Positions 1-41,785 of a stretch of 41,785 nt of DNA are shown piece after piece. Origin of the DNA: Prosthecobacter debontii (lineage in GTDB: Bacteria > Verrucomicrobiota > Verrucomicrobiia > Verrucomicrobiales > Akkermansiaceae). Under the pieces are notes generated by a model. That model worked only from the letters and a program-made list of their open reading frames with translations. It was not told the DNA's origin and searched no databases. The stretch's first letter is position 1, and each line of letters opens with the position of its first letter. The stretch lies in contig CAMBQC010000006.1 in the NCBI GenBank assembly GCA_945869855.1, positions 1 through 41,785 of the forward strand. Direction: 5' to 3'. Both the position numbers and the translations under genes were made by a program.

Positions 1-3000
1 GGTGTCGCGCTCGGCACTGCGGTCGAGGCCTTGGTCGATCAGGCGGAGGTGGATTTTCTCGCCGACGAAGGCTTTGGCGAGCGGCTCGGCGTAGCTGGCG
101 TCCATCACGTCGAGGAAAGGATGGCTTTCGACCTTGAAGATGGCGGTGATCCATTTCACGGCATCGGCGCTGTCCTTGTAGGGGTAGCCGACGTGGACGA
201 TGTCGCCGACTTTCACGGCGAGGCCGTCGGGGATCGCGGAGTCGGGGAGGTCTTCGGCGGATTTGGTGGCGAAGCTGCGGTCGGGCGTTTCGCCGAGGAT
301 GAGCGGGATGGTGAAGGAGAAACGGCCTTCCTCCAGCGGCGGCTCGTTGCCGGGGGCGGTGGGCGGCTGGGCGAGCTGGTAGCCGTCGGGAGTGACGACC
401 TCTGAATTTGTTAGAACACCGGTGAGCTTGAGCGTTCCGGGAGCGGCGACGTCGAAAGGTGGCTTGAGTTCGGTCTGTTTCGCTTTGCGTCCGGCATCGG
501 TCTGGACGTAGGCGTTCACCGTGCTGCTGCCGGCGAGGGCGAGGTGGGGCACGACGACATCGAAGCGCACGCTGGAACCGGCGACGGCGGCGAGGGGTTT
601 CGCGGGATCGGAGTGTTCGAAAATCAGGGCGCGGCGCGGCGCGACGGTTTCCGGCGCGGAGGAGCGGGTGGTGGTTTTCGGCTCGGCGGGCTTTGCGGGC
701 GGTGGGGGGAGCTGCTTGGTGGTGACCGTGTAGGCGGAGAGCGCGGGATCGGTGTAACGGGCGTGCTGGATGACGACGGTGCGCTCGGTGGGGATGCCGG
801 GACTGAGGTTTTCGGCGTCGAGATAGGTGGCTGTTAGGGTACCACCTTCCGTGACCTTGATTTCCGAGTCGCGGCCGGGTTCGGCGTTGACAGGGAAAAT
901 GCGGCCGAGGAACACGCCGCTTTGCTCTTCCGTCTCGACGGCCTTGATGACTGCGTTGCCGCCAGAGGAGGAGGTTACCTTGATGTCGATGATGTCCTTT
1001 TCCGGGCCGGCATCCATGTCCGGATCCTCGATGACGAGGGCGACGGCGTCATCGTAGCGGAAGCGGCGGATGGGCTCCAGGACGAGCTCGCGGCCTTCCT
1101 TGGTCTCGATGTAGGTGAGGAATGAGGCGGAGAGTTTCGCGTCGTTGAAGGCGACGTTGAGGCGTTGTTCGAGGCGGTCGCGTTTCGGCGAGGCGGTGCG
1201 CGGGTCTTCGTAGCGGACGCTGATGCTGTCGCCGGGGAGGACTTCAAGCTGGGTGTTGCCGCGGAGTTCCATGAAGTCTAGGGCGACGGGGAGGAGGGCT
1301 TTGCTTTCCCTGTTGGAAAGAGTGACTTTTTTGATGGTCGGAGCGACGCCGTCGAAGCCGTTGATGACGAGGCGAACGAGGCGGGCGCGGGTCTGGTCGC
1401 CGAAGGCGATGTTCATCATGCTTCCAGCGGGCGTGATTGTGGCGGGTTGGGGCAGTGATTTTTTCAGGTCATCGGGGAAAGTGGCGGGATCGAACATCGC
1501 GTCCGGGCAAAGGATGAGGTCGGGTTTTCCGGCGTCGTCACAGAGGAGGGCGGTTTTGGATTCGAGGAATTTGCCGGGATTATCATGGCGCCAGATCTGG
1601 ATTTCGTGGAGGCCGGGAGGGAGTTCGCGTTCGATGAGCAGGCCGTTGGGAGCATCTTCGGCGGCGGGTGTGCCGTTGAGGAGGAAGATCGTGTTGCCGT
1701 CATCGGGTAGGCCGGTGAGCTGGAAGCGGCGGATCGCGGCGGCGGGTTGGTGGAAGAGGGCACGGTAGCGGATGACCACGCTGTAAGCCGGGTGGCTGGG
1801 GGCGACGAGGGGCAGAGGTGCCGCGGAAAGGGATTTTACATTGGCAGAAAGGAATTTGATAGAGGATCGGTTGGACGTGTAATCCATGATTTCCGCCCAA
1901 TCTTCGGGGAGTTCGCGGCCTTCCGGTTTGCTGACGGGGATGGAATCCGTGCCAAAGGTAGGGAAGGAGGAAACGTGCGGCGAGCCGTCCCAGACCGGGG
2001 TGTCTTCCGGGAAACGGGCGCGGGTGGTCCAGTTTTTGCCGTCGAGGGAGGTTTGGAGGACGAAATTTTTCAGGCTGCTGGCGGCATCGCCGGTATCGAC
2101 GGTCAATTTGTCGATGGGCGCGTTGTCGTTGAGGTCGATGCCGAAGGTGCGGGGTTTGTTGGCGTCGCCGACATTGCCCTGCCAGCCGGGGTATTCGCGG
2201 GAGCTGATGGCCATGTTCGGATCGCGGCCGGGGGCGCTTTCGGAAGCGAAGGCGATGGCCTGCGCGCCGGCGGTGGGGACAATGCCCTGGAACTCGCCGC
2301 TGAAGGGAGAGGTTTCCTTGAGGGCGAGCTGGCGGATCTCATCGCCGCTGGTGGTTTGCAGGCTGACGTTGATTTGATCGTCGCCGGTGGTGAGGCTGCG
2401 GTCGGGATCGGTGACGCGGATGTAAACCGGGTTGCCGGGGCGGACGGTGCGGGTGCCGAGGGCGGCCTGGGAGGTGGAAATGCCGAGTTCCTCGATGTCG
2501 AGGCGGCGCTCGCCTTCGCGGGGCGGGAAGGCACCGGCGGAAAAGGAGAGCATCGCATCCGAGGCGACGCCGATGACGATATCGGGATCGGCGGGGAGGT
2601 CTTTCATTTTCGCACGGAAACGCTCCGAGTAGCCGAAGCGGATTTCGTCGTCGCCGAGGACTTGCAGGATTTTATCGCCGGGAGTGGGGGCGCCGAGGGC
2701 GGTGGACACATCAGCGCGGAATTTCTCTTTGCTATCGCCGAGTTGGTAGAGGAGGACGCGTTCGCGGTCGCCGGATTTCGCCCAGATTTCGACTTCGATG
2801 TCCGCGCCGATGCCGGAGACATTGAGGGTGGGGTCGCGGAGATTGATCTTCACGACTTCGCCGGGGACGATGATCGTCTTGTCCTGGGAGGGGCCGAGTT
2901 CGATCTCGCTGGCCTCGACGAGCTTGCGCATCTCGAAGTGGATTTTCCCGCGGAGGATGAGGGCGTCCGGGTGTTTCGGTTCCTGGCGGAGGACTTGGTC

Positions 3001-6000
3001 GATTTCCTCGAGGGCTTCGGCGTAGCTTTCCTGATCCATCAGCACCTCGGCGCGGGCGTAGCGGATTCTTTTGCGGAAATCTTCATTCTGAAGCTTCATT
3101 AAAATATCGAGCTCGGTCATGGCAGCCCCGAAATTTTTCGAGACGCGATCGACCATCACCGATCCGAGTGCTGCTGTTAGATGAACTTCCGTGCCCTCAT
3201 ACTCGGCTGCTTCGGCAACCTTGCGATACCAGGCGCGGGCGGTAGGCAATGCTCCTTTGCGGAAAGCGAGATCGGCGTAGGCGATTTTGAGTTGTGCGTC
3301 CTGGGCTGAGCTGAGAGTGCCTTCGGCTTGCCGCGACCAGATGGTGAGTTCTTTGATGAGATTTTCGGCTTCCTGATCCCGGCTGGAAGTAATGTTGCGC
3401 TTGAGAAGCCAAAACGAATAATCCACGGAAAGGGAGCGTATGACGGGGATGAGTTGCTCGGAGTGGTTGACATACAATTGCCAAGCGGAATCCTCATTTC
3501 CTAACACGAATTCTGCGTTCGATTTGTAAATGGGATACGCAGGATCGGTTTCATCTACTGAGATATCGACCGCGCCAATCTTGGTAGCCGCATTGCCGGC
3601 CACCTGTTTTAGTCTGCCGATGGTTTTCGCGTAGGTAGGGCTCGCGATATTCGCGGCGAGGGCCTTACCCGCCGCGCTTTTGAGGCCACCTGAGGCGAGG
3701 GTCATGGCTACCGAGGGTTGCTCGGCCGCGAGCGCGGCTTCGGCAAAGAGCGACAACGTATCAGCGTTCTGCCAATACTGGAGATCAGCGGAAGCCTGCC
3801 ACAAACCAGCGGCGATGGGCTCGGCGGAGGACCATTGCTTTTTCTCCTGCAACTCCTTGAGCACGCGCGACACCAACAGCTCGCCACCCGCGCCCCCCCA
3901 CGCAACGACTCCGAGCGGCGCGTTCTCCGCGTAGAGGGAAAACACGAGTTGGCGGGTCTGATCGGACCATTGGGGCAAAGCCGCAACCGGCTGAAGTCCT
4001 CTTACCGGAACAACGGCGGGTGCTGCTGCCGCACGATCCACCACGGTCTTAAGGGCGGCCTCGACGGCGGCGGGCGCGGCGTCTTTCGGCAGGGCCAGTA
4101 ATTCACGGCTGACATACTCGGGATCCGTCGTCAACATGGCGGGCGTCATCGCGATCCGCCCGAAAAGCGCGCGGTGCGCGGCCATGTTGTGATACGCAGG
4201 ATTCATCTTTTCATAGACCGGTGATTTCACCAATGCCTCAAACAGAGCCTTGGCCTCTGGAGTTGCAGGGTTAACGCAATGAAGCCACAGTCCGAAAATC
4301 GGCTCGGACAGGCTCCCAGCCGCCATCTGCAATTGCAGCAGTTTACCGAGGTCTGCTGCCAAAGCAGGCGCGCCAGCACGTACGCCGCCGGTGCCATAAT
4401 CCTCCCATCCGGGATGGAGTGCCGGACCAAAAGCCAGGCCCGAATAGGCATTACCGAATCTGATCTTCGACAGGACTTGCGCGAGAAATTGCTTCTGCAA
4501 CTCCAGCGTTGTAGGCGGTGCGGCGGCGAAATCAGAAACAAGCTTCTGCAAGATCTTCTCTGCATCAGCGGGCGGTGCCTGTTTGAGAAGCCCATCGTAG
4601 AGTGGCAGCAATCCTGGCGTCGCATAATTGCCGCTTTGCAGCTCCTGATAGAGGGCCGTGAAGGCAGTCATCCGGTCCTGGCTTGAGGCCTCCTTCGCGC
4701 CCTGCTTGCTGAACTGGTCGTAACGTGCACCGAGGTTGGCATATTGTTTGCAGAGCGCAGCATGATCGGCTCCATCGCGCTTTGCACCGGAGTTCCATAC
4801 AGTATCAATGGCGGACTTCGCGGAATCGAACCTCCACATTTCAGACTTGATCATCTCCGGAACGATGGCGCTCACGGTATTGGTGCCGGCCACGGCATAG
4901 GCCCGGACGAGCGCCGCGTTGCTGTTAGGGTTGCGCGCCAGCAGCGGCGAAAGCGCCTTCGCCTCGTCCACGGTCAGGGTGGCGTCGAACAACCCCACAT
5001 CAGGTGCGGCCAGCGAGTTGAAAACCGCCGGCACCTTCAATGCCAGCGCCCTCAGCTCGGCCGGGGAAACCAGGACTGAAACCGGCCACCCCTGGGGACT
5101 CGGCGCGGCAAGCACGGCCTGCGCCTGTTGCGGCGGCAGGCTCGCCAGTGCTTTCAGGATCGGAGCGACCTTGGCCTCGCGCTTCGGAGCCAGGTAGTTC
5201 CTGATAACACCACTGTCTCCTTCGCGGATATTCATCCAGCCTTTGGCGGCAAGGATCGATCCCTCGTAGGGCAAAGCGGTCACCAGCGCTTCGGCGGCCT
5301 GCAAGGGTTTCTCGAACAACGAATCCGGTAGCGGCTTGTTCGCCCGGAATAGCTCAGTCGCCTGCTTGCTAAACGGCACAACTTCCATCGCCCAGTTGAT
5401 ACGCGCCTTGTAGGGAGCAGGTAGATTTGGCAAAGCCGCGAGCTTGGCTGCGGCCTTAAGCCAAGAATCGTCCGCTATCGCAAACGATTCCAGCGTCTTG
5501 CAAAGCCATTCGACATCCGCGCCATATTTCACGGCATTTGCCGCATCGGTATTGATAAGCGCTTCAAGGCGGCCGCAAAGTGCAGGAACATCATTACGAG
5601 ACTTGGTCTGAGCGATGAACCATGCGTCAAACTGATGGGCGCGGCCATAAGTGCGGAGGCGGTCGCCGTCCTCGCGCATGAAAAGGTAAGCGCCGTCGGG
5701 ATCGCCGAGATGATTGATCAGGATCCGGTAGCTGGCGGTGACGGCCTCGCCGGCCAACTTGGCGTCGAGGTTGGTCTGTTTGAGTAATTTTCGATAAAAA
5801 CTCACCGCATCTTTCCACTCGCTGGCGTATTCCGCGGCTTTAGCGGCCTGCGTCAAAAGCTCAGCGGATTCCGATTGATTGGATGTCAGCCATCCGCGGG
5901 TTGCGGCAAAGGCTTCGGCACAGCGTTGTTCTTGTATGCCGAGTTTGAGAAGCTCGGCAACATCGGCTTCTTTTTGAGTTTGGGCCTTGCGAAACGTTTG

Positions 6001-6105
6001 AATACGATCGTCCAAAGGCGAGGCATTGGCCAAACCGAGCAAGATCGGCAGAACGAGCATATGCCGGGTGATTCTTTGTAAATTCATTTTATCAAAATTC
6101 ATCAT
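1..6105 (-). CDS. Giant secreted TPR/beta-sandwich protein, C-terminus cut by the window edge
   Basis: An open frame of 2035 codons runs from ATG at 6105 off the left edge with no stop. It starts inside the stop of the upstream giant gene (ATGA overlap, 6102-6105), with GGAAAG about 7 nt upstream, so translation is probably coupled; ATGs at 6102 and 6087 are alternatives. The N-terminus (MNLQRITRH, a hydrophobic stretch, then LANA) is a Sec signal peptide. About residues 30-1050 are helical and TPR-like (for example RKLLKQTNLDAKLAGEA). Beta modules follow, with DxDxD-type loops and ET...SGVF/SGEF motifs (VTDPDRS, IEDPDMDAG) and a PA14-like stretch (FLLNGT ... LPPGLHEIQIW). It aligns along its whole visible length with the neighbouring 2570-aa protein, so the two are tandem paralogues. 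By that comparison about 450 residues, including a C-terminal TPR block, lie beyond the edge. Function is unknown; a periplasmic or surface scaffold is an inference. Confidence 0.85.
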   Translation of the reverse strand, partial: MMNFDKMNLQRITRHMLVLPILLGLANASPLDDRIQTFRKAQTQKEADVAELLKLGIQEQRCAEAFAATRGWLTSNQSESAELLTQAAKAAEYASEWKDAVSFYRKLLKQTNLDAKLAGEAVTASYRILINHLGDPDGAYLFMREDGDRLRTYGRAHQFDAWFIAQTKSRNDVPALCGRLEALINTDAANAVKYGADVEWLCKTLESFAIADDSWLKAAAKLAALPNLPAPYKARINWAMEVVPFSKQATELFRANKPLPDSLFEKPLQAAEALVTALPYEGSILAAKGWMNIREGDSGVIRNYLAPKREAKVAPILKALASLPPQQAQAVLAAPSPQGWPVSVLVSPAELRALALKVPAVFNSLAAPDVGLFDATLTVDEAKALSPLLARNPNSNAALVRAYAVAGTNTVSAIVPEMIKSEMWRFDSAKSAIDTVWNSGAKRDGADHAALCKQYANLGARYDQFSKQGAKEASSQDRMTAFTALYQELQSGNYATPGLLPLYDGLLKQAPPADAEKILQKLVSDFAAAPPTTLELQKQFLAQVLSKIRFGNAYSGLAFGPALHPGWEDYGTGGVRAGAPALAADLGKLLQLQMAAGSLSEPIFGLWLHCVNPATPEAKALFEALVKSPVYEKMNPAYHNMAAHRALFGRIAMTPAMLTTDPEYVSRELLALPKDAAPAAVEAALKTVVDRAAAAPAVVPVRGLQPVAALPQWSDQTRQLVFSLYAENAPLGVVAWGGAGGELLVSRVLKELQEKKQWSSAEPIAAGLWQASADLQYWQNADTLSLFAEAALAAEQPSVAMTLASGGLKSAAGKALAANIASPTYAKTIGRLKQVAGNAATKIGAVDISVDETDPAYPIYKSNAEFVLGNEDSAWQLYVNHSEQLIPVIRSLSVDYSFWLLKRNITSSRDQEAENLIKELTIWSRQAEGTLSSAQDAQLKIAYADLAFRKGALPTARAWYRKVAEAAEYEGTEVHLTAALGSVMVDRVSKNFGAAMTELDILMKLQNEDFRKRIRYARAEVLMDQESYAEALEEIDQVLRQEPKHPDALILRGKIHFEMRKLVEASEIELGPSQDKTIIVPGEVVKINLRDPTLNVSGIGADIEVEIWAKSGDRERVLLYQLGDSKEKFRADVSTALGAPTPGDKILQVLGDDEIRFGYSERFRAKMKDLPADPDIVIGVASDAMLSFSAGAFPPREGERRLDIEELGISTSQAALGTRTVRPGNPVYIRVTDPDRSLTTGDDQINVSLQTTSGDEIRQLALKETSPFSGEFQGIVPTAGAQAIAFASESAPGRDPNMAISSREYPGWQGNVGDANKPRTFGIDLNDNAPIDKLTVDTGDAASSLKNFVLQTSLDGKNWTTRARFPEDTPVWDGSPHVSSFPTFGTDSIPVSKPEGRELPEDWAEIMDYTSNRSSIKFLSANVKSLSAAPLPLVAPSHPAYSVVIRYRALFHQPAAAIRRFQLTGLPDDGNTIFLLNGTPAAEDAPNGLLIERELPPGLHEIQIWRHDNPGKFLESKTALLCDDAGKPDLILCPDAMFDPATFPDDLKKSLPQPATITPAGSMMNIAFGDQTRARLVRLVINGFDGVAPTIKKVTLSNRESKALLPVALDFMELRGNTQLEVLPGDSISVRYEDPRTASPKRDRLEQRLNVAFNDAKLSASFLTYIETKEGRELVLEPIRRFRYDDAVALVIEDPDMDAGPEKDIIDIKVTSSSGGNAVIKAVETEEQSGVFLGRIFPVNAEPGRDSEIKVTEGGTLTATYLDAENLSPGIPTERTVVIQHARYTDPALSAYTVTTKQLPPPPAKPAEPKTTTRSSAPETVAPRRALIFEHSDPAKPLAAVAGSSVRFDVVVPHLALAGSSTVNAYVQTDAGRKAKQTELKPPFDVAAPGTLKLTGVLTNSEVVTPDGYQLAQPPTAPGNEPPLEEGRFSFTIPLILGETPDRSFATKSAEDLPDSAIPDGLAVKVGDIVHVGYPYKDSADAVKWITAIFKVESHPFLDVMDASYAEPLAKAFVGEKIHLRLIDQGLDRSAERDT

Positions 6106-9100
6106 TGCTCGCTTTCCAGCCTTTGAAGTTCAAGGTTGTCTTCCAGGTTCAGCATGCCCTCCTGGGACAGCTGGCCGCGGGCGAAGGCGGCCCATTCGCT
6201 TTCGGGGAAATCGTAGGTGAGGCGTTTGAAGTTCGAGTAGGCGGCCATGGGCTGGCGGAGGGCTTGGTAACTCATGCCCGACCAATACATGGCTTGCGCG
6301 CGGATGGTGACGCCGTCGTAGGAGGGTTCGATGATGACGCGCTTGAAGGCATCGACGGCTTCCTGGTGCTTGTTGGCACGCATGAACGATTGCCCGGCGC
6401 GGAGTCCGGCTTGGCCGGCGAGCGGATCGGTGGGGAAGCGCTCCTGGAGGCGTCCGAAAATGCGGGCGGTCTTGAGGTATTCGGCGATAGCCATCTTGTT
6501 CATCGCCTCACCCTCGAAGGCGGCGTCCTTGTCCGACTCGTCCGCTGCGGCTTTCTCTAACAGCGGCTTAGCCTTCGCTTCGTATTCGGCGGCCTTTTTC
6601 AGGAAATGCGTGCCGAGGCGCGCCATGGAGACGGCGAGGTGCTCGGAGTCCGGGTATTTGTAGGCGAGCTTCACGTATTCCTGGGCGGCGATGTCGGGTT
6701 CCTTGAGGCGCTCGTAGATCGTGGCGATCTGGTATTGCGCCTTGGCGGCGTGCACGGTTTCCGAGTAGCTGCCGGTGATGTTGATGAAGCGGGAAAGCGC
6801 GGCGCGATAGCGGTCTTCCTTGGTTTCGGCGGACTCGGCGGACTCGGCTTCCTCCATGGTGAGGCTGCCTAACAGATACTCGGCGTGGGCGCGGGTGGCA
6901 GGGTCGTTGAACTGATCCATCGCGCTGGCGAGGAGTTGCTTGGCGGTGACGTAGTCGAGATCGGCCAAGTCGTTTTCGCCGAGCTTGCGGCGGCGTTTGG
7001 CGATTTCCAGGTAGGCCTCGGCAAGCGAGAACTGGGTGCGCATGGCGATCTCGGGGTCGTCGTATTTTTTCGAGAACGGCTGGACGAGGCCGTCCGCGCC
7101 CTTGCTGATCGTGACCATGCGGGTGGCGGTTTTCACGCCGTTCGCATCGGTGTAGCGGGCGGCGATGGTATCGCCGTAGGTGACGGGAAAACCGTTGGCG
7201 CGGACATCGTAGGGGGCGGGCTCGGCGCCTTCCACGGGGGGCTCGGGGGCGGCGGAGGCTCCGGCGTAAGAGAGCTGATAAGAGCCTTTGAAAATGCCGG
7301 TGTGAGTGCCGCTCTCGTGGAGCTCGACGGTGTGCTTGGCACCAGATTTCGCCTGGACGAGGACTTTCACGGTGTCGGCACCGTCCGTCAGATCGGCGCC
7401 GGGATCGACGACGCGGAGGTTGAGGTTTTCCCCAACATAAGCGGCGGTCATGGTCGCGCGGTGGTCGGCGGCCATGAGGTCGAACGCGGGATGGGTGACG
7501 ACTTTGGTGGTGGCGGTTGCCCATTTTTCCGCGCCATCGGGAGTGGTGTAGCGGAAACCGATGTGGACATTTTCGCCGGGGCGGACGACGAGGCCGTTGG
7601 GGTTGAGATCGATGCTTTGCGAATCGTCGAGGGATTCGCGCATGGTTTTCGCGAGCTCGTAGCGTTCCTGGAAAGTCATCGCACCGACCTCCGGGAGGGT
7701 GCCTAGGATGAGCGGGACAGTGACGAAGAAGCGGTCGAGGTCGGGGTTCTCACCGAAGCCTTTGAGTTGAGAGATTTGGTAGATAGGCAGGGCAGGAACG
7801 CCGCGCCATGCGTCGCCGCCGGGTTTGAAGGCGTTGAGGTCGGCTTCTAACAAGAGCGTTCCGGGAACATTCTTGTCAAAGCCCTCGGCGTTGCTGCCAG
7901 CGGTGCGGCGGCCTTCATCGGTCTGGGCGAAGACTTCGATTTTTGAGGTCACGCCCAAGGCCATTTGCGGGGCGAGGATTTCCAGATAGAGTTGCTGGCC
8001 GAGGACGGCTTGGAAGCCGCCTTCGGGGGCTTTGGTGGTGGGGAGCAGGGCTTGATTGACCTGCCATGAAGCGCGGATCGCTTCGCTGGTGGCATCGGGT
8101 TTATCGTCGCTGAGGCGCTCGAAGCCGTGGTGAAGGGCGGCGGGGATCCCCTGCCCTTCGATGGGGGTGACGGTGGCGTGGGTAAGGCGGATCTGCGGCT
8201 CGGTGTAGGCTGCGTGGCGTATCGTGCCGACGCGTGGAGTGGGGACGCCGGGGCGGTTGTTTTCATGATCCGTGTAGCGGGCGGTGATGATGCCGCCATC
8301 GGGGACTTGGATTTCGCTGCTGTCCTTCGCGGTGCCGGAGACCGGCTTCACTACTAGCTTGAAAATGCCGGTGGAGTCGCCGGTTTCGGTGGCTTCGAAT
8401 TCCTTGCTGCCGGTGGAGGTCTCTAGGGAAACCTTCACTTTGTCGGGCGCGACGGTGGAGTCCATGTCGGCATCGTGGATGGCGAGGGCGAGCGGCTTGC
8501 CGTGGAGGAAACGGATGAGCTTTTCGTAGTAGGGGCGATCCTCGTTGTGGTGGCCGTCGAAGCGCGGTTCCATGTCGGCGAACTCGGCGCGGGCGTCGGT
8601 GAAGGAGACATCGAGGAAACGCTCGTGGCGTTCGCGGGTTTTGGTGATGAAGCGGTCATCGACGTAGCGGACGGAGATTTTGTCTCCTGTCAGGATCTCC
8701 AGCGTTTCGTTCTTGTTGAGTTCGGCGAAATCGGTGGGCACAGGGAGGATTTTCGCGCCATCGGGTTTGGTGAGGGCGAGCTTGTTGAGGGCGGGGACGG
8801 TGCCCTGGTGGGCGACCATGACGAGGCGGATGAGGCGGGCGCGGGATTTGTCGGCGAACTTCACCTTGAACTCGGAGGAGTCGGCGTTCGCGGTGACGGC
8901 GGCGGGGGCGTTGCGGTGATCGAGGACGGCGGGCGGGAACGTGGCGGGATCGAAGTAGGTGTCCGGCCAATCGACGAAGGCTTCGGGGTCGATGAGGTTG
9001 GCGCGGAGTTTCACCTCTCGGCCGAAGCCGATGTTCGAGAGCCAGCCGGTCGCCCAGATTTCTATCTTGTGGATACCGGGCCTGAGGTTGATTTCGCCCT

Positions 9101-12100
9101 GGAGCTGGCGTTGGTCTTTGGTGGTGATGACCTTGCCGTTGACGGCGATGAGGAACTCGGCGGGCTGGGCTTTCTGTTTGTCGTCGGCGGGGATTTTGAG
9201 ATCGGGGATGTTTCCTAGGTCGAGGGCGAAGCGGCGGGTGACGTCTTCCTTTTCGTGGAAGTAGGCTTGGAAACGGACGACGACGGCGGGGTTTGGGTAG
9301 GGGCCGCGCATCCATTTGACATCGGTGACGATGGATTCGGGCAGTGCGGTGGAAACTCCGGTGACATTTTTGGCGATGGCCATATCCGGTGTGTTGACGA
9401 GCCAGCCTGTATTCATGTGCTGGCGAGCCTGATCGATGTCATAGACCGAACGCGCGCCGTAATGGGCTTTGTTGGGTTCTTCATTGACCACAGTTACGGA
9501 GGGTTTCCATGGATCGGAGATGGCAATTTTGGAAGTAGGGTGAGTGCCTACTGTTGTCCAATCGCTGGGGTTCATCGCGGTCTGGACGATGAATTTCGTG
9601 AGGCCGGCGGCGGGCTCTTTGGCAGTGATGGTGAGTTCGCCGAGGGGGAGGTTGTCGTTGAGATCGACGGTGAAATCGGGCATGGCATCCTTGACGGCGA
9701 CGGGGCGCCAGGCGGGGTAATCGGTGAGCGGGCTGATGACCATGTTCGGCGCGCGGCCTGGCTCCGAGTTTTGCGCGAAGGCGCTGGCCTGCGCTCCGGT
9801 CGTGGGGATGATGCCCTCGAAAATACCGGAGTGGGTGGAGGTTTCCTTGAGCGTGACGCGGGAAATGGAATCGCCGCTGGAGGCACTGGCACTGATGGTG
9901 AGCTCGTCAATTTCAGCGGTGCGAGAGCGGTCGGAATCAGAAACGCGGACGTGGATGGGGTTGCCGGGCTTGGCGATGGTGGCGATGTGGCGCTCGTGGT
10001 CGAGATTGGCCTCGCCCGCGGCGATTTTGGCTTTGGCGGCGGCTTCGGTGTTTGCGCCGGCACCGATTTCCTCCATGACTAGCTGCATGTCGGCGCTGCG
10101 TTGCTCGGCCTCGGTGAGGAGCTTGCGGGCGGAGGCCATCAGCGTGGCATCCGAGGCGACGGTGATCGGGCCGCCGCGCCTTTCCTCCATGTTGTTCATC
10201 TTCACGCGGAAGCCCTCGGAGTAGGCGTAGAAGACCTCGTCATCGCCGATGACCTGGAGGGTGTTGTCGGCTGGATTGGGTGCGCCGAGGGCGGTGGCGA
10301 CCTCGCCGCGGAACTTGGTTTTTTCATCGCCGAACTGGCGGAGGAAGAAGGTTTCCTTGTCGCCGGAGGTGGCCCAGACGACGACCTCGATCTCGGTGCC
10401 CGCACCGGAGACGGCGAGGGTGGGATCGCTGAGGGTCACCTTCAAACGCTCGCCGGGGACGATGGATTTCTGTGCGGAAGTGGAGCCAAGCTCGACCTCG
10501 GTGGCTTCCATGAGCTTCTGGCGCTTGAGCTGGATTTTTCCCAACAGGATGCGGGAGTCGGCATGGTTCGGTTCGCGGGCGAGGATGGAATCGACGTCGT
10601 CCTTCGCGTCATCGAAATCCTCGCGGTCGAAATATACCTCGGCACGGGCGAAGCGGACCGGCGTCCAGATTTCCGGAATGCGCTCGAGTTCGAGGTCGAT
10701 GAGGGTCTGGAGGGCGGCGTCGTAATTTTTCGAGATGCGCTCGGCGCGGACGCGGCGGAGGGAGGCTTCGTGGCGGATGGGAAGCTCGGCGTAGGCGGGG
10801 TTCTCGCGGGTGCGGGAGTAGAGCTCGTGGGCTTGGCGGACTTGGCCGCGCTGGAGGGCGATGTCTCCGTAGGCGAGTTCGATAGTGGCCTTTTCCGCGG
10901 GGGTGAGGGGCGAAGTGGCTTCGGCGGACCAGTCGATGAGGGATTTCACAAGGAACTCCTGACGGGATTCATCGCGGCCGAAGATCGTGCGCTCGAGAGT
11001 CCAGAGCAGGAAAGGAATGGAAAGTTCGCGGTGGGTGGTGGTGAAGACCTCCCAGTTGGCATCGAGGAGTTTCCAGGCGGAGTCCTCGTTGGCGGACATC
11101 CATTCGGCCTGGGCCTGATAGACGGGGTAGGAAGGATGGGTGGGGGCGACAGGGATGGTGATCAGGCCGAGCTTGCTGGCGGCCTTGCTGCGGATGCCCT
11201 TGAGGCGCGGGATGTCGGCATCGGCCTGGAACCAGGTGTGGCCGCCGGCGTGGCGTTCGATCACGCCCAAGCCGTCGTTGGCGAAGGCATAGGAAACGGA
11301 CGGGTTGGTTTCCAGCGTGGACTCGGCGAGGGTGAGCATGGCCGGGTAGGTGCGGTGATTGACGGCGACGTGACGCCAGAGATAGCCGGAGGTGCGGAGC
11401 AGGTCGGCGGGATCGTTGCGTTTTGCGAGGGCGTCAAAAATGCGGTTCGCGAAGAGCGGGGTGGGCTCGATGGTGAGACGCCTGTCGATGAGTTCGACAC
11501 AGAGCTTGTGAAGATTCTCATCGGCGAAGGCTTCTTCCGAAATCGCGGCCAAATTCTCCAAGCCCTGGATTTCGTAGAAGACGTTGGATTTCCGGAGGCC
11601 TTCGATCGCAGCGGTGAGAGCGGCGGTGGCGGCGGCGGCATCGGCTTCCTTGGGGAGTTCGGTCAAAGCCTTGCAAAGAAGGGCCTGGTTGGCGGAATCG
11701 AGCCAAGTGGCCTCCCCCGGAGTCATCGCATCCTTATTGAACCACTCGCGGGCACCAGACTGCACTTGAAACGGCATCGTCGCCCAAGCCGGAGACTTGA
11801 ACAGCGCCTGCATGAGCTTGACCGATTCAACGTTGTTCTCCGGGAACTGCACGTTGATCCAGGCCATCGTCAGCCATGGCTCGATCTTTCCCTGCGCCAA
11901 TTGTTCCGCCACGGCGGCACGCAACGCCGGTTCGAGCGGGTGTGGCGCGTAGAGGGGCAGGGCGACTTGCTTCATCCGTTCGATGCCGCCGTGGACGGCC
12001 GCAAGGCGTTGGATCCAGGGCGAATATACAGAGACAGAAATGCCACGTATCCGCTCGTCACGTTCCAGCGATCCCTTGGCATCCTCGATCCCTGTAGAGA

Positions 12101-13814
12101 TCGCATCGCGCACCATGCTTCTGGCTTCGGGGTTCGGATCCTTCAAAAGTTCCGGGATCACTTCAGGCGTGAATTTCAGCACAGCTACCAAGCGCGAGCG
12201 CACGGCAGGGATTTTCGGCTGAGGGGACTTGTAATCCGCCCACAGGTTCCGGAACACCGCGATGCGATTGTCGGCAGGGTCTTCCTTTTTCGCGTCCGCG
12301 GCGGCGAAGCTTGCCGCCAGCGCCTTGGATTTATTGATCCATTCGTCGCGTTTGGCATTCTCACCCGGACGGCCGCAGTAATGCCAGAGCTGGTCGGCCC
12401 AGGATCCGTTCAACTCATTCGGGCCTAGACGCCAGGCCTCGGGGCCGAGAAATGCGGCCATGACCTTGTCGAAATCCTTGCCGCCCGCCGCGATCGCGCG
12501 CACCAGCGACACCTCGGGATGGGCGATTTGCTCCAATCTCGGCGCCAGGTTCTGCGCCTCTTCCAGGGAGAGCTGGTTCCATTCCCGCGGCAGGATCACC
12601 ACGCCAGTCCGGAGCTTCCACAACTCCGGTGTTGCGCGCACATGGTTCCGCACCTCGCGGATATCAAGGACCCCGGGGGTGGACACATAACCGCCATAGG
12701 CCGCGGCAGACAGCACTTCCGCCGCTTCCGCCGGAGGCAACTTGGAAAGGACCGCCATGATCGGCGCCATCTTGGCATCGGCCTCATGCGGCCAGTATTT
12801 TTTGAAATCGCCGCGATAATGCGGGCCGTTTCCACCGCCAGACCAACCGGTCATCACCCACAGCGCATAGTGAGGGAATTTCCCGAGGAGCGCGGATGCC
12901 TCGGCGACGGGCGGCGGGGTATCATCGCCCATCTCAAGTTTCTGTTCCTCCACCACCGCCCCCTCGGCGGACTGCTTGCCGGCTTTCTTACCGCCCTTTT
13001 TCTTGCCGCGGATACCGATCTTGCCTTTCGTTTCATCGCCGAATCTCGAGAGATTGTAGGCCTTTACCGAAACGGCCCAGTCGAGACGCAGTTTCATTTC
13101 CTCACTGTGCGTCATCACGTCGCAAAGATCCTTGATCGCATCATAGAGGTCCTGGGATAGCGGCGCCTTCCCCGGTTGGTCGCAGTAGCCATCGACCGAA
13201 TCGAGCAGCCAGATGAAACACTGGCTGTATTGGGTGTTGAGAAGATCCAGGGGGACTCCGGCCGTGATGCTGGCATTCAGGCGCTTGGCCAAAGCCGTCG
13301 GGTCGTTGCGCTTCACGGCCTCGTTCAGAAACCAGCGGTCGAACTGGCGGAAGGAAGGGTTGACGGCGAGGCGGGCGGCTTCGTTTTGGGCAAAGACGTA
13401 GGCTCCTGCGGCGTCATCGAGGCGGTAGATGAGGAGGGTGTGGACGGCGGTGATGGACTCGCCGGCTTCGGGGGATTTCGGGTCGGCGAGCTTGAGGGCC
13501 TGCTGGTGGAAGGAAACGGCGTTCTTGGTTTCGCCGGCGAGTTCGGAGGCGCGGGCGGCTTGGAAAAGGAGGGCGGGGCTTTTCGGAAGGTTACGGCGGA
13601 GCCATTCGCTGGCGAGGGCGACGGCGGGCGCGGGTTTGTTCTCCTCGATGCCGGCGGTGAGCAGGGCGAGGATGGCTTGCTCGGATTGCGTTTCGAGGGA
13701 AGCGGCGACGGTGGCGCGCTGTTCCTCGAAGGTGGCGGCGTGGAGCGGCGCTGACAGCAGGAGGGCTGACAGGGCTACCAGGGATGTAGTGGATGGGGAC
13801 ATTTTTTTAACCAC
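6102..13814 (-). CDS. Giant secreted TPR - beta-sandwich - TPR protein (about 2570 aa)
   Basis: The function is not recognised. In order: a signal peptide (hydrophobic core LVALSALLLSAPLHA); a long helical repeat region (about 30-1090) with a Lys/Gly-rich insert near 270 (RGKKKGGKKAGK); beta modules from about 1110 to 2330, with VSDSDRS, IHDADMDS and VVDPGADL loops and ET..SGIF, ETG.STGIF and ESGTHTGIF motifs; a PA14-like segment (FLIAVNGK ... LRPGIHKIEIW); and a C-terminal TPR block (about 2330-2570) resembling BamD/CpoB-type periplasmic TPR proteins (YKYPDSEH, RFPTDPLAGQAG). The signature TALGAPNPADNTLQVIG starts near residue 1174. The start is uncertain. GTG at 13814 gives MVKKMSPS, with the basic n-region a signal peptide needs. 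ATG at 13802 is the alternative. Neither has a Shine-Dalgarno sequence, and the GTG lies inside an intergenic repeat. The stop overlaps the start of the downstream paralogue by 4 nt, so the pair is co-translated. Confidence 0.88.
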   Translation of the reverse strand: MVKKMSPSTTSLVALSALLLSAPLHAATFEEQRATVAASLETQSEQAILALLTAGIEENKPAPAVALASEWLRRNLPKSPALLFQAARASELAGETKNAVSFHQQALKLADPKSPEAGESITAVHTLLIYRLDDAAGAYVFAQNEAARLAVNPSFRQFDRWFLNEAVKRNDPTALAKRLNASITAGVPLDLLNTQYSQCFIWLLDSVDGYCDQPGKAPLSQDLYDAIKDLCDVMTHSEEMKLRLDWAVSVKAYNLSRFGDETKGKIGIRGKKKGGKKAGKQSAEGAVVEEQKLEMGDDTPPPVAEASALLGKFPHYALWVMTGWSGGGNGPHYRGDFKKYWPHEADAKMAPIMAVLSKLPPAEAAEVLSAAAYGGYVSTPGVLDIREVRNHVRATPELWKLRTGVVILPREWNQLSLEEAQNLAPRLEQIAHPEVSLVRAIAAGGKDFDKVMAAFLGPEAWRLGPNELNGSWADQLWHYCGRPGENAKRDEWINKSKALAASFAAADAKKEDPADNRIAVFRNLWADYKSPQPKIPAVRSRLVAVLKFTPEVIPELLKDPNPEARSMVRDAISTGIEDAKGSLERDERIRGISVSVYSPWIQRLAAVHGGIERMKQVALPLYAPHPLEPALRAAVAEQLAQGKIEPWLTMAWINVQFPENNVESVKLMQALFKSPAWATMPFQVQSGAREWFNKDAMTPGEATWLDSANQALLCKALTELPKEADAAAATAALTAAIEGLRKSNVFYEIQGLENLAAISEEAFADENLHKLCVELIDRRLTIEPTPLFANRIFDALAKRNDPADLLRTSGYLWRHVAVNHRTYPAMLTLAESTLETNPSVSYAFANDGLGVIERHAGGHTWFQADADIPRLKGIRSKAASKLGLITIPVAPTHPSYPVYQAQAEWMSANEDSAWKLLDANWEVFTTTHRELSIPFLLWTLERTIFGRDESRQEFLVKSLIDWSAEATSPLTPAEKATIELAYGDIALQRGQVRQAHELYSRTRENPAYAELPIRHEASLRRVRAERISKNYDAALQTLIDLELERIPEIWTPVRFARAEVYFDREDFDDAKDDVDSILAREPNHADSRILLGKIQLKRQKLMEATEVELGSTSAQKSIVPGERLKVTLSDPTLAVSGAGTEIEVVVWATSGDKETFFLRQFGDEKTKFRGEVATALGAPNPADNTLQVIGDDEVFYAYSEGFRVKMNNMEERRGGPITVASDATLMASARKLLTEAEQRSADMQLVMEEIGAGANTEAAAKAKIAAGEANLDHERHIATIAKPGNPIHVRVSDSDRSRTAEIDELTISASASSGDSISRVTLKETSTHSGIFEGIIPTTGAQASAFAQNSEPGRAPNMVISPLTDYPAWRPVAVKDAMPDFTVDLNDNLPLGELTITAKEPAAGLTKFIVQTAMNPSDWTTVGTHPTSKIAISDPWKPSVTVVNEEPNKAHYGARSVYDIDQARQHMNTGWLVNTPDMAIAKNVTGVSTALPESIVTDVKWMRGPYPNPAVVVRFQAYFHEKEDVTRRFALDLGNIPDLKIPADDKQKAQPAEFLIAVNGKVITTKDQRQLQGEINLRPGIHKIEIWATGWLSNIGFGREVKLRANLIDPEAFVDWPDTYFDPATFPPAVLDHRNAPAAVTANADSSEFKVKFADKSRARLIRLVMVAHQGTVPALNKLALTKPDGAKILPVPTDFAELNKNETLEILTGDKISVRYVDDRFITKTRERHERFLDVSFTDARAEFADMEPRFDGHHNEDRPYYEKLIRFLHGKPLALAIHDADMDSTVAPDKVKVSLETSTGSKEFEATETGDSTGIFKLVVKPVSGTAKDSSEIQVPDGGIITARYTDHENNRPGVPTPRVGTIRHAAYTEPQIRLTHATVTPIEGQGIPAALHHGFERLSDDKPDATSEAIRASWQVNQALLPTTKAPEGGFQAVLGQQLYLEILAPQMALGVTSKIEVFAQTDEGRRTAGSNAEGFDKNVPGTLLLEADLNAFKPGGDAWRGVPALPIYQISQLKGFGENPDLDRFFVTVPLILGTLPEVGAMTFQERYELAKTMRESLDDSQSIDLNPNGLVVRPGENVHIGFRYTTPDGAEKWATATTKVVTHPAFDLMAADHRATMTAAYVGENLNLRVVDPGADLTDGADTVKVLVQAKSGAKHTVELHESGTHTGIFKGSYQLSYAGASAAPEPPVEGAEPAPYDVRANGFPVTYGDTIAARYTDANGVKTATRMVTISKGADGLVQPFSKKYDDPEIAMRTQFSLAEAYLEIAKRRRKLGENDLADLDYVTAKQLLASAMDQFNDPATRAHAEYLLGSLTMEEAESAESAETKEDRYRAALSRFINITGSYSETVHAAKAQYQIATIYERLKEPDIAAQEYVKLAYKYPDSEHLAVSMARLGTHFLKKAAEYEAKAKPLLEKAAADESDKDAAFEGEAMNKMAIAEYLKTARIFGRLQERFPTDPLAGQAGLRAGQSFMRANKHQEAVDAFKRVIIEPSYDGVTIRAQAMYWSGMSYQALRQPMAAYSNFKRLTYDFPESEWAAFARGQLSQEGMLNLEDNLELQRLESEQ

Positions 13815-13849
13815 GGATTACACGGATGGCACGGAAGGAAGAGGGATGG
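13800..13849. repeat. 9-nt-period intergenic repeat, copy 1
   Basis: A T-tract followed by AACCACG and three consecutive 9-mers (CACGGATTA, CACGGATGG, CACGGAAGG at 13812-13838), then AAGAGGGATGG. The same layout recurs at 16391-16440. The T-tract side abuts the start of the 2570-aa gene, so the repeat forms its immediate 5' leader. Elements of this look are common in Verrucomicrobiota and Planctomycetota intergenic regions as I recall them; their function is unknown. Confidence 0.7.
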
Positions 13850-13861
13850 TGGAATTTGGAA

Positions 13862-13880
13862 CCACGAAAGGCACGAATTG
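13862..13880. repeat. Partial 9-nt-period repeat
   Basis: CCACGAAAGG followed by CACGAATTG: two 9-mer units in the same register as the repeats at 13812 and 16403. It sits directly against the left inverted repeat of the element at 13882-14048, which may have inserted into or beside this copy. Confidence 0.5.
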
Positions 13881-13881
13881 C

Positions 13882-14048
13882 GGGGAGCGCACGCGCCATC
13901 GCGTGCTGTTTTCGGCGCCCTCGCCGGAAACTCGGCTTGAAGATGTGTGATGGCTCGAGCCCAGATCCCGAGGCGATGACGAACCTTGATTCCAGCCGCC
14001 GAGCAGCAAGGGCGCAGCCCGGAACACGCGAGGGCGCGTGTGCTCCCC
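13882..14048. repeat. MITE-like element with 24-bp terminal inverted repeats
   Basis: The left arm (13882-13905, beginning GGGGAGCGCACGCGCC) and the reverse complement of the right arm (14025-14048) match at 22 of 24 positions. Imperfect similarity continues inward, with GCGCCCT in the same register on both sides. The 167-bp unit has no convincing coding capacity. The mirrored ends suggest a miniature transposable or REP/BIME-like intergenic element. No clear target-site duplication was seen. Confidence 0.6.
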
Positions 14049-14063
14049 GTCGGCTTTGCCGAC
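14049..14063. other. Perfect hairpin GTCGGC-TTT-GCCGAC
   Basis: A 6-bp GC-rich stem with a 3-nt loop, immediately outside the right inverted repeat and 23 bp past the stop of the minus-strand 764-aa gene. No T-run follows on the minus strand, so it is a weak terminator candidate at best. It may be part of the adjacent repeat element. Confidence 0.45.
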
Positions 14064-14086
14064 GTAATGCTCATCGCTTATCGGTC

Positions 14087-16381
14087 TCATTCTTCTTTGG
14101 TTTCGGGTTCTTTTTCCCCTTCCAGGCCGGAGAGGCGCTTGCGGGCTTCGGCGACGTATTGGCTGGTGGGGTAGTCGAAGAGGAGTTGCTGGAGTTTTGC
14201 CTTGGCGGTGGCGGTGTCGTCCATGCGGAAGGCGACGTTTGCCCAGAGCAGGAGCATTTCATCGAGGAAGGCGGCGTCGGGGTATTCGGCGAAGACGCTT
14301 TCCAACAATCCGGCGGCCTGGGCGAAGCTATCGGTCTCGACATAGTGGCGGACGACTCGACCGAGGGCTTCGGCAGCGTAGGAGCTTTCTGGGTAAGTCT
14401 GGTAGGTCTTTTGGTAGGCGTTGATCGCAGCGTTCATGCGGGTTTGCAGGGCAGTGGCGGCGTTGAGCCCGGCCTTGCCCCACTTGCTGTTGTGCTCATC
14501 GGCGGCGGCGGTGAGGGCTTCGGCTTCTTTCGCAAGAACTTCGCCGATACGGAACTGCGCCTCGGCGGCGGAGATCGGGTTTTCAAGCTCCAGCACGCGG
14601 GCATAGACTTCGGTGGCCTGTTTGTATTCGCCGCGGTCGGCGAGGGAGCGGCCGAGGGTCATGAGCGCTTGGTCGGCGAGAACGGACTCGGGGTAGAGGC
14701 GGTTGAAGGCGAGGCAGGTCGCCATCGCGGAGGTGAAATCGTTTTTCAGCAGCTCGCTTTCCCATTTCAGCTTGAAGGCCTGCTCGACGAGATCGCCGGG
14801 GAGTTTGGCTCGGTTGACGATGATGGGGTCGATCTTGTTGAGCGATTCGTTGGCGCGTTCGGAGGCGCGTTGGTCGAGTCCCATGTCTTTGTAGATGGAT
14901 CCGAGGCCGACTAGGGCTTCGGCTTCGACGGAGCCTTTGCGGGCTTTGAGAAGTTCCTCGAAAACGACGTATTGGTCAGCGGTGACGCCGGAGTTCACGG
15001 AGCCGGAAACCTTGATGCGGGTTTCGGAATCGCGGGTCTCATCGCCGTAGAGGTGGACTTTGTCGGAGTAGGAAATGGAGAGTTCGTCGAGCTCGGCGGT
15101 GTGGAGGATGGCGTCCTTGTTGGTGGGTTCGACTCCTTCCTTGAGCGGGGCGAGCGGGATTTTCCCGAGGAAAACTCCGCTGCGGATTTCGGCGCCTTCG
15201 CCGGTTTCGGTGAGGGTGACGGTGATGGAGTCGCGCTCGATCCACTGGTCTTTTTCGTCGTCCTCCATGGCGAAGATGTCCAACAGCTCCTCGCTTTCGG
15301 CGGCGGCTTTGTCTTCGGTTTTGAAGAGGGATTTTACGGTGAGGGTGATCGTTTCGGCGGCGGGCGAGGTGTCGAGATCTGCGTCGCGGAGCATGACGAC
15401 CTGGGGCTGGCCGGGGTAGGCGATGTAGGCGGGTGTGGAGTTGTCGCCGAGGTAGAAGCCGACGGTGCCGGTGCTGACGGCGCGGACTTTTCCGTTGCGG
15501 GGAATGCCTTTGCTGCCGTCGAGCGTGGAGTCATCGAGATAGATGACTTCGAGGGTATCGCCGCCGACCATCTGGAGGACGCCGTCGTTGGGTTTGGCGG
15601 TGCCGAGGGCGGTGGGTGCGGAGGCGAGCATTTCATCGGTTTTCCCGGGGACGGGGACGCCGGTGATGATCTCGGCGTCGCCGCTGCTGACTTTGACGCT
15701 GGCCTGCACGGGCTGGTCGAGCTTGCGCATGACGGGGACGTCGGCATCGACGATTTTGGCGTAGAAGCGCTGCCCGATCTCGATGCGGCCGAGGTCATCG
15801 GCCTCGGTATCGGCGACCTCGGTGCCGACGAGCGAGAGGGAATCGATGGCCTTGTTCCAGTTCCCCATGTGGTAGTGGCTCATGCCGATGTAGAAGTAGG
15901 CCTGGTTCGCCCATGTGGTTTTCCCCGCGACCTCGGTGAGGCGGCGGAACATCGGGAAAGCGGCGGCGTATTGGCCGGCGGTGTATTGGGTGAGGCCGGA
16001 TTGGAAAAGGGACTCCTGGTAGAGAGCGATCTCGTCCTCGGGTTGTTCCTCGCCGGGGACGGGGGCGAGGACGCGGGTGAGGAGCATGAAGTGGTTGAGG
16101 GCGTCGGCGGTGTTGCGTTGCTCGAGGAAATGTTTGCCCATGGCCATGTGGGCGCGGTGGGCGAGGATGTTGCCCTGGTTGTCGCGGACGATGGAGTTGA
16201 GCATGGCGAGGCCGCGCTCGTGCTGCTTGTAGTCCATGAGCTCCATGGCCTTGTCGAAAAGGTGCTTTGCCTGGGGGTCGAGCTCGCCGGCGGCGCGGGG
16301 GCGCTCCGGGGCGGGGGCGGCCTCTTCCTGGGCGCGGGTGATGAGTGTGGTGAGGAGGAGGAGAGGGATGAGGGACTTCAT
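14087..16381 (-). CDS. Secreted TPR - beta - TPR protein (764 aa), smaller relative of the giants
   Basis: I chose ATG at 16381 because it gives a clean signal peptide (MKSLIPLLLLTTLITRA, then QEE). The open frame extends 47 codons upstream through repeat-derived sequence, which I regard as non-coding. An N-terminal TPR region (about 40-220: AMELMDYKQHERGLAML, YFYIGMSHYHMGNWNKAID) is followed by beta sequence (about 225-520) with MLRDADLDT and LTETGEGAEIRSGVF, the same loop and EtG..sGvF motifs as in the giants. A C-terminal TPR block follows (about 520-760: LAFNRLYPESVLADQALM, YPESSYAAEALG). The signature TALGTAKPNDGVLQMVGGD begins at residue 257. The acidic insert SEELLDIFAMEDDEKDQW interrupts one beta module. 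Probably a periplasmic or surface structural protein acting with the two giants; this is inferred from shared architecture and neighbourhood. Confidence 0.87.
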   Translation of the reverse strand: MKSLIPLLLLTTLITRAQEEAAPAPERPRAAGELDPQAKHLFDKAMELMDYKQHERGLAMLNSIVRDNQGNILAHRAHMAMGKHFLEQRNTADALNHFMLLTRVLAPVPGEEQPEDEIALYQESLFQSGLTQYTAGQYAAAFPMFRRLTEVAGKTTWANQAYFYIGMSHYHMGNWNKAIDSLSLVGTEVADTEADDLGRIEIGQRFYAKIVDADVPVMRKLDQPVQASVKVSSGDAEIITGVPVPGKTDEMLASAPTALGTAKPNDGVLQMVGGDTLEVIYLDDSTLDGSKGIPRNGKVRAVSTGTVGFYLGDNSTPAYIAYPGQPQVVMLRDADLDTSPAAETITLTVKSLFKTEDKAAAESEELLDIFAMEDDEKDQWIERDSITVTLTETGEGAEIRSGVFLGKIPLAPLKEGVEPTNKDAILHTAELDELSISYSDKVHLYGDETRDSETRIKVSGSVNSGVTADQYVVFEELLKARKGSVEAEALVGLGSIYKDMGLDQRASERANESLNKIDPIIVNRAKLPGDLVEQAFKLKWESELLKNDFTSAMATCLAFNRLYPESVLADQALMTLGRSLADRGEYKQATEVYARVLELENPISAAEAQFRIGEVLAKEAEALTAAADEHNSKWGKAGLNAATALQTRMNAAINAYQKTYQTYPESSYAAEALGRVVRHYVETDSFAQAAGLLESVFAEYPDAAFLDEMLLLWANVAFRMDDTATAKAKLQQLLFDYPTSQYVAEARKRLSGLEGEKEPETKEE

Positions 16382-16390
16382 GGGGGTGGA

Positions 16391-16440
16391 GATTTTTTGA
16401 ACCACGAAAGGCACGAGATACACGAAAGGAAGAGGGGTGG
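16391..16440. repeat. 9-nt-period intergenic repeat, copy 2
   Basis: A T-tract, then GAACCACG and three 9-mers (CACGAAAGG, CACGAGATA, CACGAAAGG at 16403-16429), then AAGAGGGGTGG. It aligns without gaps to 13800-13849. It lies 9 bp upstream of the 764-aa gene start, the same position relative to a start as copy 1. Confidence 0.7.
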
Positions 16441-16552
16441 GTTTCATGCGGGTTGCTGGGGCTGGGTTCGGGCAGGAAATGGACGCAAAGAGACTAGGGT
16501 GAAGTGCTTCTACGACAGGCAAAGGTAAGAACTTTCTACCGGGTGACGATAT

Positions 16553-18289
16553 TCATTTTTCCGCCTCTGCCTCGCCGCCGACGAGGGCGACGCCGTAGCT
16601 TTCGAGGCGGTCGTGTGCGGCGGCGGACTCGCCGGTTTTCGGGTAGCGGCGGAGGACGGTGCGGAGCTGTCCGACCTCCCTGGCCTTGTCGCCGGAAATC
16701 TTGTAGATGTCCGCGATGCGCAGGCTGGCCTTGGAGGCGACAGCGCCGCCAAGGGATTCGAGTTCGCCGACGGTCTTGATCGCCTGGTCGTATTGCTTGA
16801 GGGCGGTGAGACTTTCCGAAATGCCCCAGGTGGAATCCGGCTGCTTGTTGGCGGCGCGGAAGGCCTCGATGGCTTCCTCGTGGCGGGCGAGTCCCTGGAG
16901 GAGGGAGGCCTTTGTCCAAGTGAGGCCGTCGGCGTATTGGGGGGATTTGAGGAGTTCGGGGATCTCGATGAGGGCTTTTTCCATGTAGGGCGGGTTGCGG
17001 TAGCTACGGGAAAGGTAGTAGTCGAAGCGGGCTTTGGTGGCGAAGAGCTTGTCCTTGATGCGGGCGAGGTGGCGGAGGACGTCTTCCTCGGTCTGGTAGC
17101 TGGCGGCGAGCATGGCATAACGCTTGATTTCCTCGTCGGTCATGCCGTCGGTGCGGATGGCGCGCATGACGAGCTGAGCCTCCTCGTGCATCTGGTGCGG
17201 GTGCTGGAGCCTGGCGATGAGTTCCATGAGTTCGGCGGGTTTCAGGGAAGCGATCAGGGGCTGGGTTTGCTTCGCGAAAAACGCCGAGCGGAACTTGGGA
17301 TCGGGCTGGAGGTATCCGCACCATTGGAGCGCGCGGTCGATGGTGGCGGGTTTGAGGGCGAACTGTTTTTCCATGCGCGCCTGCCAGCCAGCGGGATTTT
17401 TTTCGTGGACGAGGGTGGCATCGCAAAAGAGGCGGCGGAGGTCGTCGTTTTCCGTGAAACGCTCGCCCATTTTCGCTGTCCAGTAGGCGCAGGATTTTTC
17501 GCGGGCGGCGGAGTCCTCGTTTTTTTCGAGAGCGGTTGCTAGGACGGTATACCAGTAACGGGCGTCCTCCTCGGGCTTGTCGGTGTTGCGCCCGTCGCCA
17601 TTGAAACCGCTGGCGGCGATGAAGAATTCCTTGAGTTTTTCATGGTTCGGGCTGCGGGTGACGTAGTGCAGGATGACGGCCTTGCGTGCGGCCTCGGCGG
17701 CTTGGGGGTTGGTTTTGAGGAAAGCGACGGCGGTGCGCCATTGGTATTCGGCGGCGTCCTCGTGTTTGCCGAGTTTCTGCATTTCCGTGCCGAGGTGGAT
17801 GAGGGCGGTGCCGGAGTTCGGCTGGGTGACGTAACCGTCGTCCTTGACCATGCGAGCCCAGACGGCGGTCTGTTTTTCCGCCTCGCCGTTCTGGCCGTGG
17901 CACTCGCCGATGTGGAAGAGGGCGGCGGCGGCGTAGGCGACATCATCGGGGAAGTAATCGACGACATCCTGGTAGGCTTTGATGGCGGCGTTGCGCTTGT
18001 CGAGCTTGTGGAGGCAGCGGCCTTGGCGGAGGAGGACGTAGGGCAGGGCTTTGCTTTTGGGGAACTCGAAGGAGTAGGCCTTGTAGGCGGCGTAGGCTCC
18101 CTGGAAGTCCTTGGCGATGTAGAGTTTGTCGGCGTCTTCAAGGTTCACGCCCTCGAAGGTGTCGAGTTTCGCGAAGGCCTCGCCGGGGTAGAGGATTTCC
18201 TGGCCCGCCTGCTGAGCAGAAACGCACGCGCCGGCGAGCAGCCAGGCGCAGAGTGTGGGCAGTGAAAGGAGGCGGAGGGTGCGTAACAT
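16553..18289 (-). CDS. Secreted TPR protein (578 aa)
   Basis: ATG at 18289 gives an N-terminal export signal (MLRTLRLLSLPTLCAWLLAGACVSA, then QQ). Cleavage after VSA is likely, though the Cys in LAGAC leaves a lipoprotein possible. The mature protein is almost wholly helical repeats: LYIAKDFQGAYAAYKAYSFE, RNAAIKAYQDVVDYFPDD and AALFHIGECHGQNGEAEKQ near the N-terminus, and LLQGLARHEEAIEAFRAA and RIADIYKISGDKAREVGQ near the C-terminus. These are typical Sel1/TPR-type periplasmic tracts. No enzymatic motif is visible. It sits 55 bp after the polytopic membrane protein and 171 bp before the TPR-beta-TPR gene, all on one strand, so it is probably part of the same envelope cluster. A binding scaffold is inferred; the partner is unknown. 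Confidence 0.85.
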   Translation of the reverse strand: MLRTLRLLSLPTLCAWLLAGACVSAQQAGQEILYPGEAFAKLDTFEGVNLEDADKLYIAKDFQGAYAAYKAYSFEFPKSKALPYVLLRQGRCLHKLDKRNAAIKAYQDVVDYFPDDVAYAAAALFHIGECHGQNGEAEKQTAVWARMVKDDGYVTQPNSGTALIHLGTEMQKLGKHEDAAEYQWRTAVAFLKTNPQAAEAARKAVILHYVTRSPNHEKLKEFFIAASGFNGDGRNTDKPEEDARYWYTVLATALEKNEDSAAREKSCAYWTAKMGERFTENDDLRRLFCDATLVHEKNPAGWQARMEKQFALKPATIDRALQWCGYLQPDPKFRSAFFAKQTQPLIASLKPAELMELIARLQHPHQMHEEAQLVMRAIRTDGMTDEEIKRYAMLAASYQTEEDVLRHLARIKDKLFATKARFDYYLSRSYRNPPYMEKALIEIPELLKSPQYADGLTWTKASLLQGLARHEEAIEAFRAANKQPDSTWGISESLTALKQYDQAIKTVGELESLGGAVASKASLRIADIYKISGDKAREVGQLRTVLRRYPKTGESAAAHDRLESYGVALVGGEAEAEK

Positions 18290-18344
18290 GGCGGCTGATA
18301 CTTGGGGATGGCGCGGGTTCTATCCGGAGTTGCAAGAAATGCAA

Positions 18345-20405
18345 TCATTCCACGCCGGTGATCGCGTTGATCTCCTTGCGTTTCTGGTCGGCGATCTTGA
18401 ATTCGTAGGCGCCGAGGTCGGGGGCTTCGGGATCGATGCGGAGGAGGGTTTCCTTGGCGAGCCAGCGTTTCTCTGCGGCGGGATAGATCGGCGTGAGGGC
18501 GCAGAGGAAGAGGATGGCGATGGGGTAGGCGGGCAAGACGGCGACGGCGGTGGCGCACTGCGCGAGGCGGGCGGCGGGCTTGCCAAGGATGGAGCGGAGG
18601 GCGTTCGCGAATAATAGGCAGAGGCACAAAACGGGCGGGGCGGCGAGGGCGGCGAACGTGAAATTGTTCAGGAGATCCACCTTCGTGAGATGTTCCACCA
18701 CAGGCAGGGCGGCGAGCGACCAGACCGCGATCATCGCCATCACGGCGAGTGCGAGCGGGACCGTGAAACGATCCCCGAATCCGAAAGGCGCTAGCCGCTT
18801 CGACAAGCGCCAGCGGACGAGGATGGCCGGAACGATCAGCAGCGCCAGCAGCAGCGCGGCGTACTGGACACCGGGAAAGGCCAACACGAAGAACATCACG
18901 CCGTATTCCCTGCCGCCCAGCGGTGTGAAGCGGGTGACGAGGAGGAAAAGCAGGATCGGCAAGACGATGCCGAGGGCGATCACCCAGGCCCAATCCGCCA
19001 TGCCGAGAGTGCCGGCCATCCGTTTCGCGGGGACGCGGATCATCGGGGTGGCGATGAAACGGAGCAGGAACACGATCAGCGCGGCGAGCGGGAGGGAGAG
19101 AGCGAGGGCGAGGAGGCCAAGTCCGCCCAGAAGCTCATGCTCAGCCCGGCGCATGGGTTTGAAATCGGCTTCGGATAGGGGCGGGGGGGAAGCAACCTGC
19201 CGATTTACCATCGGAAGGGTGAGGCCGTGCAGGGTGGAGGCTTTATCCTCGGGGAACGGATCGTATTCCCCTTTCTTCTCACGAATGTCCCGCAGATTCC
19301 TTTCCGCTTGGAACGCCTCGCTTTGCTTGCGGTAGGTATCCGCCATTTCCGTGAGTCCGAGGCGGTCGGCGGCGGCCTCGAAATTCTTCGCCGTGGCGAT
19401 AGCGATGACGGAATGAACCAGTTCGCCGATCAGGCTCAGGTCCGGGTTGCGCCCGAGATGGGCGATCAACGCCTCGCGCTGTTTGGCGAGGGCGAGGAAA
19501 TCCTCCTTGCGCCCGCTTTTCGAAAGCTGCTCGGCGCGGGCGCACAACAGATCCGAGACGTAACGGAGCTGGATCATCCCGGAAGACCCGCCGTAGGCAT
19601 ACATCAAGGCTTTTGCGAAATCCGCCATGTTACCCACTTTCACGAGCCGCACCCTGGCGACGATCATCGGATTCGTGTAGCTTTCGAAGCCAGACAGGGC
19701 CGCGGCTTTCGCGACCAGTGCCAAAGCCTCCTCAAACGCGGCAGCGTCCTTAATGACGAATTCCATCTCGCACGACAGCGGGCGGAGCCGAACGCCATCC
19801 ACCATGCGTTGCGGTGGAGAGGGCGAGGCCGATTTTTTCCTTTCGACGGATTCCTTGCCGATCCGCCCGGCGGCGAAGTAGGGGAAGTAGGCGTTTTCAG
19901 GCGCGATGCGGGCGGCTGTCTCCAGGAAATCCGGTGAGAGCGTTTCGTTTTTGGAAACGTGCGCTTGCGCATACTCCGCAAAGTAGGCGGGGTTTTCCGG
20001 AACGAGGAGATGGAGCCGCCGTTTCTGTTCGAGAAGATCGGCTTCCGGATCGCCGAGCAACAGGCGCTGTTCTTCCGTGAGCCCTGATGGTAATGCAGGC
20101 ATCCTCGCACCGCTCGATGCGAAAGAGAACATATTGTATAATGGGAAGACCATGCGTATCGAGCGTATCCATGGGGAAAGCGCCGCCAAGAGGGCCACCG
20201 CCGCCAAGACCCACGGCAGCGCTTTGCGTAGCCCGGAGAATTCCCGCCGTCCCGCCGCCTCGAGCCGGGATGTGGCCTCCTCCACGCCGGGATGCGAGGC
20301 GTCGAAATTCTCCCCTAGGAAAGCCTGCGCGGCCATGCGCCGCTCCGCGTTGGCGGCGAGGGGATCCGTGACGGCATCGATGAGCGGGTGGGTTTCCGGA
20401 ATCAT
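18345..20405 (-). CDS. Polytopic membrane protein of unknown function (686 aa)
   Basis: I do not recognise the family. There is a cytoplasmic-looking N-terminus (MIPETHPLIDAVTDPLAANAERR) and one membrane helix at about 61-80 (LPWVLAAVALLAALSPWI). A soluble region of about 340 residues follows, with helical repeat character (AAAFEEALALVAKAAALSG, LALAKQREALIAHLG). Around six more helices lie between about 425 and 645 (LLALALSLPLAALIVFLL, WVIALGIVLPILLFLLV, YAALLLALLIVPAILVRW and others). A short charged tail ends in ITGVE. The phrase ARIAPENAYFPYFAAG recalls TPR-like segments. It lies between the L,D-transpeptidase and the 578-aa TPR gene with gaps of 59 and 55 bp, consistent with one transcription unit. 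It could be the inner-membrane anchor of the neighbouring secreted proteins, but nothing in the sequence proves that. Confidence 0.82.
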   Translation of the reverse strand: MIPETHPLIDAVTDPLAANAERRMAAQAFLGENFDASHPGVEEATSRLEAAGRREFSGLRKALPWVLAAVALLAALSPWIRSIRMVFPLYNMFSFASSGARMPALPSGLTEEQRLLLGDPEADLLEQKRRLHLLVPENPAYFAEYAQAHVSKNETLSPDFLETAARIAPENAYFPYFAAGRIGKESVERKKSASPSPPQRMVDGVRLRPLSCEMEFVIKDAAAFEEALALVAKAAALSGFESYTNPMIVARVRLVKVGNMADFAKALMYAYGGSSGMIQLRYVSDLLCARAEQLSKSGRKEDFLALAKQREALIAHLGRNPDLSLIGELVHSVIAIATAKNFEAAADRLGLTEMADTYRKQSEAFQAERNLRDIREKKGEYDPFPEDKASTLHGLTLPMVNRQVASPPPLSEADFKPMRRAEHELLGGLGLLALALSLPLAALIVFLLRFIATPMIRVPAKRMAGTLGMADWAWVIALGIVLPILLFLLVTRFTPLGGREYGVMFFVLAFPGVQYAALLLALLIVPAILVRWRLSKRLAPFGFGDRFTVPLALAVMAMIAVWSLAALPVVEHLTKVDLLNNFTFAALAAPPVLCLCLLFANALRSILGKPAARLAQCATAVAVLPAYPIAILFLCALTPIYPAAEKRWLAKETLLRIDPEAPDLGAYEFKIADQKRKEINAITGVE

Positions 20406-20464
20406 GGGGCGATGCTGGCGGGTTTCGCGGGGGTGTCAGGGAAAAACATGGAGGGCGCCGCCCA

Positions 20465-21256
20465 TCACTCGAACACATACGCCTTATCCCTCACCGTGGC
20501 ATTGGGCGGGATCTTGTATTTCTCGAAGAGGTCGTATCCGGTTTTCAGGTTTTCCCAGAACGGGAGGTGGGGGCTTCCGGCGGTTTTCGCCATGCGCTCC
20601 GGGGTCATGCGGAAAGGGAAGATATGGACGCGGAAGAAGGGCTGGCCGTTGTCGAGGGCGGCCTGGCAGAGGGTGTAGATTTCCTCGATTTTCTCATCCG
20701 TCATCGCGAGGCAGCCGACGGAGACGTTGCTGCCGTGGATCATGATGAAAGAGCCAGTACGCTCGTGGGCGCGGTCGTAGGCGTTGGGGTAATTGACGTT
20801 GAAGGAGAGGTGGAAGGAGCTGTTCGAGTTCATGTCGCTGGCGCGGGAGAGATAGAATCCCTCCGGCACCTGGCGATCGCCCTCCGCGAGCTTGGGGCCG
20901 AGCTTTCCGCTGGCGGCGGCGATGGGATAGGTGCGCAACAGTTCGAACTTTCCTGTGGACTTGCTCTCCACATAAAGTTCCAGCTCGCGCTCCTCCTTGA
21001 AGGCGCGGATGAAAACGGGGGAGCCGGATTCCAGTTTTTTCTCCGTGAGTTCGGTTTCCATGGGTTTCGGGACGTCCCCATTCTTAGCTCGGTTTTTGGC
21101 CCTGTCGCCACAGGAACAAAGCGCGCACAGGATGATAGTGATGAAAAAAAACCGCTTCAGCGTGCGTGGTGGCGCTGGTTCAAATCGCGTTTTTGCGCGC
21201 CACCTTGCACTCCACACGGCATGCCCGCACAGTCCGATATGCCTAACCGTGGCCAT
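20465..21256 (-). CDS. L,D-transpeptidase family protein (YafK/ErfK type), probable lipoprotein
   Basis: The catalytic block HGSNVSVGCLAMTDEKIEEIY matches the YkuD-fold active site (His, then Ser-x-Gly-Cys, the Cys being the nucleophile). The C-terminal part (VHIFPFRMTPERM, FWENLKTGYDLFEK) matches the YafK/DpaA-like branch, known for cutting or forming peptidoglycan-lipoprotein and 3-3 cross-links. Upstream of the domain, LKRFFFITIILCALCSCGDRAK looks like a lipoprotein signal with the lipobox at LCSC. The start is unclear. ATG at 21256 overlaps the ABC transporter stop by 14 nt but leaves a long n-region. GTG at 21217 or CTG at 21160 would give a more normal signal, but none has a Shine-Dalgarno sequence. 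ATG at 21292 is also open. The enzyme probably acts in the periplasm on the cell wall. Confidence 0.85.
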   Translation of the reverse strand: MATVRHIGLCGHAVWSARWRAKTRFEPAPPRTLKRFFFITIILCALCSCGDRAKNRAKNGDVPKPMETELTEKKLESGSPVFIRAFKEERELELYVESKSTGKFELLRTYPIAAASGKLGPKLAEGDRQVPEGFYLSRASDMNSNSSFHLSFNVNYPNAYDRAHERTGSFIMIHGSNVSVGCLAMTDEKIEEIYTLCQAALDNGQPFFRVHIFPFRMTPERMAKTAGSPHLPFWENLKTGYDLFEKYKIPPNATVRDKAYVFE

Positions 21257-22976
21257 TGCTTTTGGCAGTGGGATTGGATTGCAATTTCGCATACAGGCCG
21301 TTTATTTTCATCAACTCCTCGTGCGCGCCTTGCTCGACGAGTTCGCCGTGGTCGAGGACGCAGATCACATCGGCGTTGTGGATCGTGCTGAGGCGGTGGG
21401 CGATAACGAAGGAGGTGCGGTGGGCGCGGAGGTTGTCGAGGGCTTGCTGGACGAGCTTCTCGGTGGTGTTGTCGAGGGCGGAGGTGGCCTCGTCCAACAG
21501 GAGGAGCGGCGGGTTTTTCAGCAGCGCACGGGCGATGGAGAGGCGCTGTTTCTCGCCGCCGGAGAAACGGATGCCGCGCTCGCCGGCCATGGTGTCGAGG
21601 CCTTCGGGCAGGGCGCGGATGAATTCGGCGGCGTTGGCGGCTTCGAGGATTTTCCAGAGCTCCTCGTCGCTGGCCTCGTGTTTGGCGAGGGTGAGGTTTT
21701 CGTGGAGGGTGGTGTTGAAAAGGAACGGTTCCTGGGTGACAAAACCGGTGTTGTCGCGCAGCCATTCCTTGGAGAGGCCGGAGAGAGGATTCCCATCTAA
21801 CAGGATCTCGCCGGAGCTGGGTTCGTAGAAGCGGGAGAGGAGATTAAGGAAGGTGGATTTCCCCGAGCCGGTGGCTCCGACGAGCGCGATGGTCTGGCCG
21901 GGCAGGGCGGTGAGGTTTATGTGTTTCAACGCGGGAGCCTCGCCGCCGTATGTGAAAGTGACATCGCGGAACTCGATGTTTCCGGTGAACGTTTCTGGGC
22001 GTTTCCCTTCGGTGAGATTCGATTCGTCCGGAGTGTCGATGATGTCGAAGAGGCGCTTCGCAGATACTAGACCCTTAGTAAATGTCTGGGAAAGAGGGTT
22101 GATGCGCGAGATCGGATCAAAGAGGAAACCCCATGCGATGAGGAAGGCGATCACCACGCCCGGCGAGAGCTCACCCTTGAGCGACCACCACGCGCCGAAG
22201 GCAACCATGAGGATGATGCCGGACTCGGCGATGAAAGAGACAGCCGGCCAGACGATGGCCTGGCCTTTCATGACATCCATGTGCTTGTCGCCGACCTTGC
22301 GGGAGGCCTCGTCGAAATCGGAGAGCGCCTGCGGCTCCACGGTGTAGGCCTTGATCTGGCGGATGCCGGCGAGGTTGTCGTGAAGGATGGCGTTGAGGGC
22401 GGAGGAGGCTTCGGAGGAGGCGCGCCATTTCGGCTCCGCCTTTTTCGACCACCATGCGGTGAGCAAGCCGATGAAAGGCAGCGGGATCATCACCACCAGC
22501 GTGAGTTGCCACGAGTGGTAGAGCATGTAGCCGAGCACGATGAGGAACTGCAGGAGGGCGGCGACCGCTTGGTCGAGGCCCTCGATGATCACGCGGTTCG
22601 TGGCGGGCACGTCGTTGGCGACGCGGGACATGATTTCCCCCGAGGAATTCTTATCGAACCACGGGATGGGCAGGCGCTGGAGCTTGTCGTAAAGCTCGCA
22701 GCGGATGACGTGGGTGAGTTTCAGCTCAAGGCGGTTGTTCAGGTAGGTGCGAAGGGTGAAAAGGATCTGCCGTGCGAGGATCGCGCCGACCCCGATGAGC
22801 GCGGTGGAAAGGATGAGATCCGGGCGGTTTTTCCCGATGATCACATCGATGAATCGCATCGTCACGCCGGGGAGCACCAGCACCAGCGCGGTGCAGGCCA
22901 CGGCCATCAGCAGGGAAAGTCCGCTGAGCAGTGGAAAGCGCAAGGTGTGACGGATCAGGCGGAGCATCCCGGACAT
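21243..22976 (-). CDS. ABC exporter, fused permease-ATPase (MsbA/lipid A-type)
   Basis: An N-terminal six-helix exporter domain (first helices LLSGLSLLMAVACTALVLVL and TALIGVGAILARQILFTLR; coupling region WFDKNSSGEIMSRVANDV) is followed by a nucleotide-binding domain. That domain carries Walker A GATGSGKST, a Q-loop in FVTQEPFLF, signature FSGGEKQRL, Walker B LLLLDEATSALD and H-loop IAHRLSTI. At about 578 aa it is a typical homodimeric half-transporter of the MsbA/lipid-multidrug group. The signature is FSGGE rather than the usual LSGGQ. ATG 22976 and 22967 are both plausible starts. Upstream in-frame codons would read into the divergent phoD-like gene and are discarded. It is the first gene of the left-hand minus-strand cluster. 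The substrate cannot be deduced; a lipid or envelope precursor is possible. Confidence 0.93.
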   Translation of the reverse strand: MSGMLRLIRHTLRFPLLSGLSLLMAVACTALVLVLPGVTMRFIDVIIGKNRPDLILSTALIGVGAILARQILFTLRTYLNNRLELKLTHVIRCELYDKLQRLPIPWFDKNSSGEIMSRVANDVPATNRVIIEGLDQAVAALLQFLIVLGYMLYHSWQLTLVVMIPLPFIGLLTAWWSKKAEPKWRASSEASSALNAILHDNLAGIRQIKAYTVEPQALSDFDEASRKVGDKHMDVMKGQAIVWPAVSFIAESGIILMVAFGAWWSLKGELSPGVVIAFLIAWGFLFDPISRINPLSQTFTKGLVSAKRLFDIIDTPDESNLTEGKRPETFTGNIEFRDVTFTYGGEAPALKHINLTALPGQTIALVGATGSGKSTFLNLLSRFYEPSSGEILLDGNPLSGLSKEWLRDNTGFVTQEPFLFNTTLHENLTLAKHEASDEELWKILEAANAAEFIRALPEGLDTMAGERGIRFSGGEKQRLSIARALLKNPPLLLLDEATSALDNTTEKLVQQALDNLRAHRTSFVIAHRLSTIHNADVICVLDHGELVEQGAHEELMKINGLYAKLQSNPTAKSNGHG

Positions 22977-23054
22977 CTTGCGGGATGATCCCGCGGATAG
23001 CGAACAGCGATTTCCGCGCACGGGGCTTCTTTCTGGCCAACGCACACCGGATGT

Positions 23055-23059
23055 GGAGG
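23055..23059 (+). promoter_or_regulatory. Shine-Dalgarno GGAGG of the PhoD-like gene
   Basis: GGAGG lies 9 nt before ATG 23069. It decides this start over the in-frame ATG at 23051, and is one of the few strong ribosome-binding sites in the window. Confidence 0.7.
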
Positions 23060-23068
23060 ATTCGACCG

Positions 23069-24463
23069 ATGAATGGGTTTTCAAAAGCGGCCCTCGCGCT
23101 GCTGGTTTCCTCTGTGGCCGCCCGCGCCGACGTCCATTTCGGCAACGGGATCAAGATCGGGGAGGTGGACTCCACATCGGCCATCGTCTGGGTGCGGCTG
23201 ACCGATGCGCCGGAGCGCCGCGCGGATGGCACGCCTTTCAGGGACAGTGACGAGAAAGTTCCCGAAGGTCTCACGCTCCGCGACATGATGGACAGCCTGA
23301 TCGGCGCGGCGGGAAGCGTGCGGCTGCGCTACATGCCTGAAGGCGGTGAGGGTATCGAGACGCCTTTGCAAGCCGTGGATCCGCAGCGGGATTTCACCAT
23401 AAAGGTGCGCCTCATGGATCTGAAACCCGCGACCACCCACAAGGTTTTCGTGGAAGGGCTCACGCCCGATGGCAAAATGACCTCCATCCTCGAGGGGAGC
23501 TTCACCACCGCGCCTTTGCCGGATGCGGCAACGCATGTCCGCTTCGTGGTGGTCACCTGCCACGATTTCCCCCGCCGCGATGACGGCGACCGCGGCCACC
23601 TGATCTATCCGGCGATGGAGAAGCTGAATCCCCATTTCCTCGTCCACGCCGGCGACATCGAATACTACGACAAGCCCGGCCCTTGGGCGATGAACTCGGA
23701 GCTGGCACGCTTCAAGTGGAACCGCTTTTACTCCCTCTCGAACCAGCGCGACTTCCACGCCAAACACGCGTCCTATTTCATGAAGGACGACCACGACACG
23801 CTGAAGAACGATTGCTGGCCGGGCCAGAAATACGGCGACCTCAGCTGGGAGCAGGGTCTCGCCATTTTCCGCGAGCAGTTCCCGATGGGGGAAAAGCCCT
23901 ACCGCACCGTGCGTTGGGGAAAGGACTTGCAGATCTGGATGCTCGAAGGACGCGATTTCCGCAGCCCCAACAAAATGCCGGACGGCCCGGAAAAATCGAT
24001 CCTCGGGGCGGAGCAGAAGAAATGGCTCTTCGAGACGATGCGCGCGTCCGATGCCGCTTTCCGCATCCTGATCAGCCCCACGCCCATCCTCGGGCCGGAT
24101 CGGGGCGGGAAAAACGACAACCTCGCGAACAAAGGCTTCACCCATGAGAGCGCCGAAGTGCGCGCATTTCTCGACACCTTGCCCGCGACCTACGTGATCT
24201 GCGGCGACCGGCATTGGCAATACGTCTCGCGTGAAAAGGAGGGCGGCGTGACCGAGTTTTCCTGCGGCCCGGGATCGGACTCGCACGCGGAGGGATTCTC
24301 GATGAAAAACCGATCCCCACAGCACCGCTTCCTCCGCATCAAGGGCGGCTTTCTCTCCGTGGATGTGGATCGCGCCGATGGCAAGCCACGCATTTCCTTC
24401 CGCCATCACGATGTGCGCGGTGCTGTCGTCCATGAGGAAACTTTTTCCCGCCAACCCGATTGA
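23069..24463 (+). CDS. PhoD-like alkaline phosphatase/phosphodiesterase, secreted
   Basis: The start at 23069 is fixed by GGAGG 9 nt upstream and by the signal peptide it creates (MNGFSKAALALLVSSVAARA, then DVHFG). Residues about 21-170 are the Fn3-like PhoD N-terminal domain (FGNGIKIGEVDSTSAIVWVR). The calcineurin-like metallophosphatase core follows: VVVTCHDFPRRDDGD, HAGDIEYYD, MKDDHDTLKND and CGDRHWQYVS supply the expected Asp/His metal ligands. PhoD family members hydrolyse phosphate mono- and diesters outside the cytoplasm with Ca/Fe centres. Length (464 aa) is normal. The stop is 3 nt from the next ATG (sulfatase), so the two are co-transcribed, which suggests scavenging of phosphate and sulfate esters together. 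The gene is divergent from the ABC exporter across about 90 bp. Confidence 0.92.
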   Translation: MNGFSKAALALLVSSVAARADVHFGNGIKIGEVDSTSAIVWVRLTDAPERRADGTPFRDSDEKVPEGLTLRDMMDSLIGAAGSVRLRYMPEGGEGIETPLQAVDPQRDFTIKVRLMDLKPATTHKVFVEGLTPDGKMTSILEGSFTTAPLPDAATHVRFVVVTCHDFPRRDDGDRGHLIYPAMEKLNPHFLVHAGDIEYYDKPGPWAMNSELARFKWNRFYSLSNQRDFHAKHASYFMKDDHDTLKNDCWPGQKYGDLSWEQGLAIFREQFPMGEKPYRTVRWGKDLQIWMLEGRDFRSPNKMPDGPEKSILGAEQKKWLFETMRASDAAFRILISPTPILGPDRGGKNDNLANKGFTHESAEVRAFLDTLPATYVICGDRHWQYVSREKEGGVTEFSCGPGSDSHAEGFSMKNRSPQHRFLRIKGGFLSVDVDRADGKPRISFRHHDVRGAVVHEETFSRQPD

Positions 24464-24466
24464 ACT

Positions 24467-25873
24467 ATGAAAACCCTCGCCCTCCTCCTTTGTCTCACCG
24501 CTGCCCATGCCGCCGAAAAGCCGAACGTCCTGTTCATCGCCGTCGATGACATGAACAACGACCTCGCCTGCTACGGCCACCCGACGGTGAAATCGCCGAA
24601 CATCGACCGCCTGGCCAAGGTGGGCACACGTTTCGAAAAGGCCTACTGCCAGTTCCCGCTCTGTTCGCCCAGCCGCACCTCGATTATGACCGGCCTGCGC
24701 CCCGACGCCACTCGCACCTTCGACCTCCAAACCCATTTCCGCAAGCATCTGCCGGATGCGGTCACGCTATCGCAGCTTTTCAAGAACAACGGCTACCACG
24801 CCGCTCGAGTCGGGAAAATCTACCACTACGGCAACCCCGGCGACATCGGGACGAACGGACTCGACGATGAGGCGTCTTGGTCGGAGCGCATCAATCCAAA
24901 GGGTCGCGACAAGGACGAGGAAAACCTGCTCACGAACCACACCCCGAAGCGCGGCCTTGGCAGCTCGCTCAGTTTCCAGCGGGCGGAGGGCGCCGACGAG
25001 GAGCAGACGGATGGCATCGTCGCCACGGAAACGATCAAGCTGTTAGAGAAACATAAGGACGGCCCGTTCTTCATCGCCGCCGGGTTCTACCGCCCGCATT
25101 GCCCGTATGTGGCTCCGAAAAAGTATTTCGATCTCTATCCCATCGAAAAGGTGGCCGCTCCGAAGGGATCGTTCGATGAGGTGAAAAATGTTCCGAAAGC
25201 GGCGCTTTCTTCCACGACTCCGTGGCCGTGGTTCGGCGTCTCGGCTGAGCAATCGCGAGAATCCCTGCAAGCCTACCACGCCACGATCTCCTTCGTGGAC
25301 GCACAGGTCGGGCGCTTGCTCGATGCGGTGGATCGCCTCGGCCTCTCCGACAACACGATCATCGTTTGTTGGAGCGACCACGGCTACCACGTCGGCGAGC
25401 ACGGGCTGTGGAAAAAGCAGAGTCTCTTCGAAGGCTCTGCGCGCGTGCCGATGATCATTTCCGCCCCCGGCCAAAAAACGAAAGGCGGCGTCTCGCCCCG
25501 CACCGTGGAGCTGGTAGATCTTTACCCGACCCTCGCCGACCTCGCCGGGCTGGAGCCGCCCGCGAATCTTGCCGGAGCCAGCCTCAGGCCGCTCCTCGAT
25601 AAGCCCGACGCCGAATGGTCGCGCCCCGCGTTCACCCAGGTCTGGCGCGGCTCGTTCCCCGGCCACAGCGTCCGCACGGAACGTTTCCGCTACACCGAGT
25701 GGGCCGATGGCAAACAAGGAGCGGAGCTATACGACTACGAAACCGATCCCGGCGAACTGAACAACCTCGCCAAAGACCCGCAACACGCCGCCACCGTCGC
25801 GGAACTCAAGGCTCTCATCAGGAAAAACTGGGCAGACGAATACAAGCCGAAGGACGGCGGTAAGAAGCGGTGA
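24467..25873 (+). CDS. Formylglycine-dependent sulfatase, iduronate-2-sulfatase-like
   Basis: A 468-aa secreted protein (signal MKTLALLLCLTAAHA, then AEKPN). The active-site motif C66-S-P-S-R is the site where Cys is converted to formylglycine. Metal ligands are D27-D28 (FIAVDDMNND) and the later D-H pair in CWSDHGYHVGEHG. GKIYHYG and FYRPHCPY complete the family pattern, and the wording around the motif (AYCQFPLCSPSRTSIMTG, RPDATRTFDL) is that of the iduronate-2-sulfatase branch of the type I sulfatases. It would remove sulfate from polysaccharides (iduronate, fucan or related marine or mucin glycans) in the periplasm or outside the cell. It needs a formylglycine-generating enzyme, which is not in this window. 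It is 3 nt from the PhoD-like gene and is followed 46 bp later by a TauE/SafE transporter. Confidence 0.94.
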   Translation: MKTLALLLCLTAAHAAEKPNVLFIAVDDMNNDLACYGHPTVKSPNIDRLAKVGTRFEKAYCQFPLCSPSRTSIMTGLRPDATRTFDLQTHFRKHLPDAVTLSQLFKNNGYHAARVGKIYHYGNPGDIGTNGLDDEASWSERINPKGRDKDEENLLTNHTPKRGLGSSLSFQRAEGADEEQTDGIVATETIKLLEKHKDGPFFIAAGFYRPHCPYVAPKKYFDLYPIEKVAAPKGSFDEVKNVPKAALSSTTPWPWFGVSAEQSRESLQAYHATISFVDAQVGRLLDAVDRLGLSDNTIIVCWSDHGYHVGEHGLWKKQSLFEGSARVPMIISAPGQKTKGGVSPRTVELVDLYPTLADLAGLEPPANLAGASLRPLLDKPDAEWSRPAFTQVWRGSFPGHSVRTERFRYTEWADGKQGAELYDYETDPGELNNLAKDPQHAATVAELKALIRKNWADEYKPKDGGKKR

Positions 25874-25919
25874 CAAACCGCTTCCACCCCCGCGCATAAA
25901 GCCCCACGCTCCGCTGCGC

Positions 25920-26657
25920 ATGGCCGATGATCCGAAGCTGCTCATGATCGCGCTGGTGGCGGCGGTTTGTATCGGCGTGGCGAAGGCGGGCTTCAGTGGG
26001 GTCTCGATGGTTTCCGTGGTGCTGCTGGCGGAGGTTTACGGGGCGAGGGCATCCGTCGGCCTCGCGCTGCCGCTTCTCATCGCGGCGGATCTGATGGCCT
26101 ACCCCGCGTTCCTGAAACACGGCTCGTGGAAGCCCGTGTGGAAACTCCTGCCCGCCACGCTCGTCGGTCTCGGGCTGGGTTGGTGGCTGTTGGGGAAAAT
26201 CGATGACCAGATTGCGCGCCGCATCATCGGCGGCTGCGTGCTGCTGATGGTGCTGATCCAGGCGTTCCGAAAAATGAAGCCGGTGTTCTTCGACGAGCTC
26301 GCCGCATCGCGCGGACTGGGCGTGGCGGCGGGCGCGATGGGCGGTTTTGCCACCATGCTGGCCAACGCGGCCGGGCCTGTGATCCAACTCTACTTTCTTG
26401 CCCGCCGCCTGCCGAAGATGGAGATGATAGGCATCGGCGCGCGGTTTTTCCTGCTGGTGAACCTCATCAAGATCCCGCTCAACGCCCGCCTCGCCCTCAT
26501 TACCCCGGACAGCCTCTGGGAAAACGCGAAGCTCCTGCCCGGCGTGTTCGTCGGCATCGTCCTCGGGCGGCTGCTCATCGGGCGGGTGCCGCAGGCGGCT
26601 TTCGAGTGGATGGTCGTCGCCTTCTCCGCCGCCGCTGCGGTGAGGCTGCTTTGGTGA
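25920..26657 (+). CDS. TauE/SafE family membrane transporter (245 aa)
   Basis: Seven to eight hydrophobic helices arranged as two similar halves: LMIALVAAVCIGVAKAGFSG and VGLALPLLIAADLMAYPAFL, then LGVAAGAMGGFATMLANAAG and FVGIVLGRLLIGRVP. The KAGFSG and GGFATMLANAAGPV sequences, one at the start of each half, are typical of this family. TauE/SafE proteins export sulfite, sulfoacetate or related organosulfur anions, though many members are unassigned. The position just after a sulfatase suggests sulfur-anion handling, but sulfatases release sulfate, so the match is only suggestive. ATG 25920 has no Shine-Dalgarno sequence. The stop lies 3 bp from the convergent protease gene, leaving no room for a separate terminator. 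Confidence 0.88.
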   Translation: MADDPKLLMIALVAAVCIGVAKAGFSGVSMVSVVLLAEVYGARASVGLALPLLIAADLMAYPAFLKHGSWKPVWKLLPATLVGLGLGWWLLGKIDDQIARRIIGGCVLLMVLIQAFRKMKPVFFDELAASRGLGVAAGAMGGFATMLANAAGPVIQLYFLARRLPKMEMIGIGARFFLLVNLIKIPLNARLALITPDSLWENAKLLPGVFVGIVLGRLLIGRVPQAAFEWMVVAFSAAAAVRLLW

Positions 26658-26660
26658 AAA

Positions 26661-27293
26661 TCAAGACAACGCTTTCAGTTCCTGAAACGCCTGGTAAGCG
26701 AACATGCCCATGAAAATCGGCAGTAGGATGCTATTTGTCATCATGAAATAGAGCACGCCCACCCCGATGGCGACCGCGATGGAGATCAGAAGCGTAAGCT
26801 TGATGCGGCTCGGGCCGAGTATTGTCTGTAAAAGGCGCCCGCCATCGAGCGGCAGCACAGGTAACAGGTTCAGGATCGCCCAAATAAAGCTGATCGCATA
26901 CAGCACTTTCACGAAATGCGTGGCCTGGGGACTCATGCCGGGGAGCGACTGGGCGAAAAGATAAACCACCGCTCCGAGCACGATCTGCAAGGCCGGCCCC
27001 GCCGCCGTGACGAGGAAAGTCCGCGTCCTGTCCAACGGCGCGCCGCCGCTGTAAGCCGCGTATCCGCCGAAGGCTTGCAACACGATCTCCACCCTTTTCC
27101 CAAAAGCCTTCGCCGTCAGTGCATGGCCCAGCTCATGCACGAGGATAGAGATGAAGCCTGCGATCAGGAAAAGGAGCAGCAGGAAAAACTGTTCCTTCTC
27201 CCTCACCCGCGTCACGCCCCCGATGAAGGCCAAGGTCAGCCAGAACCACAGCTCCACGCGGATCGGAATTTTAAAGAGAGAAAATTGGATCAT
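26661..27293 (-). CDS. Site-2 protease-type intramembrane metalloprotease (M50), 210 aa
   Basis: The zinc-binding motif H53-E-L-G-H57 sits in a membrane helix (FISILVHELGHALTAKAFG), and the third ligand lies in NLLPVLPLDGGR (D150). These are the two hallmarks of peptidase family M50. Five or so hydrophobic helices account for most of the 210 residues. There is no PDZ or CBS domain, so this is a minimal member resembling the SpoIVFB/YwhC group rather than RseP. Its substrate is unknown. It is convergent with the TauE/SafE gene, and on its upstream side lies the spacer with the malQ remnant. Confidence 0.92.
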   Translation of the reverse strand: MIQFSLFKIPIRVELWFWLTLAFIGGVTRVREKEQFFLLLLFLIAGFISILVHELGHALTAKAFGKRVEIVLQAFGGYAAYSGGAPLDRTRTFLVTAAGPALQIVLGAVVYLFAQSLPGMSPQATHFVKVLYAISFIWAILNLLPVLPLDGGRLLQTILGPSRIKLTLLISIAVAIGVGVLYFMMTNSILLPIFMGMFAYQAFQELKALS

Positions 27294-27466
27294 CAGCCGT
27301 TATTGGTAGGGCAGAAAGTGCCGCCAGGAAACCGCGGCAAATGGGGACAAACTACCGTTGCTCCGATCAAGGCCTGGCGGGGTTCGCTTGCCTCACCTCC
27401 ACGGCTCCTGACAGCGGCGGAAACCAAACCCACCGCGCCCCGAACCGCAACAACAAATCGCGGAAC
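27294..27466. other. Spacer with no recognisable gene
   Basis: About 170 bp between the M50 protease start and the malQ remnant. No credible gene, RNA or terminator is seen. Two stretches look like possible dispersed-repeat sequence: one around GGGGACAAACTACCGTTGCT (27343-27362), and a following block at about 27366-27466. That suspicion rests only on appearance and cannot be tested within this window. Confidence 0.3.
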
Positions 27467-27640
27467 TCACCTCCCCGCATCCGCCACCATGTCGCGGAGT
27501 TTTTCTTTAAAACCCTCCGCGCCGACGAGTTTCCAGATGGGGATTTCCATACGCCACCTCCAATAAACCGGGATGATCGCGGGCATGTTGATGTGCTCGC
27601 CCTCGATGTCCGCGCTGCGTAATTGCCCATCCACAGCGAG
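27467..27640 (-). pseudogene. malQ: C-terminal remnant of 4-alpha-glucanotransferase (malQ, GH77, DPE2-like)
   Basis: On the minus strand 57 codons follow an in-frame TGA (27641-27643) and end at a TGA at 27467. They read LAVDGQLRSADIEGEHINMP, then PVYWRWRMEIPIWKL and EKLRDMVADAGR. This matches the extreme C-terminus of bacterial and plant DPE2-like amylomaltases (pattern ...RINVPANP.HYWR.RMH...L......F...I..L...SGR). The rest of the roughly 500-700-aa enzyme is absent, and the codons before the TGA do not resemble it. It is therefore a decayed tail left by deletion or rearrangement, and no function is expected. The assignment rests on recognising the family pattern by eye. Confidence 0.7.
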
Positions 27641-27752
27641 TCACCTGTCACCGTTCCATAAGCCAACCGGAACGCCCACGTCATGGCCAGAAGCTAGGAC
27701 GCACGTGTGGCAGCCTGCCATTGAAAAATCTCACAACTCGCTATTTTCCCGC

Positions 27753-28526
27753 TCACCGCGTCACGCCACGCTGGGTCTGCTCCACAAAATGGATGAGGTG
27801 CTCGACGTGGAGATTGGATGCCGCTGCGGTGGCTTTAAGGGAACTCACGCCATTGGCCAGAGAAATCTCCTTTTTTAAAAACAGGCGTTTGTAGGCAGAT
27901 TTCAGGTCGCGGATGTCGTCTTCTGAAAAACCGCGGCGCTGTAAGCCGATGAGGTTGAGGCCGCGGGTGAAGGCGGGGTTGCCGTCGATGATCATGAACG
28001 GCGGCACGTCCTGAACAATCTTCGAAAGCCCGCCGATGATCGAATGTTTCCCGATGCGGCAAAACTGGTGTGCGGCGGCGAGACCGGAGACGATGGCATA
28101 GTCCCCGACGATACAGTGCCCTGCGAGGCTGCCGTTGTTGGAAAGGATAATGTGGTCGCCAAGCTGACAATCGTGGGCGACGTGGGAGTAGCACAGAAAA
28201 AGGTTGTGCGAGCCGATGCGGGTCGGCAGCTCCTCATGGGTGCCGCGGTGGATCGTGCAATTCTCACGGAAGACGTTGTCATCGCCCACTTCCAACGCCG
28301 TAGGCTCCCCGATGTATTTCAAGTCCTGGGTTTTCCCGCCAACCACCGCGAAGGGGAAAAATTCGTTGCCTTTCCCAAAGGTGGATGTGCCTTCGATGAC
28401 CACGTGCGAGTGAAGCACACAGTCGTTGCCGAGGGTGACGTTCGCACCGATAATGCAATACGGGCCGACGCGGACATTCCTGCCGAGTTCAGCTTTCGGT
28501 GAAATGATGGCGGTGGGGTGGATCAC
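27753..28526 (-). CDS. lpxA: UDP-N-acetylglucosamine acyltransferase LpxA
   Basis: Catalyses the first step of lipid A synthesis: transfer of a 3-hydroxyacyl chain from ACP to the 3-OH of UDP-GlcNAc, in the cytoplasm. The N-terminal 190 residues are a left-handed beta-helix of hexapeptide repeats (IHPTAIISPKAELGRNVRVG, VTLGNDCVLHS). The catalytic His is H118 in the SHVAHDCQLGDH block, equivalent to E. coli H125, and GGKTQDLKY is also diagnostic. The C-terminal helical part is present (LQRRGFSEDDIRDLKSAYK). The length of 257 aa is standard. Here lpxA stands alone, without lpxD, fabZ or lpxB beside it. Its start faces the zinc-ribbon gene across a 241-bp divergent spacer that should hold both promoters. 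Presence of lpxA shows an LPS-bearing outer membrane. Confidence 0.96.
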   Translation of the reverse strand: MIHPTAIISPKAELGRNVRVGPYCIIGANVTLGNDCVLHSHVVIEGTSTFGKGNEFFPFAVVGGKTQDLKYIGEPTALEVGDDNVFRENCTIHRGTHEELPTRIGSHNLFLCYSHVAHDCQLGDHIILSNNGSLAGHCIVGDYAIVSGLAAAHQFCRIGKHSIIGGLSKIVQDVPPFMIIDGNPAFTRGLNLIGLQRRGFSEDDIRDLKSAYKRLFLKKEISLANGVSSLKATAAASNLHVEHLIHFVEQTQRGVTR

Positions 28527-28767
28527 CGGATAAGTTTCAACCTTTGCATCCCGGTGTGACGAGCGAATTTTCAGGCACGGTTTTTATCACACATAAGGCT
28601 CCGTCCGGGTGCGCGAAGATTCGGGAATGGCGGCTGATGACTCTACGCCCCGGTTCGCCCGGGATCATAGCCTACCTTGGCATCTCTGATACCTGCCGAA
28701 TAAATCGAGTAGATTCCTGTCCAGGGTTGCCATACCCATGCAGTTGACTCATGTTGAATTCTATCAG

Positions 28768-30363
28768 ATGTCTGACGCCACCGAATCAACCGATACCCTA
28801 ATCATCCGTTGCCCCTCCTGCCGCCAGCGTTTTTCTGTGGACGGTAGTCTTAGGAGCCGAATGGTCGAGTGCGGGGCCTGCGATTCACGCTTCCGCATCA
28901 ACGAAGAGGTGATCCTACGTTCCAAAAAATTCTATCCAGGTGAACGTCAAGCACCAGAGCTGACGCGTTTCCAAAAGGTTCCTTTTTCCGTAGCCGCTCC
29001 AGAAGGCCTACAGACTATACGCTACACGGATTTCGACCACCATGACCAACTTGAACCCGCTTCCCCTCAGCGAATCATCGGTGCCATCATCGGTGTCGGG
29101 GTAATGGTCGTCATCACACTTATGTTTATTTTCGCCAGTGGGTCGGGCGGATCGATGAGTGCCATGCCGCTCGAAAACAAACTTATCTTGGGGGGGTTCA
29201 TTTCTGCTATCGGCATATTCCTTCTCATCAACGCAAATCCTAGGGCGCGAATGAAAGCTGGAGGAGTTGGCATCCTTATGGCGGCCGGTATGCTAACTGT
29301 GCCTTTTTTCGTAAAAGGTCCGGAAGCTACACTCGCCGTCCACAGTAAATTACCCACTTATGCCGACCCAAAGGACCCTATTTTCTCCGCCGAGAATGCA
29401 GATAGTCCACTCGCCGCGCTGAGGAATCGATTCTCGACAAATCCGCTCGAGGACGCACAAAAGCGCCTTAAAAGCTCAGGTAGCGACAAAAACGCTTACG
29501 GAATTTTCCTCACCGACCTTCTGCAACGGAACATCTATACGGTGAGAGATTTTCTAATTCGTGAAACGCTGGCTGGGTCCTCATCTCACCCTTATCCCCG
29601 CGACAACGGCGATTACCTGATGGTGCTGACGGATATTTCCCTGAGCTTCACGGAAGTCGTAGAAATAGCCTCCCGTCTCGGCACCACTAAGGAAATCCAT
29701 CCAGAGATCGGGATCATTGTGATCAGCGTGGATAACGACCAGTTTCTCGACAGCGCGGCGGACAAAATAAACAACCAAAAAGATCCCGAATTCTATACGT
29801 TAAACCAAAGAGAACTTGGCAGCGTGGATTTGGCTCGCGTGAAACGTGCAGTCGAACGCTTGGCCACCGCGGAACCCTCCATCTACCGCGAAGATATCAG
29901 CGACCTGCTTCTCAAACTCATGGAGAAGCCGGGGATCCGTTTCCACGATGAACTCTCTAAAGCCCTGCTCGTCTGGCTTGAGGATCCCGGCTCAGCAGGT
30001 GAGGCGTGTTTGAAAGTGCTCCAGGGACAGATCGCTGCCGATGAGCCGGTTTCCGAAAACCTCGTGATCCTTTTGTTGAAAGGAAACAATTCAGCTGCTA
30101 TCCCCTCCATACACGCACTTTGGCTGGCCGATCCGTCAATCTGGGAGCGCCATTATGCCATGTGCGGTTCCGCGATAGAACCGAACGTCCTAGGATATCT
30201 CAACTCTGAAAAAGCTCCTTTGCGCCGCTCAGCGATCAAACTGCTCGAGCAGGTGGGTACTCCCTCCAGCCTCCCCTCTCTCGGGCAGCTTACAGAATCG
30301 CCGGACACAGAGATACGAGTGCTAGCGGAGCGCGCTATCAAGGCCATCAACAGGCGCAGATAG
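28768..30363 (+). CDS. Zinc-ribbon, membrane and HEAT-repeat protein of unknown function (531 aa)
   Basis: ATG 28768 (MSDATESTD) is preferred over the in-frame ATG at 28738; neither has a Shine-Dalgarno sequence. Cys15-x2-Cys18 and Cys35-x2-Cys38 (RCPSCRQRF, ECGACDSRF) form an N-terminal zinc ribbon of the MJ0042 type. Three membrane helices follow (IIGAIIGVGVMVVITLMFIF, ILGGFISAIGIFLLIN, GGVGILMAAGMLTVPFF). A soluble region of about 330 residues comes next, and the C-terminus has HEAT-like repeats (RRSAIKLLEQVGTPSSLPSL, DTEIRVLAERAIKAI). No catalytic motif is seen. Base composition is noticeably less GC-rich and codon choice more mixed than in the flanking genes. A role in membrane-associated regulation or assembly is possible but unproven. 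Confidence 0.85.
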   Translation: MSDATESTDTLIIRCPSCRQRFSVDGSLRSRMVECGACDSRFRINEEVILRSKKFYPGERQAPELTRFQKVPFSVAAPEGLQTIRYTDFDHHDQLEPASPQRIIGAIIGVGVMVVITLMFIFASGSGGSMSAMPLENKLILGGFISAIGIFLLINANPRARMKAGGVGILMAAGMLTVPFFVKGPEATLAVHSKLPTYADPKDPIFSAENADSPLAALRNRFSTNPLEDAQKRLKSSGSDKNAYGIFLTDLLQRNIYTVRDFLIRETLAGSSSHPYPRDNGDYLMVLTDISLSFTEVVEIASRLGTTKEIHPEIGIIVISVDNDQFLDSAADKINNQKDPEFYTLNQRELGSVDLARVKRAVERLATAEPSIYREDISDLLLKLMEKPGIRFHDELSKALLVWLEDPGSAGEACLKVLQGQIAADEPVSENLVILLLKGNNSAAIPSIHALWLADPSIWERHYAMCGSAIEPNVLGYLNSEKAPLRRSAIKLLEQVGTPSSLPSLGQLTESPDTEIRVLAERAIKAINRRR

Positions 30364-30468
30364 CGAATCACAGGCTTACCGCATTCACCAACCCTTTCTC
30401 CCTTGCGCCCAGTCACGCAAACCGCTTTCTTGCTTCCAACCCGAGTCAATCACCCTCTTTACACGATC

Positions 30469-31599
30469 ATGTCAGAATATGCACGCGGCCTCGAAGGGGT
30501 CATCGCCAACGAATCCTCGCTCAGCAACGTCATCGGTGATGTCGGCGAACTCAGCTACGTCGGTTACCACATTGATGATCTCGTAGCTCATTGCAGCTAC
30601 GAGGAAATCGTCTTCCTACTCCACCAAAACCGCCTGCCGAAGAAGGCCGAGCTGCACACTTTCGAAAACGAGCTCCGCTCCGAGCGCGCGCTGCCCGCAC
30701 CGGTCATCGAGTTCCTGAAACACGCGCCCAAGGATGGCTCCCCGATGGACGTCCTCCGCACCGCCGTATCCATGCTCGGCATGTATGACCATCGTGCGAA
30801 AATCGGCGAGCCGGACATCTCTGCCAACGCCGCGATCGCGCTCTCGCTCTGCGCGAAGTCCGCTACCATTGTCGCCGCCTTCCACCGCTTTCGCAACGGC
30901 CTCGAGCTCCCGCCCATCCGCGAGGATCTCACCGAAGCACAACATTTCCTCTACCTTATCACCGGCGAAGTCCCCACCGACACAGCGGCCCGCGTGCTGG
31001 ATGTCGCCTTGATACTCCACGCGGATCATGGCATGAACGCTTCCACTTTCTCCGCCCGCGTCACCGTCGCGACTTTGTCGGATATGTATTCCGCGATCAC
31101 CGCCGCCATCGGTACCCTCAAGGGACCGCTTCACGGCGGCGCGAACGAAGGCGTGATCCACATGCTCCAAGATATCGGCAAGCTAGAAAACGTGGATGCG
31201 TGGGTAGAAGGCAAACTGGAGCGAAAAGAGAAGATCATGGGCATCGGCCACCGCGTTTACAAAGTGCTCGACCCCCGCGCCCCTCACCTCCGCAGACTCG
31301 CAACCAAACTGACCGAGGAACTCGGCGAGCCGAAATGGCTCAAGATGTCCGAGCGTATTGCAGAGATCATGCGCGAGCGCAAAGGCCTCGAGGCAAACGT
31401 CGATTTCTACTCCGCCACGGTGTATTACTCGCTCGGCATCCCCACTGATCTTTTCACCCCGATCTTCGCGATCTCCCGCACCTCCGGGTGGACGGCACAC
31501 GTCCTCGAACAGCTCCGCGATAACCGCCTCTACCGCCCGCTCACTCTCTACACCGGCCCGAAAACCCTCAGCCCGGTTCCTCCCATCGAATCGCGCTAA
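30469..31599 (+). CDS. gltA: Citrate synthase (type II/methylcitrate synthase family), 376 aa
   Basis: Condenses acetyl-CoA (or propionyl-CoA) with oxaloacetate at the entry to the TCA or methylcitrate cycle. The catalytic triad is visible: H222 in GPLHGGANEG, H261 in GIGHRVYK and D312 in NVDFYSATVY. LILHADHGMNASTF is the conserved substrate-side segment. At 376 aa it is the short form found in many Gram-positives and archaea (CitA/CitZ size), without the N-terminal extension of E. coli GltA, so a methylcitrate synthase role cannot be excluded. ATG 30469 is chosen because upstream codons do not resemble the family. A small lipoprotein gene begins 9 nt after its stop, suggesting co-transcription. 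Confidence 0.95.
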   Translation: MSEYARGLEGVIANESSLSNVIGDVGELSYVGYHIDDLVAHCSYEEIVFLLHQNRLPKKAELHTFENELRSERALPAPVIEFLKHAPKDGSPMDVLRTAVSMLGMYDHRAKIGEPDISANAAIALSLCAKSATIVAAFHRFRNGLELPPIREDLTEAQHFLYLITGEVPTDTAARVLDVALILHADHGMNASTFSARVTVATLSDMYSAITAAIGTLKGPLHGGANEGVIHMLQDIGKLENVDAWVEGKLERKEKIMGIGHRVYKVLDPRAPHLRRLATKLTEELGEPKWLKMSERIAEIMRERKGLEANVDFYSATVYYSLGIPTDLFTPIFAISRTSGWTAHVLEQLRDNRLYRPLTLYTGPKTLSPVPPIESR

Positions 31600-31608
31600 A
31601 CACGACCC

Positions 31609-31863
31609 GTGAAAAACCCAACTATCCTACTGGTCGCAATTGCTCTCGCTTCCTGCGTGCCACCAAAGGCTGGCGTAATTGCAGAGGTTCCGACAAAGCC
31701 GGTCGTCATCGCTCCCGCCGCGCCGGAAAAACCCGCAATCGCCGATGACGGTCTGCGCCTGCCTGACATGCTAACGCTTCCCGACGACACGCAGCTCCGC
31801 TCCACAGCCCCCTTGGATAAGGAAGGCGATGCCACCATCATCGCCCGCCCGCCTACCGAATAA
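31609..31863 (+). CDS. Small putative lipoprotein (84 aa)
   Basis: GTG start at 31609, 9 nt after the citrate synthase stop. The N-terminus (MKNPTILLVAIALASC) is a lipoprotein signal with lipobox LASC, predicting a mature protein of about 69 aa anchored by Cys. The rest is Pro/Ala-rich (VVIAPAAPEKPAIADDG) and then acidic (LRLPDMLTLPDDTQL), with no known domain. Its neighbour is metabolic, so context says little. Reality is supported by the lipobox, the position and the absence of a competing frame. Confidence 0.65.
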   Translation: MKNPTILLVAIALASCVPPKAGVIAEVPTKPVVIAPAAPEKPAIADDGLRLPDMLTLPDDTQLRSTAPLDKEGDATIIARPPTE

Positions 31864-32077
31864 ATCCACATTCGGACCCTGCTGTGGCGGATTTTAGGAT
31901 AAAATCAATCTACGTGTGGCTAGAGGCAGAGCCCGCCGCTTAACGATCTGAGGCTAAGCTGGCACAGGCTTTTTTATTACGCGGTCTGACAAAGCGGGTC
32001 AAAACCACGGTAGCGTAGACCGCCAAATTCACAGATGGACATGCCGGCTATCGCGAGTATCTATCACTGTTAAAATT

Positions 32078-33439
32078 ATGGATCACTCGCAAATTACACG
32101 CCGTGGTTTTCTCCGTGGATTCGGAGCCGCACTATCTCTACCTGCGTTCGAATCCTTTCGCCCGCTGTTGGCGGCCTCGGCGGCGGCACGGGCAATCGGC
32201 ACCACAGCCAACGGTGCCCCGTTACGGATGGCCTACCTTTACATCCCCAACGGCGTGAACCTCCACCATTGGCGTCCAAGCGGAACCGCTTCTTCCTACA
32301 AGATGGGCTCTTCCTTCACATCAATGGAGAAACACCGCGAGGATTTCCAGATTTTCACCGGCTTTGAGCAGAAGAACGCCACCAACGGCGGCGATGGCCC
32401 GGGCGACCACGCACGGGGCACCGCCGCCTTCCTCACTAGTGCTCGCCCCCGCAAAACCTCCGGCTCCGATATCCAGCTTGGCATCTCTGCCGATCAGGTG
32501 GCCGCGAACGCCGTTGCCGCCCAAACCCGCCTGCCCTCGCTGGAGCTTTCCACAGATGGCGTCCGCAAATCCGGCAACTGCGATTCCGGTTACTCCTGCG
32601 CCTACCAGTTCAATCTCTCCTGGCGCTCCGAGAACCAACCGATGACACCAGAATCCAATCCCCGCGCGGTCTTCGAACGCCTTTTCGCTACGGGCTCCTC
32701 CGGCGAACGCGCGACATCCCTTGGCCAACGCCTCGCTTCCAAAAAATCCGTCCTCGATTTCATCCAAAGCGACGCAAAAGCCCTGCACCGCCACCTCGGG
32801 CGTACGGACCGCCGGAAGCTCGACGAATACCTCACCGGCGTCCGCGAGATCGAGAAACAGATCGAGAAAGCCGAGGCTATCGGCATCCCGGCCGATCCCG
32901 GCGTGGCCGCGCCTGCAGGCCAGCCCGATTCTTTCCAAGATCACCTGCGCCTCATGTTCGATATGATGGTGCTCGCTTTTCAAACCGACACCACCCGCGT
33001 CTCCAGCTTCCTGATGGCCCATGACGGCTCGAACCGCTCGTTCTCGGAGATCGGGGTCAACGAAGGCCATCACAGCATTTCCCACCACCAGGGCAATCAG
33101 GACAACTTAGCTAAGCTCGCGAAAATCGACACCTTCTACCTAGAGCAACTCTCCTACTTTCTTGACAAACTAAAGACCACCGAGGATGTGGACGGCAAAT
33201 CCTTACTCCACAATTCCATGATCGTCTACGGCGGTTGTATTTCCGACGGCAACCGTCACAACCACGACGACCTCCCCATCCTCCTCGCCGGCAACGGCGG
33301 CGGAGCCCTCAAGCCCGGCCGCCACGTCGATCTTGGCGAGAATGTACCGCTCTCGAACCTTTACTTGCGCATGCTGGAGGAGTTCGGCGTGAATGAAAAA
33401 CGCTTCGGCGACTCCACCGGATCCCTGCGGAAAGCCTAA
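32078..33439 (+). CDS. DUF1552 protein with Tat signal (453 aa)
   Basis: The N-terminus TRRGFLRGFGAALSLPAF is a twin-arginine signal, so the protein is probably exported folded. The body matches the DUF1552 (HXXSHH) family: LRMAYLYIPNGVNLHHW near the start, and EGHHSISHHQGNQDNLAK carrying the His motif that names the family, followed by VYGGCISDGNRHNHDDLPI. The family is abundant in Planctomycetota and Verrucomicrobiota and has no established biochemical activity. It is usually encoded beside a large cytochrome-containing DUF1592/DUF1588/DUF1585 protein, which is absent here. Upstream lies a 214-bp spacer without an obvious promoter beyond an AT-rich stretch touching the ATG. Metal binding by the His cluster is an inference. 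Confidence 0.93.
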   Translation: MDHSQITRRGFLRGFGAALSLPAFESFRPLLAASAAARAIGTTANGAPLRMAYLYIPNGVNLHHWRPSGTASSYKMGSSFTSMEKHREDFQIFTGFEQKNATNGGDGPGDHARGTAAFLTSARPRKTSGSDIQLGISADQVAANAVAAQTRLPSLELSTDGVRKSGNCDSGYSCAYQFNLSWRSENQPMTPESNPRAVFERLFATGSSGERATSLGQRLASKKSVLDFIQSDAKALHRHLGRTDRRKLDEYLTGVREIEKQIEKAEAIGIPADPGVAAPAGQPDSFQDHLRLMFDMMVLAFQTDTTRVSSFLMAHDGSNRSFSEIGVNEGHHSISHHQGNQDNLAKLAKIDTFYLEQLSYFLDKLKTTEDVDGKSLLHNSMIVYGGCISDGNRHNHDDLPILLAGNGGGALKPGRHVDLGENVPLSNLYLRMLEEFGVNEKRFGDSTGSLRKA

Positions 33440-33508
33440 AACGACCAGCTTTCTCAAAATTTCACCACTTGTGAATTGTCGTGAGATCGTTTATCCGTGC
33501 CGTGCGCA

Positions 33509-33541
33509 AGGCGAATCCTTCGCCTAACTGCACCCTTGCAG
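33509..33541. other. Two adjacent small hairpins upstream of the desaturase
   Basis: AGGCGAA-TCC-TTCGCCT (33509-33525) and CTGCA-CCCT-TGCAG (33528-33541) are perfect stems 2 nt apart, 28 bp before the desaturase ATG. No T-run follows. They could be leader structures, a weak terminator of the DUF1552 gene, or chance. Confidence 0.3.
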
Positions 33542-33569
33542 GTAATGTAATCCAAGCTAACCAATACTT

Positions 33570-34691
33570 ATGTTCCGAATCCCCTTAGACCGCGTGAACT
33601 GGATCACCTCCAGCTTCCTCATCGGCACCGCACTCATCGCCCTTATCGGCGCGCCCATCTACCTGTTCAACCACGGCATCGATTGGTTCCAGTTCGGGAT
33701 GTTCTTCTTCTACCTCTGCGCCACGATGATGAGCATCACCGTCGGCTACCACAGGCTCTTCTCCCACCTCTCCTTCAAGGCGAAGACCCCGGTGAAATTC
33801 TTCACACTCATCTTCGGCGCCTGCGCGTTCGAGAATTCCTGCCTCAACTGGTCTTCCGACCATCGCCGCCACCACAAGCACGTCGATCATGACGAAGATC
33901 CCTACGACATCTCCAAGGGCTTTTTCTGGGCACACATCGGCTGGCTCCTTTTCAAGCTCAACCCCGAGACTCCCGTGGATAACGTCGGCGACCTCCGCAA
34001 GGACAAGCTCGTGATGTGGCAGCACAGATACACCCATTGGATCGCCCTTGTTGTGGGCCTCATCGTCCCTTCCGCCCTCGGCTACGGCTACAACTCCCTG
34101 ATGGGACTCGACCCGATGGTCGGAGCGCTCGGTGGTTTCCTCATCGCCGGCGTCACCCGCATCGTGATCGCGCAGCATTGCACGTTTTTCATCAACTCGC
34201 TCTGCCACACCGTCGGCAAACAGCCCTACTCCACCAAGCATTCCGCCCGCGACAGCGCGATCATGGCCTTCCTCACTTTCGGCGAGGGCTACCACAACTA
34301 CCACCACGAGTTCCAACACGACTACCGCAACGGCGTGAAGCCATGGCAGTGGGATCCCTCGAAATGGACGATCTGGACTCTCTCGAAACTCGGCCTCGTC
34401 GAAGGCCTGCGCCGCGTGCCGGACAGTAAAATCCTCTTGGCGGAAATGGGCGAGGCGAAGCGCCGCGCCGTGGAACGCATCGGCCAAATCGTAGCAACAC
34501 CCGGCTATTGCGAACGCTCTGCGGAAATGCTGCACCAGCTTTCCGAAAAACTCGCGGCGAACTACCACGAACTCGAGCAAGCCGTATCCGACCGAGTCCA
34601 ACTCTCCCGCGCCGCCCTCCAAACCTGGCAGGACGAAACCCGCGCCCTCATGCGCCAAATCTCCCAGCTCGCGAGACTCGCCACCGCGTAA
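33570..34691 (+). CDS. Membrane fatty acid (acyl-CoA/acyl-lipid) delta-9-type desaturase
   Basis: Introduces a cis double bond into acyl chains using a di-iron centre at the cytoplasmic face of the membrane. The three histidine boxes are complete: HRLFSH (61-66), HRRHH (98-102, in WSSDHRRHHKHVD) and HNYHH (242-246, in FGEGYHNYHHEF). Hydrophobic helices occur at about 14-34, 42-58, 155-175 and 184-204. The core, to about residue 290, matches stearoyl-CoA desaturase-like enzymes. About 80 further residues form a helical, probably coiled-coil tail (YHELEQAVSDRVQLSRAAL) that the short bacterial enzymes usually lack. Such enzymes adjust membrane fluidity, often in the cold. The gene ends at a strong terminator shared with the convergent MEKHLA gene. 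Confidence 0.94.
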   Translation: MFRIPLDRVNWITSSFLIGTALIALIGAPIYLFNHGIDWFQFGMFFFYLCATMMSITVGYHRLFSHLSFKAKTPVKFFTLIFGACAFENSCLNWSSDHRRHHKHVDHDEDPYDISKGFFWAHIGWLLFKLNPETPVDNVGDLRKDKLVMWQHRYTHWIALVVGLIVPSALGYGYNSLMGLDPMVGALGGFLIAGVTRIVIAQHCTFFINSLCHTVGKQPYSTKHSARDSAIMAFLTFGEGYHNYHHEFQHDYRNGVKPWQWDPSKWTIWTLSKLGLVEGLRRVPDSKILLAEMGEAKRRAVERIGQIVATPGYCERSAEMLHQLSEKLAANYHELEQAVSDRVQLSRAALQTWQDETRALMRQISQLARLATA

Positions 34692-34714
34692 ACCCGCACC
34701 GGCGAAATTTTCCG

Positions 34715-34742
34715 AAAAGGGGGCTGCAAAGCCTCCTTTTTT
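34715..34742. terminator. Strong rho-independent terminator, GNRA loop, probably bidirectional
   Basis: AAAAGGGGGCT pairs over 11 bp with AGCCTCCTTTT (one G-T pair) around a GCAA tetraloop, followed by further Ts. It sits between the stops of two convergent genes (desaturase on plus, MEKHLA protein on minus), and the A-run on the other side gives a T-run on the minus strand as well. Confidence 0.88.
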
Positions 34743-34751
34743 GTGATCCAG

Positions 34752-35228
34752 CTAGCCTTCCAGCAGCTGCCACTCCGAGAAAGTGGCGGCCTGGCCGATC
34801 CGTGCGCCGCTTTTGTCGGATACATTCCACACGGTCGCGTTGCGGATCATAAAACGTCTCCCATCCGCTGCGATGCGGATGCCCGCATAATCGTCGATGA
34901 AACCCTTTTCCGCCACACGTCGCAGCAGCTCCTCCCGCTCCGCGCGCTCGGGTGCCTCAGCCGTTTTCCGCGAGGGCATGCCCGCCAGCTTTTGCCAATC
35001 CATCGCAAAGAGTTTCTGCGCCGCAAGATTCCCATAGGTAAGCAAGGGATCATCCGCCTCGTCATGCGAGAGCAGGACGAACGGAGCCGAATACGCCATC
35101 AGCGCGGCATCCTTCGCAGGCACGATGAGATGCTTTTCAGTCAGTTCGTAATAACTCCGCAGCAGATCCGCCACATGCGCGGCGAGGAAACCGTTGCCCG
35201 TATCCGGTTTAGAAAACATCCCCGTCAC
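34752..35228 (-). CDS. MEKHLA-domain (PAS-like) protein, 158 aa
   Basis: The sequence matches the MEKHLA domain, a PAS-like fold of unknown ligand found in plants and bacteria: LLRSYYELTEKHLI, then YSAPFVLLSHDEADDPLLTYGN, AAQKLFAMDWQKLAGMPSR and GFIDDYAGIRIAADGRRFMI. It is all one domain, with no attached kinase or DNA-binding region. GTG 35228 overlaps the gspF stop (GTGA, 35225-35228), implying coupled translation; ATG 35219 is an alternative. A sensory or small-molecule-binding role is inferred from the fold. Its link to the secretion/pilus genes upstream is only positional. Confidence 0.88.
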   Translation of the reverse strand: MTGMFSKPDTGNGFLAAHVADLLRSYYELTEKHLIVPAKDAALMAYSAPFVLLSHDEADDPLLTYGNLAAQKLFAMDWQKLAGMPSRKTAEAPERAEREELLRRVAEKGFIDDYAGIRIAADGRRFMIRNATVWNVSDKSGARIGQAATFSEWQLLEG

Positions 35229-36493
35229 TTCAAATTCGAGATCGTCTGAAAGATCGCAGTGATCATCAGATACGCGAACGAACCAATCAGCAGCGCCATC
35301 ATGATCAACACCGAGGGCATGATCAACGCCATCACGCGCTTGAGATCGTTGTCCAACTCCTTGTCATATCGCTCCGCCGCGCGGCGCAGAGATTGATCGA
35401 TTTTTCCCGTCTGCTCGCCTACAGCGATGATGTCGATGAGCAGGGGCGGGAAACTTTCCGAGCGGATCATCGCCTTGGAAAACGCCCGTCCATCACCCAC
35501 CTGCGCGATGACTCCATTGAGACGCGCGCGTAGTGAAATGTTCTGCGTGGCATCACGCGAAAGCTCCAGCGCGCGCAGCAGCGGCAACCCGTTGCTGACG
35601 AGGTTCGCCATCGTTTCGAGGAACTGCACATAGAATCGCGAGGAGATCACAGCACCTATCAGCGGCATCTTGAGTTTCATCTCGTCCCACTTCGGCTTGT
35701 TCGCCTCGTTGTCCTTCCACGCCTTGAAAAATAGGAACGAGCCAACCAGCGAGAGCAGGATCACGATCCACCACGCTTTGATGAAATCCGCGAACACCAT
35801 CATCATGTTGATGGCCCATGGGATCTTTCCGCCGGGCGTGCTCTTGATCAACTCCGTTAATTGCGGAATCAGAGTGGTCACGAAAATGATACCTACGCCG
35901 ATCCCGACGAAGATCAAGAACGCAGGGTAGATCAACGCCAGGATCAAACGACTCTGCAGCTCGGCGAGCGTTTTCAGATAATGCGCCTGCCGTTTCAAAA
36001 TCGTATCCAGCGCGCCCGAGGCCTCGCCCGCCGCCGCCAGAGAGCAATACAACGGCCCGAAGCTGGGGCTGACCTTTTTCAGAGCCACCGAGAAATTTAC
36101 GCCGTCGCGGACGATATTGCGAATGCGCTGAGAAACCTCCTTCAGGCTGCCGAGCTCCTGACGGTTCTCCATCGACTTCAGCGCCGGCTCCAGCTGCAAG
36201 CCCGCGCCCAACATATCGGAAAGTTCCTCGGTGAAAAGAATCACCTCCGCCCGCTTGAGCTTCAACTCGCCGGACGTGGACACCTCTTCTTTCTCGCCGG
36301 TCTTCTCCTTCCGCCGCAACGGCGCCGCCGATTTTTTCTTTGCCGGAATCGCCTTCGCGGATTCCTTCACATTCACCGGCCGCAACCCGCGCTTGTCTAG
36401 AGTCCGCAACGCCTCGGGACGATCCGCCGCCTCGATCTCACCCGTCGCGACGGTGCCGTTCGTGGATAGCGCTTTGTAGGAGAAGAGGGGCAT
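35225..36493 (-). CDS. gspF: GspF/PilC family inner-membrane platform protein (type II secretion or type IV pilus)
   Basis: A 422-aa polytopic protein with the two repeated GspF domains. The first follows a linker rich in Lys (about 45-75) and contains FTEELSDMLGAGLQLEPALK and LAAAGEASGALDTILKRQA. The second contains FLETMANLVSNGLPLLRALE and IIAVGEQTGKIDQSLRRAAE. Membrane helices lie near 185-215, 240-260 and 390-415 (LIMPSVLIMMALLIGSFAY). The N-terminal module (MPLFSYKALSTNGTVATGEI) is the ASP/PilC-type cytoplasmic domain. The protein is the membrane platform that the GspE ATPase drives for pseudopilin or pilin assembly. The gspE gene is upstream on the same strand, separated by two small genes. 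Whether the system is T2SS or T4P cannot be told from this pair. Confidence 0.94.
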   Translation of the reverse strand: MPLFSYKALSTNGTVATGEIEAADRPEALRTLDKRGLRPVNVKESAKAIPAKKKSAAPLRRKEKTGEKEEVSTSGELKLKRAEVILFTEELSDMLGAGLQLEPALKSMENRQELGSLKEVSQRIRNIVRDGVNFSVALKKVSPSFGPLYCSLAAAGEASGALDTILKRQAHYLKTLAELQSRLILALIYPAFLIFVGIGVGIIFVTTLIPQLTELIKSTPGGKIPWAINMMMVFADFIKAWWIVILLSLVGSFLFFKAWKDNEANKPKWDEMKLKMPLIGAVISSRFYVQFLETMANLVSNGLPLLRALELSRDATQNISLRARLNGVIAQVGDGRAFSKAMIRSESFPPLLIDIIAVGEQTGKIDQSLRRAAERYDKELDNDLKRVMALIMPSVLIMMALLIGSFAYLMITAIFQTISNLK

Positions 36494-36511
36494 GGGAACG
36501 CGAAATTTGGA

Positions 36512-36730
36512 TCAAACCGCTACCTGCTCGATCTCAAAAGGCAGGCCTTTGAGATTCAGTTTCCCCAAGCTGAGATGCTTGGACGCTTGATCAATGTCGA
36601 TGCCCACCGGGCGGCCATTCGCGTCGGTGTCCAAAACGATACCCTCGGAAATTTCTAAGGAATCGGTTCCCACCCCATCGGCAAGGTCGATGTAGAGGCT
36701 ATCGGTTTCGGGGAAATATTCGATTTTCAT
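36512..36730 (-). CDS. DUF2283 protein (72 aa)
   Basis: MKIEYFPETDSLYIDLADG opens a typical DUF2283 protein, followed by SLEISEGIVLDTDANGRPVGIDIDQAS. The family consists of small single-domain proteins that often sit beside a second small gene of the DUF4258/toxin-like sort, and is suspected to be the antitoxin-side partner. Here ATG 36730 overlaps the stop of the 80-aa gene by 4 nt (ATGA), so the two are coupled. The pair lies inside a secretion/pilus gene set. Confidence 0.88.
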   Translation of the reverse strand: MKIEYFPETDSLYIDLADGVGTDSLEISEGIVLDTDANGRPVGIDIDQASKHLSLGKLNLKGLPFEIEQVAV

Positions 36731-36969
36731 GGCTTGAATCTTCGGTCTGGAAACGCGTTGTGGATCGTAATCTCGTCGGAGAGCGTGATCACCCGGAGGA
36801 ATCGTCCATCCAGTTCAGGGACTTTACCCCAAAACCTTACCCGCTCACCATCTTCTTGCACTTCTTTTCGTATTGGGTTCATTAGGTCTCGGACACAGAG
36901 ATCCTTGGTCAAATAAGGGCGTTTCGTCAGCACCTTGGTTTGGAAATAGTTTGTAAACGAGATGTCCAC
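36727..36969 (-). CDS. Small partner of DUF2283, possible toxin-like protein (80 aa)
   Basis: An 80-aa protein with ISFTNYFQTKVLTKRPYLTK, VRFWGKVPELDGRFLRVITL and a conserved-looking end IHNAFPDRRFKP. It resembles small proteins of the DUF4258 kind encoded beside DUF2283, but I cannot assign it to a named family with certainty. The 4-nt overlap with the DUF2283 gene and the matched sizes fit a toxin-antitoxin or similar two-gene cassette. No nuclease residues can be identified by eye. It begins 12 bp after the gspE stop. Confidence 0.75.
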   Translation of the reverse strand: MDISFTNYFQTKVLTKRPYLTKDLCVRDLMNPIRKEVQEDGERVRFWGKVPELDGRFLRVITLSDEITIHNAFPDRRFKP

Positions 36970-36981
36970 GGGTGCCGCTTT

Positions 36982-38697
36982 CTAATCCGCCCCGCCAATA
37001 TCCGAAGACGTGACGGAGATGACCTCTTCGATCGTGGTTTCGCCCTGCATGACCTTGTGCCAGCCGTAGGTGCGCATGGGGACGTAGCCGTCGCGGAGTG
37101 CCTGGGCTTTCATCTCGGCCTGCGGGCGGGAGTGGGCGACGAGTTCCTGCATGGCCTGCGTGAGGAGCACGACCTCATAGATCGCGAGTCGTCCGGAAAA
37201 GCCGGTCATGCGGCAGCGGTCGCAGCCCTTCGGCGAGTAGATCTGGCCGTGAATGTCGCGCGGGATCTCGAGGTCGATGATGTCCTGGGTGGAGATTTCG
37301 CGCGGCACCTTGCAATGCGGGCAGAGGCGGCGGACGAGGCGCTGGGCGAGGAAGGCGCGCACGGCGGCGGAGACGAGGAACGGCTCCACGCCCATATCCA
37401 CGAGACGCGAGATGCCGCCCATGGCATCATTCGTATGGAGCGTGGAAAATACTAGATGTCCCGTAAGTGAGGCGCGGATCGCGATCTCGGCGGTCTCAAG
37501 GTCGCGGATCTCCCCGATCATCACGATGTTCGGGTCCGCGCGGAGGATGGAGCGCAGCGCCGTCGCGAAGGTCAGGCCGATCTCCGATTTCACCGCGATC
37601 TGCATCACCCCGGTGAGCTTGTTTTCCACCGGATCCTCGACCGTGACGATGCGCTTCTCCGGGCTGTTCACCTCGCTTAAGAATGAATAAAGACTCGTCG
37701 ATTTTCCCGAACCGGTCGGGCCGGTGATCAGGACGATGCCGTTGGGAAGGTGCAGCAATGCCTCGATTTTTTTCCGCACGAAAGGCTCCATCGCGAGCTT
37801 CGCAAGGTTGAATTTCTCTTGGTTGAGGAGACGCAGCGAAACGCTCTCGCCTTCTACGGTAGGCACCGTAGCGACGCGGACGTCGATGGTCGCGCCCTCG
37901 AATTGGAGGTTGATCCGGCCGTCCTGCGGCACGCGTCGCTCCGCGATGTCGAGACGCGCCATGATCTTGAGACGCGCAATCACCGAGCTTTGCAGCGCCT
38001 TGATGTTTTCCGGCACGGCGATTTCCAGAAGCCGCCCGTCGATGCGGTAACGGATCCGAAGATTGTTCGCGAGTGGTTCCACATGGATATCTGTAGCGCG
38101 CTGGTCGAGCGCCTCGCGGATGATCTGGTTCACGAATTTCACCACGCTCGCCTCCTCATCCTCGTCGGCGTCGATCACGTTCGCCTCGTCCTCGGAATCG
38201 GAAAGTTGGTCGTAGTCGAGATCGCGGCCTTCCAAGATCTGCTCGAAGGTATCCGCGCCCACCCCGTAAAGCCGGCGCAGCGCCTCGTGGATCCGTTTCC
38301 GCGAAGCCATGCACCACTCGAAGGGAATCGAAAGCTCCTGTGCCGCCGCTTGATGCGCGATGAGGTTGAAGGGATCGAAGGTGGCCAGCAGAAGCTTCCG
38401 TTCAGCACCCTCGCCCTCGATGGCCACGGGCAAAAGCCGATGCCGCAGCGCGATACGCGGCCCGCAGGCTTCGCGGAGAGGCAGGGTGTTTTCATCCGTC
38501 GGGATGTTCGCCAGCCATGGCAGATCGAGGTCGTGGGCGAGTTCGCGGAGATAGCTTTCCTCATCCACCACGGCGGCATCCAGAAGATCGTCGATAGGAG
38601 AGCGCTGGAGTTGGGCGGCCTCCTTGAGAAGCTCGCCGACTGCTGGCAGGTTTTCACATCCGCTTCTGCGGGCTGGTTCGAGTAAAAGTTGGGACAT
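36982..38697 (-). CDS. gspE: GspE/PilB family secretion/pilus assembly ATPase
   Basis: A 571-aa hexameric ATPase powering type II secretion or type IV pilus extension from the cytoplasmic side. The N-terminal GspE_N domain (about 30-150; PIDDLLDAAVVDEESYLREL) is followed by an acidic linker (SDSEDEANVIDADEDEE) and the catalytic core. Walker A GPTGSGKST is at 326-334, the Asp box at TVEDPVE, Walker B at IVMIGEIRD (391-399) and the His box at HLVFSTLHTND. Cys459, 462, 492 and 495 (CPHCK, CDRCR) form the zinc-binding tetracysteine site. The start is set at ATG 38697 (MSQLLLEPAR). The frame is open a further 56 codons upstream, but those run through the argD promoter region and do not match the family. 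It is divergent from argD across 127 bp. Confidence 0.94.
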   Translation of the reverse strand: MSQLLLEPARRSGCENLPAVGELLKEAAQLQRSPIDDLLDAAVVDEESYLRELAHDLDLPWLANIPTDENTLPLREACGPRIALRHRLLPVAIEGEGAERKLLLATFDPFNLIAHQAAAQELSIPFEWCMASRKRIHEALRRLYGVGADTFEQILEGRDLDYDQLSDSEDEANVIDADEDEEASVVKFVNQIIREALDQRATDIHVEPLANNLRIRYRIDGRLLEIAVPENIKALQSSVIARLKIMARLDIAERRVPQDGRINLQFEGATIDVRVATVPTVEGESVSLRLLNQEKFNLAKLAMEPFVRKKIEALLHLPNGIVLITGPTGSGKSTSLYSFLSEVNSPEKRIVTVEDPVENKLTGVMQIAVKSEIGLTFATALRSILRADPNIVMIGEIRDLETAEIAIRASLTGHLVFSTLHTNDAMGGISRLVDMGVEPFLVSAAVRAFLAQRLVRRLCPHCKVPREISTQDIIDLEIPRDIHGQIYSPKGCDRCRMTGFSGRLAIYEVVLLTQAMQELVAHSRPQAEMKAQALRDGYVPMRTYGWHKVMQGETTIEEVISVTSSDIGGAD

Positions 38698-38794
38698 CCG
38701 TTCGGGCGCAGTATTATCTAAATGCCCGCTGCTGGCAACCTTGTCGGTGAAAAGGCTGTAGCCGCGAAAGTGGTTTGCTTTTTCCCGCAAGGCG

Positions 38795-38800
38795 TATACT
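38795..38800 (+). promoter_or_regulatory. Candidate -10 box TATACT of the argD promoter
   Basis: TATACT lies 24 bp before the argD ATG, in the argD-gspE divergent spacer. No good -35 hexamer is seen at 16-18 bp (GGTTTG at 17 bp is weak), so this is a guess from the -10 box alone. Confidence 0.35.
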
Positions 38801-38824
38801 CTCCGCCCCTTTCCGTCCGAAGAA

Positions 38825-40075
38825 ATGACCACCACCGAGAGATTCAACGAACACGTCCTGGGCACCTACGGGCGCTTTCCGCTAACCCTTGTCGAGGGGC
38901 AGGGGACACGTGTGCGCGATGACGCGGGACGCGGATACCTGGATTTCTGCATGGGCATCGCCGTGTGCTCGCTGGGGCATTGCCATCCGCGCATCGTCGC
39001 CGCAATCCGCGAACAAGCCGGCAAGTTGATCCACGTCTCAAATCTGTATTACACTGAGAATCAAGGACTTCTGGCAGAGGAAATGAACCTTCACCACATC
39101 GGCTTACCAGGAAAAATCTTCTTTTCAAACTCCGGTGCCGAAGCAAATGACGGCCTGATCAAGTCCGCCCGCCGCTACGGCCACCTGAAACCACAAGCGG
39201 ACGGCAAGCCGCGCTTCGAGGTCGTCACGTTCCAGCAATCCTTCCACGGACGCACGCTCGGAAGCATGGCCGCGACCGGACAGGCAAAGATTCAACAAGG
39301 CTTCGATCCCATGCTGCCGGGCTTCCGTTACCTGCCTTACAACGACATCGCATCGCTGGAAAACGCGGTGCGCGATGAAACGGTGGGCTTTCTCCTCGAA
39401 CCCGTGCAGGCCGAGGGCGGGGTGCATGTCGCCTCGGCGGAGTTTCTCCGCGCGCTCGATGCCCTGCGGAAAAAACATGACCTGCTGCTGATGTTCGATG
39501 AAGTCCAGGCAGGCTTCGGCCGCTGCGGCGAGGCGATGGCTTGGAGGGCGATCGCACCAGAAATCGAGCCAGATGGTATTTCCTGGGCAAAAGGCATGGG
39601 CGGCGGGGTGCCGATCGGCTCGTTCTGGCTCAGCGATCGCGCCGTCGATGCCAAAGGCACGAAACTTTCCTCGCTGATGGGGCCGGGTTCCCATGGCTCC
39701 ACCTACGGGGGAAATCCACTGGTCTGCGCCACCGCGCTGGAGACCTTGAGGGAAATCCGCGAGAAGGATCTCGCCGCAAACGCCATCTACCAAGGGAATC
39801 GCATCCGCGAAACCGTAGCCAGCTGGAAACTCCCTCTGGTCACAGAAGTCCGTGGTCTGGGGCTGCTGCTGGGCATCGGCCTGAAACCAGACCGGATTCC
39901 GCTTGTGGAAGGGGAAACGGCGGCGCTAAAAATCGTTAAGTCGTTGATTACCAAAGGCTTGCTCACAGTTCCTGCTGGCCCGGAGACGATCCGGTTGCTG
40001 CCTCCGTTGAATGTCTCGGACGCAGAAATCGATGAGGCGCTCGCCATCCTGAAGGACACGCTGTCCGAATACTGA
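38825..40075 (+). CDS. argD: Acetylornithine aminotransferase ArgD
   Basis: A PLP-dependent class III aminotransferase converting N-acetylglutamate semialdehyde to N-acetylornithine (or the reverse) in arginine synthesis. Visible are the substrate/PLP segments SNSGAEANDGLIKSARRYG (101-119) and FHGRTLGSMAATGQ, D225 in LLMFDEVQAGFGR, and the PLP lysine K256 in SWAKGMGGGVPIG. The 416-aa length is slightly above the usual 390-400. Related ornithine, succinylornithine or GABA aminotransferases share these motifs. The adjacent argF, 9 nt after its stop, supports the arginine role. ATG 38825 has only GAAGAA upstream. Confidence 0.95.
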   Translation: MTTTERFNEHVLGTYGRFPLTLVEGQGTRVRDDAGRGYLDFCMGIAVCSLGHCHPRIVAAIREQAGKLIHVSNLYYTENQGLLAEEMNLHHIGLPGKIFFSNSGAEANDGLIKSARRYGHLKPQADGKPRFEVVTFQQSFHGRTLGSMAATGQAKIQQGFDPMLPGFRYLPYNDIASLENAVRDETVGFLLEPVQAEGGVHVASAEFLRALDALRKKHDLLLMFDEVQAGFGRCGEAMAWRAIAPEIEPDGISWAKGMGGGVPIGSFWLSDRAVDAKGTKLSSLMGPGSHGSTYGGNPLVCATALETLREIREKDLAANAIYQGNRIRETVASWKLPLVTEVRGLGLLLGIGLKPDRIPLVEGETAALKIVKSLITKGLLTVPAGPETIRLLPPLNVSDAEIDEALAILKDTLSEY

Positions 40076-40084
40076 ATTACGAAG

Positions 40085-40984
40085 ATGAAACATTTGCTAT
40101 CCATCGAGGAACTGTCCGCGGACGAAATCACCAACCTCATCGACGATGCGATGAGGCTGAAAGCATGGCGCGGCCGGGACACCGATCAGCCGCTCGCCGG
40201 GCAAACATGGGCGATGATTTTCGCCAAATCCTCCACACGCACGCGGGTTTCCTTCGAGGTCGGCGTCCGGGAACTAGGCGGGTTTCCGATGTTCCTCTCT
40301 TCCAATGACATCCAGCTCGGCCGGGGAGAACCCATCAAGGACACCGCCCGCGTGCTTGGCCGGATGGTGCACGGGGTGATCATCCGCACCTTCGCTCAGC
40401 AGGATGTGGTCGATTTCGCCACTTATTCGAAACTCCCGGTGATCAACGCACTCACCGACGACGAGCATCCGTGCCAGATCCTAGCCGACCTCCTGACTGT
40501 CCGCGAGAAGCTGGGCGGCTGGGAGGGGCGGAAATTCGCGTTCGTCGGCGATGGTTTCTCGAACATGACCCGCTCCTGGATGTGGGCCGCGAAATGGCTG
40601 GGTTTCGAACTCAAGGTCGCTTCTCCGAAAGGCTGCCAGCCGCCCGCCGATTTCTTGAAACAACTGGACTGCGATCTCGTCACCGTCTGCGAAGACCCGT
40701 GTGAAGCGGTCGAGGGCGCGGATGTCATCAACACCGACGTGTGGCTATCCATGGGGCAGGAGGGGCAGAAGCAGAAAGAGGCGGAGTTCAAGGGCTTCGA
40801 ACTGAATTCCGAGCTGCTTTCCGGCGCGGCCAAAGGTCACATCGTCCTCCACTGCCTGCCCGCCTATCGCGGCAAGGAAATTAGCGAAGAACTACTCGAA
40901 AAACACGCCGATACCATTTTCCAGCAGGCAGAGAACAGGCTCCATGCCCAGAAAGCGATACTGGTCGAGCTTACGCGGGCGTGA
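40085..40984 (+). CDS. argF: Ornithine carbamoyltransferase ArgF
   Basis: Transfers the carbamoyl group from carbamoyl phosphate to ornithine, giving citrulline, in the cytoplasm. The carbamoyl-phosphate loop S50-T-R-T-R54, FEVGVRELGG, H128-P-C-Q131 and the C-terminal HCLPAYRGKEI are all present. The last is the ornithine-binding HCLP motif that separates OTCase from aspartate carbamoyltransferase. DVWLSMGQE replaces the common DVWxSMG(Q/E)E wording without loss. The 299-aa length is standard. It follows argD by 9 nt and precedes cdd by 12 nt, so argD-argF-cdd form one unit. ATG 40085 is preceded by ACGAAG. Confidence 0.96.
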   Translation: MKHLLSIEELSADEITNLIDDAMRLKAWRGRDTDQPLAGQTWAMIFAKSSTRTRVSFEVGVRELGGFPMFLSSNDIQLGRGEPIKDTARVLGRMVHGVIIRTFAQQDVVDFATYSKLPVINALTDDEHPCQILADLLTVREKLGGWEGRKFAFVGDGFSNMTRSWMWAAKWLGFELKVASPKGCQPPADFLKQLDCDLVTVCEDPCEAVEGADVINTDVWLSMGQEGQKQKEAEFKGFELNSELLSGAAKGHIVLHCLPAYRGKEISEELLEKHADTIFQQAENRLHAQKAILVELTRA

Positions 40985-40996
40985 TAGAAAACATCC

Positions 40997-41389
40997 ATGA
41001 CAACGGATGACGAACTGATCGCGACGGCATGGGAAGTCAGGGAAAACGCCTACGCGCCCTACTCGAACTTTCACGTGGGGGCGGCTTTGCTGGCGGGCGA
41101 CGGGAAGATTTTCCCCGGCTGCAATGTGGAAAATATTTCCTACGGACTGACAAATTGCGCGGAGCGAGTGGCCATCGGCGCGGCGATTGCGGCAGGCGCG
41201 CGTAGCTTCGAAAAGGTCGTTGTAGTCGCGGACACGGCACAGCCCATCTCACCCTGTGGGGCTTGCCGGCAGGTGTTGGCGGAGTTCGGCGTGAAAACCG
41301 TGATCCTCGCGAACCGGATGGAGCGGGTGGAGTTTTCCCTAGAGGAACTGCTCCCAAGAGCCAGCACGGGCATCTTGGATCGCCCGTAA
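40997..41389 (+). CDS. cdd: Cytidine deaminase Cdd (homotetrameric type), 130 aa
   Basis: Hydrolytic deamination of cytidine/deoxycytidine to uridine/deoxyuridine in pyrimidine salvage. The zinc site is C54-A-E56 (NCAERVA, Glu56 as proton shuttle) with C87 and C90 in PCGACRQ. The N-terminal segment AYAPYSNFHVGAAL is typical, with NVENISYG for substrate binding. The 130-aa length is that of the tetrameric form. Its stop overlaps the first bases of the 20-bp palindrome at 41388-41407. Confidence 0.95.
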   Translation: MTTDDELIATAWEVRENAYAPYSNFHVGAALLAGDGKIFPGCNVENISYGLTNCAERVAIGAAIAAGARSFEKVVVVADTAQPISPCGACRQVLAEFGVKTVILANRMERVEFSLEELLPRASTGILDRP

Positions 41390-41407
41390 AGTTCCACGTG
41401 GAACTTT
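41388..41407. promoter_or_regulatory. parS: parS-like palindrome (putative ParB binding site)
   Basis: AAAGTTCCACGTGGAACTTT is a perfect 20-bp palindrome. Its central 16 bp (41390-41405) match the parS consensus TGTTTCACGTGAAACA at 12 of 16 positions; GTTCCACGTGGAAC fits known variants with C/G at the inner position, and the outermost pair is A/T rather than T/A. It lies 60 bp upstream of mnmG (gidA), a gene commonly found next to rsmG-parA-parB. An alternative reading is a weak terminator of cdd (8-bp stem, ACGT loop, TTCT tail), but the GC-poor stem and the perfect symmetry favour protein binding. Confidence 0.68.
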
Positions 41408-41467
41408 TCTAGTGTCCTAGTCGGTGATTGCGCCCGCTAAAAGCCGTGATAGTCTCGCGCCCCGCGA

Positions 41468-41785
41468 ATGTTCTGCTATCCCACCCCATATGAAGTAATC
41501 GTAATCGGCGCCGGCCATGCCGGGGTCGAGGCCGCGCTGGCCGCCGCCCGGCTTGGCGCTCGCGTCGCTGTGCTGACCCAGAATCTCGACACGATCGGCC
41601 AGATGTCCTGCAACCCCGCCATCGGTGGTCTCGCGAAAGGTCACATGGTGCGTGAAATCGACGCTCTCGGCGGCGCGATGGGAATCAACACCGACGCCAC
41701 CGGCATCCAATGGCGGATGCTGAATGCCTCGAAAGGCCCCTCGGTCCGCGCTCCCCGCACCCAGTGCGATAAGAAGGCCTACCAG
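41468..41785 (+). CDS. mnmG: tRNA uridine-5-carboxymethylaminomethyl modification enzyme MnmG (5' part)
   Basis: 106 codons are visible, running off the right edge. [20 protein letters not shown] starts the FAD-binding Rossmann fold ([17 protein letters not shown]). It is followed by the MnmG-specific block [20 protein letters not shown], then [28 protein letters not shown] and CDKKAYQ. With MnmE the enzyme makes cmnm5U34 in wobble positions of several tRNAs. ATG 41468 gives the expected N-terminus; there is no Shine-Dalgarno sequence. The 78-bp upstream spacer holds the parS-like palindrome. Confidence 0.96.

Follow-up and report, generated by a model that had tools for sequence, protein, structure and literature searches.

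A predicted S-layer-type Ig-like module in giant and short TPR proteins encoded beside ExbB-ExbD genes

Three neighbouring large proteins of Prosthecobacter debontii carry one short signature of the pattern TALG...P.D..LQ..G.D. This raises the question of whether the signature marks a common module, whether that module defines a protein family, and what the genes that carry it may do together. The window, which is the whole stretch of DNA that was analysed, is 41,785 nucleotides long. In a six-frame search of the window, the pattern matched exactly three times, all on the minus strand and each within one of three adjacent genes:

1 to 6105, minus strand: P0001, a giant TPR/beta protein, 2035 aa within the window and cut by the contig end (translation)
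2647 to 2703, minus strand: TALG signature in P0001 (six-frame pattern search)
6102 to 13814, minus strand: P0002, a giant TPR/beta protein of 2570 aa, full-length paralog of P0001 (translation, alignment)
10239 to 10295, minus strand: TALG signature in P0002 (six-frame pattern search)
14087 to 16381, minus strand: P0003, 764 aa, with a signal peptide, TPR, two beta domains and TPR (translation, AF2 model)
15557 to 15613, minus strand: TALG signature in P0003 (six-frame pattern search)

The signature and its Ig-like module

The three strings lie at residues 1135, 1174 and 257 of the respective proteins, where the first-pass annotation had placed them and where the translations have them; residue 257 is counted in the 764-aa P0003 from the ATG at 16381. 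A profile built from the copies of the giants alone found the P0003 copy (E 8.5e-9), and a profile built from short proteins alone found the copies of P0001 (E 7.7e-12) and P0002 (E 1.7e-12). The shuffled-sequence control for the signature profiles gave 0 matches in 500. Judged by sequence, the likeness among the three proteins is homology beyond chance, and the proposal that three proteins of one cluster share a module is supported by these profile tests. The two giants are full-length paralogs: over the 2179 columns of their alignment, P0001 and P0002 are 30% identical (E 0). Their signature copies therefore count once, and three independent occurrences of the motif are ruled out. What P0003 has in common with the giants is confined to the beta region; its architecture is otherwise different.

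The N-termini of the TPR/beta proteins are signal peptide-like. The AF2 model of P0003 has a mean pLDDT of 82.6; in it, the signal helix is followed by a TPR region (residues 36-182), a first beta domain (198-301), a second beta domain (306-458) and a further TPR region (470-753). The signature had been thought to sit at the helical-to-beta junction; in the model it instead lies in the C-terminal half of that protein's first beta domain (pLDDT mostly 65-93), where it forms strands 257-259 and 269-271 and the start of strand 276-283. It corresponds to the C-terminal strands of an Ig-like beta domain of approximately 95 residues with the consensus PG..l.v.v.D.d ... v.V...SGD.e ... (etG..tG)F.g.i.TalG.p.pgDg.LqV.GgD.i.v.Y.d. 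There are four to six copies of this module in each giant, and a profile from the first modules alone detects the weaker later copies in each. The later copy at residues 1948-2040 of the C23 giant was found with E 4e-9, and several others with 1e-5 to 1e-7. Carbohydrate-binding domains in the giants score under the Pfam cut-offs. The domains placed in the window are as follows:

811 to 1047, minus strand: later module copy in P0001, residues 1687-1765 (profile search)
2014 to 2244, minus strand: candidate F5/8 type C (galactose-binding-like) domain of P0001, which recurs in orthologs but scores under the Pfam cut-off
2269 to 2454, minus strand: second module copy in P0001, weaker, without the TALG string (profile search)
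2587 to 2916, minus strand: predicted S-layer-type Ig-like module with the signature, P0001 (profile search)
7275 to 7451, minus strand: last module copy in P0002, residues 2122-2180 (profile search)
8262 to 8510, minus strand: later module copy in P0002, residues 1769-1851 (profile search)
9795 to 9983, minus strand: second module copy in P0002, weak, residues 1278-1340 (profile search)
10176 to 10511, minus strand: predicted S-layer-type Ig-like module with the signature, P0002 (profile search)
15008 to 15466, minus strand: second beta domain of P0003, residues 306-458 (AF2 model)
15494 to 15826, minus strand: predicted S-layer-type Ig-like module with the signature, P0003, beta domain 1 of the model (profile search, AF2 model)

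The possibility that the module is an existing Pfam domain was not borne out, as no Pfam family scored over its cut-off and no NCBIfam model covers the module. The predicted models and Foldseek agree on an Ig-like beta sandwich fold. With the P0003 model, the best Foldseek match was the S-layer protein of Nitrosopumilus maritimus (8c8k_A, E 1.1e-7). With the beta region of P0002, whose model has a mean pLDDT of only 68, the top match was the same S-layer protein (8c8m_A, E 1.1e-20), and next came Ig stacks of the alpha-2-macroglobulin-like kind. VIA-align listed TPR matches alone for P0003 and is therefore uninformative on its beta domains. A relation in sequence was found through the broadened profile A5 only, which matched residues 1518-1594 of 8c8k_A (E 2.2e-8) with no other PDB chain below 0.7, whereas the narrow profile A1 found no relative in the PDB.

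Profile and predicted model together identify the module as an Ig-like domain of S-layer type. In the published structure, the N. maritimus S-layer protein is an array of Ig-like domains (PMC11153153). This protein (PDB 8c8k/8c8m) shares with the module the core D.D.N ... GD ... ETG..TG.F.G ... GD.i...Y.D. It differs in being an archaeal lattice protein of Ig arrays only, without TPR, and the available part of that source describes no linked motor (PMC11153153). The model of the Kustd1514-family anammox S-layer (NCBIfam NF052345) also matched P0001 and P0002 weakly, at 30-38 bits, but these matches are far under its 1400-bit cut-off and cover Ig-like stretches only.

Gene clusters with ExbB and ExbD

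With one genome scanned per species, 254 relatives of the 764-aa family were found. Among the best 80 of these, essentially all belong to Verrucomicrobiota or Planctomycetota by record title. Three loci (L142, L101 and L110) are titled Bacteroidales or Kuenenia stuttgartiensis; they hold ordinary planctomycete-type clusters at approximately 50% identity and are probably misnamed MAGs.

Gene order was counted at loci with enough flank only. The giant lies downstream of the short protein in 64 of 66 testable loci, and is followed by ExbB in 52 of 55 and by ExbD in 44 of 54. Upstream of the short protein are DUF1501 (56 of 60 testable loci) and PSCyt/PSD1 (57 of 60). The Pfam content of the orthologous clusters comprises MotA_ExbB, two ExbDs, DUF4159, DUF1501 and PSCyt1/PSCyt2/PSD1, with ExbB (PF01618) and ExbD (PF02472) above the Pfam cut-offs; one TolQ-like gene with two TolR-like genes is the motor make-up of these clusters. 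ExbB and ExbD (TolQR) form a 5:2 proton motor, in which an Asp in the transmembrane helix of ExbD carries the proton. This Asp is kept in 86 of the 88 ExbDs of the named loci, and one of the two exceptions reads X just after the Asp.

The window ends inside P0001, and the motor genes of its own genome are located just past the contig end, on contig C26. The order there is the remainder of P0001 (about 427 aa), a small protein, ExbB, ExbD, ExbD, a small TM protein, DUF4159, and 386-aa and 1323-aa homologs. This is the gene order of the relative G016.

There are three paralogous cluster lineages. Type B starts with PSD1-DUF1501; type A, which is that of the window, opens with a TPR protein and contains two giants; the third is A-like with one giant. 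Type A clusters additionally encode DUF6288 with HEAT and PDZ (Pfam). In the tree of the short protein, each of the three types holds both phyla, with some long branches uncertainly placed, and the genome of the window carries types A and B. The small TM protein has a T-x3-H motif in type A. Its type B counterpart was considered as a TonB-like protein; this was dropped, as its helices are mostly without the TonB-like His. The type A cluster of the window begins with the following gene:

16553 to 18289, minus strand: 578-aa TPR protein, with orthologs in G016, G004 and G044

Further observations concern the surroundings of the clusters. A 686-aa membrane protein (window 18345-20405) and a 275-aa protein that reads as L,D-transpeptidase-like (20465-21292) are conserved in position upstream of the G016 cluster, and not in G004 or G044. 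As read from the translations, type II secretion/type IV pilus F-/E-like genes and then argD-/argF-like genes occupy 35225-38865 and 38825-40984, and homologs of argD/argF are likewise found on the flank of the G004 type A cluster. At L080 (1-10950), ExbD-TM-DUF4159-TPR is followed directly by PSD1-DUF1501-short, which appears to be a tandem of type B clusters. L095 has a second PSD1/DUF1501 pair on the opposite strand.

The module beyond the clusters

Matches to the module were found beyond this locus, in at least 21 of 288 Verrucomicrobiota genomes and at least 31 of 244 Planctomycetota genomes. The strongest are ORF pairs of approximately 750-850 aa and 2400-3000 aa. A restriction of profile hits to large TPR/beta proteins of the two phyla in similar clusters had been named as possible support for a new family. 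Such a restriction holds for the strong matches, which fall almost only in such pairs with the same gene order, and does not extend to the weaker ones, which fall in M36 peptidase, DUF11, GEVED/NHL, TonB-like and other large surface proteins, including surface proteins without adjoining motor genes. Pfam has no separate entry for the module, which is a domain widespread among surface proteins. The new-family reading is thus supported in part only: that the motif or module by itself defines a new protein family is not supported, since the domain is repeated within each protein, is related to the Nitrosopumilus S-layer protein and is also present in unrelated surface proteins. The family-like unit is the ExbB/ExbD-linked pair of TPR/beta proteins, not the motif.

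Two single cases may be added. An unannotated 595-aa ORF on a conjugative Novosphingobium megaplasmid (L207, 5551-7335) carries the module with E 6e-10. The planctomycete genome G431 (9.0 Mb) has at least nine contigs with short or giant TPR/Ig ORFs (e.g., L166, L197, L198 and L202), a strong expansion of the TPR/Ig system in one genome.

Among module-bearing ORFs outside the TPR/beta pair, ExbB and ExbD adjoin in 11 loci, which are CBM9-type and not independent events because they are largely one family. The proteins of these loci that were read combine a long charged TolA-like linker with CBM9 and end in the module. CBM9 scored over the Pfam cut-off in four of the five module-bearing transducers scanned and under it in one; L164 gave no CBM9 match. 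An N-terminal single TM helix with S-x3-H, as in TonB/TolA, is present in seven module-bearing proteins beside ExbB-ExbD. The module-bearing proteins beside ExbB-ExbD at L177 (G361) and L182 (G415) have a TM helix without the TonB-like His and are a variant of the CBM9-like group. The TonB/TolA C-terminal domain (PF03544, PF06519) gave no Pfam match in the scanned cluster genes or the module-bearing transducers. The C-terminus of these transducers is CBM9 and the Ig module, not a TonB/TolA domain; the S-layer-type module serves here as the outer end of TonB/TolA-like proteins.

A probable trans-envelope role for motor and giants

The giants and the motor probably constitute a PMF-linked trans-envelope system of Verrucomicrobiota and Planctomycetota, with the signature as the last strands of its repeated S-layer-type Ig domain. 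Through this system, energy from the inner membrane may reach the cell surface. The ExbB-ExbD motor would act on the TPR/Ig giants through TM proteins and TPR docking, with the TPR parts docking to inner-membrane partners. The Ig and carbohydrate-binding-like (F5/8C-like) parts would face the outer membrane, the surface layer or glycan, and the force would arrive at the outer face of the envelope. Gene order alone suggests that the motor and the giants are in physical contact. The general layout would work like AglRQS-Glt of Myxococcus or the Tol/Ton systems.

It is unlikely that the giants are instead a static envelope or surface-layer scaffold of S-layer-like arrays, with ExbB/ExbD serving their export or an unrelated transport and exerting no force on them. 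Such a scaffold would agree with the kinship between the Ig modules and S-layer proteins and with the module in motor-less surface proteins, but the ExbB/ExbD gene order is conserved across two phyla and three paralogous lineages, and the module ends a TonB-like protein beside ExbB-ExbD.

There is little probability that the clusters encode a Tol-Pal-like system for outer-membrane maintenance or division in which the 764-aa protein is an overgrown CpoB/YbgF. P0003 passes the cut-off of NCBIfam TIGR02795 (YbgF) with 99.1 against 90.1 bits, summed over four stretches; its C-terminal TPR stretches are what it has in common with CpoB/YbgF, and its TPR fold neighbours include YbgF. The architecture of CpoB is approximately 260 aa, encoded in a tolB-pal operon. 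P0003, at 764 aa with two central Ig-like domains, is unlike this in size and architecture, and no TolB, Pal or TolA domain was found by Pfam among the scanned cluster genes and neighbours. The patchy spread of the module among Verrucomicrobiota is also unlike that of a core envelope function. P0003 passes the TIGR02795 score with an architecture and a neighbourhood unlike those of CpoB, and an automatic label of "tol-pal system protein YbgF" will mislead here.

A surface motility machine, gliding or adhesin-moving, as a strict counterpart of Agl-Glt is improbable for these mostly uncultured species, although by analogy the motor make-up is that of AglRQS of Myxococcus xanthus, with one TolQ/ExbB-like and two TolR/ExbD-like proteins and large TPR proteins (GltD, 1191 aa; GltI, 4132 aa), and the available part of that source reports no S-layer-type Ig modules in the Glt TPR proteins (PMC3169522). 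The outer-membrane beta-barrel parts of Glt were not seen in the clusters studied here, the NCBIfam Glt models had no match in P0001-P0003, and the likeness is one of make-up.

For the PMF-linked trans-envelope system favoured above, the most likely job is to take up, move or arrange material of the cell surface, either polysaccharide or components of the surface layer. Polysaccharide as the cargo is a guess, favoured on the ground that chondroitin sulphate enters Planctomycetes in a way that is not understood, and the uptake of large polysaccharides across the planctomycete outer membrane is likewise called unknown in mechanism (PMC5520146). A tentative further proposal, possible rather than likely, is a proton-driven machine in which ExbB-ExbD moves S-layer-type Ig arrays on giant TPR and TonB/TolA-like proteins to capture or move surface polysaccharide, with DUF1501 and PSCyt/PSD1 as its enzymes. 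The literature searched holds no description of an ExbB-ExbD-linked TPR/Ig system and nothing that links DUF1501 or DUF1549 with ExbB/ExbD.

The function of motor-linked force transducers of the PVC group is also not known (PMC12204202). An ExbB-ExbD cluster with carbohydrate-binding-like, S-layer-like giants and upstream DUF1501/PSD1 offers a concrete gene set for both the polysaccharide-uptake and the force-transducer question. Among the scanned genes of types A and B, Pfam found no vWA match, though a vWA fold below Pfam detection may be present. The PVC vWA force-transducer loci, reported in 2025, have a TPR gene, a tolQ-like gene, a tolR-like pair and then a putative transducer, as here; the clusters of types A and B differ in having DUF4159 instead and in their giant TPR/Ig proteins (PMC12204202). 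These loci may be a sister system of the clusters analysed here, and they are the closest published description.
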